The position numbers were made by a program, and so were the translations under genes. A stretch of 64,000 bases of DNA from a bacterium (GTDB taxonomy: Bacteria; Campylobacterota; Campylobacteria; Campylobacterales; Sulfurimonadaceae), in contig JAHJJX010000021.1 in NCBI GenBank assembly GCA_018822665.1, positions 62,001 through 126,000 of the forward strand. The letters are read 5' to 3'. Under the pieces are notes generated by a model. That model was not told where the DNA came from and made no database searches. It saw only the letters and a list, made by a program, of their open reading frames with translations. Shown here piece by piece: positions 1 to 64,000 of the stretch. Every line of letters begins with the position of its first letter. Positions within the stretch are counted from its first letter, which is position 1.

Positions 1-141
1 TGCTTTAATAATATCGATAAGCTCTTGCGGAGTAAAAGTGAAAAGTTTTTCTAAGGATGCATAACGACCGTTTTGAAGTGCAACCGCCAAAGTCTCGGCA
101 TGTGGAATCTCAAAGTTTTTGCTCACAATTTTAGTTTGCAT
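1..141 (-). CDS. nuoF: NADH-quinone oxidoreductase subunit F, 5' end only
   Basis: Only the first 47 codons are in the window; the rest lies beyond the left edge. The ATG overlaps the 3' end of nuoE by 11 bases. The visible residues read [20 protein letters not shown] and then end with an FTPQELIDIIK-like segment, which in NuoF proteins lies just before the FMN/NADH-binding glycine-rich loop. NuoF carries FMN and cluster N3 and oxidises NADH. Position after nuoE and partial similarity support the call, but no catalytic motif is visible. Bases 97-107 hold one copy of the repeated 11-mer described in the findings. Confidence 0.75.
   Translation of the reverse strand, partial: MQTKIVSKNFEIPHAETLAVALQNGRYASLEKLFTFTPQELIDIIKA
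97..107 (+). repeat. DUS-like 11-mer GGCATGTGGAA, inside nuoF
   Basis: Exact copy of the over-represented 11-mer. On the coding strand it is read through as Ile-Pro-His-Ala. Confidence 0.7.
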
Positions 142-574
142 TTAAAACCTCATCAAGCAACCGGGGTGTTAGATTTTCTAGATACTTTCCATCAAGCGTG
201 CACATCGGAGCACCGCTGCATGCACCCATACACTCAACTTCAACTATCTCATAGGAATCACTGTAATTTTCTAACAGATGTTTTTTAATCTCTTGGCTTC
301 CACGCAGCTCACAAGACAAGGTTCTGCATACTTCAATAACTCTTTTTGTCGGTTTTTGAAGTCGAAACATCGTGTAAAATGTTGCCACGCTGTAAACATG
401 CATATACGGCATGTGGGAATGTTCTGAGATTACCTGCATTGCATCTTCGCTGATGTAGCCATCCTGCTTTTGAGCCATCCAAAGAAGTGGCAGAATCAGC
501 GCTTTTTTCTGCGGATAGCGTTTCATAAGTGAGGCGATTTTGAGGTTGTTTTCTTCGCTGAATGAAAAACTCAT
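131..574 (-). CDS. nuoE: NADH-quinone oxidoreductase subunit E (24 kDa-type)
   Basis: This 147-aa protein has the thioredoxin-like [2Fe-2S] fold signature of NuoE. The four cluster ligands are visible as Cys-x4-Cys (CRTLSC) and Cys-x3-Cys (CMGAC). In the canonical NADH module NuoE works with NuoF and NuoG to pass electrons from NADH. Its ATG overlaps the stop of nuoCD by four bases (ATGA), indicating translational coupling. The first complex I operon at 16-33 kb has no such protein, so this cluster encodes the conventional NADH-oxidising type. A near copy of the repeated motif (GGCATGTGG at 408-416) lies within it. Confidence 0.93.
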
Positions 575-2217
575 CTGTCCATCTCCCCTGCAATAATATT
601 AAGACTTCCAAGTGTCAAAATAGCATCTGCAAGCTGTGCTCCCTCAATCATCTCAGGATAGGCACTCATCGCAGTAAAGGACGGAGCTTTTACCTTTACC
701 TTGTAAGGAGTGCCGCTTCCATCACTCACAATGAAAAAACCAAGCTCCCCGTTTGTCGCTTCTATGGAGCCGTAATGCTCGCCCATCGGAACTTTTACAC
801 CCTCAAAAACGAGCTTAAACTGATTCATCGCACCCTCTATTGTTGTATAAACCGCCTCTTTCTTTGGCAGAGTAATGGATGCATCTTGAATATTTACTTC
901 ACCCTCAGGCAGATTTTGCATCACCTGTTCTATGATTTTTATGCTCTCATCAATCTCGCCAAAACGCACCATAACTCTGTCGTAAACATCGCCGACACTG
1001 CCCACTACGACATCAAACGCATACTTCTCATAACCATAATACGGTGCATCTTTTCTCATATCAAAAGTAACTCCACATGCCCGAAGATTTGGTCCCGTCA
1101 TTGCATAACTCAGAGCATCCTCCGCACTTATCACACCTACATTTTGAGTTCTCTCATGAAATATTCTATTGTGTTTTATGAGTGAGAGCGTTTCTTGTAC
1201 TCCATATTGAACTTTTTTAATGACCTCTTTTAAATCATCTTCAAAGCCTTCATACAAATCATTCGTCATCCCGCCGACGCGCATGTAGGAATTTGTGAGC
1301 CTTGCACCCGTGAGTTTTGAGAGCAAATCGTAAATATCTTCTCTTGGATTATACATATACCAGTAGTTTGTAAGTCCGCCCATATCGACCAAAACCGCCG
1401 CAAGACAGACAACATGGTCTTCAATGCGTGAGAGTTCAAGAAGCATTACGCGAATCGCCTGCGCGCGCTTGCTAATTTCTACTCCAAGCATATCCTCCAC
1501 TGTTTTTACAAAGGCAATATTATTGCTGATTGCAGAGCAATAGTTGAGTCTGTCTGTGTAGGGAACGATTTGATTGTAGGTGTGGTTTTCACAACTCTTC
1601 TCAAAGCCTCGGTGCAGATAACCGATTTCACTCACCGCACACTCTATTGTCTCCCCGTCAAGTGCAACATAGGTTCGTATAGTTCCGTGACTTGCGGGGT
1701 GCGATGGTCCAAGATTTAAGAACATTAAATCTTTATTGCACTCGCTAAAATTGCCGCTCTCGAGCTTACAGACAACATCTTTAGAGAGAAGTCTGTTGTT
1801 CATCTCATCCATTAAATCATCGGTTTCATAAAGAAACTGACCCTTTGTAATCGGGTAAGATTTTCTCAAAGGATGTCCTACAAACTCTTTATGATTGAGA
1901 ATACGTCTTAGATTCGGGTGATTCTTAAAAACAATGCCGTATTGGTCAAAAACTTCCCTCTCAAGCCAGTTTGCACCTTTAAAAAGATAGGAAACAGAGT
2001 CGCTCAGCAGAGTGTTTAAATATGTTTTAATAACAATATGCTCTTTAAAATTTTGATGACGGATAATATAGACTAAAGCGAACTCTTCCTCTTGGTTTTT
2101 AATATACTCACTGTAGTCGATTGCGGTAATGTCCAACAGATAAATAAAACCATCTGCATATTTGTTCTGTATAAATGCATGCAGCTTGGCATGTGGAACT
2201 GTTAGTATCTCAGACAT
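571..2217 (-). CDS. nuoCD: Fused NADH-quinone oxidoreductase subunits C/D
   Basis: A single polypeptide joins NuoC (about residues 1-130, with the signature [13 protein letters not shown] near residue 85) to NuoD (from about residue 165, starting at [10 protein letters not shown]). NuoD forms the quinone-site floor and NuoC the peripheral-arm connector. I chose the ATG at 2217, which overlaps the nuoB stop by eight bases, over an in-frame TTG two codons earlier. The CD fusion contrasts with the separate nuoC and nuoD genes at 30.6-32.6 kb, so the two operons are not recent duplicates. Similar fusions occur in Enterobacteria and other lineages. Confidence 0.93.
2188..2198 (+). repeat. DUS-like 11-mer GGCATGTGGAA, inside nuoCD
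   Basis: Exact copy of the over-represented 11-mer, read on the coding strand as Val-Pro-His-Ala near the NuoC N terminus. Confidence 0.7.
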
Positions 2218-2728
2218 TATCAAGCTTACTTTTAAAATCTTTGTGCCTGTCCGGATTGTATTTGTTTGTTCTCAAATCCTTTTGCAGACGCAGCAGTGCA
2301 TCCAACAAGGCTTCGGGTCTTGGAGGACAACCGCCGACATACAAATCAACGGGGATAATCTCATCAATTCCCTGCATCGTCGTATAGTTGTCATAAAACC
2401 CGCCGCTACAAGCACATGCTCCCATACTTACAACCCATTTGGGCTCACTCATCTGCTCATATATCTGTTTGAGAATTGGACCTTGTTTATACGTGATAGT
2501 TCCCGCAACAATGAGCAAATCTGCCTGACGCGGTGAAAAACGAACTACCTCCGCACCAAAACGGGAGATGTCATATTTACTAGCCGCTACACTCATAAAC
2601 TCTATCGCACAGCATGCCGTTCCAAAAATCATAGGCCAAAGAGAGGACTCTCTCGCCCAGCCTATCGCCTCATCGAGCTTCGTTGTAATGGCAATGTCTA
2701 AAGGCAGAGCAACATTATTCAGCTCCAT
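2210..2728 (-). CDS. nuoB: NADH-quinone oxidoreductase subunit B (second operon)
   Basis: This 172-aa subunit carries cluster N2, the last Fe-S centre before quinone. The ligand pattern is intact: the CC pair in [10 protein letters not shown], a Cys in GACACSGG and a Cys in GGCPPRPE. It overlaps nuoA by ten bases and nuoCD by eight. It is clearly diverged from the NuoB at 32634-33143 (for example CCAIEFMS against CCGIEMMA), consistent with two distinct complex I enzymes. Confidence 0.95.
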
Positions 2729-3081
2729 TTCAAGACACCTTTTTTATAGATGTAGATGAGTCCGGCCAACAAAAGTGTCATAAAAGCAAACATTTCAAAA
2801 AGTCCAAGAATACCGGTTTCTCTAAGTGTCACTGCCCATGGAAACATAAAAAGGATTTCAACATCAAAGATTACAAAAATGATAGCCACTAGATAATATT
2901 TGATATTAAAACGCTCAAAGCTGTCTTTATAGGTTTTTTTTATTCCGCTCTCATAGCTTTGATTTATTGCACCCGTGGGCTTTGATTTTTCACCGATATA
3001 TCGACTCAAGTGAAACAAAAAAGGTATCAAAACACTAAGAATAATTATGATTGTAAGCGGTAAATAAAAATTGTAGTTCAA
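2719..3081 (-). CDS. nuoA: NADH-quinone oxidoreductase subunit A (second operon)
   Basis: This 120-aa protein has three predicted membrane helices and the conserved acidic segment [11 protein letters not shown], typical of NuoA, which sits at the junction of membrane and peripheral arms. The start appears to be a UUG codon: no ATG or GTG is available upstream, and a strong GGAGG lies eight bases before it. It is the first gene of the operon that runs off the left edge. A candidate promoter lies at 3109-3114. Confidence 0.9.
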
Positions 3082-3108
3082 TATGTTTCCCTCCTCGGCG
3101 GTACGTAA

Positions 3109-3114
3109 ATTATA
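3109..3114 (-). promoter_or_regulatory. nuoA: Candidate -10 box for the second nuo operon
   Basis: TATAAT on the minus strand about 28 bases before the nuoA start. No good -35 is visible, which is usual for Campylobacterota sigma70 promoters. Confidence 0.4.
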
Positions 3115-3211
3115 CGATGAATGCGCTTAATTGCTATTATGACACCGTATAAATATTGTATATAAAAGAGATTACATGTAAATTACGTAAAAAAAAGAGA
3201 GGTAAAAGTGG

Positions 3212-3239
3212 AATGGGTAAGGAAAATCCTTAACCCATT
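3212..3239 (-). terminator. Hairpin overlapping the tsf stop codon
   Basis: AATGGGT pairs with ACCCATT and an adjoining AAGGA/TCCTT extends the stem, with the tsf TAA inside the left arm. No long U tract follows, so it may be a weak terminator or an mRNA-end stabiliser between tsf and the second nuo operon. Confidence 0.5.
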
Positions 3240-4282
3240 TGCGCAGCGACTTCGGCAGCGAAGTCATCTACTTTTTTCTCTATACCTTCACCCACTTCAA
3301 GACGAATAAAATCTACGATTTCAGCAGTTCCGCCAAGAGCTTTAGCAGCCTCTTCAACAGCCTGTGCAACTGTTAATTTGTCATTTAAAACATAGGTTTG
3401 ATCAAGCAAAGCTTGTTCTTTATCTAAAGTTGTATTGTCATCAATAAAACGGGCAAGTTGACCCGGTACAATTTTGTCCCAGATTTTCTCAGGCTTGCCT
3501 TGCGCAGTTAATTCAGCTTTGATAGCAGCTTCAGCTTGCGCTAAAACTTCCTCAGTCAATTGACACATAGAAATATACATAGGTACATTTATAAGTGGTT
3601 TTTTAAGACGAAAAAGTTCTTCATTCTCTTTTTTGATGGCTTCAATTCTACCGACTGTTTCAGCTTGAACATACGCAGCATCAAAATCTTTGTAAGAGAG
3701 TGTAGTAGGTTTCATAGCAGATGCATGCATTGCTATATTTTTAAGTACAGGTCTCATTCCATCCGCTGTTTTAGCACTGTCACATTTTGCCATAATAACA
3801 ACCGCGATACGGTTGTTAGAGTGTATGTATCCATTAATAGCAACTGTATCATCTTCAGCACTCAGAGTTTTAAAACGGCGTAATTCAATTTTCTCACCGA
3901 TTTTTATAACTGCTTCAGAAAAATATGTACCGAACGAAGTAGCTTTTAACGACTCAACATTAGCCGGTGATGTAGCAAAAACTTCTTCTGTTGTTTTTAA
4001 AACTAAATTTTTAAAACCTTCATTTTGAGCAACAAAGTCTGTTTCAGAGTTAATTTCAACTACTGTAGCCTTAGAAAAATCGTCTGCGATTTTAAGTCCT
4101 ACAAGACCTTCAGCAGCAATACGATCAGCTTTTTTAGCTGATTGTGCGATACCTCTTTCTTTTAACCAGACAGTCGCTTTTTCCATGTCTCCATTCGCTT
4201 CAACTAAAGCTTTTTTACAATCCATCATTGGTGCATCGGTTGCTTGACGCAACTCTTTTACCATTCCTGCTGTTACTTCCAT
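3230..4282 (-). CDS. tsf: Translation elongation factor Ts
   Basis: EF-Ts regenerates EF-Tu-GTP by GDP/GTP exchange. The 350-aa protein opens with the UBA-like helix domain ([20 protein letters not shown]) and contains the EF-Tu contact motif [10 protein letters not shown]. It is longer than the E. coli protein (about 283 aa), matching the longer form I know from Campylobacterota. It follows rpsB by one base, the nearly universal rpsB-tsf pair. Confidence 0.97.
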
Positions 4283-4284
4283 GA

Positions 4285-5043
4285 TTATTTTTCCTCTGTT
4301 GCTTCTGCTACTTCTACTTCTTCATCAGCAGCTTCTTCTTCTGTTTGCTCTACTGAACCGCCACTTGCTAATGCTTTACCTTCATTAATCGCAGCAGTCA
4401 TTTCACGACAGAAAAGTTGAATGGAACGGATAGCATCATCATTCCCTGGAATTGGGTAAGTAATAAGGTCCGGGTCACAGTTCGTGTCAAGCGGAGCAAC
4501 GACAGGAATACCTAAACAACGAGCTTCTAAAACAGCAATGTGCTCTTTTGCAGCATCAACGATGAAAAGCATATCAGGAAGTTTTTTCATATTACGGATA
4601 CCGCCGAAATATATTTCCAGTTTTTCTTTTTGACGAGAAAGCATTAAAGCTTCTTTTTTAGTTAAAAGCTCAATTTGTCCATTTTCTTGCATCTCAGAGA
4701 TAACATCAAGTTTACGGATTGATTTTTGAATAGTTGGGAAGTTTGTAAGCATACCGCCTAACCATCTGTTTTCAACATACGGCATTCCACATGCTATCGC
4801 AGCTTCTTTTACAGAGTTACGAGCTTGTTTTTTCGTACCTACGAAAAGTACTGTTTTACCTTCAGCAGCAGCATCTACCACGATTTGGTACGTGTTACGG
4901 AAATAACGAAGTGTTTTTTGTAAATCTATAATATAGATATTTTTACGAACACCAAAAATATATTTTTTCATTTTCGGGTTCCAACGACGTGTTTGGTGTC
5001 CGAAGTGTACACCACATTCTAAGAGGTCTTTCATAGTTACCAT
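4285..5043 (-). CDS. rpsB: 30S ribosomal protein S2
   Basis: S2 joins the 30S subunit late and is needed for S1 binding. The 252-aa protein shows the family segments [15 protein letters not shown] and [10 protein letters not shown] glutamate-rich tail of about 25 residues ends the protein. The start follows AAGGA at six bases. A 140-150 base leader precedes it, long enough for autoregulation, which S2 shows in other bacteria. Confidence 0.97.
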
Positions 5044-5190
5044 ATAAGGTCCTTAAAGGGCTGTTTTTCAAGCCAGAAATTTTATCAGTTAGCTTTGGTA
5101 TCACCGAACAATACTGCCTTAAAAAAGGAGTTGCACTGACTTTGTGGCAGATACCTGTGAATATTTTCTTTGAATTAACAAAAGAAAAAT
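5044..5190 (-). promoter_or_regulatory. rpsB: Possible structured rpsB leader
   Basis: The mRNA leader inferred from the -10 box at 5197-5202 is about 147 nt. It contains a small GGCT...AGCC hairpin close to the start codon and a paired CCTT/AAGG element around the Shine-Dalgarno. A role in S2 autoregulation is inference only. The rest of the 5044-5413 interval is AT-rich, with two TATAAT boxes on the plus strand (near 5291 and 5337) that could serve the porin gene. Confidence 0.35.
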
Positions 5191-5196
5191 CGCGGA

Positions 5197-5202
5197 ATTA
5201 TA
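5197..5202 (-). promoter_or_regulatory. rpsB: Candidate -10 box for rpsB-tsf
   Basis: TATAAT on the minus strand followed by a GC-containing discriminator (TCCGCG), typical of growth-rate-regulated ribosomal promoters. Confidence 0.5.
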
Positions 5203-5419
5203 CTCAAAAAACATTTAATTTTAGCTTTTATATAAAAATGCATTCTAGAAATTTTATGCATTCAAAATTCCAAAGACAGGGGTGCTACTTTATAATTTTT
5301 TTTTATACTACTAAATTCCATAATTCAAAAAGAATTTATAATACCTTCTGTATAGTATCACACAAATAATATAAAAAAGTGTTCATTTTTTTTGTGCACT
5401 TTACATCAAAAGGATGAAT

Positions 5420-7015
5420 ATGAATAAGCCCTTACTACTTTCTTTGGCAGCTGCTGCTCTTTTGGGTACAAATCTTAATGCGGAGTCTATGTATACAAAG
5501 TTTCATGCGCTGGAACTTGAAATGGACAAACTCAAAAAAGAAATAAGTGCCCTCAAAGCAGATAAAATCGCTTCGGATGAAGACGAAGAAAAGCTTTCAA
5601 AAAACGATGATTCCAAAGAAAAAGAAGACGCTGAAGATAAAGAAGAGGATACAACAGATTTAAGAGATGAGATTGAGGACCTCAAAGAGAGTATTGCCGA
5701 AATCAACAAGGCTACAGCCGGAAGTCATTTAAAGTTTGGTGTTGACTATAGATTTTCAATCGATAATTTAAGCTATAAAATGGCCGATAAAAGCGATACG
5801 GGAAATGATGCGCTTATGTCCAATAGATTATGGATTAATATGGACTGGTTAGCTACCGAGAACCTCAGTTTTGCAGGACAGCTCGCTTATAATAAAACTT
5901 TTGGCTCAAGAAGCGGATGGAATACAAATGTAGTCGGAATGGAAAATTTTGATTGGATTACAAATGAAAATCCTTATGATGACATAGTAAGGGTGCGTTC
6001 GGCTTATTTTCTTTACAGAAATGACACCTTTTTTGATTCAGATATACCATGGACTTTCAGTATAGGTCGCCGCCCTTCAACAAATGGACATTTAATCAAT
6101 TTTAGAGATGACGATAAAGCAGCCTCACCTATGGGGCATTCTATCAATGTTGAGTTTGACGGGCTTAGTTCAAAATTCAGTTTTAATGATTTCGTAGACG
6201 GAATGTATATTAAACTTTGTGCAGGCCGAGGCGGAACAAATGCAGGAGCTAAATTCTTTGCCGTTAATCCTACGGGGGGCATTGAAACAAGCGGTGCGCC
6301 TTATGCTCTCAATGACACAGACCTCCCCGATATTGATTTAGTCGGTCTTATTTTTGTGCCTTATAGTGATGGGCAATATTCTCTCTCGACGCAGTATTAT
6401 TATGCAAATAATCTCATAGATGCAGACATAGTCTACCCTGGCGGAGTACCGACAATGGCAGGGATGCAAACCGTCGGCGGCATGCACAGTTTCACGGCAA
6501 ATATCATCATGAACGGTATCGGTGATGGAATCAATGACTTTTTAGATGACACTACGTTTTTTATGAGCGGGGCCATGAGTGTTACAAATCCGGATGCAGA
6601 CAAAGGGATGCTAGGTTCAGCCCTAGGAGAAAGCAAAACCGGTTACTCTGTATGGTTAGGAGCCCAAATGCCTTCACTTTTTACGGATGATGGCAGGTGG
6701 GGAGTGGAATACAACAAAGGTTCTGCATATTGGAGAAGTATAACCTATGCTGAAGATACGCTCATTGGTTCTAAAATTGCTGCGCGCGGAGATGCGTATG
6801 AGGCTTACTTTACAGAGTATCTTGTTGAGGATATCCTCTCTATGCAAGTTCGCTATACGTATATAGACTATAAATACACGGGAAGTAATGGTTTCTTTGG
6901 AAATGACACAGGCAGCTCAACGCTTATTTCCGGTATTGCACCGACAAATCCTATGGCTTCTACGGTTGTAGATACAGCCCAGGATATCCGTTTTTATCTT
7001 CGTTACAAATATTAA
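5420..7015 (+). CDS. DUF3373-type outer-membrane porin-like protein
   Basis: The 531-aa precursor has a signal peptide (NKPLLLSLAAAALLGTNLNA), then a highly charged coiled-coil segment (about residues 20-100, Lys/Glu/Asp rich). The remainder is beta-rich with alternating aromatics and ends in Tyr, as in outer-membrane barrels. It resembles the DUF3373 family common in Campylobacterota and Geobacter. I chose the second in-frame ATG because AAGGA lies five bases before it; the ATG at 5414 overlaps that site. It is an isolated plus-strand gene. The transported substrate cannot be told from sequence. Confidence 0.75.
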   Translation: MNKPLLLSLAAAALLGTNLNAESMYTKFHALELEMDKLKKEISALKADKIASDEDEEKLSKNDDSKEKEDAEDKEEDTTDLRDEIEDLKESIAEINKATAGSHLKFGVDYRFSIDNLSYKMADKSDTGNDALMSNRLWINMDWLATENLSFAGQLAYNKTFGSRSGWNTNVVGMENFDWITNENPYDDIVRVRSAYFLYRNDTFFDSDIPWTFSIGRRPSTNGHLINFRDDDKAASPMGHSINVEFDGLSSKFSFNDFVDGMYIKLCAGRGGTNAGAKFFAVNPTGGIETSGAPYALNDTDLPDIDLVGLIFVPYSDGQYSLSTQYYYANNLIDADIVYPGGVPTMAGMQTVGGMHSFTANIIMNGIGDGINDFLDDTTFFMSGAMSVTNPDADKGMLGSALGESKTGYSVWLGAQMPSLFTDDGRWGVEYNKGSAYWRSITYAEDTLIGSKIAARGDAYEAYFTEYLVEDILSMQVRYTYIDYKYTGSNGFFGNDTGSSTLISGIAPTNPMASTVVDTAQDIRFYLRYKY

Positions 7016-7022
7016 ACACCTC

Positions 7023-7047
7023 GGCATGTGGAAGTTTTTCACATGCC
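7023..7047. terminator. Hairpin built from an inverted pair of the 11-mer repeat
   Basis: An exact GGCATGTGGAA (7023-7033) faces a one-mismatch inverted copy ending at 7047, giving an 8-bp GGCATGTG/CACATGCC stem plus weaker pairs. It lies between the convergent porin and bcp genes, so it could terminate both. Confidence 0.6.
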
Positions 7048-7053
7048 AAAAAA

Positions 7054-7521
7054 TTAGGCTCTGAGTCTTTGCAATTCTTCTTTGACTTTGGCAACATGGT
7101 CTTTGACTCTAATATTGGTCCACAAAGCTTTGACAACTCCATCAGGATTGATAATGAGAGTAGTGCGGACAATTCCCATATACTCTTTTGCATAATTTTT
7201 CTTTAACTGCCAAACACCGTATTCTTGCATCATTGAAGTATCTTCATCACTCAGCAGGGTAATTCCTAAATCTTTTTTTTCAATAAAATTACGATGTTTT
7301 TGGGTACTGTCTGCACTCACACCCAAAATAATCGCATCGAGGTCTGAAAAATCAGGGGCGGCTTCGGTAAATTCACAAGCCTCCGTTGTGCATCCGGGAG
7401 TATTGTCTTTTGGATAAAAATACAAAACTATCCACTTGCCTTTGATATCTCTTAAGCATATTTCTACATCATCTTGGTTTGGTAAACAAAATTCCGGTGC
7501 CTTATCATCTATTTGAATCAT
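7054..7521 (-). CDS. bcp: Thioredoxin-dependent peroxiredoxin (BCP/PrxQ type)
   Basis: This enzyme reduces hydrogen peroxide and organic peroxides. The active-site segment PGCTTEACEF shows the peroxidatic Cys at residue 44 and the resolving Cys at 49, the two-Cys arrangement of E. coli BCP. The length of 155 aa is normal. It overlaps the upstream DedA gene by four bases and is the last gene of the murG-dedA-bcp run, ending at a hairpin shared with the porin gene. Confidence 0.93.
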   Translation of the reverse strand: MIQIDDKAPEFCLPNQDDVEICLRDIKGKWIVLYFYPKDNTPGCTTEACEFTEAAPDFSDLDAIILGVSADSTQKHRNFIEKKDLGITLLSDEDTSMMQEYGVWQLKKNYAKEYMGIVRTTLIINPDGVVKALWTNIRVKDHVAKVKEELQRLRA

Positions 7522-8156
7522 TCTTTATTTCCTTTATATGTAATATTTTTTTCTTTAACAGCCGTTCTTTTTTGGTAGTAAGCATATAGAGAACCTAAAA
7601 TCACCAACACAAGGAACACGGCAATGGTAATCTGTTTTAAATAGGCATCCAGCAGTTCTTGATTTTCACCTATAAAATATCCAAGCATTGTAAGAACAAG
7701 TGCCCAGATTCCTGCGCCCAATGCCGTATAAATAGAAAAAACCGCCAAATTCATTTTTGCAAGTCCCGCCGGAATAGAAATAAGTTGGCGAATTCCGGGA
7801 ATAAGTCTCCCTATAAAGGTAGAGATATGCCCATGCTTTTGAAAATATTTATCCATTTTATCCAATGCATTTTCTTTAATGAAAAAGTATTTTCCATATT
7901 TTTGCAATATTTTTCTTCCAAGCGTAAGTGCCAGATAATAGTTTATAAATGCCCCTACAAGGGAACCGCCTAATGCGCTCACCATAATCAAAGCGATGCT
8001 CATTTGCCCTTGAGATGCTAAATATCCCGCCGGAATAAGCACTATTTCACTCGGAAATGGAATAAAGGAACTCTCAATACTCATCAGTAAAAATATCCCT
8101 AAATAGCCCCAATCAAATATCAGGTCTACTAAACCCTGCGCCAACTCTTTAATCAT
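7518..8156 (-). CDS. DedA-family membrane protein
   Basis: The 212-aa protein has several hydrophobic helices and the family motifs FIPFPSEIVL and GRLIPGIRQLISIPAG. DedA proteins are now associated with lipid-carrier (undecaprenyl phosphate) or phospholipid translocation across the inner membrane. Its overlap with murG (four bases) suits a link to cell-wall lipid recycling, but that is inference. A Lys/Arg-rich cytoplasmic tail follows the last helix. Confidence 0.85.
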   Translation of the reverse strand: MIKELAQGLVDLIFDWGYLGIFLLMSIESSFIPFPSEIVLIPAGYLASQGQMSIALIMVSALGGSLVGAFINYYLALTLGRKILQKYGKYFFIKENALDKMDKYFQKHGHISTFIGRLIPGIRQLISIPAGLAKMNLAVFSIYTALGAGIWALVLTMLGYFIGENQELLDAYLKQITIAVFLVLVILGSLYAYYQKRTAVKEKNITYKGNKE

Positions 8157-9172
8157 CCAATACTCTCCGCGACATCTCTTATCATTTTAATTGCCACATC
8201 CTCACTTGAATATTCCAAAAGTTTTTTACTCTTTTGTGAGAGATTCTCATCCAAAAGAGCAAGGAGTCTGGAACTTAAATCTTCACTCTCGCGCTCACAC
8301 CAGCCTAATTGATTCTCAACGATAAATCTTGCATTAAAATACTGATGGTCGCCCGCAGCGTAGGGATAAGGCACAAACAAAGCCGGCAAACCATTTGCGC
8401 ATAATTCCCAAAGAGTGCTGGCTCCCGAGCGACTCACCGCCAAGTCGGCATGTGGAATGAGATTTGCCAGCTCTTTTGTAAAACTATAAAGTTCAACTTC
8501 CACCCCTTTTTTTACATATTCTTTTTGCACTCTCTCAAAATCAGCCTCACCGGTCTGATGTATGATGCGAATACCTTTTTTATGAAGTTCAGGTGCTACC
8601 GACAAGGCCAAATCATTGATAGCTTTTGCCCCCTGCGAGCCTCCCAAAAAGATAATAGTTTGAATATTTTGTCTGATTCTTGCATTTTTATAAAAAATTT
8701 TTTGAACAGGATAGCCTTGAATAGGTGAGTTTTTATCATAAGCGGAAATAAATCTTTTTGCAAACGGTTTTAAAAGCGAATTTAACTTTCCCTCTACCGC
8801 ATTTTGTTCATGGATAAAAAAGGGAATTCTTTTACTGATAGAGGCGAAAGATGCAGGTGCAGCAGAAAATCCCCCTACACTGTATGTTGCCTGAATCTTA
8901 TGTTTTTTAAGAAGCTTTCTTGAAGCTAAAAACGCTTTAAAAACTCTCCACAAGGCCTTTAATTTTGCAAAACCTTTTTGATTGACAACTCCCGTTGTTT
9001 CTAAAAAATAAACATGGCTAAAGGAGCTGTAATGCTCAAAGTATTTTCTGTCTGCTCCGCTGGTAGAACCAATAAAAATAACTTCGTGCCCCTGCGAAAT
9101 TGCAGCTTCAACTAAAGCAGAAGCTATCATCAAGTGACCGCCTGTGCCGCCTCCGGTTATGCATAACTTCAT
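8153..9172 (-). CDS. murG: UDP-GlcNAc--lipid I N-acetylglucosaminyltransferase
   Basis: MurG adds GlcNAc to lipid I to form lipid II on the inner face of the cytoplasmic membrane. The 339-aa protein starts with the glycine-rich loop ITGGGTGGHLM and has the IHEQNAV acceptor-side motif and a C-terminal donor-binding GASTLWEL segment. It lies 40 bases after ftsW, a pairing kept from the division-cell wall cluster, although the rest of that cluster is not here. It carries an exact 11-mer repeat at 8447-8457. Confidence 0.96.
   Translation of the reverse strand: MKLCITGGGTGGHLMIASALVEAAISQGHEVIFIGSTSGADRKYFEHYSSFSHVYFLETTGVVNQKGFAKLKALWRVFKAFLASRKLLKKHKIQATYSVGGFSAAPASFASISKRIPFFIHEQNAVEGKLNSLLKPFAKRFISAYDKNSPIQGYPVQKIFYKNARIRQNIQTIIFLGGSQGAKAINDLALSVAPELHKKGIRIIHQTGEADFERVQKEYVKKGVEVELYSFTKELANLIPHADLAVSRSGASTLWELCANGLPALFVPYPYAAGDHQYFNARFIVENQLGWCERESEDLSSRLLALLDENLSQKSKKLLEYSSEDVAIKMIRDVAESIG
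8447..8457 (+). repeat. DUS-like 11-mer GGCATGTGGAA, inside murG
   Basis: Exact copy, read on the coding strand as Ile-Pro-His-Ala. Confidence 0.7.
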
Positions 9173-9212
9173 CCATCTCTCCTTTTGTCAAAAAAAATAC
9201 TAGCTTTGCACA

Positions 9213-10376
9213 TCACTGCATTTTCGCTTTTTTTGAGGCCATCAGTATCATTCCAATCCCAATCGATGTCGCTAAAAGGGCCGAACCCCCATAACTTAAA
9301 AACGGAACGGAAATACCTTTAATCGGTGTTATGCCGCTGATTCCATAAGCGTTTATCAAAAATGAAAAGGAGAGTAAAAGCCCTATTCCCAAACTAAAGA
9401 GATAAACGCTCATATCTCTCGAACGGTTTGCAATTTTAAAAATTCTTTGCAACATCCACATAAAAAGAACTACAACCACCAAAACACCAAAAAAACCGAA
9501 TTCTTCCGCTAAACCTGCTAAAACAAAATCTGTATGCACCTCACTTAAAAAACCAAGTTTAAAAGTTCCGTTTGCCATGCCTACGCCAAAAATTCCTCCA
9601 TTGCTTATTGCATTTAAAGAGTGCCCTATCTGATAAGGTTCCACTTCGGTCGGGACTCTCAATTGCTCGGCAATCGAGGCGGGAAACAGCTCAAGCACAC
9701 TGTTTTGAGCCAGAGCCCACCAAGATTTTATCCGTATCATTCTATGCTCGGCAGTTACAATAAAAAAGGTAAAAAATAAAAAGGACGCTGTAAGTATGCT
9801 AAAGAAAAACCTAAAACTGCTTCCTGCAAACATCAGCATAAACAATAAGGTAAGTCCCAAAACTACGACCTGTCCCAAGTCATTTTGAATAAAAGCAATA
9901 ACAAACATAGCCCCCACAAAAATAACGCCATAGGGTGCAAATCGAATAAATTCCTGCTTGAGTCCCACATTGCCGTGCGGACTAAATTTCCTTGAAAAAC
10001 TCCAGGCTAAAAAGTAAACGAACCCTATCTTGAAGAATTCAATGGGAGCCAATGAAAAGCCAAAAAATTTAATCCATCTCTTGGCACCTCCAACGGCAGA
10101 CACCAATGTCTCGGGCAAAAAAGGCATCGCTATCATTAAAACAGTAGCGCCTATAAAAAGGGTGAATCCTATCGGTTTTAGCCACTTATCCGGGTTGAGT
10201 TGCGCCAATGTCCACATAATCACAATGCTTAAAAATCCAAATACCGCTTGTCGTAATGCAAAGTGGAATTCTCCCACTCCAAACAAAAGGGTTGTATAAG
10301 TAGCTAAAGTATAAGACAAAATAATACTAATACCGATTAGAATACTGACAAGGGTAAAAAGGTTTCTATCTGCCAT
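9213..10376 (-). CDS. ftsW: SEDS-family peptidoglycan polymerase FtsW
   Basis: A 387-aa polytopic membrane protein (about ten helices) with SEDS signatures: FIQNDLGQVVVLGLT, the GHSLNAISNGGIFGVG segment and SVPFLSYGGSAL near the C terminus. SEDS proteins polymerise lipid II with a partner class B PBP. Co-location with murG favours FtsW over RodA. It is preceded by two unrecognised genes and followed by murG. Confidence 0.88.
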   Translation of the reverse strand: MADRNLFTLVSILIGISIILSYTLATYTTLLFGVGEFHFALRQAVFGFLSIVIMWTLAQLNPDKWLKPIGFTLFIGATVLMIAMPFLPETLVSAVGGAKRWIKFFGFSLAPIEFFKIGFVYFLAWSFSRKFSPHGNVGLKQEFIRFAPYGVIFVGAMFVIAFIQNDLGQVVVLGLTLLFMLMFAGSSFRFFFSILTASFLFFTFFIVTAEHRMIRIKSWWALAQNSVLELFPASIAEQLRVPTEVEPYQIGHSLNAISNGGIFGVGMANGTFKLGFLSEVHTDFVLAGLAEEFGFFGVLVVVVLFMWMLQRIFKIANRSRDMSVYLFSLGIGLLLSFSFLINAYGISGITPIKGISVPFLSYGGSALLATSIGIGMILMASKKAKMQ

Positions 10377-10387
10377 GATAAAAAAGC

Positions 10388-10906
10388 CTACTTTATTTTG
10401 TTGATTTTTAAAACAAATTCAACTTCAGCTTTTGAAATATGCAACTCTTTTGAAATAGTTTCCAAAGAGATTCCCTGCTTAAAGAGCGATATTATTTTTT
10501 CATCATCATTTGCGTGAATGGAGGAGGGAATAGAAATCTGTTTTACCCCTGTCTCCAAAGATGAAACTCTGGAATCTATTTGAGCATCTATGGTTTCTAC
10601 GGTTTCTTGCATCTGTTGCAAACCCATGGAAAGCGGTTTTATCATATCATAAACGCTTCTTTCAATCTCCTGATAAATCTCTTCATCGCTCATACCTCTT
10701 GAATTATCTTGCACACTTTTTTGAGTATCTACAAGTTTTTTCTTTAAATAAAATATTTCCCTGTTCAATTCTTCAACAACAGAAGCCACAGAGTGTATAT
10801 TTTTACTGTATTCGGAATCTTTGGAAAATACATAATAAAGAAGATACAAGATTACAATTGCCATTGCAGCGGCTGCATGTTCTATTGTCAGGAAGTCATA
10901 ATTCAT
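10388..10906 (-). CDS. Single-pass membrane coiled-coil protein, unrecognised
   Basis: I do not recognise this 172-aa protein. One N-terminal membrane helix (about residues 12-28) precedes a long heptad-like charged region (about 40-130). The C-terminal 35 residues, with GISLETISKELHISKAEVEFVL, resemble a small helix-turn-helix. Its start overlaps the preceding gene by four bases and ftsW follows after 11 bases. Membrane-anchored HTH proteins next to division genes recall cell-shape factors, but no function is claimed. Confidence 0.7.
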   Translation of the reverse strand: MNYDFLTIEHAAAAMAIVILYLLYYVFSKDSEYSKNIHSVASVVEELNREIFYLKKKLVDTQKSVQDNSRGMSDEEIYQEIERSVYDMIKPLSMGLQQMQETVETIDAQIDSRVSSLETGVKQISIPSSIHANDDEKIISLFKQGISLETISKELHISKAEVEFVLKINKIK

Positions 10907-11421
10907 CGATTCTCTTTTGCCTCACGAATGAGTACTCTTTCCCTTGCGGTCAAATAGGCTCCCCATTCTTTTTCATCCCGTTCATGTATTTTGATAATTT
11001 TCGCCAGTGTTTTACTGAGTGCCGCAAAGAAAATAGCAACATCTCTTTTTGGGTGCACGGGCATCTCTATACGACCATAATATTCAACTCCGACTTCAAG
11101 CAGTTCCTCAGCCAAATTAAAATGCTCAAAGCCTATAGATTCTATCTCAGCCGTGTTTGTGAGCGACAGTCTTTGGGGCTCTTTATTTTTTAAAAACATC
11201 TCCAACGCATCCACTTTTTTATGAAGTTCCACCATTAAGTTAAGCAAAACAGGGTCGGTATCTGAAGTTTCGCCTCTTGCCTTTGCAAGTCTCAACCACT
11301 GATTTATCGGGTCATCATCCGACTCACTCAACTGGTGGTATTCCCGCAGGTAAGCATCCCTGTCTAACTTTGCTTCACTATACACTAAGCTGATGGGCGC
11401 ATGGACTAAACGTACGCTCAT
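10903..11421 (-). CDS. Conserved hypothetical cytoplasmic protein
   Basis: A 172-aa acidic, soluble protein with no signal peptide or membrane helix. I do not recognise a family. The middle (about residues 85-140) alternates hydrophobic and polar residues, compatible with a small beta barrel such as a PilZ-like fold, but no RxxxR...D/NxSxxG motif is visible. It is translationally coupled to mqnP upstream and to the membrane coiled-coil gene downstream. Confidence 0.65.
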   Translation of the reverse strand: MSVRLVHAPISLVYSEAKLDRDAYLREYHQLSESDDDPINQWLRLAKARGETSDTDPVLLNLMVELHKKVDALEMFLKNKEPQRLSLTNTAEIESIGFEHFNLAEELLEVGVEYYGRIEMPVHPKRDVAIFFAALSKTLAKIIKIHERDEKEWGAYLTARERVLIREAKENR

Positions 11422-12278
11422 GCAACAACCCTGTCCAAAATTATTAAAAATAAAAATCCGATACCCAAATACCCGTTCACGGTAAAAAAAGCACGGTCAA
11501 TTTTTGTAAAATCTTTTCTCACAAGATAGTGCTCATACGTTAATAAGACTCCGCTTATCACGGCCGCCAGAAAGGCAAAAATTCCGAGTCCTGCGACCCA
11601 GACAAAAAGAATCCAGAAAATCACACTCAGCACATGAAAAAGCGCGGAGATAAAAAGCGTAGCAGCCGACCCGTAACGAGAAGGAATAGAGTAAAGATTA
11701 TTTTGTTTATCGAATTCTATATCTTGCAAAGAATACAGCAAATCAAACCCCGCAACCCAAAAAATCACACCCAAACTTAAGATAACCGACCATGCAGGTA
11801 TTGTGGCACTTACCGCAATCACCCCTGCAATAGGGGCAAGTCCAAGAGAAATCCCCAATACAATATGCGCCAAAGACGAAAATCTCTTAAAGTAGGAATA
11901 ACTGCCTAAAATAAAAAGAATAGGAATACTCAGCATAAAGGCAAGTGAATTTATCATATACGCAACAGCTATAAAAACAAGGGCATTCACAAATATAAAA
12001 ATTAAAATACTGCTGCCATCAAGCCTTCCATCCACATTGGGGCGCTCTTTTGTTCTTGGATTTTTTGCATCTATATCCGCATCAGCGTACCTATTAACCC
12101 CCATCGCAAAATTTCTAGCGCTTAAGGCTGCTAAAACACCAAGAATAAGCAGCCAAAATCCAAACCAGCCATCCGCTGCAACAATCATAGCAATGAAAAT
12201 AAAGGGGAGTGAGAAAATCGAGTGTTCAAACATAACCAATTCGTTAAAATCTTGTAATTTTTTAATGTATCTCTGCAA
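11418..12278 (-). CDS. mqnP: UbiA-family polyprenyltransferase, probably MqnP of the futalosine menaquinone pathway
   Basis: A 286-aa membrane prenyltransferase with both Asp-rich motifs: NRYADADIDAKN (about residue 62) and DLLYSLQDIEFDKQ (about residue 178). Campylobacterota make menaquinone through futalosine, and the N-terminal VMFEHSIFSLPF block fits MqnP better than UbiA or MenA. Menaquinone is the expected electron acceptor of the complex I enzymes in this window. The start seems to be UUG with AAGG seven bases upstream. The gene diverges from miaA across 67 bp. Confidence 0.82.
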   Translation of the reverse strand: MQRYIKKLQDFNELVMFEHSIFSLPFIFIAMIVAADGWFGFWLLILGVLAALSARNFAMGVNRYADADIDAKNPRTKERPNVDGRLDGSSILIFIFVNALVFIAVAYMINSLAFMLSIPILFILGSYSYFKRFSSLAHIVLGISLGLAPIAGVIAVSATIPAWSVILSLGVIFWVAGFDLLYSLQDIEFDKQNNLYSIPSRYGSAATLFISALFHVLSVIFWILFVWVAGLGIFAFLAAVISGVLLTYEHYLVRKDFTKIDRAFFTVNGYLGIGFLFLIILDRVVA

Positions 12279-12306
12279 ATTATAACCTTCAAAGAATAGT
12301 TTTTTT

Positions 12307-12316
12307 ATTTTATCAA
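12307..12316 (-). promoter_or_regulatory. mqnP: Candidate extended -10 for mqnP
   Basis: TGATAAAAT on the minus strand (TG-n-TAAAAT), about 30 bases before the UUG start. Confidence 0.4.
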
Positions 12317-12330
12317 AACTTGAGTTAAAA

Positions 12331-12344
12331 TGATATAATTTTGC
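12331..12344 (+). promoter_or_regulatory. miaA: Extended -10 promoter abutting miaA, leaderless mRNA predicted
   Basis: TGATATAATTTTGC: an extended -10 (TGnTATAAT) whose last T is only six bases before the A of the miaA ATG, so transcription should start at or within a base or two of the start codon. No Shine-Dalgarno is present. The identical 14-mer precedes the gene at 42330. Confidence 0.65.
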
Positions 12345-12345
12345 G

Positions 12346-13236
12346 ATGAAACAACTCGCACTTATAGGTCCAACAGCCTCCGGAAAAAGTGATTTAGCTC
12401 TGAAAATCGCAAAAAAAACAGATGCTTATATATTATCCATTGACTCACTCAGCATTTACAAAGAGATAGATATCGTCTCGGCAAAACCTTCGCGCGAAGA
12501 GCTGCAAAGCGTCAAACATTTCGGCATAGATGCTTTGTATCCGAATGAACACTTTAGTGTAGATATTTTTATAAATATTTATAAAGATGTTCTTTGCACA
12601 TGCCAAAAAGAAAATAAAAATCTCATCATAGTAGGGGGAACTTCTTTTTATCTTAAATCCCTTCTGCAAGGGCTTTCATCTCTTCCGACAATCACGGATG
12701 AAATATCCTGGCATGTGCAAAAGCAATTAAATAATTTGCAAAGTGCTTATGAATATTTATATAAAATTGATGCGAACTATATGAAAAATATTAGTCCAAA
12801 AGACACATACAGGATAGAAAAAATGCTTCTTATTTATGAAGCATCAAAACTTTCACCTACCGACTGGTTTTTAAAGAATCCGCCAAAGCCAATCATAGAG
12901 AATGTAGATATCTATAATATTGAAGTAGACAGAGAGATTTTAAGAAACAGAATATCTCAAAGAACTTCCAAAATGCTTTCTCTTGGACTTATCGATGAAA
13001 TTTGCTATTTGGAACAAAAATATACAAGATTTCCACATGCCATGCGTTCCATAGGTGTTGTTGAAGTTTTAGAATTTTTAGATGCAAAGGTGAGCAAAGA
13101 GAAGATGCAGGAAAATATCTCAACGCATACGGCTCAGCTTGCAAAAAGGCAACAAACTTTCAACCGTACACAATTTGAAAATACGACCTCCGCTTCACTT
13201 GGGGAGCTTGAGAAAATTATTTATGCGCATTTATAA
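12346..13236 (+). CDS. miaA: tRNA dimethylallyltransferase
   Basis: MiaA adds the dimethylallyl group to A37 of tRNAs reading UNN codons. The 296-aa protein has the P-loop GPTASGKSDLAL (residues 7-18), the DSLSIYKEIDI region equivalent to DSxQVYR, and the C-terminal QTFNRTQF segment. The predicted transcript is leaderless. It converges on the TM2 gene with only three bases between the stops. It contains one exact repeat (13031-13041) and two one-mismatch copies (12594-12604 and 12710-12720). Confidence 0.94.
   Translation: MKQLALIGPTASGKSDLALKIAKKTDAYILSIDSLSIYKEIDIVSAKPSREELQSVKHFGIDALYPNEHFSVDIFINIYKDVLCTCQKENKNLIIVGGTSFYLKSLLQGLSSLPTITDEISWHVQKQLNNLQSAYEYLYKIDANYMKNISPKDTYRIEKMLLIYEASKLSPTDWFLKNPPKPIIENVDIYNIEVDREILRNRISQRTSKMLSLGLIDEICYLEQKYTRFPHAMRSIGVVEVLEFLDAKVSKEKMQENISTHTAQLAKRQQTFNRTQFENTTSASLGELEKIIYAHL
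13031..13041 (-). repeat. DUS-like 11-mer, inside miaA
   Basis: Exact GGCATGTGGAA on the minus strand; in miaA the plus strand reads Phe-Pro-His-Ala. Confidence 0.7.
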
Positions 13237-13239
13237 AAA

Positions 13240-13692
13240 TTAGAACCAGCACTTTTTATTTTTAACATAGATAACATCAAATTCCAAGTCTGATTTTGTG
13301 AAATAAACGATAGCTTCAATAACGGCTATAATCCCTATTATCGCGCTTGGTATGCCAAGGATGGAAAATCCGAATAAAAAGATAACCATCATTAATATAC
13401 CCGTGCCCGTGCATCCCAAATAAAACTTATGAATTCCAAGCCCGCCGAGAAATACAGCCAGCAAGCCCGCAGCTATTTTATTTTTCCCGCCAAGGACAAC
13501 TCTGCTTGAGCTATCAACATAGACACCCACGGCATTTTCGTTTTCTACAACAAAGTCCACTTCCATATCTTTTGTAGGATTTTGTTCGGATGACATCCAT
13601 TCAGAAGCTGTAAATGTATAACGCTTGCCATCCTCGGCGGAGATTAGACCTTCGCTTGATTGAAATTTAAAATCTAATATCTTTCCTTTCAT
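13240..13692 (-). CDS. TM2-domain membrane protein with N-terminal cold-shock-like OB region
   Basis: The 150-aa protein has two parts. Residues 1-65 (GKILDFKFQSSEGLISAEDGKRYTF) resemble a cold-shock/S1-like OB fold. Residues 68-135 form a TM2 domain, two hydrophobic helices with the loop FLGGLGIHKFYLG. The function of such fusions is unknown to me. It ends three bases from miaA, converging, and starts 17 bases after pflA, so it is probably the last gene of the nuo-pflA transcript. Confidence 0.75.
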   Translation of the reverse strand: MKGKILDFKFQSSEGLISAEDGKRYTFTASEWMSSEQNPTKDMEVDFVVENENAVGVYVDSSSRVVLGGKNKIAAGLLAVFLGGLGIHKFYLGCTGTGILMMVIFLFGFSILGIPSAIIGIIAVIEAIVYFTKSDLEFDVIYVKNKKCWF

Positions 13693-13709
13693 TGTATCCT
13701 CCTCGTAAA

Positions 13710-16073
13710 TTATTTATTTAATTCTTTAGCATCAAGAGCAAGTTTTGCCCATGCTGAAGCAGAGTCTGCGTCTATTGCCTCTTGATAGGCAACCTTTGCT
13801 TCATCATTTCTCCATAGTTTGTCATAAATGCTTCCTAAAAGATATTTTTGTCTTGATCTTTGATTTTTATTCAAATCAACTTTATCAAGTGCTTTTAATA
13901 TCTCAAGAGCATCATTAAAGTTCTCCTTATTCATGTATGCCTGATAAAGAGTAAATTCTACATACGGACTTTGTGCATAGGAGTTTGAACTATTTTGTAT
14001 TTTCATAACCTCTGTTGCATATTTAATAATCAGGTTATCATCTTTTGTATTGCTGCCAATAGCCATAACCCTTACATATCGCTCTATGTCTTTATAATCT
14101 AATCCATATAAACTTTGTATCTTGACAAGAGAAGCTATCATATTATTGTCATCTTCTAAGCGCTGATATGCATCAAAAAGGATTCTGTAAATATCTTTGT
14201 ATTCTGAATTTTTATCATTGCCTATCAGTTCAATAAGCTCTTTGGATGCCTCAACTACGTCACTGTAGTTTCCGGTTCTAAAATCAACTTTAATATATCT
14301 GTAAAGCCATTTTTTTCTTTCAATTAAATCTTTTGATTTTAAATTTTTTGATGCTGTTTCTTTTGCAAGCAAAAAGTTAGCGCCTATCATGGCACAATCA
14401 TATATACTTTCATCCCATTCACTCGATAAAGTGATGTTGTAATCTGCTGATATATTGAGTACTTCTTGACACTCTTTGTCTTTGAGTGCCTGCTTCATTA
14501 CACCAATCGCAGATTCTTTGATTATCTCTTGTGTATCGGTATATTTTTCTGCATCAAGAGAGGCAAGAGAATCTTTAAATCCCAAAACATCACTATACAT
14601 CCCATTTTGCAATAAGAGTTTTGCTTTTTCATAAATTGCTCTGTTTCCGATGCTGTCATTCTGATATGTCTCAATCAATGTATTATATTCATTTAACTTA
14701 GTAGATAAATTTGCGTCCACCGTATCAAAAAACAGTGAATCTTTTATAACTTTAATTTCATCCTCATAATTGCCATATTTATATTTTTCAATATATTCGT
14801 TTAATACGCCAAGAGCTTCCTGTTTTTTAGCAGTATTTGAAAGCCATACAGCCCTATCCCTTAACAGTCTCTCATATTCATCATGGTCCATATTTATTTC
14901 ATTTAATATTACTCTGGCAATTTCTGAAGCAGTCTCATAATCTTCATCTTCTGCAAAGGTATACATCATCTCCATTGATGCTGTTAAATCATTCATAAAG
15001 AAGCCTGGTTTGGCTTGTATGATTTTCATAATATATTCAGCAGCTTCTTTCTTATCGGGTGTAGATATTTTATATTGAGCGAGCTTATAAGCCGCAGTGG
15101 CGGCAATCTCCAAATCATCCGTTTCAAGTAATGCTTTTTCATAAAACATCAATGCTTTTGATAAGGAACCACCGGATTCCAGCATCTCCCCTTTGTAGAT
15201 ATATCCCCATTTTGCATAAGGAGAATCTTCATGTTCACTAAATAATCTATCAAAAAAATAATCCGCATCCGTGCTTAAACCTATCATAGAATAGCTCTTT
15301 GAGTTGAGTGATAAAACTTCCGGCACATTCTCATCCGATGAATATTCTTTTAAATATATTTTAGAGAATTCAATAACATTGTCATAATTTTTTAGTTTAG
15401 CATACACCTTTATTTTATAAAAAAGCAATTCAGCTTTAAAAAGTGAGTTAGGATAATCCAAAAGAACTTCATTTATTAATTCAAGACATAAATCATACTG
15501 GGCATCTTTATAATAATTTTTGATTCTTAAATAATCCGTGACGTCTTGTACTTTTTTTATATGAACAGGATTGCCTTTTATATCTAAGCCACCCACATAA
15601 GGCAGTTTGTCTCGGTTAAGAAAAAAGGGAAAATTAATCCCTATATCTGATTTGTTATCATTATCCAAATATGGCAATTCTTCTTTATACCCTAGAATCA
15701 TCCAGTGACTTGAGAGCTTTGCATTTGCCTGAAATACAGTATCATCTTTACTTAAATTGAAAACAATAGGGAAAGATTTAATTTTATAATAGGGAGTAAT
15801 TGTCAGAAAAAAAGTTTTTTTTTGAATCTGAGATTTTATCTGAAAAAAATCATTCTGTATCTCTTTAATTTTTTTGGAGGGATGCTTTGAAAAAGCACAA
15901 ACAATTTTAGTTATTTGATTTAAATCATTTTTAATTTCTTGACATAAAAAACTGTCACTATCTTTTATATGAAGGGTTGAATAGCTTTGAAAATTTTCTT
16001 TTGCGCCCTGAAGAGTAATTTCAAGTGCATATAGATTAAATGCGAAAAAGAGAAAGAGTATCCATCTTAACAA
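13710..16073 (-). CDS. pflA: Paralyzed-flagella-type TPR protein (PflA-like)
   Basis: A 787-aa exported protein: signal peptide at residues 1-17 (ILFLFFAFNLYA), an N-terminal beta-rich domain to about 150, then tandem TPR-like helices to the C terminus. PflA in Campylobacter jejuni is 788 aa, forms part of the periplasmic scaffold of the high-torque flagellar motor, and is encoded directly downstream of nuoN (from memory). Length, layout and position all match here. The start appears to be UUG behind AAGGGG. It follows nuoN by 38 bases. Recognition rests on length and synteny more than on a diagnostic motif. Confidence 0.8.
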   Translation of the reverse strand: MLRWILFLFFAFNLYALEITLQGAKENFQSYSTLHIKDSDSFLCQEIKNDLNQITKIVCAFSKHPSKKIKEIQNDFFQIKSQIQKKTFFLTITPYYKIKSFPIVFNLSKDDTVFQANAKLSSHWMILGYKEELPYLDNDNKSDIGINFPFFLNRDKLPYVGGLDIKGNPVHIKKVQDVTDYLRIKNYYKDAQYDLCLELINEVLLDYPNSLFKAELLFYKIKVYAKLKNYDNVIEFSKIYLKEYSSDENVPEVLSLNSKSYSMIGLSTDADYFFDRLFSEHEDSPYAKWGYIYKGEMLESGGSLSKALMFYEKALLETDDLEIAATAAYKLAQYKISTPDKKEAAEYIMKIIQAKPGFFMNDLTASMEMMYTFAEDEDYETASEIARVILNEINMDHDEYERLLRDRAVWLSNTAKKQEALGVLNEYIEKYKYGNYEDEIKVIKDSLFFDTVDANLSTKLNEYNTLIETYQNDSIGNRAIYEKAKLLLQNGMYSDVLGFKDSLASLDAEKYTDTQEIIKESAIGVMKQALKDKECQEVLNISADYNITLSSEWDESIYDCAMIGANFLLAKETASKNLKSKDLIERKKWLYRYIKVDFRTGNYSDVVEASKELIELIGNDKNSEYKDIYRILFDAYQRLEDDNNMIASLVKIQSLYGLDYKDIERYVRVMAIGSNTKDDNLIIKYATEVMKIQNSSNSYAQSPYVEFTLYQAYMNKENFNDALEILKALDKVDLNKNQRSRQKYLLGSIYDKLWRNDEAKVAYQEAIDADSASAWAKLALDAKELNK

Positions 16074-16111
16074 ATTCTCTTCCCCTTTTTGTGCAAATTT
16101 AGTTCGAAGTA

Positions 16112-17620
16112 CTAGTATCCACTGTTATATACAAATGCCGTAATAAATTCAAGTAATGGATTTACAGCGATAAAAGCAAATATAGTTCCTACTGCGGCTA
16201 AACCGATAATAGTACGAAGAGATAAAGATGCATTGTTTGTGAACACATGCTCATCTGCACCTTTTACTGGGTCTAACATAAACATATAGACTATAAGTTT
16301 TAAATAATAATAACCTGCAATGGCAGAGTTTAAAGCCATAATAAGTGCAAGAACAGTATATCCGCCCGATACGGCAGATGCTATCATATAAAGCTTACCC
16401 CAAAAAAGTGCAAAAGGAGGAATTCCTGCCAAACTCAACATAAAAAGTGCCATTATACTAGCCGCTACAGGCGCTGTTCTTACCATACCGGCAAATTTAT
16501 TGTAGCTATGATCGGATGACTGATGTGCAGGTATATGTTTTTGACGAGAAATCCAAAGCATACTAAATGAACCAAGATTTGTAAATGTAAACAAGGCCCA
16601 ATATAAAAACAATGCGCTGTTTGACTGTGTTGTTCCAATTAAAATAGCTGCCATTACAAAACCGGCATGTGAAATTGAACTATAGGCAAGCATTCTTTTA
16701 ACATCCGTTTGAACCAATGCCCAAATATTTGCAGCCGTCATTGTTACAACCACAAAAATATAAAGTATAACTTCAAGCCATACAACACCGCTATGGATTA
16801 AAAACTCAAATATACGCATAGCAACAATAAATGCTGCTATTTTTGGAACAATCGACATAAATCCAGCCATTGAAGCACTAGCACCCTCATAAATATCCGG
16901 AGCCCATGTATGGAATGGTACGAGAGAGAGTTTAAATCCAAATGATGCCAACATAAAAGTAACACCGATAAGCACATAACCGATATCTGCATATTTATTC
17001 GCAGCCAACACGGAAGCTATTTGATTAATCTCAACTGAACCCGTAAGTGCATAAAAAACCATAGCCCCAAAGCTATAAAATCCAGCTGCCAATGCGCCCA
17101 TAGTAAAATATTTAACAGCCGCTTCAAATGATTTATCACGATTGTGCATCGCGATTAAAGTATATAAAGCCAAAGATGATGTTTCAAGTCCAACAAAAAC
17201 GAGAATTAAATTATCTGTTGCAACCATAAACTGGAAACCTGAAATCATAAATAAAAATAAAGCGAAAAATTCCGGATATGAAAACTCATGAAATCTTTTT
17301 GATGTTAATGCAAGGGGAATAAAAAGCATTGAAGCGCCGACTATGATAAGTTGAGACAAAATTGCTAACCCATCGATAAGCATTACATCAAATATTCCCA
17401 TAATAGTGCCATTTTGCGCAAATGCACCCGCAGACTCTAAAATAGCTCCAAAATCCATTACTAAAAATAAAAGGCTTAACATTACATATAAGGTTTTATC
17501 TAAACCACTTTTAAACAAATCAACAACTATTATCATTAACGCACCAATAATAGGAATCAACATTGGTGATAGAGTCATTAAATTTAATGACTCTAAAGAA
17601 ACATTTACCGGCTCTAACAT
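16112..17620 (-). CDS. nuoN: NADH-quinone oxidoreductase subunit N
   Basis: One of three antiporter-like proton-pumping subunits. The 502-aa protein has about 14 membrane helices, with the conserved helix-5 Glu in FVGLETSSLALYTL and the Lys-bearing segment RMLAYSSISHAGF. It follows nuoM with a 1-base overlap and closes the canonical nuo order. A one-mismatch copy of the repeat lies at 16674-16684. Confidence 0.96.
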   Translation of the reverse strand: MLEPVNVSLESLNLMTLSPMLIPIIGALMIIVVDLFKSGLDKTLYVMLSLLFLVMDFGAILESAGAFAQNGTIMGIFDVMLIDGLAILSQLIIVGASMLFIPLALTSKRFHEFSYPEFFALFLFMISGFQFMVATDNLILVFVGLETSSLALYTLIAMHNRDKSFEAAVKYFTMGALAAGFYSFGAMVFYALTGSVEINQIASVLAANKYADIGYVLIGVTFMLASFGFKLSLVPFHTWAPDIYEGASASMAGFMSIVPKIAAFIVAMRIFEFLIHSGVVWLEVILYIFVVVTMTAANIWALVQTDVKRMLAYSSISHAGFVMAAILIGTTQSNSALFLYWALFTFTNLGSFSMLWISRQKHIPAHQSSDHSYNKFAGMVRTAPVAASIMALFMLSLAGIPPFALFWGKLYMIASAVSGGYTVLALIMALNSAIAGYYYLKLIVYMFMLDPVKGADEHVFTNNASLSLRTIIGLAAVGTIFAFIAVNPLLEFITAFVYNSGY

Positions 17621-19173
17621 TAGTGTGCCCCCTGTGTAGAAGTTTTAGTTATCTCAATACCTTCTATAAGGTTAGGAATTCTTGACTTTGCTTCTTCAGT
17701 AATAGATTTATCATGCATTAACTGAACAATTGATTCAACACTGTTATTGATAGGCTCTAGAATTGGTTTAGGATATACGCCCAGCCAAATAGTAATTATC
17801 GACAATGGAATTAATGCTAAAAGTTCTCTTTTATTTACATCCGGAAGATTTCTATTTTTCTCGTTTGTCACTTTACCGAAAAACATTTTTTTGTATGCCG
17901 CTAGCATATAGATAGCGCCAACAATTATAGCTGCACCGGCTAAGAGGGTAAGTATGTGAGATTGTTTATAAAAACCGAGAAGACTTAAAAATTCTCCAAC
18001 AAAGTTTATTGTTAAGGGCATACCTACCGATGCCATAAGCATCAATCCAAAAATAGTGGCATATCTTGGCATTACAGATGCAAGGCCGCCAAATTCACTC
18101 ATCATCTTCGTATGACGTCTATCATAAATTACACCCACAAGCAAGAACAGTGCACCGGAAACTACACCATGTGCAATCATAAGGAAAATTGAACCGGTGA
18201 TACCTTCAACATTTAATGCAAATGTACCAAGGATAATTACCCCCATATGTGAAACTGAAGAGTAAGCAACAACCTGTTTAATATCTTCTTGAGCATAAGC
18301 AACCATAGCTGTATATATAATCATGATAATAGCTATGATTGCTATCGGGAACATGAAAAATACAGATGCATCCGGAAACATCGGCAAAGAAAAACGAATA
18401 AATGCATAAGTACCCATTTTAAGTAAAATAGCCGCAAGTATTACAGAACCGATAGTTGGAGCCTGCCCGTGAGCGTATGGCAACCATGTGTGAAACGGGA
18501 ACATTGGAACTTTAATAGCAAAACCGACAAAGAAAGCTCCAAATAACCAAAGTTGAAATGTCTCCGGCAAAATCAATCTGTACCAATCAAGAATTGCAAA
18601 ACTCCATACACCTGTCGCCTGATAGTAAAAATATGCCATAAACAACATACCAACAAGCATAACTAATGAACCGGTAAACGTATAAAGGAAAAATTTAATG
18701 GATGCATATATTCTTAAAGGTCCTCCCCATGCACCGATGATATAAAGCATCGGTACGAGTGACAACTCCCAAAAAACATAAAATACTATCGCATCAAGAG
18801 CAGCAAATACACCAACCATAGTCATCTGTAAAAACAGAAGCGTTATTATCATATTTTTCACATTTTTTGTTTCAGTTAAAGAAGCGATACCGATTAAAGT
18901 AAAAAATGAAGCTAATATAATAATAAAGAGCGATATTCCATCTACCCCTAAAATATAATTAATTCCAAATGCAGGTACTAATGGAAGTTGTTCCATAAAC
19001 TGCATGCCAGAAGCATTAGAATCAAAAGAGAACCACAACAATAAAGATAAAGCAAGTTCTATAAATGCTACGGATATACCATAAGCACGGGCACTGTCTT
19101 TGTGAATTACAAATCCAAACATTGCCGCCAAGGCCGGAAAGAAAATTAAAATCGATAAAATATTATCTAACAT
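17620..19173 (-). CDS. nuoM: NADH-quinone oxidoreductase subunit M
   Basis: Antiporter-like subunit of 517 aa with the family segments YVFWELSLVPMLYIIGAWGG (key Glu in helix 5), FHTWLPYAHGQAPT and KQVVAYSSVSHMG. It contributes one proton channel of the membrane arm. Spacing is three bases from nuoL. Confidence 0.97.
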   Translation of the reverse strand: MLDNILSILIFFPALAAMFGFVIHKDSARAYGISVAFIELALSLLLWFSFDSNASGMQFMEQLPLVPAFGINYILGVDGISLFIIILASFFTLIGIASLTETKNVKNMIITLLFLQMTMVGVFAALDAIVFYVFWELSLVPMLYIIGAWGGPLRIYASIKFFLYTFTGSLVMLVGMLFMAYFYYQATGVWSFAILDWYRLILPETFQLWLFGAFFVGFAIKVPMFPFHTWLPYAHGQAPTIGSVILAAILLKMGTYAFIRFSLPMFPDASVFFMFPIAIIAIIMIIYTAMVAYAQEDIKQVVAYSSVSHMGVIILGTFALNVEGITGSIFLMIAHGVVSGALFLLVGVIYDRRHTKMMSEFGGLASVMPRYATIFGLMLMASVGMPLTINFVGEFLSLLGFYKQSHILTLLAGAAIIVGAIYMLAAYKKMFFGKVTNEKNRNLPDVNKRELLALIPLSIITIWLGVYPKPILEPINNSVESIVQLMHDKSITEEAKSRIPNLIEGIEITKTSTQGAH

Positions 19174-19176
19174 CTA

Positions 19177-21084
19177 CTAAACTCCTAAACCTGATAAAAA
19201 TACTTTTATTTCATCAGAATATCTTGCTGCAAGTCCAAAAACTACAGCTAATGACAACAGACCAACCGTACCTGCCACCATCCATTTAAGCATCGTAGAT
19301 AAATTTCCACTTTGCATCTCTCTTGTTTTTTCACCCGTCGCATAAATAGTTTTTGCTATGCCATCTACTGTAGCATCAACAATTTTCATATCAACTTGTT
19401 TCCAGAAAATAGTAGAGAGTTCTCTATATGGCTTCACTAAATACTCTTCATAAAAATACGGAATATAGTACTGGTTAATAAGTATTTTGTAGCATAATCT
19501 TTTTTCCATTGCGGGGTCTTCTTTTGCTACCTGATATTTTTTATATGCATAAGCAATCGCTAGAATAACAAAAAGTTGAGTTCCGATAGTCATAATCCAA
19601 TACGTAAGAGCACTGTGAATATGATATTCTGTGGCTGGCAAAACTTGAGTTACCATTTCAAAGTATGTCATTTTAAATGCACCTGCAATAATTGCAAGTA
19701 TAAGTAAAGGACTCATTGCTATAAGCATAAACTTATATGCTTCATGCGGATGTACACCAAAAAGTTTATATCTCTCTTCACCGTGGAAAACCAAGGCAAC
19801 AAGTCTAAATGAGTAAAAAGCAGTCAAACCGGCAGTAAATAATAATACCGAATAAATTATGTAATGATGTTCTATCATTGCCACTTCAAGAATTAAATCT
19901 TTTGACCAGAATCCGGCAAGAGGATATATACCTGCAAGTGCTACCGAAGCAAGAGTCATCATAATAAATGTGCCCTTCATCACTTTGCGAAGCCCGCCCA
20001 TCTTAAAAGGATCAAGTTCATTATGCATTGCATGCATAACATTACCGGCACCTAAAAACAACAATGCTTTAAAGAATGCGTGTGCCATTAAATGAAACAA
20101 TGCAACCCAGTAAGCACCTAACCCTGCAGCAACAAACATATAGCCTAATTGTGAAAGTGTAGAATATGCGATAATTCTTTTCATATCACGATTCACAAGT
20201 GCCATTGATGCGGCAAAAAGCGCAACGAAAGCACCCAAGCTTGCTATAAACAATCCCACATGCGGTATTAAATCATAAAGCGGATTTGCGCGAACAACCA
20301 GATAAACACCGGCCGTAACCATTGTTGCAGCATGAATCAATGCAGATACAGGAGTTGGGCCTTCCATCGCATCCGCAAGCCATGTATGTAATGGAAACTG
20401 CGCTGATTTACCCATTGCCCCTATAAATAAGAAGATACCCATCCAAGCCAAAATTGCTGTGTCTAGGTGTTGCATCTCTGCAAATGCTTTATCGTATTGT
20501 AAAGTTCCTGTATTCCAGTAAACCAAGAAAATACCGATAAGCATTCCAAGGTCAGCAATACGGTTCATTATAAACGCTTCATTTGCAGCCCATGTAGCAC
20601 TTTCTTTTTCATACCAAAATCCAATAAGAAGCCATGAACAAAGACCGACACCTTCCCAACCAATAAATAAGCCCGCAAAATTATCACTCATAACCAGGAC
20701 CATCATTGAAAAAACGAATGCCGAAAGATAGGAGAAAAATCTATTAAACCCTTTATCGTGATCCATGTATCCAATTGAATATACGTGAACAATGGTGGAA
20801 ACAATCGTTACAACCATCATCATTGTCACAGAAACCTGATCAACGACAAAACCGAACGGTATATACAGATTGCCTGTGGCCATCCAAGTCATCATCTCCA
20901 CATGCACGGCATCTCCGCCCGATAAAATGTGTAGCAACAATATTGTGCTGCTCACGAATGACACAAATAATAGGACGCTAGGTACTACGCCAGCTACAAT
21001 TGTTTTAGGAGATGCACCAAAAAGTGCAGCAAATAACGAACCTGCTAAAGGTGAAAATAGCGCAAGATATAAATATAATTCCAT
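19177..21084 (-). CDS. nuoL: NADH-quinone oxidoreductase subunit L
   Basis: Distal antiporter-like subunit of 635 aa with the long amphipathic lateral helix region near the C terminus. Visible signatures are GWEGVGLCSWLLIGFW (helix-5 Glu), FPLHTWLADAMEGPTPVSALIHAATMV (partial; the HTWL and SALIHA parts are diagnostic) and KRIIAYSTLSQLGY. It starts four bases after nuoK. Confidence 0.97.
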   Translation of the reverse strand: MELYLYLALFSPLAGSLFAALFGASPKTIVAGVVPSVLLFVSFVSSTILLLHILSGGDAVHVEMMTWMATGNLYIPFGFVVDQVSVTMMMVVTIVSTIVHVYSIGYMDHDKGFNRFFSYLSAFVFSMMVLVMSDNFAGLFIGWEGVGLCSWLLIGFWYEKESATWAANEAFIMNRIADLGMLIGIFLVYWNTGTLQYDKAFAEMQHLDTAILAWMGIFLFIGAMGKSAQFPLHTWLADAMEGPTPVSALIHAATMVTAGVYLVVRANPLYDLIPHVGLFIASLGAFVALFAASMALVNRDMKRIIAYSTLSQLGYMFVAAGLGAYWVALFHLMAHAFFKALLFLGAGNVMHAMHNELDPFKMGGLRKVMKGTFIMMTLASVALAGIYPLAGFWSKDLILEVAMIEHHYIIYSVLLFTAGLTAFYSFRLVALVFHGEERYKLFGVHPHEAYKFMLIAMSPLLILAIIAGAFKMTYFEMVTQVLPATEYHIHSALTYWIMTIGTQLFVILAIAYAYKKYQVAKEDPAMEKRLCYKILINQYYIPYFYEEYLVKPYRELSTIFWKQVDMKIVDATVDGIAKTIYATGEKTREMQSGNLSTMLKWMVAGTVGLLSLAVVFGLAARYSDEIKVFLSGLGV

Positions 21085-21088
21085 ACTT

Positions 21089-21397
21089 CTATCCTCTCAT
21101 TGTTGACATTTTGTCAAGGTTAATATTTCCGTGGCGCTTATGCCAAACAATTAATAAACCAAGGCCTACGGCAACCTCTGACGCTGCTATCGCAATTACA
21201 AAAAATGCAAACAGCTGACCAGTTAAATCACCGTAGTAGTGTGAAATCGCAGCAAAAGCTATATTAACGGAGTTTAATAAAATCTCAGTTGCGAAAAATA
21301 ATAAAAGAAGATTCTTACGTCGCATCACGCCAAACAATCCAATTGCAAACAAAATAGTTGACAATACAAGATAATGAGTAAGTCCTATTTCTATCAT
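21089..21397 (-). CDS. nuoK: NADH-quinone oxidoreductase subunit K
   Basis: A 102-aa three-helix subunit (MrpC-like) with the two conserved membrane glutamates in FATEILLNSVN and AASEVAVGLG. These residues line the hydrophilic axis of the membrane arm. It overlaps nuoJ by four bases. Confidence 0.95.
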   Translation of the reverse strand: MIEIGLTHYLVLSTILFAIGLFGVMRRKNLLLLFFATEILLNSVNIAFAAISHYYGDLTGQLFAFFVIAIAASEVAVGLGLLIVWHKRHGNINLDKMSTMRG

Positions 21398-21960
21398 GAG
21401 CGTACCTTTTCATTTTTTTCAGCTTCAATCTCTTCATCACTCATAAGAGTAAGAGATAAATCCATTTTTTTACCAGCCAATACAATGCCCGAAATCATTG
21501 CAACAAGCAACATTACCGCTGCAACTTCAAAAGGAACCAAATACTTTGTAAAAAGAACCATACCAATTTCTTGAGTATTCCCAGCACCTGCAACCATTGG
21601 ATAAAGAGCGGTTATATTATTTGAAACCATTGGCACGGCAAAGATAACAACAATTAAAATTGCAGCTAAAATACTTAAACCCAAAATTATCGCCTTGTTT
21701 CCCTGCTTTTCTTTTACATCCCTCGTGGTATCAAAAAACATCATTCCGAATGCATAAAGGGCCATCACGGCGCCTGAGTAAACAACGATTTGAATCGCAC
21801 CTAAAAAGTCAGCACCTAGAATAAAGAAAAATGCCGATATAAAAATCATTCCCGCCGCTAATGCCGTTATGGCATATAACGCTTGCGATGTTGTTACTGT
21901 TATATAAAACATCGCTATCGTTAAAAAAGCAAACAAATAAAAAGCAATAGCTTCAAACAT
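21394..21960 (-). CDS. nuoJ: NADH-quinone oxidoreductase subunit J
   Basis: A 188-aa five-helix subunit with the conserved GAIQIVVYSGAVMALYAF segment, the pi-bulge helix of complex I. The C terminus is a short charged tail. It lies 11 bases after nuoI and overlaps nuoK. Confidence 0.95.
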   Translation of the reverse strand: MFEAIAFYLFAFLTIAMFYITVTTSQALYAITALAAGMIFISAFFFILGADFLGAIQIVVYSGAVMALYAFGMMFFDTTRDVKEKQGNKAIILGLSILAAILIVVIFAVPMVSNNITALYPMVAGAGNTQEIGMVLFTKYLVPFEVAAVMLLVAMISGIVLAGKKMDLSLTLMSDEEIEAEKNEKVRS

Positions 21961-21971
21961 AACCCAACTCC

Positions 21972-22586
21972 TTAATATGCTAGAGGTGTTTTTTTAACAC
22001 GCTCATCTTCATGTGGTGTAATAGCACCAAAACCTTCAAACTCTAACTGATTGCCAGATTTAAGTTTGTCAATTGGCGTTAACATATCTTCATACATTAC
22101 AAAATGCTCTCTTTGTTCAGATGCATTTTCATATCTTCCACCGTGTGTAATTGCAAGTTCAGGACAAACCTCAGCACAATATCCACAAAAGATACAGCGA
22201 CCTAGATTAATGCTATATTCACTTACTTCTTTACGAGAATTTTCATCTATCCTTGTATCCATTTGAATACAATTGGAAATACAAATCTTTTCACAAAGCC
22301 CACAACCGATACATCTCTCGGTTCCAGACTCCCATAATCTTTTCATCTCATGAACAGCACGGTATCTTGGGCCTATAGGCATTTTTTCAGCTGGATATTG
22401 AATAGTATGAATATCAAACTTTATCATCTCTCTTAATACTACCCAAAGGCCAACAAAAAGCTCCCCCCTAAAAGTTCTTTTGACAACTCTTTTAAACTTT
22501 CCCCATCCATCGGTCGGATAATCTTCAATATCTACTAAAAAGTAGCCATTGCTAACATTTCTGTTGTTAAATTGCTCATTTTTCAT
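21972..22586 (-). CDS. nuoI: NADH-quinone oxidoreductase subunit I
   Basis: Two 4Fe-4S clusters (N6a and N6b) are bound by [15 protein letters not shown] and [12 protein letters not shown], relaying electrons from NuoG to NuoB. The length of 204 aa is typical. The first motif reads CISNC where most NuoI have C-x3-CP, a small variation seen in this lineage. It lies between nuoH and nuoJ. Confidence 0.96.
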
Positions 22587-22596
22587 TCATATCCCC

Positions 22597-23586
22597 TTAA
22601 AACATCATAACTAAGCCAGTGATAACTATGTTAATCACTGCTATCGGCATTAGTACTTTCCAGCATAACCACATCAATTGGTCTGGTCTTACATCTGGCC
22701 ACGCAGCTCTTGTCCATAAGAAAAAGAAAAAGAAAAATGACATCTTAGCAAGCAAACCTAACGCTCCAAGCAAACTACCGTCTCCATATCCACCTAAGAA
22801 AAGCAATGGAATAACAAATGAAATAAAGAACATATTTGCATATTCGCCAATAAAAAATAATCCCCATCTCATACCGGAGTATTCTGTACCGAAACCATCA
22901 ATAATCTCATGGTCATTTGCAATAAGGTGAAACGGCGTACGACCGGTTTCAGCAAATGCAGCTATCCAGAATAAAACAAAGGCAACAGGCTGAGACCAAA
23001 TTATCCAATCTCCAATTCCCCCCGCCTGATATTCATTAAAATCTATAAGAGATAATGAACCAACCATCATGATTGGGGCGAGAATGGATAAACCTGTTAC
23101 TACCTCATAAGAGATAAATACAGCAGCACCACGGGCAGCGGAAAGTAAAGAGAACTTATTTGCCGAAGCCATACCACCGAGAAGCGGTCCATACAAACCT
23201 ACTCCCATAATTCCAAGTATATATAAAATACCAATATTTATATCAGCAACAATTGGATGAACCGTATATCCAAAAAGTGTAAACTGTGGTAAAAAAGGTA
23301 TTGCTGCGGCTGCCATAAATGCGGTCGCTGCAGTAATAACAGGCGCAATTTTAAAAATACGACTAACAACATTTGTCGGAATAATATCCTCTTTTGTAAA
23401 TAGTTTTATACCATCTGCAGCAACTTGTAATAATCCGTAAGGTCCAACATACATCGGCCCTAAACGACGCTGCATAAATGCAAGAACTTTTCTTTCAAAA
23501 TAAGTTCCAATACCTGCTAAAGCAGAAAATATGAGTAAAATAACTACGACTTTTATAACCGTCTCAATTAAATATGCTGTATCCAT
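22597..23586 (-). CDS. nuoH: NADH-quinone oxidoreductase subunit H
   Basis: The 329-aa subunit links the membrane and peripheral arms and shapes the quinone tunnel. Family signatures are ERKVLAFMQRRLGPMYVGPYG, AETGRTPFHLIAND with the nearby Glu/Asp-rich loop, and TRAAWPDVRPDQLMWLCWK in the C-terminal part. The spacing to nuoG is three bases. Confidence 0.97.
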   Translation of the reverse strand: MDTAYLIETVIKVVVILLIFSALAGIGTYFERKVLAFMQRRLGPMYVGPYGLLQVAADGIKLFTKEDIIPTNVVSRIFKIAPVITAATAFMAAAAIPFLPQFTLFGYTVHPIVADINIGILYILGIMGVGLYGPLLGGMASANKFSLLSAARGAAVFISYEVVTGLSILAPIMMVGSLSLIDFNEYQAGGIGDWIIWSQPVAFVLFWIAAFAETGRTPFHLIANDHEIIDGFGTEYSGMRWGLFFIGEYANMFFISFVIPLLFLGGYGDGSLLGALGLLAKMSFFFFFFLWTRAAWPDVRPDQLMWLCWKVLMPIAVINIVITGLVMMF

Positions 23587-23589
23587 ATG

Positions 23590-26085
23590 TTACACCTTTT
23601 GAATCGAAGCTGTTGCAAAGCGGTATGAGCTAAACAGAGCCTCTGAGTTTATTTTAGAATCAAATGTCGGTATGCACGCCACATCGCCAGTAATTTTATT
23701 ATCACTTATAATATGAAGCACTAACTCGCCATTATCATTTTTAATGCGTACACTATCCCCTGCATTTAGTTCAGATTTACTTAGATATTCTTCACTCATA
23801 TAAACACCGCCCTGCGTCTTAAGAAGAGTAGTTTTATTCGTAAATGGAGTAAATTGTCTTACAGGATTTACAAGATATATTAGCGTTCCTTCAAGTTTAT
23901 CATCACTTATTGCTTCTACGCCCTCATCACCACTGAGCTCAATACTTCTATTTTCCAATAAGTACCCTCTTCTTTCAGTACCATCATTCTCATAATGATT
24001 TGGAAGATTATCAAATTGTTCAGATTTAAAGCCTGCATTTTTCGGTAACAAAGCTGTATATTCAATTACATGTTCTGCGCTCAAACCTAGTGCATTTGCA
24101 ATATCATTTAACTCATAGCCAAAATATGCCAATGCCGCATTTGTTGGATTAACACGCTTGTTAATACTCGTTAAAGTTCCCTCTTGCTGATTCATAGCCG
24201 GCATATCCAAGTCGCATTCGCTTGCATCCCCAAGTGCTGACAACGTAAAATCACCTTTAGTATTGTAGCCTATTGTATAAGCGCCTACATTATCATCAAG
24301 TTCACATATTAATGCAACACCTAATGAATTTGTCAATGGAGGAATCATCGTAACTTCAAATGCGCTGTACTTTTCAATAAGGGCAACTAAACGCGCTAAA
24401 TTTCTTGAATTTGGATGCGTATATAAATCCGGTCCTACTATAAGAGCGAATACATCTTTTTTCTTTAAGTTTTTATCTAACTCTTCTTCAAATTTTGAAT
24501 CCGCATTTACTAATGATAAAAGACGATTTTCATCAACCTTTACCTCTTTAGATACTTTTTTAGAAACCATAGAAGATTTTTCCTCTTCTACTTCCTCATC
24601 TTCACCGGTTTCTTCATTCTTCTTCATAACTTTAACAATTTCAGTCACTTTTTCTTTTACAGTTTCTTCAACAGTTATAGTTTTCTTTGAATGAAAAGAT
24701 GCTAAATACTCAAGAATTGCTGTAGGTAATTTTGATTTATCTGCAAATAAATCAAGTATCAGGTACAAAACTGCCTCTTCTTGCAAAGGCGCATGGTTTA
24801 CGCTCATAATACTTTTGCCCATTCCCTCTATGATAGGATCCCCAACAGGGTGAAAATAAAGTCCTGCACCTTTGTTTATCGTCATGGAGTTGTTGAGGGC
24901 ATATCTTGCATTGGGATTATCACTTTTAAGTGCCCCGCCAACAGAAATAACAAAATTAGAATTGTGAACTACTTTTAAGTCGCTTCCATAAAGAGATGTT
25001 CCGCTAATTTCACTATAATCTTTCAAGAATGTTTGAAAAGATTTTGCTTCCTTATTTACAAGTTTGTATCCATTTTTCTCTTTTAAGGACTGCAGTAAAT
25101 ATGCCTCTTCATTCGTGATAGTTGAAGTAAATTTAATAGTATCCGCTTTTTTGAAAGCTTCTAAGGCGCTAGCGAAAGCTTTTTCATCTTTGCCTGCTAC
25201 TCTATTTTCATAGTCAAATCCGTAACGTCCTGCGCCGCATAAAGAAACGTAGTTCCATTCATTCATAACACGGTAAATTTTATTTTCAGGATTTTCAATA
25301 CTAGTGTGCTTAACATCATAAGAGATTTGGCATCCTGCTGCGCAATGTCCGCAGGTAGCAGGTATTTGTTTTAATTCCCAGGAGTTTGATTTGTACATAA
25401 AATCTGTGTCTACTAAAGCACCGACAGGACACACTGCCGCACATTCGCCACAAGAGGTACAATCAAGCATCTCTTCGCCGGAGGTTAAGCCAATTACTGA
25501 TTTATTAAGCTTATTCCACATGCTGTATGCATCTTTTGGCATTGTATCTTTATACTCCGCACTAAGCGCCTCTGAACCACGGGCTACTGTTTTAAGCGAG
25601 TTATCACCAATCATATCTTTACATGCTGTAACACATCTCTCACAAACAATACATAAACCCGGATCGTAATGAATATGTCCCCAATCTTTAGAGCTTCTAT
25701 CAACATCTTTGATAGAATAATTCTGTGAATCTACACCAATTTCTAAAGTATAGTTTTGCAGTTCGCATTCTCCAGATTGGTCACACACGCCGCATTGGAG
25801 CGGGTGGTTAACATCATAAACTTCCATTATTGCGCGTCTTTCAGCTTCAATAGTTTGCGTTGATGTTGTTATACTCATACCGTCTTTAGCTTTGGCATTA
25901 CACGCATACACTTGTTTACCGTCTGCCTCAACAAGACAGATACGGCAAGCAAGTGTAGGACTGCATCTTGTTAAATAACATATAGCTGGAATAAAAATAT
26001 CATTTGCACGAGCGGCATTTAAAATATACTCGCCCTCTTGCGTCTGTACTTCTCTTCCGTCAATGTTTATAGTAATTTTACTCAT
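23590..26085 (-). CDS. nuoG: NADH-quinone oxidoreductase subunit G, copy adjacent to nuoH
   Basis: An 831-aa iron-sulfur protein with the N-terminal 2Fe-2S ferredoxin domain (CYLTRCSPTLACRIC), the His-Cys3 motif HPLQCGVCDQSGEC, two 4Fe-4S sites (CIVCERCVTAC and CTSCGECAAVCP) and the CGHCAAGC...SLCGAGRYG site that starts the molybdopterin-oxidoreductase-like domain. A charged Glu/Lys-rich insert (about residues 478-530) is missing from the 750-aa neighbour. Two NuoG in tandem is unusual. It overlaps the upstream NuoG-like gene by eight bases. Confidence 0.92.
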   Translation of the reverse strand: MSKITINIDGREVQTQEGEYILNAARANDIFIPAICYLTRCSPTLACRICLVEADGKQVYACNAKAKDGMSITTSTQTIEAERRAIMEVYDVNHPLQCGVCDQSGECELQNYTLEIGVDSQNYSIKDVDRSSKDWGHIHYDPGLCIVCERCVTACKDMIGDNSLKTVARGSEALSAEYKDTMPKDAYSMWNKLNKSVIGLTSGEEMLDCTSCGECAAVCPVGALVDTDFMYKSNSWELKQIPATCGHCAAGCQISYDVKHTSIENPENKIYRVMNEWNYVSLCGAGRYGFDYENRVAGKDEKAFASALEAFKKADTIKFTSTITNEEAYLLQSLKEKNGYKLVNKEAKSFQTFLKDYSEISGTSLYGSDLKVVHNSNFVISVGGALKSDNPNARYALNNSMTINKGAGLYFHPVGDPIIEGMGKSIMSVNHAPLQEEAVLYLILDLFADKSKLPTAILEYLASFHSKKTITVEETVKEKVTEIVKVMKKNEETGEDEEVEEEKSSMVSKKVSKEVKVDENRLLSLVNADSKFEEELDKNLKKKDVFALIVGPDLYTHPNSRNLARLVALIEKYSAFEVTMIPPLTNSLGVALICELDDNVGAYTIGYNTKGDFTLSALGDASECDLDMPAMNQQEGTLTSINKRVNPTNAALAYFGYELNDIANALGLSAEHVIEYTALLPKNAGFKSEQFDNLPNHYENDGTERRGYLLENRSIELSGDEGVEAISDDKLEGTLIYLVNPVRQFTPFTNKTTLLKTQGGVYMSEEYLSKSELNAGDSVRIKNDNGELVLHIISDNKITGDVACIPTFDSKINSEALFSSYRFATASIQKV
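25514..25524 (-). repeat. One-mismatch DUS-like 11-mer, inside nuoG
   Basis: Reads aGCATGTGGAA on the minus strand (first G changed). Listed as a near match. Confidence 0.4.
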
Positions 26086-28330
26086 GTACTACTCTCATTA
26101 TTTTGGATTTTTCAAATCTATATCTACTGGCATCTACAACATCATCAAAAGTAGGATTTAATGCTATTGTCCCTTTTAGATTATTATCTAGTTTAAAATC
26201 TCTTGTAATCATCTTAGAGCCAAATCTTATTTCAACTCTGTCCCCATCAGAAATTTTTGCACACGCTGCAAACTGAGCTGAACCCCTCAGCGCAGTATCT
26301 TTTTCAAGCTGTTTAGCTATATTTGTATAGGCATTAAACTGTAAAACAGGATTTGAATTATATATTACAGTGCCATTAAACTCCGGTAAGTCCTCTATGG
26401 ATTCCAGTTCACCGCTTATGCTGCATTCAACTTCATCAAGAAGATAACCTCTCACGTCATCTCCAAGAGGAGAAAGATAATTCTCTAAAGAATCAAAGTT
26501 AAGATTCTTAAAGCCTGATTTAGGATTGAGCATACTTGTATAATCAATAGTATTTTTGCTATTGATTCCACATGCCGAAGCTAAATCATTTAAAGTATAT
26601 CCATCAAAAGAGACAGACACATTTGTTGGCAGCACTCTATTGTCTATACTTACAAAAGTCCCCTCTTGTTGATTGAGTGCGGGAACTGCAAGATTTGCAA
26701 ATTTTAATGAAGAGATTAAAAAATTACCCCTTGCATTGTATCCGACTACATCAATAATATCTTCATCTTTATCTAATTCTGCAATAAGAGATACACCAAG
26801 TGTATTTACTTCATTTGGCACAACAACCAAAGAGAATGTAGTGTATTTTTCAATCAATGCAGCTAGTTTGGCAATATTTAAGGCTCTATCATGAGCAATG
26901 AGATCATTTCCTATAATTAAAATGCGGTTCTTTGCTCTTGAAAATGATTTCATCATCTGTAAAATTTCTTCATGTCCAATGTTGCTTTCGGCTTCAAGAT
27001 AACCTAAATCAAGTTCATTAAAAAATGCTCTCTCTGCATCTGATAAATCTGCTTCTTGAAGTATTGCGTTTGCCAAAAGTGCTAAAACACCCTCTTCCGT
27101 TCCGACTTCATATTTCATAAATTGAGTTACGGTATTTTGCAGCAATGCGTCTTCAAGAGGGTGTGCATATACTATTTTGGCTCCATTATGCTTTCTGGCC
27201 GTTGTAATCGCATATCTCACACCAGGATTATCCGTAGCTATTCTTGTGCCGATAACAATAATCGCATCTGCTTGTTTAATTGCGTCTAGAGAACCGCTAT
27301 GGTGCTTTTTACCACTAACACTGCTATAAGAATTCATAAACTCTTGGAACTTTCTAGCATCTTCATTAAATAACTGAATTCCAAGTTTTTCTTTTAAAAG
27401 TTGCAATATATGTGCTTCTTCATTTGTTATCATTGAGGAAAAACGGATAGCTTTTGCATTTTTTAAAGCATCAACAGCCTTAACGAAAGCGTTTTCATCT
27501 TTAAGTGCTCTGTTTTCAAAATCAAAACCAAATCGCCCTGCACCACACAAAGATGTAAATTCAAAATTATTTTTTACTCTGAAAATAGATTCAAACCCAT
27601 TATCAATTCCTGAATATTTTGTTTCATATTCCAAAGAGCACCCTGCCGAACAGTGTGCGCACGTAGCCGGTACACGACGAAGTTCCCAAGCATTTGCACT
27701 ATACTGAAAGTTTGAACTCACAAGCGCGCCAACCGGACAAACTGCGATACATTCACCACAAAAAGTACAATCAAGCGTATCGGCATTTTTAGGAATTATG
27801 GTGGAACTGTATCCGCCAAACTTGACATCAATCGCATCATCACCGATGACTTCATTACAAACGTGAACACATTTTTCACATAAAATACACAAAGACGGAT
27901 CATAATTAATCAGTCCCCAATGTTCAATTTTACGAGCTTGGTCGCGCGCTGTAAAGTTTTGCTGAGCAACACCAAACTCTAAAGTTTTATTTTGAAGGTC
28001 ACACTCTCCAGATTTGTCACACACGCCACATTCTAAAGGATGGTTCACATCATAAAGCTTCATAATATTGATTCGTTCATTTTCAAGTTCTTTTGAATTT
28101 GTCGTAATCTCTATTCCCTCAATAGGAGGAGTGTTACAACTCAAAACGAATCCATTTACATCTTTGGCTTCAACCACACACATACGACACGATGCACACG
28201 GAGTAGTTTTAGATATGTAACACATTGTTGGTATATAGATGCCATTTTTTCGGGCTACACTTAGAATAGTTTCGCCTTTTTTAGCTTCAACTTGGATACC
28301 GTCAATTTTAAAATTAATCAAATCATTCAT
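26078..28330 (-). CDS. nuoG: NADH-quinone oxidoreductase subunit G, second tandem copy
   Basis: A 750-aa NuoG homologue with the same metal sites as its neighbour: CYISKTTPCASCRMC, HPLECGVCDKSGEC, CILCEKCVHVC, CTFCGECIAVCP and CAHCSAGC...SLCGAGRFG. It follows the NuoF/GltD-like flavoprotein by 13 bases. Conserved architecture but clear divergence suggests an old duplication in which both copies stay functional. One copy might be the structural complex I subunit and the other part of an input module for another donor. An exact 11-mer repeat lies at 26566-26576. Confidence 0.9.
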   Translation of the reverse strand: MNDLINFKIDGIQVEAKKGETILSVARKNGIYIPTMCYISKTTPCASCRMCVVEAKDVNGFVLSCNTPPIEGIEITTNSKELENERINIMKLYDVNHPLECGVCDKSGECDLQNKTLEFGVAQQNFTARDQARKIEHWGLINYDPSLCILCEKCVHVCNEVIGDDAIDVKFGGYSSTIIPKNADTLDCTFCGECIAVCPVGALVSSNFQYSANAWELRRVPATCAHCSAGCSLEYETKYSGIDNGFESIFRVKNNFEFTSLCGAGRFGFDFENRALKDENAFVKAVDALKNAKAIRFSSMITNEEAHILQLLKEKLGIQLFNEDARKFQEFMNSYSSVSGKKHHSGSLDAIKQADAIIVIGTRIATDNPGVRYAITTARKHNGAKIVYAHPLEDALLQNTVTQFMKYEVGTEEGVLALLANAILQEADLSDAERAFFNELDLGYLEAESNIGHEEILQMMKSFSRAKNRILIIGNDLIAHDRALNIAKLAALIEKYTTFSLVVVPNEVNTLGVSLIAELDKDEDIIDVVGYNARGNFLISSLKFANLAVPALNQQEGTFVSIDNRVLPTNVSVSFDGYTLNDLASACGINSKNTIDYTSMLNPKSGFKNLNFDSLENYLSPLGDDVRGYLLDEVECSISGELESIEDLPEFNGTVIYNSNPVLQFNAYTNIAKQLEKDTALRGSAQFAACAKISDGDRVEIRFGSKMITRDFKLDNNLKGTIALNPTFDDVVDASRYRFEKSKIMRVVHE
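26566..26576 (-). repeat. DUS-like 11-mer, inside the second nuoG
   Basis: Exact copy in the coding orientation, read as Ala-Cys-Gly, a different codon frame from the Pro-His-Ala sites. Confidence 0.7.
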
Positions 28331-28343
28331 ATATCCAACTCCC

Positions 28344-30344
28344 TTACGTAGCTATCATAGCAATATAGTAACATCGCATACAACGATCAGCTTCACTCAA
28401 TGCTTGCTCTTGCGTAAAGCCCAAGTTAACTTCTTTGTTATTAAATTTTCTAATATCAACACCCAGTATCTCACTATGCTCACGAGGAAGCCCAGGCAGC
28501 CAACCGCTTACCTTTTCTTTTTTGTTATACACTTTTAATTTGCGAAGATGATCTTCCATAATCTCATCATCACTTAAAGTAATTTCACCTGTTTGCACAT
28601 ATCTTGCCATTACGGAAGCCCCGCGTTTTGCTTGGCCAACTGCATTTACAATAGTCATTGGACCATATTCACAATCTCCTGAAGCAAAAATTCCTTTGCG
28701 CGAAGTCATATAATCTTTACCGTTTGTTTTTATAGTTCCCCAAGAAGTCATCTCAATTTCCCATTCTTTTGGGAGTAATTTAAGGTCAGCACTTTGAGAA
28801 ACCGCAGGAACAAGGAAATCTGTTTCTATCTCATAAGACGCACCATCAATTTTCACAAGCTGTGCACGCCCGCCGTCTGGGTCGGGAACTAATTCAAACT
28901 TGTCAATAAGAAGAGATTTTAAGACATCATCTTCATCATTCATCACGTTAACTGCCGAGTGGAATAAAAATTCCACACCCTCTTCAACAGCCTCATGATA
29001 CTCTTCATAGGTTGTATTGTTAATTATAGTTCTCTCATCTCTACGATAAACCATATAAACTTTTTTAGCATTGGCTCGAATTGCACATCTTACAACGTCC
29101 ATTGAAGTAAATCCGCCGCCGACACAAACAACTGTTTTTCCGGTTAAATCTACCGCTTCACCAATGCCGTATTTGTCCCAAAGATTAATTTGGTCAAGCA
29201 TCTCGATGGCCGACCAATAACCTTTGATTTCAAATCTTTCATTATCGCAGTAAACTTTTTTAGAGATACGGGTTCCCGTAGCAACCATAGTTGCATCATA
29301 TTCCGTCTCAAATCTTCTCATATCGTCGGCAGTTATTTTTGTGTTTACTATGAAATTAACCCCCATGTCTCTAACACATTCAATATCTTGATTATATTTA
29401 TCAATCGGCATACGGTATTCAGGCACGCCTACAGCGACTTCTCCGCCTAAAACAGGCAGTTCTTCATACACGTCTACTTCTATTCCCTCAGCCGCTAAAT
29501 AATAAGCTGTCGTAAGTCCGGCGGGGCCTGCGCCGATTACTGCGACTTTTTTATCAATAGATGCTTTTTTCTCCATTGGATGAAAAAAGTCGAATCCATG
29601 ATCTGTTTCCCAATCTGCACCCAAACGTTTAAGAGCCATTATAGAAATCGGCTCATCAAGATTGGTTCTTCTGCATGCATCTTCACAAGGATGTGGACAA
29701 ACACGTCCGCATACATGAGCAAGAGGCATAGTTTGACGCGTCGCTTCAAGTGAATCATCAAATCTTAAATCTCTAACACCCTCAATATATCCTGGAATGT
29801 CGACATGCGCTGGACAAGCATCAGTACAAGGCGCAGTTATCTTGGCGATATATCCTACACTTTCATTGTAATGCTTTGACGGTTTTTGATTGTTGATACA
29901 ATCAAGAAATACATCTTCAAAGTGTGTCATCAAATCTAAAATAGGATTTGGAACTGTTTTACCTATCTCACATTTAGAAGTAATTTGCATACTCTTGCCA
30001 ATCTCTTTTAAGTGATCCAAATCAGAAACACTACCTTCACCACGAGCAATCTTATCTAATTGATCATATAGAATTCTTCCACCCCAACGACCAGGTGCAC
30101 ATCTTCCACATGCCTCAGAATACTCTTGGTATTGTGCAGCATATTCCATAGCTAAACGGATTACATCTACATCTGCATTAAATAACGATACACCGTCCCA
30201 GCCTATAAAAGCTTTAGATTCACGGTGAGAGTCATACTGTGCCGGTAGGTTATAAGCTGATTCTTCCCACTCTTCTTCAGGCTTATTGACATTATTTATC
30301 AGCTCACCATTCCAAGTAGAAAAATAGACTTTACTCACAATCAA
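28344..30344 (-). CDS. NuoF C-terminal-like Fe-S domain fused to GltD-like FAD/NAD(P)H oxidoreductase
   Basis: The 666-aa protein occupies the nuoF position. Residues 70-150 resemble the NuoF N3-cluster domain, but the Cys-x2-Cys-x2-Cys motif reads CGRCAPG (C79, C82, then Gly85), with a further Cys at 125. Next comes a glutamate-synthase small-subunit-like part: Cys-rich CTDACPAHVDIPGY and CGRVCPHPCEDAC, an FAD fingerprint (VIGAGPAGLTTAYYL), an NAD(P)-binding GGGFTSMDVV and a C-terminal GIFASGDC. It probably feeds complex I from NAD(P)H or ferredoxin; that is inference. Start is TTG at 30344 or GTG two codons on. Confidence 0.85.
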   Translation of the reverse strand: MIVSKVYFSTWNGELINNVNKPEEEWEESAYNLPAQYDSHRESKAFIGWDGVSLFNADVDVIRLAMEYAAQYQEYSEACGRCAPGRWGGRILYDQLDKIARGEGSVSDLDHLKEIGKSMQITSKCEIGKTVPNPILDLMTHFEDVFLDCINNQKPSKHYNESVGYIAKITAPCTDACPAHVDIPGYIEGVRDLRFDDSLEATRQTMPLAHVCGRVCPHPCEDACRRTNLDEPISIMALKRLGADWETDHGFDFFHPMEKKASIDKKVAVIGAGPAGLTTAYYLAAEGIEVDVYEELPVLGGEVAVGVPEYRMPIDKYNQDIECVRDMGVNFIVNTKITADDMRRFETEYDATMVATGTRISKKVYCDNERFEIKGYWSAIEMLDQINLWDKYGIGEAVDLTGKTVVCVGGGFTSMDVVRCAIRANAKKVYMVYRRDERTIINNTTYEEYHEAVEEGVEFLFHSAVNVMNDEDDVLKSLLIDKFELVPDPDGGRAQLVKIDGASYEIETDFLVPAVSQSADLKLLPKEWEIEMTSWGTIKTNGKDYMTSRKGIFASGDCEYGPMTIVNAVGQAKRGASVMARYVQTGEITLSDDEIMEDHLRKLKVYNKKEKVSGWLPGLPREHSEILGVDIRKFNNKEVNLGFTQEQALSEADRCMRCYYIAMIAT
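30104..30114 (-). repeat. DUS-like 11-mer, inside the NuoF/GltD-like gene
   Basis: Exact copy in the coding orientation (Ala-Cys-Gly), overlapping the first Cys of the Fe-S motif. Confidence 0.7.
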
Positions 30345-30350
30345 TTCCGC

Positions 30351-30572
30351 CTATTTTTTTGTTACGATAGTCCAGTCGACTTCGTTAAACTTTAAAGAGT
30401 TCATCAACTCATAACCACACTCTTTTACTAAATCAGCAGATCTTTGAATAGGAGAAAAATCACCTATTTCAAATAAGAAAATCGCAACCTCACCTGCACT
30501 GTGAGAACCTAAAAGCTCTTTCATTCTAGGTTCAAATTCATCTTTAAGATGTCGTAAATCATATCTTTTCAT
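30351..30572 (-). CDS. Small NuoE-position protein of Campylobacterota complex I
   Basis: A 73-aa acidic protein located exactly where nuoE sits in other operons. It has no Fe-S ligand pattern (one Cys only) and is far too short for NuoE. Campylobacter and Helicobacter have a comparable small protein in this position (for example Cj1575c/HP1264, from memory). It is tightly coupled between nuoD (8 bases) and the flavoprotein gene (6 bases). It may be an adaptor between the flavoprotein and the NuoBCDI core. Confidence 0.75.
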   Translation of the reverse strand: MKRYDLRHLKDEFEPRMKELLGSHSAGEVAIFLFEIGDFSPIQRSADLVKECGYELMNSLKFNEVDWTIVTKK

Positions 30573-30580
30573 ATAAATCC

Positions 30581-31819
30581 TTATCTATCAACTTCACCGA
30601 AAACGATGTTAGTAGTACCAATAATCGAAACAACATCCGGAATGTAGTGTCCAGGCAGAAGGTCAGTTAAAATGCCTGTATGCCAAAAAGATGGGGCACG
30701 AAGCTTTAATCTATAAGGGTATGGGCCGCCTTGAGAGTTTATAAAGAACCCAAGCTCACCTTTTGGTGACTCAGTTGCTACATATACTTCACCGACTGGA
30801 GGTCGCATACCCTGAGTCACGAGAACAAAGTGTTGCATTAACGAATAATTCTGAGTCATAATATCAATCTTTGGAGCAGAGATATATTTCGGGGCATGCG
30901 CCATCAATTCAGTCTGTCCATTCTTTACACATTCATTATACATATCTATAGTTTGATAAAGAATTTTTGCTGTCTCTCTCATCTCTTCCATATAAATACG
31001 GTAACGAGCGAAATTATCACCTTTGTCAGAATAAGGAACATTAAACTCAACTTCGTCATAAAGTTCATACGGCTCTTCTTTACGAATATCCCAAGCTATG
31101 CCAGAAGCACGAAGCATTGGTCCCGTACAACCCCATGAAATCGCCATTTCACTAGAAATAGTACCAACTTCTTCCATTCTCATTAGCCAGATACGGTTTG
31201 TATCAAGAAGATCCTCATAATCTTTAATATTTTGAGGTAATTTATCCAGGAAATCTTTAAGTTGAGCGATAAAACCATCTTGTATATCAAGAGGAACACC
31301 GCCGATACGGATAGCCGCATGCGTAAGCCTTGCTCCACAGTACCCTTCTATGATATCCATCAAATATTCTCTTTCGCGGAATGCAAATAAGAAAACAGTC
31401 ATAGCTCCAATATCTAGAGCTGTTGTTGCCAACCAAAAAAGGTGAGACATCAAACGGTTAATTTCTAAAAGCATCATGCGAATAACTTTTGCACGACGAG
31501 GAACTTCTACGTCAATCAACTTTTCAACTGCCAAGGCAAAGCCGTAGTTGTTTGAAGATGAAGCGATATAATCCATACGATCTGTTGTCGGCATGAATTC
31601 ATTATAAATCATGTTTTCAGCCATCTTCTCCATACCGCGGTGAAGATACCCAATATCTGGATGCGCCTTTACAATCATCTCTTGCTGCAAATGCAACATT
31701 AAACGTAACTGCCCGTGAGCAGAAGGGTGCTGAGGACCGAAGTTCAAGATAAGCTCATTATCAGCTCTATCAAAAGTGATATTTTCAAAAAACGGTGTTA
31801 ATCTATTTTTTACTTGCAT
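30581..31819 (-). CDS. nuoD: NADH-quinone oxidoreductase subunit D
   Basis: The 412-aa 49-kDa-type subunit, homologous to the large subunit of NiFe hydrogenases. Signatures include [15 protein letters not shown] (His residues near the quinone site), [15 protein letters not shown] and the C-terminal NIVFGEVDR. It stands alone, unlike the CD fusion at 571-2217, and lies eight bases after nuoC. Confidence 0.97.
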
Positions 31820-31827
31820 ATTACTAC

Positions 31828-32634
31828 CTATCTCTGAGGGTCATCAATGATGACTGATTTTTCTTTATCAAATTTTTTAATCAAGAATACGCCGCCATCT
31901 TCTTGATAATTTTGATGTGTAGCTGGTTCACCTTCTTGGATTTGAGCTCCAAAAGGCACTTCATGACCCAATCGAGAAAATCTCTGCGAATCATATCTGT
32001 CAACTCTTGACGTATCACGAAGCTCCGGTCCGATTACATCTCTTGCTTCTTTGCCGTAAATTTTATCTACCTCGTACCACTGAGCAAATTCATCACCCTC
32101 CAGCGGGTAGGTTTTAAGAAGTGGAAAACCTTGCCAATCGTAAGGCATAAGAATTCTTTTCATAAATGGATGTCCATTCGCTTCGATGCCGAACATATCA
32201 AACATCTCTCTTTCAGACCAATCTGCCGAGCGAAAAAGCTTCTCTACGGAATTCACAGCTTCCCCATTTTCTATAAACATCTTAATGCGAACTCTTTTAC
32301 GTTTCTTCATACTAAGCATTTGATAAAAAATCTCAAATTTATTCTCTTTTGCAAGCCAGTCAATTGCACTCATTTCTGAAAGCTGAGTATATTCCAACTC
32401 ATCTCTCATCAGCTCCAAAACATTAAAATTATCCACCGATTTGATATTAACAACCATTTGTCCCGCTTGAATATACGCATCAAGAACTTCAAATTTGGTT
32501 TTTATAAGCTCTAAATCTTTTGCAAAAACTTCATCACCTGCAACATCATTTTTAGGCACTTGAGGAGCCACCCAAAATCTATCTGAATAGTACGGTTTTG
32601 CTTGAACATTATCTTTAGGTGTATACGCTCTCAT
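31828..32634 (-). CDS. nuoC: NADH-quinone oxidoreductase subunit C
   Basis: The 268-aa 30-kDa-type subunit has the signature [21 protein letters not shown] and the following [13 protein letters not shown]. It is longer than the NuoC part of the fused protein because of N- and C-terminal extensions of about 35 and 55 residues. Its ATG shares one base with the nuoB stop (TAATG). Confidence 0.96.
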
Positions 32635-33143
32635 TACATCAACCTTTTTGGCTTTTGCGCATTACCGGCTTTATTAGCACGAATTTTTTGCTGCAGCAAC
32701 ATAACCCCATACTGAAGCGTCTCTGGACGAGGTGCACACCCTGGTAAATACAGGTCAACAGGAATAATTCTGTCCACTCCCTGAACCGTTGCGTAAGTGT
32801 TAAACATCCCACCTGTATTTGCACACGAACCCATAGAAATAACCCATCTCGGTTCAGTCATTTGATCATAAAGCCTTTTAATAAACTCAGCATGCTTTTT
32901 CGTTAATGTCCCAGCGACTATCATAACATCTGCCTGACGAGGGGAAGCTCTAAATATTGTGCCAAAACGGTCAAAGTCATATCTTGAAGCACCCGATGCC
33001 ATCATTTCAATACCACAACAGGCAAGACCGTAAGTCAGTGCCCAAAGCGAATTTGATCTACCCCAATTTACAACTTTGTCTATACTTGTAAGTGCTACCG
33101 GCAAGCCGGCATTTTGCGTATAATTTATTTTATGTTGTGCCAT
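32634..33143 (-). CDS. nuoB: NADH-quinone oxidoreductase subunit B
   Basis: The 169-aa N2-cluster subunit with all ligands: [16 protein letters not shown] and GCAPRPE. It overlaps nuoA by 19 bases. The C-terminal [11 protein letters not shown] tail is basic. Confidence 0.96.
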
Positions 33144-33514
33144 TCAAGCGCTCCTTTTTTCCATGCGTATACGAATCCAATAGTTAACAACAAGATAAAC
33201 ATTAGCATCTCAGCAAAACCGAACCAGCCAAGTGCTTTAAAGTCGACCGCCCACGGAAACATAAAAACTATTTCAACATCAAATAGTAAAAATAGTAATG
33301 CAAATAAATAGAATTGCGGAGAAACTCTATTTGGTTGCTTTGTTATCTCCGGTCCACATTCATAAACAGAAAGTCTAATTTTTTCACTGTCTTTTGCAGC
33401 CAGTGCACGACTCGCCAGCCGAGCAATAACTGTTGTTGCTATAAATGCACCGAATGTTATAACAAAAAGTACAAATACCCCAAAATACGGATTTGCGGTG
33501 TTGATGTGCTCCAT
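33125..33514 (-). CDS. nuoA: NADH-quinone oxidoreductase subunit A
   Basis: First gene of the 14-gene operon, 129 aa, three membrane helices and the conserved loop [13 protein letters not shown]. The ATG follows AGGTAGGA. The upstream 322-bp region (33515-33836) holds no gene; it contains a weak TATATT near 33552-33557 and the inverted repeat at 33705-33736. Confidence 0.95.
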
Positions 33515-33704
33515 ATATCCTACCTTTAATTTTAAAAGCTAAATCCCTTAAAATATAGCTTCATATTAATTTTGTTTTCTAACACGAAACAATTAAAGTT
33601 ATTAGCCCTATTGTTGTCCTAATGTGTAAGAAAAAACAGTTAAGTGCACTATAACAAAAAGAGTATTAAACAAAAGAATTTAGCATATTAAGAAGTTGAA
33701 AAAC

Positions 33705-33736
33705 GTCACGAAATGGAACATGTTTTTCATCGTGAC
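33705..33736. promoter_or_regulatory. Inverted repeat upstream of the nuo operon
   Basis: GTCACGA and TCGTGAC are separated by 18 bases that include the palindrome AACATGTT. It could be an operator for the nuo operon or a hairpin at the end of the olsF transcript. The rest of the 33515-33836 interval is AT-rich with no ORF or clear terminator. Confidence 0.35.
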
Positions 33737-33836
33737 AAGATGATTGTGAATATATGTAACATTTATTAGGCTAAGGAAAGCTATTTAACTTAAGTTTGTA
33801 GAAATTTGTAGCATATTTTATTTCTATTATGATGGT

Positions 33837-35552
33837 CTATCGGCCCAAGTAACGCTTACTTTTGAGAGGTTTCAACTTATGTATGTCTACAACTATAAAT
33901 CCATCCACACAATTATCAAACTCTTTATCCACTCCGAAATCCATAAATTGCACACCATCATCATCGCATAAATCACTGTACTGCTTATAAAGAGTTGGTA
34001 TCGCAAAGCCATTTATTTGCAATTCGTTTTTTAAAGTTACAAGATCTTCATTATAATTATTTTTTAAAAATAGTTTTTCAAATCTTTCTATATTTTGTTC
34101 TGAGATTTGATATCTTTCACGGTGTTCAACACTTTTAACTTTGGCACCGAAATAATTCATATAAAAATAGGCAAGAAGCGCCACCGCCTCATCATTGTAT
34201 GAACGTGAGATACTCACGGGACCAAACATATAGCGAATTTGTGGATTCGCTTTTAAGTAAGCACCTATCCCCTGCCATAAATAATCCAGAGCTCTTGAGT
34301 TCCAATACTTTGGCTGAATAAAACTGCGTCCGAGTTCAATTCCATCCGAAAAATATTCCAAAAATTCATCTTTATAATCAAACAGAGTGGATGTATAAAG
34401 CCCTCCAACATCAAACATTGCAATAATCTCTTGGGCTTGAGCAACGCGATATGAACCAACAATTTCCAGCTCTTTGTCATCCCATAAGATAATATGCTCA
34501 TAATAATAATCAAAGCTATCCAAGTCCCGTTTCTTTCCGCTGCCCTCTTTTACTTGTCTAAAACTAATCTCCCTTAAGCGACCAATTTCATTTAAAATAA
34601 CATTTTCATCTTCATTTCTATAAAGATATATTTTCTTTGCGTCTATAGTTTCTCCGAGTATTTTTGCATGAAGAAGTTCACGCTTTAATTCTTGTCTATT
34701 TTCTGCGAGAGCTATTGCATTATATGTTTTAAAAACACCCCTGTTTTTTTTTGAAATTAAATAAAAATGTTTGCGAAAAAGTTTAACTCTATCAATGATG
34801 GATACAGACGGTATATTATAGCTCTCATAGGGGATACTTTTACCTATCTCAAAAGCGATATTTTTATTTTGATATTTAAACATTTCGTGCGGAATTGTTG
34901 CTGTTGCCAACGACTTGTTTATCATAGATAAAAAATAAAAACTATTGGAATTTTTTGCTTCAATATATATAGGTAAAATAGGTGCTTGCATCTTTTGTGC
35001 TACTTTTAAAAATCCACTTCTCCATTTTGTATCTTTTATGCCGCTTGGTCTGGCACGGCTCACTTCACCTGATGGAAAAACAATAACTGCCTGCTCTTTT
35101 TTTAAAGCTTCATAAATTGCTTCAACGGAATTGCGTTCCATTTTTCCTTTAACATTTTCAATAGGAATAAGTATCTCATTTAAATTTTCTAATTCACTTA
35201 AAAAATTGGATGCAACTATCTTCACATCTTTTCTAACATCCTTAATAACATGCAAAAGAGCCAAAGCATCTAAGGCACCAAGCGGATGATTCGCAATTAT
35301 GACCACTTTACCGTACGATGGGATTCTTGAGAGCTGATTTTTGTTGATAGTAATATCAAGATTAAAATGCTCTAAAATTGCTTCAATAAAACCAAAAGAA
35401 TCTTTATTGGAATGCTGATACAAAAAATCATTAATTTCACTTTCGTGAAATGCTTTTTTAAAAAAAGAGATTAACCCCTTACGAATAATTTGCGGTAATT
35501 TTTCAAAAGATGGATAATTATGCGTGAAATAACTCTCAACCGATATTGCCAT
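33837..35552 (-). CDS. olsF: OlsF-like bifunctional acyltransferase (PlsC-type + GNAT-type)
   Basis: A 571-aa two-domain protein. The N-terminal 1-acylglycerol-phosphate-acyltransferase-like domain has NHPLGALD (about residues 88-95) and FPSGEVSRARPSG. The C-terminal GNAT-like domain (about 310-470) has the hemolysin/OlsB-type SYRVAQ and SRALDYLWQG segments. OlsF enzymes combine OlsB-type N-acylation of ornithine with OlsA-type O-acylation to make ornithine lipids in one protein. Domain order fits OlsF, but the amino acid used cannot be told from sequence. It follows a 59-aa ORF by two bases. Confidence 0.78.
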   Translation of the reverse strand: MAISVESYFTHNYPSFEKLPQIIRKGLISFFKKAFHESEINDFLYQHSNKDSFGFIEAILEHFNLDITINKNQLSRIPSYGKVVIIANHPLGALDALALLHVIKDVRKDVKIVASNFLSELENLNEILIPIENVKGKMERNSVEAIYEALKKEQAVIVFPSGEVSRARPSGIKDTKWRSGFLKVAQKMQAPILPIYIEAKNSNSFYFLSMINKSLATATIPHEMFKYQNKNIAFEIGKSIPYESYNIPSVSIIDRVKLFRKHFYLISKKNRGVFKTYNAIALAENRQELKRELLHAKILGETIDAKKIYLYRNEDENVILNEIGRLREISFRQVKEGSGKKRDLDSFDYYYEHIILWDDKELEIVGSYRVAQAQEIIAMFDVGGLYTSTLFDYKDEFLEYFSDGIELGRSFIQPKYWNSRALDYLWQGIGAYLKANPQIRYMFGPVSISRSYNDEAVALLAYFYMNYFGAKVKSVEHRERYQISEQNIERFEKLFLKNNYNEDLVTLKNELQINGFAIPTLYKQYSDLCDDDGVQFMDFGVDKEFDNCVDGFIVVDIHKLKPLKSKRYLGR

Positions 35553-35554
35553 AT

Positions 35555-35734
35555 TTATGCCACCATATAGATATCAATTAAATCTTGCGCAAGCGCTTCT
35601 ACGGTGCTTTCTTGAGATGCATAGACTTCTTCAATAAAGTCCCATTCATCTTCTATAATATCCATAGCGTCCGACATATTCATGTTGTAGCGCTTAACAA
35701 GGTGTTTTGTAAGTGAAATAGAAAAAGTTTGCAT
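35555..35734 (-). CDS. Small acidic protein upstream of olsF
   Basis: A 59-aa ORF starting MQTFSISLTKHLVKRY and rich in Asp/Glu afterwards (DAMDIIEDEWDFIEEVY). AGGA lies about nine bases before the ATG, and the stop is two bases from the olsF start, so the two are probably co-translated. No family recognised; predicted helical and soluble. Confidence 0.6.
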   Translation of the reverse strand: MQTFSISLTKHLVKRYNMNMSDAMDIIEDEWDFIEEVYASQESTVEALAQDLIDIYMVA

Positions 35735-35823
35735 CCATAATTTCCTATAAAAAATTTATGTCGGTATTTTGCATAAACTTGATTGCAGGGAGATTACTTT
35801 GCGGTTACATCAATATTACATTC

Positions 35824-35865
35824 AATTTTCTTTGGCATGTGGAATTCCACATGCCAAAGAAAATT
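35824..35865. terminator. 42-bp perfect palindrome made of two head-to-head 11-mer repeats
   Basis: Two exact copies of GGCATGTGGAA (35834-35844 on plus, 35845-35855 on minus) abut and their flanks are also complementary, giving a 21+21 perfect palindrome. It lies 32 bases after the AAA ATPase stop, in the position of a transcription terminator. The A/T-rich arms provide a U-rich end on either strand. Confidence 0.75.
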
Positions 35866-35896
35866 ATAGTTCAGGAAAAAAGAGAAGAAACAGGTT

Positions 35897-37633
35897 TTAC
35901 TTGTTTAAAAATCCCATAGATTTTTCACTATCAAAATTTGCATCCTTTTCTCTTTGTATCTCATCTATAAAATCATTTAACAAGAAAATCGGATTTTCAC
36001 GCACCGCTACTTTATATGCTGTATTTTTTATTATTAAATTAATCTGTCCACCCGTTAAAGAATACTTCGATAAAGGCAAAATATCAAATCCTTCTTCGTA
36101 TGGCGCATCCGCAGGGAGCATTTTACTCCAAAGCTTTGCTCTTTGATCTTCGTCAGGCTTTTTAAATTCTATCTTATAGTTAAATCTTCTTGAAAATGCT
36201 TTGTCTATATTTTCAAGTAAATTTGTAGTGGCAATAAGCATTCCTTTAAAATTTTCTATCTGTTCTAAAAAAATATTTTGCATTTGATTATGCATTTGGT
36301 CTGCGCTAGAGCCTATCCCGCTCGAACGAGAGCTTAAAAATTGATCTGCTTCATTTAACAAAAGTATGGGCTCTGTTTTTGTTTTCTCGCATAAATCATA
36401 AAAAGTGTCAAAAATCTTTCGAACATTTTTTTCACTCTCTCCGACATACATCGAAAGAATTTTAGAACAGTCAAATGCAAGGACTTGGCGTTTGAGAGAT
36501 TTTGCCAAAGAATAGGCCGTCATCGTTTTACCGGTTCCGGCAGCACCGTAAAAAATAATTCTGGCATCTATTCCGCTTTTTTTATCTTTAATACCCCATT
36601 TAACAAGACGGCTTATTACTTCTTTATCGACTTGACGCATAAGATTTTGCAAGGTCTCTTCTGTTTTTTTATTTAAGACAACATCATCCAGCGAAGTTTC
36701 AGGTTCAATTAGCTCAAAGATATCCTGCTCATCCATCAGTGAATTTAGTTTTAAACGGCGCACTTTTTTATTTTTTTGAGGATGGATTATGCTTTGCAAT
36801 ACCTCATCAACTATATAAAAAGATCTCGATATTCCTCCAAAAGGATTTAACATCTCCTCATAATCTATAATCCCCTCACCAATAAGATTGGAGCCATCTT
36901 CAAGAAGTGAACGATTTTTGATTCTGTCGTATTCATCCAAAGAGATTAAGTCAATGAGTGCGTTCATCTCTCGGAGTGAAGTATCCGCAGCGCTGTACTC
37001 CTCGCGAAGAAGGGCTATGAAGATAACTTGTTCTTTCGATTCCATCTTTTTTTGTTTAAAAAATTTATCTAAAACAAGATTCTGAGATGTTTGGAGCACT
37101 CTGTCTTGTATCCGCTTTTCAAGCAACTTCAATTTATTTTGGACTCTGTCTATTCCCAACGAATGCTCATGTACATTTTGACGAATCACACTCATTTTTT
37201 GATAAAGTTCAATTCTAAAAAACTGATCCTGCAGGTACTCTAAGTGGTCCAAATAGGGTTTGATATCCGGAAGGTCCATGTCCAGAGTACCGTCTTGAAG
37301 AAGTTTTAAAAGTGAAGGGGCAAGTCCCACTGCCGTGTTTAACAATTCTAAAGGGGTAACTTCAGATATTTTCATAGGCGTAAAACTTTGTTGATGCAAC
37401 CAGCCCAGCTCTAAAAGAATTTTCAACTCTTTTAGATGCTCAAGATACTCATAATTGCTACTCTCATAAAGCTCTTGCAAGAGTTCAAGGACTAAAACAT
37501 CATCCTGACCTTGCATATATCTTTTTGCTAAAAACTGAAGCATATATGCTTCAGCAACACTGCATTTTAAATGCGTGAAGATTTGAGATTTTTCAATCTC
37601 TTTTGTTTCTAAAAAATCTACTAATATTTTCAA
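35897..37633 (-). CDS. AAA-family ATPase
   Basis: A 578-aa protein. The first 300 residues are alpha-helical with no family I recognise; the C-terminal half is an AAA module with Walker A GAAGTGKT (residues 363-370), a Walker B-like LLLNEAD (residues 424-430, Asn in place of the first Asp), arginines in SRSSG and SRRFN, and sensor-2 region. It resembles ATPases annotated in Campylobacterota as AAA family without function. The start appears to be UUG behind AAGG. It follows the FadL gene by 19 bases. Confidence 0.8.
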   Translation of the reverse strand: MKILVDFLETKEIEKSQIFTHLKCSVAEAYMLQFLAKRYMQGQDDVLVLELLQELYESSNYEYLEHLKELKILLELGWLHQQSFTPMKISEVTPLELLNTAVGLAPSLLKLLQDGTLDMDLPDIKPYLDHLEYLQDQFFRIELYQKMSVIRQNVHEHSLGIDRVQNKLKLLEKRIQDRVLQTSQNLVLDKFFKQKKMESKEQVIFIALLREEYSAADTSLREMNALIDLISLDEYDRIKNRSLLEDGSNLIGEGIIDYEEMLNPFGGISRSFYIVDEVLQSIIHPQKNKKVRRLKLNSLMDEQDIFELIEPETSLDDVVLNKKTEETLQNLMRQVDKEVISRLVKWGIKDKKSGIDARIIFYGAAGTGKTMTAYSLAKSLKRQVLAFDCSKILSMYVGESEKNVRKIFDTFYDLCEKTKTEPILLLNEADQFLSSRSSGIGSSADQMHNQMQNIFLEQIENFKGMLIATTNLLENIDKAFSRRFNYKIEFKKPDEDQRAKLWSKMLPADAPYEEGFDILPLSKYSLTGGQINLIIKNTAYKVAVRENPIFLLNDFIDEIQREKDANFDSEKSMGFLNK

Positions 37634-37652
37634 AAATCACCTTATTTTAATA

Positions 37653-38858
37653 CTAAAATTTATACCCGACACCGGCTGATATCATAAGTACATTTGAATT
37701 TGTAAACTCTCCGCTTAAATCAGCATTTGTCACACTTCGACTTTCTCTCATTGAATATAAAGCAGCTAGACCTAAATCTAATTTTTTATTTATTTGATAG
37801 CGCCCGCCAAAAGAAACGGAAAGGGAATCTGAATCTGGCAATTCAAAACTGAGTGTTTCATCCGGAACAGGATTTTCACTATAAACAATGCCCGCCATAA
37901 GAGTCAATTTCTCCAGCTCTTGTGTTATACCCAAACGAAAATCATTTGTATCTTTCCAATCTTTTGCAATTGAATCATCAAAATACGGTTGTATTGCAAG
38001 CGGGATAGAACTCACATAGTTAAAATCAAGCTCTTTATATTCTGACCACATATTTCTTTCATAAACAAATTCAAATGTGGTTTTACTTTGCAGTGTATAT
38101 GCAAAAGCCAAAGAAAGCATAGCCGGCAATGGAACGCTGACACTCGCCCCGCCATCATACACTTTACTTCCGCTTAAATATAGTTTAGCATTTCCTTCAA
38201 CACTTAAGTCTACATTGGAACGATACGTCAATGCTACATCAATATCCGAAGTCGGTTTATAAGATAAGGCTAAATTATATCCAAAATCAAAACTCTCTCC
38301 CTTCATATCGCGCGAAGCAGTAGACGTGCTTTTTACGACTCCAGAAGTGTGTAAAACTCTCAGACCCAATGCGATAGCAACTTCTTCATTAATTGCAATA
38401 GCAATACTTGGATTTACTTCTATAATCTGTAATGTAAATTCTTCAGCCTTATCTTTCGCAGGAGAAACTGTCCATCGTTTAGATAAGCCTCCAGGAGAAA
38501 CTATGCTTAATCCCACTCTAACATCGCCGGCCTTTTCCGAAACATAATGAATGGATGGAACCAAAAAAGTTTCACTTTCTGCATTAATGTCGTAACTGGT
38601 TCCAGAAACAGTCCCTTTAAAATTAGGCGCATCCAGACTTATATATTTCAAGTCCATATCCATACTGTTTTCATCATCCATAAACACCATGTTAGCCGGA
38701 TTATAATACGCGGCATCCGCGGCTGTAGTATGCGCAATATACGCTGCACCCAAAGCAACGGAATTAAGTGATGCTTCAGGTATTTTATAACCGCTTGCAA
38801 AAAGAACCGTGCTTGATAATAAAGTGAATGCTGTTGTTTTTAAAAATACATTTTTCAT
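37653..38858 (-). CDS. OmpP1/FadL/TodX-family outer-membrane transporter
   Basis: A 401-aa precursor with a cleavable signal peptide ending near FASG, the FadL N-terminal hatch-like segment (SGYKIPEAS...GAAYIAHTTAADAAYYNPANM) and a C-terminal barrel ending in Phe (GVGYKF). The family imports long-chain fatty acids or aromatic hydrocarbons. It starts one base after the lipase stop, which suggests uptake of the products of that enzyme. Confidence 0.88.
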   Translation of the reverse strand: MKNVFLKTTAFTLLSSTVLFASGYKIPEASLNSVALGAAYIAHTTAADAAYYNPANMVFMDDENSMDMDLKYISLDAPNFKGTVSGTSYDINAESETFLVPSIHYVSEKAGDVRVGLSIVSPGGLSKRWTVSPAKDKAEEFTLQIIEVNPSIAIAINEEVAIALGLRVLHTSGVVKSTSTASRDMKGESFDFGYNLALSYKPTSDIDVALTYRSNVDLSVEGNAKLYLSGSKVYDGGASVSVPLPAMLSLAFAYTLQSKTTFEFVYERNMWSEYKELDFNYVSSIPLAIQPYFDDSIAKDWKDTNDFRLGITQELEKLTLMAGIVYSENPVPDETLSFELPDSDSLSVSFGGRYQINKKLDLGLAALYSMRESRSVTNADLSGEFTNSNVLMISAGVGYKF

Positions 38859-38859
38859 A

Positions 38860-40191
38860 TTAATTTCCTTGTCTTATGCTATCGAACCATGTCACTGCGG
38901 CGCCATACGCTTCATTGCCGCAGTTTGCGTGTACAAATGGATGTGTTGAATCTACCTGCTGCGCCAAGGCAATCGTTGGGATTGATGTTAAAGTCACATT
39001 TGAACTGCTTACCCCATTGGCAATAAAATTATCATACGCACCCTGAGACATACTAAAAGGAATAATCTCATCCTCGGCACAATGGATTAAATTCATTCTT
39101 ACATTTGGTGTCCAGTTATTTACACTGTTTTGGGCTAATCTTACTCTAAAACTATTATTTACATTATTTTGATAATCTGTTATGAAACTATCTTCGAACA
39201 ATACATTTGCATTATAAGCAGCAAATCCATAGTTAATTGTAAGTCCAAGAGCAGCATGTATTTCAACGTTACTTTTTGAACCATCAAAAAGAGAGTGAAA
39301 CATAGTCGTATTCGTTTCATTTACTAAATCACTTAACACAACATCACTATATGCTTGTGAGTATGAATCTGCCAAATAGGCTAAAAAGGCTGGATATAAC
39401 ATAGTGCGAGTTGCATTAATTTCTATATTCCCTAAGCCCTCTACATCATGAGGTCCCGCCATTGGAGCAACACCTTTGAGAGCAAACTCCGAAGAATGGT
39501 TCTCTTGTATCTCTTTTGCCAAAGCCATTGCGGTATGCCCGCCTTCAGAGTATCCTGATATAAACAACTGTCCATTAAATAAAATATTGTTATCCGTCAT
39601 ATATCTTACACTTGCTTTTATCATATCTAAAGAAGATTGTGCCGAAGCATTTTTTAGTATATATGGATGATTTTCAGAATCTGAATTTCCATATCCAACA
39701 TAATCAGGTAATATAGCAGCAAATCCTGCATATCCGGACATTAAAACTGCCACACTGTAATCCGGCATCCCATTTGTAACTTCTACATTTGTCGGTGCTT
39801 CTGCATCCGTAAAAATTGTCCCATGATTATCGCAAATCATAGAAATAGAATAAGCTTTTCCAAGTGATGCCAAATATTGTTTGTAGGCATCAGATGCACT
39901 TGGAATTACAAGCAAGCCAGAAGCTGTTACACTTTTACCCTCTTGATTGCTTGTATTGTAATGTATCTTTACGGCCTTATATCCAAAAGCATTTGTTGCA
40001 GCCGGATTAATACTCGCTTTTATGACACTCAGCATTACAGATGTATTAATATCATCAATAATCTCTGCACTTACAATGTTGTTTCCTACTATGTTTGCAC
40101 CGGTATTTTCTGTATCCCCGCAACCACTAAAAAATATCAACGAAAGTAGCATAATAAAAGAGATTGAACCCTTTGTAATATATCTAAACAT
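38860..40191 (-). CDS. Exported alpha/beta-hydrolase lipoprotein, secretory-lipase-like
   Basis: A 443-aa protein with a signal peptide and lipobox (FFSGC, Cys24). The nucleophile elbow is GYSEGG with Ser215; CAEDEII and the STHPFVH segment near the C terminus fit the acid and histidine positions. This arrangement is like the LIP/secretory lipase group. It forms an operon with the FadL-type porin. The native substrate (lipid or other ester) is unknown. Confidence 0.8.
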   Translation of the reverse strand: MFRYITKGSISFIMLLSLIFFSGCGDTENTGANIVGNNIVSAEIIDDINTSVMLSVIKASINPAATNAFGYKAVKIHYNTSNQEGKSVTASGLLVIPSASDAYKQYLASLGKAYSISMICDNHGTIFTDAEAPTNVEVTNGMPDYSVAVLMSGYAGFAAILPDYVGYGNSDSENHPYILKNASAQSSLDMIKASVRYMTDNNILFNGQLFISGYSEGGHTAMALAKEIQENHSSEFALKGVAPMAGPHDVEGLGNIEINATRTMLYPAFLAYLADSYSQAYSDVVLSDLVNETNTTMFHSLFDGSKSNVEIHAALGLTINYGFAAYNANVLFEDSFITDYQNNVNNSFRVRLAQNSVNNWTPNVRMNLIHCAEDEIIPFSMSQGAYDNFIANGVSSSNVTLTSIPTIALAQQVDSTHPFVHANCGNEAYGAAVTWFDSIRQGN

Positions 40192-40252
40192 AATTACCCC
40201 TTTAAAAAATATCTGAACAGTTTAACCAAAATTAGATTAAATTAATTTTTTA

Positions 40253-40263
40253 TTCCACATGCC
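40253..40263 (-). repeat. DUS-like 11-mer, intergenic, downstream of nfo
   Basis: Exact single copy in the gap between the lipase upstream region and the endonuclease IV stop. No inverted partner is present. Confidence 0.7.
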
Positions 40264-40267
40264 AGGT

Positions 40268-41116
40268 TTAATTTTCAAAAGAATACAAAAGTTCAATTTC
40301 TTCTTTCCAAATACTTTCATCAATTGTTTCAAGAATGAGCGGAATATCATCCATTCTCTTATCATTCATAATAAATCTAAAAGCATCAAGCCCTATTTTA
40401 CCCTCGCCTAGAGAATGATGTCTATCCACATGACTTCCCAAATCTGGTTTTGAGTCATTTATATGCATGCCCATCAGGTACCTAAAACCTACAACTTTTT
40501 CAAACTCGGCCCATGTAGCATCATACACTTCTTTTGTTCGTATATCATACCCTGCCGCAAACATGTGGCAGGTGTCTATACAAACGCCAACGCGAGATTT
40601 ATCTTCTATCTTTTCTATGATTTGCGCCAAGTGTTCAAACCTCCAGCCAAGATTACTTCCTTGTCCAGCCGTATTTTCAAGCACCAAAGAAACCCCTTTT
40701 GTGCTGTTGAGTGTAATATTCATTGCCTCAGATATTTTACTTAAACATTCATCTTCGCTTATCTGCTTGAGGTGACTTCCTGGATGAAAATTAAGTCTAT
40801 CAAGTCCCAAAAGCTCACATCTTTGAACCTCATCTAAGAATGCAGCCATTGATTTTTCTCTTTTTTCAACTTCAGGATGACCAAGATTTATAAGATATGA
40901 GTCGTGAGGAAGGACATGCTTAGGTAAAATTCCACTTTTTTCCAATCCCTTTTTAAACTTATCTATAGTTGTTGTATCAAGCGCTTTTGCATCCCATCGT
41001 TTTTGGTTTTTTGTAAAAAGAGCAAATGCTTTTGCTCCAATTGCCTGGGCATTGCTAATTGCATTAAAAACACCGCCACTGGCACTTGTATGTGCTCCTA
41101 CAAACTTATTGCTCAT
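40268..41116 (-). CDS. nfo: Endonuclease IV
   Basis: AP endonuclease of base-excision repair, a 282-aa TIM-barrel with a trinuclear Zn site. Ligand-bearing segments are visible: [33 protein letters not shown] and [13 protein letters not shown]. It overlaps the upstream lipoprotein gene by 11 bases. Confidence 0.96.
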
Positions 41117-41594
41117 TATCGCTCCTCTGCTGCATATCTTTTATTTTTATTAAAATATTATTTTTTTTATCTTTAAAAAAGATGGCATGTGGAGCTACGG
41201 TATAAACTATTTCCACATGCCCATTGCTTATATGTTGCTCAAATCCATTGGCATGTCGGAGTATATTTTCACCTCCATATATAACATGTCCCAAAAGTAT
41301 GTTTTGCAGTATATCGCTCGGATAAAATGCGCTTAAGTAATTTTCATTAAAACTTCCCTTACTCATGCAACCTTCACGGACACAAACAAGGTGATTAATA
41401 TTGATTTTTTCTATCACTTTGCCTGCAATAAAGAGCTCAAGTTCTATACTCTTTTCATTATTTCTTATGTAACCGAGATCTGCAAATTTAATTTTAGGTG
41501 ACTTAATGACGATTACTTTTGCTTGGGTATGTTCATAATTTTTAACGCTGCATCCGCCAAATATTAGAGTAAACATAAGTAAAATATATTTCAT
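41106..41594 (-). CDS. Small lipoprotein, unrecognised
   Basis: About 162 aa. I chose the ATG giving [15 protein letters not shown] over a GTG three codons earlier, because it begins the lipoprotein signal (lipobox FGGC). The mature part is mixed alpha/beta with two Cys in CVREGC and no known domain. It is coupled to a coiled-coil exported protein upstream and to nfo downstream. The repeat occurs twice inside it (41184-41194 with one mismatch, 41211-41221 exact, inverted). Confidence 0.7.
41211..41221 (-). repeat. DUS-like 11-mer, inside a lipoprotein gene
   Basis: Exact copy in the coding orientation, read as His-Val-Glu. It faces a one-mismatch copy at 41184-41194 across 16 bases, so the pair can form a hairpin inside the gene. 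Confidence 0.7.
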
Positions 41595-41602
41595 ACGAAA
41601 CA

Positions 41603-42268
41603 CTAGTTAGATAGTTCTTTTTTTTGTTCTGCTCTTATTTGAGCTTTTTGCCTGATAACTTCTTCTTCCAAGGATTTTTTTATTGCTTCATCTTTTTTTC
41701 TGTCATTTTCTTTAATACGTTTCATTTTAGCTTCATGAAGTTCTGTTTTTGTTTTTGTCCATTGAAGAGCATCTTCTCTTTGTTTTCTCAGCATTGCATC
41801 TTCATCCAAAAGAGTCTGAATGACACCGCTCACATTAACATCTTCTGGATGCACTAAATAATAGCCTTTGATATCATCTTTATTTTTCTCTATGTCAATC
41901 AAGCCTGAGTTGATTATTTGCGAAAATAAAAGGCTATCCTCATTGAGTATTGAAATTTTCAAACTACTGTTTACGCTTCTTACAAAATAATTATTTATTA
42001 TTACAAGTTCTCTCAATTTTTTTAAATACAGTCTATCGTTAGAATTTTCGAGTTTTGCTTCTATCGCATAACCCTCTTTTTTTGCTTCTCTCACATCTTG
42101 TACATACGCATCTATTTTTGAATAAACGGATGCGTAACTTGACATATTTTTTAATTTCTCAATTTTATCTACATTATTATACACAACATCACCAAGAGCA
42201 CTATACACCTGCGGATTTTGAGCTAACAAGAATGTAGACAATAAGAACACGAGCATATAAGTTTTCAT
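41603..42268 (-). CDS. Exported coiled-coil protein, unrecognised
   Basis: A 221-aa protein with a short signal peptide (MKTYMLVFLLSTFLLA) and a Lys/Glu-rich coiled coil over the last 60 residues. The middle is helical and acidic. I recognise no family. It is first in the operon with the lipoprotein and nfo and diverges from the 78-aa gene over 61 bp. Confidence 0.65.
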   Translation of the reverse strand: MKTYMLVFLLSTFLLAQNPQVYSALGDVVYNNVDKIEKLKNMSSYASVYSKIDAYVQDVREAKKEGYAIEAKLENSNDRLYLKKLRELVIINNYFVRSVNSSLKISILNEDSLLFSQIINSGLIDIEKNKDDIKGYYLVHPEDVNVSGVIQTLLDEDAMLRKQREDALQWTKTKTELHEAKMKRIKENDRKKDEAIKKSLEEEVIRQKAQIRAEQKKELSN

Positions 42269-42297
42269 AAATGTCCGATTTTCATTTTAGATTATGA

Positions 42298-42306
42298 ATT
42301 ATATCA
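42298..42306 (-). promoter_or_regulatory. Extended -10 for the 41603-42268 operon
   Basis: TGATATAAT on the minus strand, about 30 bases before the start codon. A mirror-image promoter for the divergent gene follows at 42316. Confidence 0.5.
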
Positions 42307-42315
42307 AATTATAGA

Positions 42316-42329
42316 TGATATAATTTTGC
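42316..42329 (+). promoter_or_regulatory. Extended -10 abutting an ATG, leaderless mRNA predicted
   Basis: The same 14 bases as before miaA (TGATATAATTTTGC), directly followed by the ATG of the 78-aa gene, with five bases between TATAAT and the A of ATG. Confidence 0.6.
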
Positions 42330-42566
42330 ATGATTAGGATAATAACAAAAGAAATACTTTACTTTTTGGCCATAGTAGTTGTTCTAGCTGTTTTACAGCA
42401 CCCGGACCTTTTAAGTTCACCCATAACGAGATTACATCAAATGCAAAAGGCGGAAAATTACTTTCATCCTCTTTTGTGGTCTATTGGACTTTATTTTATA
42501 TTGGGAATATTCAGAGCTTCCATCAGATTTTTTATTTACATAAAAAATAAAGCGCTCAAGTCATAA
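42330..42566 (+). CDS. Small two-helix membrane protein
   Basis: A 78-aa protein with two hydrophobic helices (about residues 8-24 and 48-66) and a basic C terminus. No family recognised. The start codon sits at the predicted transcription start, with no Shine-Dalgarno, which supports this ATG. It is an isolated plus-strand gene converging on fusA. Confidence 0.6.
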   Translation: MIRIITKEILYFLAIVVVLAVLQHPDLLSSPITRLHQMQKAENYFHPLLWSIGLYFILGIFRASIRFFIYIKNKALKS

Positions 42567-42637
42567 TTGATTTAAAAATTAATTTAATCTATAAGGAAAT
42601 TTGTTATAAAGGTGACCTGTTTTTGTTCTATAGAAGT

Positions 42638-42662
42638 ATACAACTCCCAAGAGGAGCTGTAT
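42638..42662 (-). terminator. Hairpin after fusA
   Basis: ATACAGCTCC pairs with GGAGTTGTAT (one G-U) ten bases past the fusA stop on the minus strand, closing the long ribosomal operon. The U tract is weak. Confidence 0.55.
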
Positions 42663-42672
42663 GAAGTATTTG

Positions 42673-44763
42673 CTAACTGTTACGTTTTTTGATAATTTCT
42701 TCAGATACATTTTTTGGAACTTCTTCATAATGATCAAATTCCATAGAATAAGTCGCACGGCCTTGTGTTGCAGAACGAAGGTCAGTTGAATAACCAAACA
42801 TTTCAGCAAGTGGAACAAATGCGTCAACTATTTTATTGCCGGAACGGTCACTCATATTTGTAACTTGTCCTCGACGACGGTTAAGGTCTCCGATAACATC
42901 CCCCATATAATCTTCAGGAACTTCAACTTCTACTTTCATCATTGGCTCTAATATTGAAGGTTTAGCTTTTCTACATCCTTCTTTAAATCCCATTGATGCA
43001 GCAAGTTTAAATGCCATTTCATTCGAGTCAACATCGTGGTATGAACCATCATAAAGCGTTACGTCAATGTCTTCCATAGGATAGCCTGCAAGAACACCAT
43101 TAGACATAGACTCTCTACATCCTTTTTCAACAGCAGGAATATATTCTTTTGGGACAGTTCCACCTTTAATCTCATTGTGAAACACAAATCCTGTTCCAGC
43201 TTCACCCGGCTTGATTGTAAGGTAAACATGTCCAAACGCACCACGACCACCCGATTGCTTAGCATACTTGTACTCTTGGCTTACTGTATCTTTAATAGAC
43301 TCGCGGTAAGAAACTTGTGGAGCTCCAACTTCTGCTTCTACTTTAAATTCTCTTTTCATACGGTCAACAAGAATTTCAAGGTGAAGTTCACCCATTCCTG
43401 AAATAATCGTTTGTCCTGTTTCTTCGTCAGTATTTACTCTAAAAGATGGATCTTCAGCAGCTAGTTTACCAAGTGCAATACCCATTTTTTCTTGGTCAGC
43501 TTTTGTTTTTGGCTCAACTGCAACTGAAATTACAGGCTCTGGGAATACCATTCTTTCAAGAACAACAGTATCTTCAGGGTCACAAAGCGTATCGCCTGTA
43601 GTTGTATATTTTAAACCAACAACCGCCCCGATTTCACCAGCATAAATTTCTTTAACTTCTTCACGTTTAATAGCATGCATCTTCACAATACGGCCGATAC
43701 GCTCTTTTTTATCTTTAGTAGAATTATGAACAAATGAACCTGCTTCGAGTGACCCACGGTAAACACGGATAAATGTTAGTGTTCCAACAAATGGGTCCGT
43801 CATAATTTTAAATGCTAAAGATGCGAATTTACCATTATCAGTTGATGGAACAATAACTTCGATTTCTTCATCGTCCATCATCGTTCCTTTAATCGGAGCA
43901 CACTCCGTAGGAGCTGGGAGATAAGCAACAACAGCATCAAGTAAAGTTTGAACACCTTTATTTTTAAAGGCAGTACCTGCAGTCATTGGAACGATATGCA
44001 TACCAAGCGTAGCAGATTTGATACCTGCAATTATTTCATCTTCAGTTAAAGCTTCACCTTCTAAATATTTTTCAGCAAGTTCTTCATTTCCATCAACTTC
44101 AGAGATTGATTCAATCATCTTTTCGCGATACTCTTCAGCTTTTTCTAGCATATCCGCAGGAATTTCTTCAACATGGTAGTTCGAGCCCATTTCAGCATCT
44201 ATATCCCAAACGATTGCTTTCATTTTTACAAGGTCAACAATACCTTTAAAAGTATCTTCTGCACCGATAGGTAATTGAATAGGAACCGGATTTCCTTTTA
44301 GACGAGTACGAATTTGCTCTTCAACTTGGTAAAAATCAGCTCCTGTTCTATCCATTTTATTAACAAAAACAATTGAAGGTACACCATAACGATTTCTTTG
44401 TCTCCATACTGTTTCTGATTGAGGCTGAACACCGCCAACTGCACAAAATACCGAAACTGCACCATCAAGTACACGCATAGAACGTTCAACTTCAATTGTA
44501 AAGTCAACGTGACCCGGAGTATCTATAATGTTAATCTGCTTACCAGCCCATTCACATGTTGTTGCGGCTGACGTAATTGTAATACCACGCTCCTGTTCTT
44601 GTTCCATCCAGTCCATAGTGGCAGCACCATCATGAACTTCACCAATTTTATGCTCAACACCTGTATAGAATAAAATTCTTTCAGTTGTTGTAGTTTTGCC
44701 TGCATCAATGTGTGCAGCAATACCAATATTTCTTACATCTTCTAATTTATGTGATCTTGCCAT
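42673..44763 (-). CDS. fusA: Translation elongation factor G
   Basis: The 696-aa translocase has G1 [10 protein letters not shown]3 DTPGH and G4 NKMD, then domains II-V at normal lengths. EF-G drives ribosomal translocation and, with RRF, recycling. It is the last gene of the rpsL-rpsG-fusA string. It is separated from rpsG by 135 bases with two strong hairpins. Confidence 0.98.
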
Positions 44764-44799
44764 ATTTCAATGCCTTAAAGTGATTTATTTATAGAGTTG

Positions 44800-44843
44800 G
44801 ACCTCTTTTGTAAATTAGCACTTACTAATTTACAAAAGAGGTC
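44800..44843 (-). promoter_or_regulatory. 19-bp perfect hairpin between rpsG and fusA
   Basis: Nineteen perfectly paired bases with a six-base loop. There is no U tract after it, so an RNase III processing or mRNA-stabilising site is more likely than a terminator. A second stem (CCTGGCC/GGCTAGG, 44854-44873) sits between it and rpsG. Confidence 0.6.
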
Positions 44844-44898
44844 ATTAAGGAGCCCTAGCCAAAAAAGGCCAGGATAGTCCAACGCGATTAGTTGAATA

Positions 44899-45378
<480 letters not shown>

Positions 45379-45435
45379 TTACTTCAATTATATTAATTTA
45401 CTCAAAGATATCTCTATCTCTGTTTGACTAAAAGA

Positions 45436-45813
45436 CTATTTATTTTTAGGTCTTTTTGTTCCATATTTAGAACGAGCAACTTTACGATTAGCAACACCAG
45501 CAGTATCTAATGCACCACGTACGATATGGTATTTAACACCCGGTAAATCTTTAATACGTCCGCCACGAACTAGTACTATTGAGTGTTCTTGAAGGTTGTG
45601 ACCCTCTCCACCGATATATGAAATAACTTCAAAACCTGAAGTTAAACGAACTTTCGCAACTTTTCTTAAAGCTGAGTTTGGTTTTTTTGGTGTAGTTGTG
45701 TAAACACGAGTACAGACACCACGACGTTGTGGACACGAAACGAGCGCTGGTGATTTTGATTTTTTAACCACAGCTTTACGCTCATTACGAATCAATTGAT
45801 TGATTGTAGGCAT
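45436..45813 (-). CDS. rpsL: 30S ribosomal protein S12
   Basis: The 125-aa decoding-centre protein with the [19 protein letters not shown] core. Lys43 of TPKKPNS is present, the residue changed in many streptomycin-resistant mutants, so the wild-type form is encoded. It starts a new transcript 237 bases after rpoC. Confidence 0.98.
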
Positions 45814-45868
45814 ACAATTCCTTTCTTAATATGTTCCAGTAGAATTTAACCCTCTAAAAATTTAGAGA

Positions 45869-45874
45869 ATTATA
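45869..45874 (-). promoter_or_regulatory. rpsL: Candidate -10 box for rpsL-rpsG-fusA
   Basis: TATAAT on the minus strand, preceded by CGCGTC. The predicted mRNA would begin in a small CTCTAAA/TTTAGAG stem. Confidence 0.5.
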
Positions 45875-45999
45875 GACGCGCAATTTTATTAAAAAAGTGA
45901 TTAAAGTTTGCTTATTTTAAGTATTAATTAATATTTAAATCTTTAATGAGAAATAATGGAGTGAATATTTTAGTATCTAAAATAATTAGCGTAGCTTCT

Positions 46000-46027
46000 T
46001 TCCAAAATACTCTAAAGTATTTTGGAA
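46000..46027 (-). terminator. 12-bp hairpin after rpoC
   Basis: TTCCAAAATACT and AGTATTTTGGAA form a perfect 12-bp stem with a four-base loop, 23 bases past the rpoC stop. No clear U run follows, so termination may be partial. The remaining spacer to rpsL (45814-45999) is AT-rich and carries only the rpsL promoter region. Confidence 0.55.
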
Positions 46028-46050
46028 GGATTAATAAAAAGTAGTTTAAA

Positions 46051-54709
<8,659 letters not shown>

Positions 54710-54736
54710 CTACCTCGATGAGTTGTTAATTAGTAC

Positions 54737-54883
54737 TTGATCATTGATCAAAGATATCGTATCTAGGCGTCCCTAGATAGATTTTTAAATACAGTGCTTA
54801 TAAACGACATAAGGGCACTTTTACAATATGACAAAATCATATCGTAAAAGAGCCCATTAGCTGTGAGAGGCAAACCTCTCACA
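54737..54883 (-). promoter_or_regulatory. Four consecutive hairpins in the rplL-rpoB spacer
   Basis: In transcript order: TGTGAGAGG/CCTCTCACA (54862-54883, 9 bp); a 19-bp stem with one U-U mismatch and one G-U (54813-54855); TATCTAGG/CCTAGATA (54760-54779, 8 bp); and a TTGATCA/TGATCAA palindrome (54737-54751). None is followed by a U tract. In E. coli this spacer holds an RNase III processing site and an attenuator, so the position is meaningful. Confidence 0.65.
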
Positions 54884-54894
54884 AAAGTAGAAAA

Positions 54895-55266
54895 TTATTT
54901 TACTTCTACTACTGCGCCAGCTTCTTCAAGTTGCTTTTTAGCATCTTCGGCTGTAGCTTTATCTACACCCTCTTTGATTGTTGAAGGCAAGTTGTCTGTA
55001 GCATCTTTTGCTTCTTTCAAACCTAAACCAGTAAGTGCACGAACTACCTTAATTACACCAATTTTTTTAGCACCTGCATCAGTAATAATAACATTAAATT
55101 CAGTTTGCTCTTCTACTTCAGCGCCTGCAGCAACAGCCCCACCAGCCATTGCAACTGGTTGAGCAGAAACACCAAATTTTTCTTCAAATTCTTTTACAAG
55201 AACAGATAACTCTAGAACAGAAAGTCCTGAGATAAATTCTAATACATCTTCTTTAGTAACAGCCAT
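54895..55266 (-). CDS. rplL: 50S ribosomal protein L7/L12
   Basis: The 123-aa stalk protein: N-terminal dimerisation/L10-binding helices, an Ala/Gly hinge ([11 protein letters not shown]) and the factor-binding C-terminal domain ([14 protein letters not shown]). Follows rplJ by 88 bases. Confidence 0.98.
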
Positions 55267-55354
55267 ATTATTTCTCCATAATTTATTTTATATGATTGCA
55301 TAAACACAATCATAAGTAATTTTAGATGAGTGATTCACCAATCATAAGAAGCTA

Positions 55355-55837
55355 CTAAGCTTCTTCTTCTCTTTTTTTTCTTAGAGCTTCCAGTCCGATT
55401 GTAAAGTTCGCAACTGGTGCCATCCAAGTAGCAGCAAGCATAGCAAGTAGCTCCTCGCGACCAGGAAGTTTAGAAAATGTTTCAACCGTAGAAGCATCCG
55501 CTGCTTCACGATCAACATAAGCAGATTTAATTATAAACTTATCATTTCCTTTAGCAAATTCTATTACTACTTTAGACGTAGCAACAGAATCCGCACCCCA
55601 AATTAAAATATTTGTATCTTTTAATTCAATACCATTTAATTCGGCTTTTGAAAGAGCAATTGTCGCTAAAGTATTTTTAACAACTTGTACTCTTGCTTCC
55701 TTAGCACGAGCTGCCTTTCTTAAACCTTCTAATGCAGAAACTGTTAAACCTTTGTATTCACAAAAGATTACAGTTTGAGCATCTTTGAATTCACCAGACA
55801 GTACTTCAATAATTTCAGCTTTTTGTGTTTTTGTCAT
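55355..55837 (-). CDS. rplJ: 50S ribosomal protein L10
   Basis: The 160-aa stalk base protein that binds 23S rRNA and L12 dimers; segments FCEYKGLTVSALEGLRKAAR and VKNTLATIAL are typical. A C-terminal basic/acidic tail ends the protein. A 166-base leader precedes it. Confidence 0.97.
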   Translation of the reverse strand: MTKTQKAEIIEVLSGEFKDAQTVIFCEYKGLTVSALEGLRKAARAKEARVQVVKNTLATIALSKAELNGIELKDTNILIWGADSVATSKVVIEFAKGNDKFIIKSAYVDREAADASTVETFSKLPGREELLAMLAATWMAPVANFTIGLEALRKKREEEA

Positions 55838-56003
55838 AGATTATCTCCTTTCCAGACAACACTTCAAATAGGAAAATTAAGCTTTCGCACCTATTATCTT
55901 CAGTCCATAAAATGCAGTTACAAAAGTAATATATAAGTAACTTAGCAATACTTTATTTATAAAATATTACAAAATTACTTTAATCCGCTTGTGCGGATTA
56001 AAA
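55838..56003 (-). promoter_or_regulatory. rplJ: rplJL leader with hairpin
   Basis: The leader opens with a TAATCCGC/GCGGATTA hairpin (8 bp, positions 55981-56000) right after the rplA stop and ends with AGGAGA before rplJ. L10(L12)4 represses its own leader in many bacteria. The short G/A-rich internal pairing region near 55880-55910 could form that site, but I did not fold it. Confidence 0.45.
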
Positions 56004-56696
56004 TTATTTGATGTCGACCAAAGCCATAATATCTAATTTAAGTGCGGGACTCATAGTTAATGACAGAGCTGCATTTTTAATATAACGACCTTTTGCAGTT
56101 GATGGTTTATGTTTATTAATAGCCTTTACAAATGATAAAAGATTTTCTGAAATTTTTTCTGAATCAAAACTTACTTTACCAATACCGGCATGTATGTTTC
56201 CTTTTTTATCAACACGAAATGTTACTTGACCACCTTTGACATTTTTAACAGCTGTTGCAACATCTGGAGTTACAGTACCCGTTTTAGGATTTGGCATTAA
56301 CCCTTTTGGCCCTAAAATACGACCTATTTGCCCAACAAGACCCATACAGTCTGGTGCAGCAACGACTACATCAAAGTTGAATATTCCATCTTTAATTTGC
56401 TGAACTAAATCATCTGTTCCAACAATATCTGCTCCAGCAGCTTTTGCTTCATCAGCTTTAACGCCTTTAGCGAATACTGCAACACGAACCGTTTTCCCTG
56501 TTCCATGTGGTAAAACAACTGCACCGCGAACCATCTGATCTGCATGTCTTGGATCAACATTCAAATTAAGTGCAATTTCAACTGTTTCATCAAATTTAGC
56601 ACTTTTAAGCTCTTTAATTATTTCTGATGCTTCTACAATGCTGTATGCTTTTGCCGTATCAATTTTTTCTATTAATTGTTTATATCTTTTGCTCAT
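56004..56696 (-). CDS. rplA: 50S ribosomal protein L1
   Basis: About 230 aa, with the conserved [15 protein letters not shown] loop. L1 binds the 23S rRNA stalk near the E site and represses its own operon elsewhere. I prefer the ATG giving MSKRYKQL; a TTG lies two codons upstream, closer than usual to AGGAG. Confidence 0.97.
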
Positions 56697-56760
56697 ATTC
56701 AAATTCTCCTATAAATTCTGCCACAAATTTTTAAATCATTGTGGTCGATGATTTTCTAAA

Positions 56761-57186
56761 TTAATCTATTATTTCAATACCCATTGAACGAGCAGAACCT
56801 GCAATAGTGTTTGCTGCCTGCTCTTTATTATCAGTATTTAAATCTTCAATTTTTTGATCAACTATTTCCATAAGTTGAGCACGAGTAATCTTTCCTAATT
56901 TCTTTTTAAGAGGATTGTCTGTGCCTTTCTTTAGTCCAGCTGCATGCATTAATAAAGCAGATGCCGGTGGTTGTTTAGTAATAAAAGAAAAACTTTTATC
57001 AGTATAAACTGTAATAACAACAGGAACTTTGAATCCCATCTTATCTTTTGTTTTCTCATTAAACGATTTACAGAATTCCATGATATTAACACCACGCTGT
57101 CCTAATGCAGGTCCTACTGGTGGAGCTGGAGTTGCTTTAGCAGCTTGAATTTGCAGCTTGATGTAGGTCATTACTTTTTTTGCCAT
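56761..57186 (-). CDS. rplK: 50S ribosomal protein L11
   Basis: The 141-aa GTPase-centre protein with [20 protein letters not shown] at the N terminus and the C-terminal rRNA-binding GSARSMGI. Part of rplKAJL. Confidence 0.98.
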
Positions 57187-57209
57187 TTTTTTTGCTTCCT
57201 TTTTAAGAT

Positions 57210-57737
57210 TTAAATTATTTTTTCAACTTGAGTATATGAAATATCAACAGGAGTTGCTCTACCAAAGATTGATACATTTAGCTTGAGTGTTCCGTGTTCT
57301 AAATCATATTCATCAACTGTTGCTGTAAAGTTTGCGAAAGGTCCATCAACAATTCGAACCATTTCTCCATTATCAAAATATACTTTTGGTTTTGGTGCTG
57401 CACGATTATTAACACGATCTAAAATAACATTAATATCGTGTTCGCTTAATGGAGTTGGTATATTTGCCTCACCAATAAACCCAGATACTTTCGGTATAGA
57501 CTGAATCATATGTTGAATCTCTGTATTTAAGTCAATTCTAGCAAATACATACCCTGAATAAAGAGATCTTTCAGTCACTTTTTTCTTTCCATCTTTGACT
57601 TCAATCACATCTTCTGTTGGAACTATAACATCTGTTATCGATTCCTGTAATCCCATCTCTTCAATGATATTTAACATCGCTAATCGAACTGTTCTTTCAT
57701 TTCCATAGGTCTGTATAGAGTACCATTGGTGTGCCAT
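57210..57737 (-). CDS. nusG: Transcription termination/antitermination factor NusG
   Basis: A 175-aa protein: N-terminal NGN domain ([18 protein letters not shown]) binding RNA polymerase and C-terminal KOW domain ([10 protein letters not shown]) contacting Rho or S10. Directly after secE (9 bases). Confidence 0.97.
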
Positions 57738-57746
57738 ATAAACTCC

Positions 57747-57926
57747 TTAACCTAAAATTGCAGACATAAAAGATGACATAGCCAAGTCAACTAAAGCCAA
57801 AAATATAGATATAACCGTAACTACAATTACAACTGCTATATATGCTTGCTTAACCTGACCCTTCGTTGGAAAGATTACCTTACTTAATTCTGTTTTAGCA
57901 TTTCTAAAATGTGTATTTAAATTCAT
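57747..57926 (-). CDS. secE: Preprotein translocase subunit SecE
   Basis: A 59-aa single-helix form: short amphipathic N terminus (FRNAKTELSKVIFPTKGQV) and one membrane helix. SecE is the essential clamp of SecYEG. An in-frame ORF extends upstream through tRNA-Trp, but the ATG at 57926 has GGGAAAG before it and gives the conserved length. Confidence 0.93.
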   Translation of the reverse strand: MNLNTHFRNAKTELSKVIFPTKGQVKQAYIAVVIVVTVISIFLALVDLAMSSFMSAILG

Positions 57927-57994
57927 TATTTCTTTCCCAAAAAAAAGTGCATTGATTACAAATAAAGCTCTAAAGCTACATTTGTAAAAAATGA

Positions 57995-58070
57995 TGGCAG
58001 GCGAAGGGGGACTCGAACCCGCAACCATCGGATTTGGAATCCGGCGCTCTACCATTGGAGCTATTCGCCT
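57995..58070 (-). tRNA. trnW: tRNA-Trp (CCA)
   Basis: Cloverleaf on the minus strand with the anticodon loop TTCCAAA, acceptor stem AGGCGAA/TTCGCCT, discriminator G and encoded CCA. Located between rpmG and secE, the usual place in this group. Confidence 0.95.
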
Positions 58071-58080
58071 AAAAATCAAT

Positions 58081-58112
58081 AAACAAGTTCTAGTCATAAC
58101 TAGAACTTGTTT
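58081..58112 (-). terminator. 13-bp hairpin between rpmG and tRNA-Trp
   Basis: Two perfectly complementary 13-base arms (AAACAAGTTCTAG / CTAGAACTTGTTT) with a six-base loop, followed on the minus strand by a T-rich stretch. It resembles a rho-independent terminator after tuf-rpmG, or a processing site before the tRNA. Confidence 0.65.
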
Positions 58113-58125
58113 ACCAGATGTAATA

Positions 58126-58278
58126 TTATAATTTCATCTCTTTATGAACAGTATGCTCACGACAAAATTTACAATATTTTCTTACTGAAAATTTTTCAGT
58201 ATGAGTTTTTTTATTTTTACTAGTGTGATAGTTACGACGAGTACACTTTTCACATCCTAGGTGTATTGTTTCACGCAT
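58126..58278 (-). CDS. rpmG: 50S ribosomal protein L33
   Basis: A 50-aa protein too short for the usual ORF cut-offs: MRETIHLGCEKCTRRNYHT, with the second half FSVRKYCKFCREHTVHKE. Four Cys in two CxxC pairs give the zinc-ribbon form of L33. Located between tuf and trnW. Confidence 0.95.
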   Translation of the reverse strand: MRETIHLGCEKCTRRNYHTSKNKKTHTEKFSVRKYCKFCREHTVHKEMKL

Positions 58279-58315
58279 TACATAAACCTTTTATTTGGTA
58301 ATTCGGAAAACCGAA

Positions 58316-59515
58316 TTACGCAAGAATCTCAGATACAACACCAGCACCAACTGTTCTACCACCCTCACGGATAGCAAACTTAGTACCTTTTTCCATAGCA
58401 ATTGGATGAATTAACTCAGCAGTAATACTTACGTTATCACCTGGCATAACCATCTCCGTACCTTCTGGTAAAGTGATTGCACCTGTTACGTCTGTTGTAC
58501 GAACATAGAATTGTGGACGGTAACCATTAAAGAATGGAGTATGGCGACCACCTTCATCTTTGCTTAATACATAGATTTCAGCTGTAAATTTAGAATGAGG
58601 AGTGATACTTTTTGGCTTACAAAGAACCTGACCACGCTCAACCGCTTCTTTAGCTATTCCACGAAGAAGGAGACCACAGTTATCACCGGCAACACCTTCA
58701 CTCATCTCTTTACGGAACATTTCAACACCTGTTACAGTAGTTGTTTGTGTATCTCTAATACCAACGATTTCGATTGTTTCACCAATTTTAACTGTACCAC
58801 GCTCAATACGTCCGGTAACAACTGTACCACGACCAGAAATTGAGAATACATCTTCAACTGGCATTAAAAAATCTCTATCTACTTCACGAACTGGCTGAGG
58901 GATATAATCATCTACAGTTTGCATAAGTTTTTGTATTTTTGCCGACCATTCACCAAGAACACCAGTTTTAGCTTCTTCAAGAGCTTTAAGAGCTGAACCT
59001 GTTGTGATTGGAGTATCATCGCCTGGGAATTCATACATGTCTAAAAGTTCACGAATTTCCATATCAACTAACTCTAATAGTTCTTCATCATCAACCATAT
59101 CTTCTTTATTCATGAAAACAACCAAATAAGGAACACCGACTTGTTTTGATAGAAGAATATGCTCACGAGTTTGTGGCATCGGGCCATCAGCTGCAGAAAC
59201 AACTAAAATAGCACCATCCATTTGAGCAGCACCAGTAATCATGTTCTTAACATAATCCGCGTGACCTGGACAGTCTACGTGTGCATAGTGACGTGCATTT
59301 GTTTCGTACTCAACATGTGAAGTTGATATCGTAATACCACGCTCTCTTTCTTCTGGAGCATTATCGATTGCATCGTAATCCATCATTTTTGCACCATTAG
59401 TTACTGCAAGTACTGCTGTAATAGCTGCTGTTAGAGTAGTTTTACCATGGTCAACGTGACCAATTGTTCCAATATTAACATGCGGTTTATTACGCTGAAA
59501 CTTTTCTTTTGCCAT
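58316..59515 (-). CDS. tuf: Translation elongation factor Tu
   Basis: A 399-aa GTPase with G1 GHVDHGKT, G3 DCPGH and G4 NKED. The start is the ATG of [14 protein letters not shown], seven bases after GGAGG; an in-frame ORF of 19 more codons is spurious. It is downstream of tRNA-Thr(GGT), the arrangement also seen at tufB in E. coli. Confidence 0.98.
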
Positions 59516-59615
59516 TGTGTCCTCCGACTTAATTTGTGAATAGAAATGGAATTGTATCCAAAAATTATTCAATTATTGCTTAATTTTTTATTTTACATCA
59601 AACTAATTATATGTA

Positions 59616-59690
<75 letters not shown>

Positions 59691-59794
59691 ATATTGGATG
59701 TTTCATAACAATAAACAATAAATGAATAATTTAAATAATATTAGTATCAGTATATATGTATAACATATAATTGTAGATTTGAAGTAGTTGCGAA

Positions 59795-59800
59795 ATTATA
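59795..59800 (-). promoter_or_regulatory. Candidate internal -10 upstream of tRNA-Thr(GGT)-tuf
   Basis: TATAAT on the minus strand in the 138-base spacer between tRNA-Gly and tRNA-Thr(GGT). A further TATAAT lies at 59606-59611, between tRNA-Thr(GGT) and tuf. Confidence 0.35.
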
Positions 59801-59828
59801 CTTCAGCTTCCAGGGTATTAATGTTCAA

Positions 59829-59905
59829 TGGAGCGGGTGAAGGGACTCGAACCCTCGACCCTCAGCTTGGAAGGCTGACGCTCTAGCCAACTGAGCTACG
59901 CCCGC
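59829..59905 (-). tRNA. tRNA-Gly (TCC)
   Basis: Anticodon stem-loop TCAGC-CTTCCAA-GCTGA; acceptor GCGGGCG; encoded CCA. Confidence 0.95.
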
Positions 59906-59917
59906 ATATTCATTGAA

Positions 59918-60002
59918 TGGTGGTGAGAAGAGGAGTCGAACCTCTGAACCCGTAGGGAGCGGATTTACAGTCCGCCGTCGTTGGCCACTTGACTATCTCA
60001 CC
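59918..60002 (-). tRNA. tRNA-Tyr (GTA)
   Basis: Anticodon stem-loop GCGGA-CTGTAAA-TCCGC; 85 bases with a long variable arm typical of bacterial tRNA-Tyr; acceptor GGTGAGA/TCTCACC and encoded CCA. Confidence 0.95.
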
Positions 60003-60044
60003 ACATTATCTGGTCTAGCACTGTTTCTAATATTCAAAATTCAA

Positions 60045-60121
60045 TGGTGCCGACACGAGGATTTGAACCCCGGGCCTGCTGATTACAAATCAGCTGCTCT
60101 AGCCAACTGAGCTATGTCGGC
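60045..60121 (-). tRNA. tRNA-Thr (TGT)
   Basis: Anticodon stem-loop GCTGA-TTTGTAA-TCAGC; acceptor GCCGACA; encoded CCA. First gene of the Thr-Tyr-Gly-Thr-tuf transcript. Confidence 0.95.
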
Positions 60122-60138
60122 ATCGAATTTGAGCCAGA

Positions 60139-60167
60139 ATTATAGTTTAAAATATATCCAATGTCAA
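60139..60167 (-). promoter_or_regulatory. Perfect sigma70 promoter for the tRNA-tuf operon
   Basis: TTGACA (60167-60162), a 17-base spacer and TATAAT (60144-60139) on the minus strand, with transcription expected to start near 60132, about ten bases before tRNA-Thr(TGT). Exact -35 matches are rare in Campylobacterota. Confidence 0.85.
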
Positions 60168-60176
60168 GGGTTTTTA

Positions 60177-60965
60177 CTAAAAATATATAATTTCATTATC
60201 TTTTAATATTTTAGGCACCCACTTACCGCTCAAGAGCTCTATTTCTTGGGTTATTTTTTCTAAAAACAGAGGCTTTACATGATTTATGTACAACTCAATA
60301 TCATCTCTTTTTAATTCATCGAGCTTCTCAAAAAGTAATTTAGGTGTTAAATGCTTACTTTCTTTTGCCAATTTATCCATACTTGAAGGAAATGAGCATT
60401 CAAGTATCATTGATTTTATGTCAATTTGCGATTCTAAAATTTTTATAGCTGTATCTAAAGAATATGTATCTGCTGTAATTAAAACAGAATTGGAATTTTT
60501 TTTATATACATACCCACAACTAGGAACTGTATGGTCTGTTTTAAAAGGTGTAATGTACTCATCATCACCTATTTTATATTTTGCACCATATACTAATTCT
60601 ATATAGGCGACAGTCATCTCATTTGAAGCATGCATTGGTATCCGAGAAAAGTCTGGCCATATTAAATCATTTAAAAAATGCTTTTTTACCGCTTTAATGG
60701 TTGCAGGTAGTCCAATAATATTTAATGTTTTGTTTCTAATCGAAAAATAATTATCAAGGATGTATGCGATATCGCATATATGGTCCAAGTGCGAATGGGT
60801 TAACCAAATATTTTCTATTTTTGCTGATTCTTCTTCTAGCGTGTTTAATAGATTCCCCGCATCTATTACATTGCGTTCATTTAAATAAAAGGAGCTCGTA
60901 CCAGCACCTTTTGCCTTTGTTCCATAAGCGCCGAGTATTTTAATCTCATTCATATCAGAACTCAT
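60177..60965 (-). CDS. Metallo-beta-lactamase-fold cyclic-nucleotide phosphodiesterase, class II-like
   Basis: The 262-aa protein has the metal motif THSHLDH (His57, His59, Asp61, His62) and later HTVPSCGYVY, ITADT and INHVKP in the order of class II 3',5'-cNMP phosphodiesterases (yeast PDE1-like). No signal peptide. The start overlaps the HD-GYP gene by 11 bases. Placement beside an adenylate cyclase points to cAMP as substrate, but other MBL hydrolases cannot be excluded. Confidence 0.75.
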   Translation of the reverse strand: MSSDMNEIKILGAYGTKAKGAGTSSFYLNERNVIDAGNLLNTLEEESAKIENIWLTHSHLDHICDIAYILDNYFSIRNKTLNIIGLPATIKAVKKHFLNDLIWPDFSRIPMHASNEMTVAYIELVYGAKYKIGDDEYITPFKTDHTVPSCGYVYKKNSNSVLITADTYSLDTAIKILESQIDIKSMILECSFPSSMDKLAKESKHLTPKLLFEKLDELKRDDIELYINHVKPLFLEKITQEIELLSGKWVPKILKDNEIIYF

Positions 60966-62073
60966 CTTTAAGTTTTTCTCTTATTTTTAAAAATTTATCC
61001 AAGTTATCAAAAAATAAATCTATCAAATCTGGATCAAAATGTTTTCCTCTTTCTTCTTTAAAAAGAGCAAAAATTCTTTCATCATCCCATGCTTTTTTAT
61101 ATATCCTGTCACTTCCCAAGGCATCAAACACATCTGCTAAAGCAGTTATTCTTCCATAGATATGTATATTTTCACCACTTAACTTTCTAGGGTATCCAGT
61201 TCCATCCCATTTTTCATGATGTTCATAAGCGACAATAGATGCTGCTTTTAAAAGCGGTCTGTCTGAATTCTTAATCATGCCGTACCCTAACTCTGCGTGC
61301 GTATCCATTATCAATCTTTCTTGAGCATCAAAACGCCCAGGTTTATTTAAAATAGAATCAGGTATAGCGACTTTTCCTATATCATGCATAGGTGAAGCAT
61401 CTTTCAATAATTCTGCATCTTCGAATGATAATCCACATGCCAAGGCCAATATCTTGGAATATTCTGCAACTCTTTTTACGTGATTCCCAGTCTCTTTACT
61501 TCGGCTTTCACCTATTGCTCCCATCGTAAAAACTACTTCTTTTTGTGTATCTTCTATTTCTTTTGTAAGTTTTGCGGCCACTAAAGTCTCTGCCGCATAA
61601 GTGCTGGCCAACATGAGCCGTTCCATATCTCTTTTATCAAATATACTTTGCTCATTCTTATGATTAATAACTTGGAATGCCCCTATTATTCTATTGTCGT
61701 TATCAGACATAGGAATAACCATCATACTTTTTGTCACATAACCGGTAATTTTATCAACATCCGGATTGAATCGATTATCACTATAGACATCGTCAATAAT
61801 GATTTTTTGATTATTCATTATTGCGTTGCCGACAATACCGGAATGAATATCCAGTTCAATTTCATCCATTCCATGTGCAACTTTTGCCCAAATCTTTTTT
61901 TTATCATCACTCACTACCCAGATAGTACATCTATCCGCACCCGTAAGCGCTCTGCCCATGTCTGCTAAAACTCTTATAATGTCATCATAATTTCTTAAAG
62001 AAGACAATTCTGTTAAAAAAGTAAATATAAGTTCTAAAATTTCATTCGCATCTAAACTTTTCTTATGCTTCAT
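60955..62073 (-). CDS. GAF-HD-GYP domain phosphodiesterase
   Basis: A 372-aa signalling protein: GAF sensor at about residues 25-165, HD-GYP from 185 with HDIGK (residues 230-234) and HHEKWDGTGYP (285-295). HD-GYP proteins hydrolyse cyclic di-GMP or related dinucleotides. All key residues are present. Eight bases after the cyclase gene. Confidence 0.9.
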   Translation of the reverse strand: MKHKKSLDANEILELIFTFLTELSSLRNYDDIIRVLADMGRALTGADRCTIWVVSDDKKKIWAKVAHGMDEIELDIHSGIVGNAIMNNQKIIIDDVYSDNRFNPDVDKITGYVTKSMMVIPMSDNDNRIIGAFQVINHKNEQSIFDKRDMERLMLASTYAAETLVAAKLTKEIEDTQKEVVFTMGAIGESRSKETGNHVKRVAEYSKILALACGLSFEDAELLKDASPMHDIGKVAIPDSILNKPGRFDAQERLIMDTHAELGYGMIKNSDRPLLKAASIVAYEHHEKWDGTGYPRKLSGENIHIYGRITALADVFDALGSDRIYKKAWDDERIFALFKEERGKHFDPDLIDLFFDNLDKFLKIREKLKDEF

Positions 62074-62081
62074 ACAATCCT

Positions 62082-64000
62082 CTACTTCGTAGTCATTTTA
62101 TGCACACCCCAAGGATGTCTCTCTTTTACAAGCGGTAAAAAATATTTTGATGGATTGTCATCATATTTTTCTATTACACTAGAAAAAAGTTGCTCTGCAC
62201 TTTCAAAATCACCTTTTATATATCTCTCCAATGCTTCATCATATGACTTTTTCAGCTCTTTTGCTTTATCTGTATTTGGCATCAGCTCATACAAAAGCAC
62301 TGCCTTTTCTTTTCCTTTTACCATTACAGGTTCAATCATTCTATATGTAAATGGATCTTTTAATTTAGCAACCGTAAACTCCGTTATCAGAATATTAACA
62401 CCATAATTTTTAGTCAAACCTTCAACTCTTGAAGCTAGATTGACTCCATCTCCGATGATTGTATAATTAAATCTTGTATCTGAACCCATATTCCCCACAA
62501 CGACTTCAGCCGTATTGATACCAATACCAATCCGTATAGGGCTTATTCCTTCAGATTTTAACTGTGTATTTAAAATGTCCAATTCACTAATCATCCTCAA
62601 GGCAGATCTGCACGTCGCATCCGCATGCTTTTCTACATTTACGGGAGCATTAAAAAATGCCATCACGGCATCCCCTATATATTTATCAAGCATGCCGCCA
62701 TTCTCAAGTACAGCATTTGTCATTGGAGTAAAATATCTGTTTAATAATTTAATTAAACTTACCGGACTCATAGATTCTGATATGCTCGTAAAACCTCTAA
62801 TGTCACTAAAAAGAATACTCAATTCCTTGCTTTCTCCACCTAATTCTAATGCTTTTGGATCATCTATAAGTTTTTGCAGTAAATCGGCAGAGAGATAACT
62901 TGAAAAGGCATCTCTCATAAATCTGCCGCCTCTTTCTTGAATGTTAAATGCTATTGCTTCAACGGCAACTGTACTTAAGAGTAAAGAAACTAAAGGGTAA
63001 AAAAGATCAATGTAGATCATATCCACTACAAATAGATATCTTATAAATATATATAAAGCCGTATATGCCAAAATATTGACAACAACTCTGTATAAAATCT
63101 TTTTAATAATTAAAACCAATAAAAAAGGCAATAAAATCATCAAAACCATCAAAGCAGGAGTGATATTTTCAGGTTCGACAATAAGATGATTTTGTAAAAG
63201 ATTTGAAATAAAAGTATAATGCAGCAATGGACCTGCAATAGCACCGATGGGCGTACTCACAACGTCCCCCGAACCAACTTCCGTAATTCCGAGTATTACA
63301 ATCTTGCCTTTGAAATATTCTGGTTTTATTTTTTGATTTATAAGATCTAAAAAAGAGATGATTTCATATTGCTCCTGCTTATAGTAGTTTAGTCTTATAA
63401 AACCTTTATCATTGAGTCCTATATTATGCGTGTTAATTTCCACATGCCTCGTATCCAGCCTTTTAACATCCCTATTGAATTTTAGCCTTAGTCCTTGAAT
63501 AGCTAAAGACGGGTATAGAATATTTTGAAAATATACGGCTATAGGATAGGAACGAAGCAGATGGTCACTTCCGGCGAGAGTCGAAAAACTTCCAGAAAGT
63601 GTACAAGCTTCCAATATTGGAAGAATATTCATTTCGGCATAAGGTGCTGAAACAAAAAATGGATTTTTATGTTCTGCTATTTGTGATTGGAGTATATCCA
63701 AAGAAGAGTTGCTTAAAACCTCCAACTCTTCCTCACTGATATTTTGTGTTGCGTTTTGTCTAAGAAAAAATCCACATACGCTATTGTTTAAGCCTGACAA
63801 TGCCTGAACCAGCGCACCATCTTGAGATTGCGTCGTAGGTTCTGAGAAAATCATATCCATCAAAACCACATCGGCTTGCGCCAGTGATTCGATGCCCTTT
63901 GCCAGTATTTCTCTCTCCCATGGCCATCTGCCGTACTTGTTTACACTTGGTTCGTCCACTGCAACAAAAACCACATCTTTGCTTGGTTCTTTTTTTTGTA
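62082..64000 (-). CDS. CHASE2-domain class III adenylate cyclase, 5' end missing
   Basis: The reading frame is open to the right window edge (residues before 63974 read ...EPSKDVV and continue the CHASE2 strand), so the gene starts outside the window and a GTG at 63974 is not the start. Order: periplasmic CHASE2 sensor, about three membrane helices, catalytic domain with FSDIRGFT and GDAVMAFF (metal Asp), DKYIGD Lys and TIIGDGVNLASR, the adenine-type specificity pattern. It makes cAMP in the cytoplasm on an outside signal. Confidence 0.88.
   Translation of the reverse strand, partial: QKKEPSKDVVFVAVDEPSVNKYGRWPWEREILAKGIESLAQADVVLMDMIFSEPTTQSQDGALVQALSGLNNSVCGFFLRQNATQNISEEELEVLSNSSLDILQSQIAEHKNPFFVSAPYAEMNILPILEACTLSGSFSTLAGSDHLLRSYPIAVYFQNILYPSLAIQGLRLKFNRDVKRLDTRHVEINTHNIGLNDKGFIRLNYYKQEQYEIISFLDLINQKIKPEYFKGKIVILGITEVGSGDVVSTPIGAIAGPLLHYTFISNLLQNHLIVEPENITPALMVLMILLPFLLVLIIKKILYRVVVNILAYTALYIFIRYLFVVDMIYIDLFYPLVSLLLSTVAVEAIAFNIQERGGRFMRDAFSSYLSADLLQKLIDDPKALELGGESKELSILFSDIRGFTSISESMSPVSLIKLLNRYFTPMTNAVLENGGMLDKYIGDAVMAFFNAPVNVEKHADATCRSALRMISELDILNTQLKSEGISPIRIGIGINTAEVVVGNMGSDTRFNYTIIGDGVNLASRVEGLTKNYGVNILITEFTVAKLKDPFTYRMIEPVMVKGKEKAVLLYELMPNTDKAKELKKSYDEALERYIKGDFESAEQLFSSVIEKYDDNPSKYFLPLVKERHPWGVHKMTTK
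63438..63448 (-). repeat. DUS-like 11-mer, inside the adenylate cyclase gene
   Basis: Exact copy in the coding orientation, read as His-Val-Glu. Confidence 0.7.

What the first reader, a model, noticed from the sequence alone, without database searches (positions are those of the whole stretch)
23590..28330. Tandem NuoG paralogues
Both copies keep all Fe-S ligands but differ by about 80 residues, including a charged insert in the larger one. Complex I normally needs one NuoG.
Basis: partly seen in the sequence, partly recalled or inferred. Interest (0 to 1): 0.5.

Follow-up and report, generated by a model that had tools for sequence, protein, structure and literature searches.

The report
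Complex I with two tandem NuoGs
A Sulfurimonas-type bacterium encodes a respiratory complex I with two ancient, different NuoG electron-wire subunits and a fused NADP(H)-type flavoprotein, and the complex I subunit of Helicobacter relatives now labelled 'NuoF' appears to be a cut-down relic of one of those NuoGs.

Summary
Two intact NuoG genes lie head to tail (NuoG1, 750 aa, 26078-28330; NuoG2, 831 aa, 23590-26085; 38% identical), both with all Fe-S ligands, inside a complete epsilon-type complex I cluster of a Sulfurimonadaceae bacterium. The duplication is old: trees put the NuoG1s in one clade and the NuoG2s, with the single NuoGs of other lineages, in another. In 43 of 45 fetched loci with a NuoF-N3/StnC-like fusion protein (NuoY) the order is nuoX-nuoY-nuoG1-nuoG2; the other two are cut by contig ends. 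In 32 of 32 fetched epsilon-type loci without the fusion there is one Fe-S NuoG, and 30 hold in the slot a 231-350 aa protein that profiles identify as the C-terminal half of NuoG1, all Fe-S domains gone. One lies next to a gene identical to H. pylori HP1264, where HP1265 is labelled 'NuoF'. The reduced form appears more than once in the trees. Best reading: NuoG1 and NuoY form an added NADP(H) module wired in series to NuoG2, like StnC split into two chains. Series wiring, NADPH specificity and direction are inferred. Novelty: new variant of complex I, plus a new origin for the 'NuoF/NuoY' subunit.

The parts
33125..33514 (-). nuoA (eNuo cluster)
   Evidence: Pfam PF00507
32634..33143 (-). 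nuoB
   Evidence: Pfam PF01058
31828..32634 (-). nuoC (separate from D, unlike the canonical cluster of the same genome)
   Evidence: Pfam PF00329; fused CD of the other cluster
30581..31819 (-). nuoD
   Evidence: Pfam PF00346
30351..30572 (-). nuoX, 73 aa, homologue of the FMN-binding protein HP1264 (PDB 2LXR)
   Evidence: Pfam PF16514 'putative chain E'; phmmer to 2lxr_A E 4e-20; FMN binding of HP1264 from PMC6269979 passages
28344..30344 (-). nuoY fusion, 666 aa by the longest frame (TTG start; the relatives' consensus start is the in-frame GTG two codons on, 30338): NuoF N3 domain + GltD/StnC-like FAD-NADP(H) domain
   Evidence: Pfam PF10589, PF14691, PF07992
29907..30119 (-). NuoF-type N3 domain of NuoY (aa 76-146); Cys79, Cys82, Cys125 kept, position of the third canonical Cys is Gly85 in 45 of 45
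28590..29837 (-). GltD/NfnB/StnC-like domain of NuoY (aa 170-585)
28371..28382 (-). C-terminal CxxC of NuoY (Cys655, Cys658), counterpart of the N-terminal CxxC of NfnL (circular permutation)
   Evidence: NuoY 631-658 aligns to 15-42 of 4ylf_B and 628-658 to 17-45 of 5jca_L, weakly (12.0 and 10.5 bits); invariant 45 of 45
26078..28330 (-). nuoG1, 750 aa
26078..27178 (-). NuoG1 C-terminal region (about aa 385-750), within which the pieces kept in the remnants lie (some remnants begin near position 340)
23590..26085 (-). nuoG2, 831 aa, in one clade with the single NuoG of loci without the fusion
24535..24693 (-). charged insert of NuoG2 (aa 465-517)
25507..25575 (-). second NuoG2-only insert (aa 171-193)
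22597..23586 (-). nuoH
   Evidence: Pfam PF00146
21972..22586 (-). nuoI
   Evidence: 4Fe-4S Pfam domains and gene order
21394..21960 (-). nuoJ
   Evidence: PF00499, NF005167 over cut-off
21089..21397 (-). nuoK
   Evidence: PF00420
19177..21084 (-). nuoL
   Evidence: NF005141 over cut-off
17620..19173 (-). nuoM
   Evidence: NF004505 over cut-off
16112..17620 (-). nuoN
   Evidence: NF004444 over cut-off

Best explanation
This is the epsilon-type complex I (eNuo) of a Sulfurimonadaceae bacterium in its full form. NuoG1 and NuoG2 are two ancient paralogues with different jobs in one complex. NuoG2 is the proximal NuoG that feeds NuoI. NuoG1 together with NuoY forms an added NADP(H) module. NuoY carries FAD, a nicotinamide site and two [4Fe-4S] sites of the StnC/NfnB kind, plus the N3 domain of NuoF. 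The module resembles StnC (GltD + NuoG in one chain) split into two chains. Electrons would run NADP(H) - FAD - NuoY clusters - NuoG1 clusters - NuoG2 clusters - NuoI/NuoB - menaquinone, reversibly. NuoX (FMN) is a plausible second port for flavodoxin or ferredoxin. In many autotrophs it may run backwards, driven by proton motive force, to make NADPH. Several lineages deleted NuoY and the Fe-S half of NuoG1 and kept the NuoG1 C-terminal domain as the subunit now called NuoY/'NuoF'. Shown: gene content, ligand residues, the two paralogue clades, co-occurrence of the fusion with full NuoG1, identity of the remnant, more than one change of state. Inferred: cofactor binding, one complex, series wiring, NADPH rather than NADH, direction, loss rather than gain.
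For: Tree of 77 NuoGs: NuoG1 one clade (27 rows, SH-aLRT 84), NuoG2 plus all 18 single NuoGs the other (44 rows, 95*). Pairing: nuoX-nuoY-nuoG1-nuoG2 in this order in 43 of 45 fetched fusion loci, the other two cut by contig ends; 32 of 32 fetched eNuo loci without the fusion have one Fe-S NuoG. Of the 125 fusion-negative genomes with PF10588, 116 have a single match (hand count), so no tandem. Remnants: hhalign to the NuoG1 profile 99.9-100% (E 4e-34 to 3e-57), to NuoG2 86.6-99.3%, to canonical NuoF 0.1%; 3 of 5 also meet NCBI's NuoG model weakly and none meets a NuoF family. They branch on the NuoG1 side, in two places. No Cys is among 21 positions shared by at least 24 of 30. Survival of the NuoG1 C-terminal domain beside NuoG2 argues that both belong to one assembly. 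NuoY: YRR-E at 433-437 invariant in 45 of 45, D436 in 44; Lys239 in 45 of 45 aligns with StnC Lys170, ligand of StnC's proximal cluster (PMC10482914 passages). Best-scoring solved relatives are subunits of NfnABC, StnABC and NfnI. In StnC the GltD FAD feeds a NuoG domain with one [2Fe-2S] and four [4Fe-4S], the set that NuoG1's ligands predict. NuoX matches FMN-binding HP1264.
Against: No expression, proteomic or structural datum for this form was found (one proteome search; PDB searches). The C. jejuni blue-native study seen (PMC7717971 passages) found NuoG, NuoC and NuoD together but not the remnant. The N3 site of NuoY has only three of four cysteines (Gly85 in 45 of 45). NuoG1 clade support is 84, below the 95 mark, on a long outgroup branch, and all trees were quick ones with long-branch warnings. 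NuoY's AlphaFold model is poor (pLDDT 61). The ATP-citrate lyase association is imperfect and not corrected for kinship: of 200 genomes, 37 of 46 fusion-positive have PF16114 and 9 of 154 fusion-negative do (6 of the 9 without any PF10588 match) (hand counts). One fusion genome (G167) has the contig length I recall for Wolinella succinogenes, no rTCA autotroph. NADPH over NADH rests on motif resemblance only.
Confidence: 0.6

Rival explanations
1. NuoY and NuoG1 form a separate soluble NADPH dehydrogenase or transhydrogenase (SfrAB- or Stn-like) that is only co-transcribed with complex I.
For: GltD-like plus NuoG-like pairs exist in soluble enzymes (PMC7483475 passages); the best structural matches of NuoY are soluble transhydrogenases.
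Against: NuoY begins with the N3 domain of NuoF; the genes sit between nuoX and nuoG2 in every uncut fusion locus fetched (43); loci without NuoY mostly keep the Fe-S-free C-terminal part of NuoG1 in the same slot (30 of 32), which makes little sense for a free enzyme.
Confidence: 0.2
2. Two interchangeable isoforms: each complex I takes either NuoG1 or NuoG2, by growth condition.
For: Both keep all ligands in the window and look constrained.
Against: In the fetched loci only NuoG1 is ever reduced or missing, together with NuoY, and its C-terminal domain outlives its Fe-S half; the two genes overlap by 8 bases.
Confidence: 0.1
3. The NuoY FAD is an electron-bifurcating site, so the complex couples NADP(H), ferredoxin and menaquinone by flavin-based bifurcation.
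For: Arg311 (45 of 45) aligns with the Arg of NfnB linked to bifurcation (PMC7483475 passages); best structural matches are bifurcating complexes.
Against: Lys239 stands where the aligned NfnL chains have Glu and aligns with StnC Lys170; PMC10482914 reports StnC's FAD as non-bifurcating (passages). StnC shares the Arg too. No FMN-type NuoF domain (PF01512) was found in NuoY and no NuoE domain in NuoX.
Confidence: 0.07
4. Recent, lineage-specific duplication raising NuoG dose.
For: Tandem, same orientation.
Against: 38% identity; NuoG1 is found in eight family codes of the tree as one clade.
Confidence: 0.02

Closest known systems
Epsilonproteobacterial complex I (eNuo; nuoEF replaced by nuoXY), as in Campylobacter and Sulfurospirillum
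   Same: Same gene order with NuoX and separate NuoC and NuoD; NuoG2 groups with its NuoG.
   Different: Here the second slot is a 666-aa NuoF-N3/GltD fusion followed by a full second NuoG, whereas the single-NuoG loci examined mostly have a short protein that our profiles identify as a NuoG1 remnant.
StnABC transhydrogenase, subunit StnC (GltD inserted in a NuoG); also NfnABC
   Same: GltD-like FAD/NADP(H) domain with C-terminal CxxC and Lys at the proximal cluster position, next to a NuoG-like wire.
   Different: Two chains instead of one, an added NuoF N3 domain, no FMN/NuoF-NuoE core found, and placement in a complex I operon.
Nuo-Bfu (complex I with a BfuABC input module, PMC9304861, passages)
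   Same: A complex I in which the NADH module is swapped for another input module.
   Different: Nuo-Bfu has a BfuBC core; no such genes were found in this cluster.
Canonical NADH complex I (second cluster of the same genome)
   Same: NuoG family, Fe-S domain order.
   Different: One NuoG (450 aa), NuoE and NuoF present, fused NuoCD.

Membership tests
NuoG (epsilon type, NCBIfam NF006305/PRK08493) | score over the curated cut-off (591 bits) | tested here: met
   NuoG2 1171.8, NuoG1 907.7 bits
NuoG (general equivalog TIGR01973) | score over the curated cut-off (470 bits) | tested here: not met
   191 and 242 bits; so they are epsilon-type, not standard, NuoGs
NuoG | [2Fe-2S], N5 (His+3 Cys), N4, N7 ligands | tested here: met
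   both window copies complete; conservation
eNuo complex I | nuoX (HP1264 type) and no NuoE/NuoF with FMN domain in the cluster | tested here: met
eNuo complex I | flavodoxin or ferredoxin as electron donor | not testable with these tools
   stated for Campylobacter and others (PMC4178425, PMC6682613 passages)
StnC/NfnB GltD-type subunit | FAD and NAD(P) Rossmann motifs, Cys set for two [4Fe-4S] incl. permuted CxxC | tested here: met
   residues present and invariant; actual cofactor binding not tested
StnC/NfnB GltD-type subunit | Lys (StnC) rather than Glu (bifurcating NfnB) at the proximal cluster position | tested here: met
   Lys239 in 45 of 45; position read from the alignments; roles from PMC10482914 passages
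Stn/Bfu bifurcating complex | FMN-binding NuoF-like BfuB with PF01512 and NuoE-like BfuC | tested here: not met
   NuoY has only the C-terminal NuoF domain PF10589; NuoX is PF16514, HP1264 type
NuoF | N3 site with four cysteines and FMN domain | tested here: not met
   three Cys, Gly85; no PF01512

The most novel reading that the evidence does not exclude
A complex I with two NuoG subunits wired in series and two electron ports: NADP(H) at the outer tip through NuoY-NuoG1, and ferredoxin or flavodoxin midway through NuoX-NuoG2. This would let autotrophs use menaquinol and proton motive force to reduce both NADP+ and ferredoxin in one machine. The flavodoxin complex I of Helicobacter and Campylobacter would be this machine with its outer half cut off.
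Probability: 0.3. Interest if true: 0.82.

Novelty: new variant of a known kind. Interest (0 to 1): 0.62.

Why it matters
It offers an origin for the odd eNuo subunit that stands in NuoF's place: not a NuoF at all, but the C-terminal relic of a second NuoG. Since no cysteine is conserved in that relic, it is unlikely to carry electrons from flavodoxin itself, which makes the open question of how flavodoxin docks on this complex directly testable (NuoX FMN becomes the main suspect). It also points to an NADP(H)-linked complex I as a candidate source of NADPH in sulfur-oxidising autotrophs.

Tried and rejected
Idea that the N7 cluster of NuoG2 is the port for NuoG1 and decays when NuoG1 is lost: raw counts looked good (N7 kept in 39 of 42 against 15 of 32), but N7 is lost only in families f3, f10, f7 and f9, which include tandem loci (two changes on the tree), and independent pairs gave no signal (3 pairs). 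Rejected.

Idea that the fusion marks reductive-TCA autotrophs only: 9 of 46 fusion genomes lack PF16114 and 9 of 154 fusion-negative genomes have it. Kept only as a loose association.

Idea that NuoY is bifurcating because of Arg311: weakened by Lys239.

Structure prediction: NuoG1 pLDDT 70, better in its C-terminal half (best matches formate dehydrogenases and related enzymes and complex I NuoG, Z about 21-26). NuoY pLDDT 61. No ligand geometry or complex could be read from these.

Literature: ten listings (78 was on Stn only) and passages of fifteen papers showed nothing on tandem NuoG in eNuo or on a NuoG origin of HP1265/Cj1574c. Five of the fifteen (PMC4584964, PMC6037941, PMC2147049, PMC10045233, PMC4584990) had nothing used here.

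Full report
WHAT IS THERE. The window's nearest named loci are Sulfurimonas and Sulfuricurvum (Sulfurimonadaceae). A 15-gene complex I cluster runs on the - strand from nuoA (33514) to nuoN (16112). Between nuoD and nuoH lie nuoX (73 aa), nuoY (666 aa), nuoG1 (750 aa) and nuoG2 (831 aa). The two NuoGs are 38% identical over their whole length and both exceed the cut-off of the epsilon-type NuoG model. Each has the ligands for one [2Fe-2S] and four [4Fe-4S] clusters. A separate canonical complex I cluster, with NuoE, NuoF and a 450-aa NuoG, lies to the left.

THE NEIGHBOUR. NuoY is not a NuoF. It has only the C-terminal N3 domain of NuoF (PF10589), followed by the Fer4_20 and Pyr_redox_2 domains of GltD-type flavoproteins. 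Its best-scoring solved relatives are subunits of NfnABC, StnABC and NfnI. A stretch like the one that begins NfnL, with its CxxC, is found at NuoY's C-terminus (aa 631-658), as in StnC and NfnABC. Three N3 cysteines are invariant but the fourth position is Gly85 in 45 of 45. Lys239, invariant in 45 of 45, aligns with StnC Lys170, the ligand of StnC's proximal cluster; StnC's FAD is reported as non-bifurcating (PMC10482914, passages).

DISTRIBUTION. Over 200 genomes of the phylum (own included), PF10588 is found in 171 and the fusion in 46 (hand count, best E 2e-175 or lower; one, G199, cut by a contig end). A wider sample gave the NuoY C-terminal tail at E 1e-45 or better in 126 of 397 (hand count). 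I fetched all 45 other fusion loci and 35 loci from the 125 PF10588-positive genomes without it; 3 of the 35 were canonical clusters (L137, L156, L157) and were set aside. In the 45, the order nuoX-nuoY-nuoG1-nuoG2 holds in 43; L113 and L126 are cut by contig ends. NuoG1 is complete in 44 and NuoG2 in 42 (split into two frames in L121, cut in L126, off the contig in L113). In the 32 remaining loci there is one Fe-S NuoG, of the NuoG2 type. Of the 80 named loci, nuoY is followed by nuoG1 in 75 and nuoG1 by nuoG2 in 80 (pieces cut by contig ends included).

THE REMNANT. In 30 of the 32 single-NuoG loci the slot between nuoX and nuoG2 holds a 231-350 aa protein (29, one more); L140 and L141 have nothing there. 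All 29 score best with the NuoG1 profile against NuoG2 and canonical NuoG profiles, and the thirtieth better with NuoG1 than NuoG2; they match only within about positions 340-525 and 630-750. Profile-profile comparison by family group gives NuoG1 at 99.9-100% (E 4e-34, 3e-57, 8e-46), NuoG2 at 86.6-99.3%, canonical NuoF 0.1%, canonical NuoG at most 1.9% and NuoY at most 0.3%. Of five remnants scanned, none matches a NuoF family and three match NCBI's epsilon NuoG model below its cut-off. Twenty-one positions are shared by at least 24 of 30 remnants and none is a Cys. L142's NuoX is identical to HP1264 (PDB 2LXR, 76 of 76), so its 339-aa remnant occupies the place expected for HP1265, a gene labelled NuoF in PMC3561388 (passages). 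That Cj1574c is the Campylobacter equivalent rests on PMC4178425 (passages) and gene order and was not checked by sequence.

HISTORY. In a tree of 77 NuoGs, NuoG1 forms one clade (84) and NuoG2 with the 18 single NuoGs another (95*), outside the canonical ones (100*). In a tree of C-terminal regions (59 rows, long branches flagged) the remnants fall on the NuoG1 side (99*), those of f2 with f2 NuoG1s (97*), those of f3 and f10 together (96*). On a tree of six other Nuo proteins the fusion/remnant state needs 5 changes, of which starred branches force 4. So the duplication predates the sampled families, and the reduced form arose more than once. The counts cannot by themselves tell gain from loss; loss is inferred from the single NuoG1 clade.

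MECHANISM. Shown: the parts, the ligand residues, the pairing of the fusion with full NuoG1, the identity of the remnant. Inferred: NuoY-NuoG1 is an NADP(H) module docked on NuoG2. The chain NADP(H)-FAD-[4Fe-4S]2-NuoG1-NuoG2-NuoI-NuoB-menaquinone follows the StnC precedent, where a GltD FAD feeds a NuoG domain. That the C-terminal domain of NuoG1 survives after its electron wire is gone is the best argument that it is a structural partner of NuoG2; that it can be lost entirely (L140, L141) shows it is not always needed. NuoX, a homologue of FMN-binding HP1264, may be the flavodoxin/ferredoxin port. Reverse operation in autotrophs fits the overlap with ATP-citrate lyase (37 of 46 against 9 of 154) but is uncorrected for kinship and has exceptions.

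WHAT IS KNOWN. Papers state that eNuo replaces nuoEF by other genes (nuoXY) and uses flavodoxin or ferredoxin (PMC6682613, PMC4585668, PMC4178425; passages). Other complex I variants with swapped input modules are known (Nuo-Bfu, PMC9304861; passages). Nautilia lacks nuoE, F, G and K (PMC2628731; passages); family f5 here, with ACL but no PF10588 in the six genomes concerned, may be that group (inference). The listings and passages seen held nothing on the tandem NuoG or on a NuoG origin of the NuoF-like subunit (searches in Tried and rejected), but key subscription papers are not held. Against the model: a C. jejuni blue-native study saw NuoG, C and D together without the remnant (PMC7717971, passages).

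VERDICT. A real, conserved variant of complex I that I did not find described in the open papers searched; new variant of a known kind.

Noticed in passing
window 131-3081 and G000:C12:50000-66000 (L170): A second, canonical complex I cluster (fused NuoCD, NuoE, NuoF, 450-aa NuoG) lies about 13 kb from the end of the epsilon-type one; of 9 genomes of the genus in the 200-genome sample only 2 have three PF10588 matches.
   Followed up: partly
window 29907-30119 (NuoY aa 79-85): The position of the third canonical N3 cysteine is Gly in 45 of 45 NuoY proteins, while the other three Cys are invariant; what completes the site is unknown.
   Followed up: partly
L121 (G167): NuoG2 is split into two frames (309 and 537 aa) in a genome whose 2,110,355-base contig matches Wolinella succinogenes as I recall it; sequencing error or true frameshift not resolved.
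   Followed up: no
L140, L141: In these two f2/g18 loci the NuoG1 remnant is gone altogether and nuoX overlaps nuoG2.
   Followed up: partly
NuoG2 N7 ligands, L114, L116, L118, L129-L136, L153-L155, L158-L163: All four N7 cysteines are replaced in families f3, f10, f7 and f9, in both tandem and single types; two changes on the tree.
   Followed up: yes
L035: NuoY (149 + 499 aa) and NuoG1 (102 + 631 aa) are each split in this draft genome; probably assembly errors.
   Followed up: no
G283, G286, G294, G212 (family f2, g42): The open frame holding the NuoY tail is 895-966 aa, longer than in most others listed, perhaps a further fusion.
   Followed up: no
NuoG1 aa about 439-455: A motif like LDxGYxxAESNxGEEE is among the best conserved pieces of NuoG1 and of the remnants and is not seen in the NuoG2 rows shown; a candidate interface.
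   Followed up: partly

Follow-up and report, generated by a model that had tools for sequence, protein, structure and literature searches.

Sequence-specific DNA uptake signals were described in 2025 as known only from the Neisseriaceae and the Pasteurellaceae (PMC12616744). The DNA uptake sequence (DUS) of the Neisseriaceae comes in eight dialects, all of which hold a CTG core (PMC3630211), and the USS of the Pasteurellaceae is built around GCGG (PMC12616744). In Neisseria and the Pasteurellaceae, paired uptake signals favour the orientation that provides A- and T-tails (PMC1852404). Campylobacter jejuni takes up DNA only if it carries methylation at RAATTY, through a T2SS/T4P-like system (PMC10046745). 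A literature search, with preprints and subscription papers outside its scope, found no work on uptake sequences in Sulfurimonas, Campylobacterota or Epsilonproteobacteria, and of 15 papers matching the 11-mer considered here, searched as text, the five listed were eukaryotic studies.

We analysed a 64-kb stretch of DNA (the window) from a Sulfurimonas (Campylobacterota) genome of 2.5 Mb in 44 contigs. Its commonest 11-mer is GGCATGTGGAA, present in 12 copies where Markov models of orders 1-4 expect 0.01-0.05 (Table 1). Genome-wide there are 662 copies, divided 328/334 between the strands, and the reversed word used as a control occurs once; hundreds of copies on both strands, far above chance, are what defines the abundance of a DNA uptake sequence. 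Aligned copies from 464 kb of sampled sequence share an extended profile of approximately cTTGGCATGTGGAAAtt in A/T-rich surroundings. Copies with one mismatch (same 464 kb) cluster at positions 9 (G to C) and 11, which suggests tolerated positions and not uniform decay. Two GGCATGTGCAA variants lie in opposite orientation 105 bp apart at 12594-12604 and 12710-12720 of the window; the G-to-C change at position 9 that they carry is among the commonest single variants of the genome sample.

Table 1. Features of the window, with positions counted from its first base
Feature	Position	Strand	Remarks
42-bp perfect palindrome	35824..35865	.	as RNA: 20-bp stem, 4-nt loop
GGCATGTGGAA uptake-like 11-mer, first copy	35834..35844	+	
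GGCATGTGGAA uptake-like 11-mer, second copy	35845..35855	-	head-to-head, abutting first copy
Left flank AATTTTCTTT	35824..35833	.	pairs with right flank
Right flank AAAGAAAATT	35856..35865	.	
AAA ATPase gene	35897..37633	-	ORF; PF00004; ends 31 bp before palindrome in its own direction
Small ORF, 59 aa	35555..35734	-	no Pfam match; downstream of palindrome
GGCATGTGGAA copy	97..107	+	
GGCATGTGGAA copy	2188..2198	+	
GGCATGTGGAA copy	7023..7033	+	head-to-head with one-mismatch copy at 7037-7047 (-)
GGCATGTGGAA copy	8447..8457	+	
GGCATGTGGAA copy	13031..13041	-	
GGCATGTGGAA copy	26566..26576	-	10-mer core kept at orthologous site in L032 and L040
GGCATGTGGAA copy	30104..30114	-	in coding ORF; 10-mer core identical in 5/5 aligned relatives
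GGCATGTGGAA copy	40253..40263	-	
Second inverted pair (GGCATGTGGAG ... TTCCACATGCC)	41184..41221	.	within an ORF
GGCATGTGGAA copy	63438..63448	-	

The resemblance to the Neisseriaceae system is one of organisation: 10-12-mers that number in the hundreds to thousands and occupy both strands, dialects that differ between relatives, and inverted pairs near gene ends. The word itself is unrelated, since neither GGCATGTGGAA nor its complement contains CTG; the phylum is different, and the Sulfurimonas pairs have neither T-tails nor an orientation bias. In the Neisseriaceae the receptor is ComP. With the USS it shares a short abundant word, A/T-rich flanks and pairs that form gene-end hairpins in some cases, but GGCATGTGGAA lacks GCGG, and its flanks give a T-tail in neither orientation whereas those of the USS do so in the preferred one. 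By sequence, GGCATGTGGAA would thus be neither DUS nor USS, and it appears DUS/USS-like as far as genome anatomy tells.

The machinery for natural transformation is encoded. ComEC was found in 123 of 135 genomes of the genus, the host genome included, and the host carries a T2SS/T4P-like cluster with a secretin, a T2SSE ATPase, T2SSF and pseudopilins; some 10 kb away from comEC lie three prepilin-like genes. From its genes the host would have what DNA uptake calls for (ComEC, secretin, T2SSE, T2SSF and prepilins), and C. jejuni takes up DNA through the same kind of T2SS/T4P-like system (PMC10046745). Counted on the other side, many comEC-bearing Sulfurimonas are without a demonstrated abundant word. 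The kinship with C. jejuni, of the same phylum and with a similar uptake machine, also raises the possibility of a methylation-linked signal like RAATTY, in which a methyltransferase acts on the word and recognition depends on the mark instead of the bare word. Palindromic words of relatives such as TACATGTA would suit a methylase. Discrimination in C. jejuni (CtsM) concerns a 6-mer recognised through its methylation, whereas GGCATGTGGAA is long and non-palindromic with a sharp extended profile closer to DUS and USS; we consider a methylation signal unlikely here.

The word was surveyed in 71 genomes of the same genus, the host's own left out, and in the order. It is abundant in two (595 copies in G071, and 318 in G045, a genome 65% complete), intermediate in three (83 in G068, 50 in G041 and 33 in G036), and near zero in the remaining genus and order genomes surveyed. 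Other Sulfurimonas carry other words, namely YAAACGCAG, CTTAGCATCA and TACATGTAG/A. YAAACGCAG reaches at least 100 copies in 29 Sulfurimonas genomes (range 106-1453, highest in G167) and is apparently a second uptake-like word in this set (G167, G014, G054, G156, G135 and 24 others). Its distribution in G123 is strongly asymmetric, with 90 forward and 15 reverse copies, unlike in the other genomes rich in this word, perhaps owing to a tandem array. CTTAGCATCA has 911 copies in G155 (seen also in L110) and at most 37 in any other genome of the genus. The near-palindromic TACATGTAG and TACATGTAA (L278-L297, from G032 and G119; L059) are roughly 25-35-fold over expectation, with 75 copies of TACATGTAG in 240 kb of G032 (2 expected) and 104 of TACATGTAA in 240 kb of G119 (4 expected). 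In their variety among relatives these words may be likened to uptake dialects, which they resemble. The stretch CATGTnGAA is common to GGCATGTGGAA and TACATGTAGAA, and CTTAGCATCA (reverse complement TGATGCTAAG) is similar to TAGATGCTAA of G170; we treat both likenesses between words as leads only. AGATGCWA-like words are over-represented in G181 and G170 (L298-L317) and possibly reflect a weaker dialect or coding bias; these AGATGC-rich words were too degenerate to be called an uptake-like word. Separately, a 138-bp periodic repeat bearing TGTCCAACGAAAAGCTT occupies about 17496-18048 of L105.

Context statistics were drawn from stretches totalling about 0.86 Mb (862 kb) with 811 genes called by codon score. 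Unpaired sites fall in coding sequence in 209 of 253 cases, and density per kb is 0.26 in coding sequence, 0.25 in divergent gaps, 0.78 in co-directional gaps and 2.3 in convergent gaps. Dispersed copies and inverted pairs could also mark a mobile repeat family of the REP/REPIN or MITE kind. Such a family should have a conserved unit beyond the core and lie mainly between genes; the conserved unit is only about 11-14 bp with nothing longer around it, and with most sampled single sites coding we rejected this explanation as very improbable. Hundreds of copies across the genome would equally be expected of a site for a chromosome-handling protein (Chi, KOPS, Noc or MatP type). Replication-strand bias is absent, with 132 sites leading and 147 lagging when the leading strand is assigned from local GC skew, and a polarised Chi/KOPS-type site was dismissed on this count. 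Housekeeping chromosome sites are usually stable between lineages, and the word changes greatly between lineages of one genus. Together with the absence of GGCATGTGGAA from two accessory stretches, this makes a chromosome-handling site improbable, a little more so than a methylation signal.

These two accessory stretches, the longest free of GGCATGTGGAA and the only two examined, span 29.7 kb (defence and conflict genes) and 25.7 kb (a cellulose-synthesis cluster). An uptake sequence should occur in core genes and intergenic DNA and be rare in DNA acquired recently, and we count their lack of sites in favour of an uptake function. Against it we count the below-average GC of both, and that the length of one is within reach of random placement: with sites placed at random in the contig concerned, the 29.7-kb gap lies above the 99th percentile of longest gaps, and the 25.7-kb gap does not. 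The longer one (G000:C20:179968-209662, L169-L170) is low in GC and encodes a conflict-type histidine kinase, an iREC, a NERD/Schlafen-like helicase and WYL proteins, and by its gene content is likely a defence island.

Relatives located through the neighbouring AAA ATPase are almost all labelled Sulfurimonas. At several orthologous sites the 10-mer core is unchanged in relatives of 75-79% aligned nucleotide identity (5/5 at 30105, 5/8 at 41184 and 2/3 at 26567). The chance of ten bases staying unchanged is less than a tenth, with coding constraint contributing at some sites. In L046, L042, L040 and L038 the end of this AAA ATPase gene is likewise followed by inverted copies of the word, or of a close variant, in differing arrangements. 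On the AAA ATPase tree bearers of the GGCATGTGG label, the window among them, group together (5 changes, where shuffles give 10.5), and the label turns up again in a second, separate genome pair. Taken together, copy number, strand symmetry, motif profile, conservation at orthologous sites and competence genes strongly support the premise of the first-pass annotation, that this would be an uptake-sequence genome, and GGCATGTGGAA is most likely a tag for recognition of the cell's own DNA during uptake.

The most conspicuous use of the word in the window is AATTTTCTTTGGCATGTGGAATTCCACATGCCAAAGAAAATT at 35824-35865. This palindrome is perfect, its 21-bp arms meeting without a loop, and no other perfect inverted repeat of the window is as long. 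Two abutting 11-mers make up its centre, and 10 further bases on each side are complementary. That annotation had described exactly this arrangement, in sequence, coordinates, paired flanks and position just after an AAA ATPase gene, and all of it holds: the palindrome begins 31 bp beyond the stop codon of this minus-strand gene, with the next small ORF about 89 bp further on. Its 34-bp core occurs once in the genome. Folded as RNA it has a predicted energy of -29.4 kcal/mol (z -7.5), and no known RNA family was found at the site. Two other long inverted repeats of the window, at 44800-44843 and 58080-58113 (arms of 19 and 15 bp), are not built from the 11-mer.

Exact searches with the 10-mer gave 25 head-to-head and 23 tail-to-tail listings, or 47 distinct pairs where about 5 are expected. 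Pairs are intergenic in 40 of 47 cases, against 44 of 253 unpaired sites outside coding sequence (P about 3e-19); 20 of the 40 lie between convergent genes, 18 in co-directional and 2 in divergent gaps. Convergent gaps are 13% of intergenic gaps, so that pairs are enriched there (P = 2e-8). Other inverted pairs at gene ends, on which the terminator proposal of the first-pass annotation depended, are therefore common in this genome. We count these 47 pairs, and the long stems described below, in favour of reuse as RNA hairpins.

Pairs could also be uptake sites and nothing more, lying side by side where the gap tolerates them and playing no part as RNA. Single sites are themselves concentrated between convergent genes (2.3 against 0.26 per kb in coding sequence), and 15 of 43 unpaired intergenic sites are there, so that the excess of pairs (20/40) is only suggestive at P = 0.066. 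Direct close pairs are in excess too, and sampled pairs in YAAACGCAG genomes are mostly coding (23/29); both count against the uptake and hairpin reading preferred below. Two observations are harder to accommodate with uptake alone. In the 862-kb sample inverted pairs outnumber direct ones (21 versus 9, with 1.6 expected for each), and the stems extend beyond the word more than chance gives. Flank pairing in head-to-head pairs averages 2.08 bp versus 0.90 bp in re-dealt flanks, a value reached in 0 of 5000 shuffles (P < 0.001); tail-to-tail pairs average 2.09 versus 1.57 bp (P = 0.012), and those of sister genomes 2.31 versus 1.68 bp (P = 0.007). The paired flank at 35824-35865 is the longest among the 25 head-to-head pairs (10 bp versus 0.9 expected). 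Uptake without an RNA role is accordingly a possible but secondary explanation.

The first-pass annotation had further proposed that the pair serves as a transcription terminator. This is supported in part only. Its location at a gene end and the extra-long stems (permutation P < 0.001) fit a 3'-end hairpin, and the stronger preference of pairs than of single sites for convergent gaps is only suggestive (P = 0.066). A canonical bidirectional Rho-independent terminator composed of a pair of uptake sequences, of the kind seen in Neisseria and Haemophilus, would have precedent (PMC1852404), and the long GC-rich stem core of the palindrome and the convergent setting of half the intergenic pairs would fit. 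Like such a terminator the palindrome forms a stable hairpin just past a stop codon, but the T-rich tract that should follow the stem is missing. On both strands the motif is preceded by T and followed by A, so that in either pairing the stem has T ahead of it and A behind it, the reverse of a terminator's T-tail. Among the nine bases after the stem T has the same share, 0.32, on the gene strand as on the opposite one. A terminator scan made no call at 35824-35865 and reported 6 terminator-like sites, fewer than the 10.6 in shuffles. Neither orientation is preferred among the 47 pairs (25 head-to-head versus 22 tail-to-tail), where Neisseria has a strong bias (PMC1852404), and this, with the absent T-tract, also weighs against the uptake and hairpin reading as a whole. 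Predicted hairpins at other gene ends of the host are rare (20 of 361) and T-poor, so that this genome may not rely on canonical terminators. A canonical terminator was dismissed on the missing T-tail, and we regard it as doubtful. Given a strong stem, no T-tract and no scan call, a 3'-end hairpin is therefore favoured; it may act by termination without a T-tract, by Rho-linked trimming, or by protecting the mRNA.

Our preferred reading is that GGCATGTGGAA would be a DNA uptake sequence or its functional equivalent, and that the pair at 35824-35865 has been reused as a 3'-end RNA hairpin; on the genomic evidence we put its probability at about two in three. A receptor on the competence pilus would bind GGCATGTGGAA and favour uptake of DNA from kin, and uptake with recombination would spread and maintain the word. 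At 35824-35865 two copies stand head-to-head, and their flanks would have evolved to pair. The AAA ATPase transcript would consequently end in a 20-bp hairpin, which we infer helps to set the 3' end of the mRNA or to protect it. That related genomes have abundant words of their own also counts in favour of this reading.

In summary, we suggest that Sulfurimonas may have evolved sequence-specific uptake independently, as the first case outside the Neisseriaceae and Pasteurellaceae, with at least four dialects (GGCATGTGGAA, YAAACGCAG, CTTAGCATCA and TACATGTAG/A), and that at least the GGCATGTGGAA lineage reuses pairs as gene-end hairpins without a T-tract. We give this joint proposal somewhat better than even odds. 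If true, this would be a third instance, of independent origin, from a different phylum and from a chemolithotrophic genus living in the environment. With several words present in closely related genomes, one could study how uptake signals arise, change and isolate species, and the receptor could be looked for by seeing which variable pilins go with which words. The copies in pairs would offer a test of how uptake signals come to be used at transcription ends when the motif brings no T-tail.
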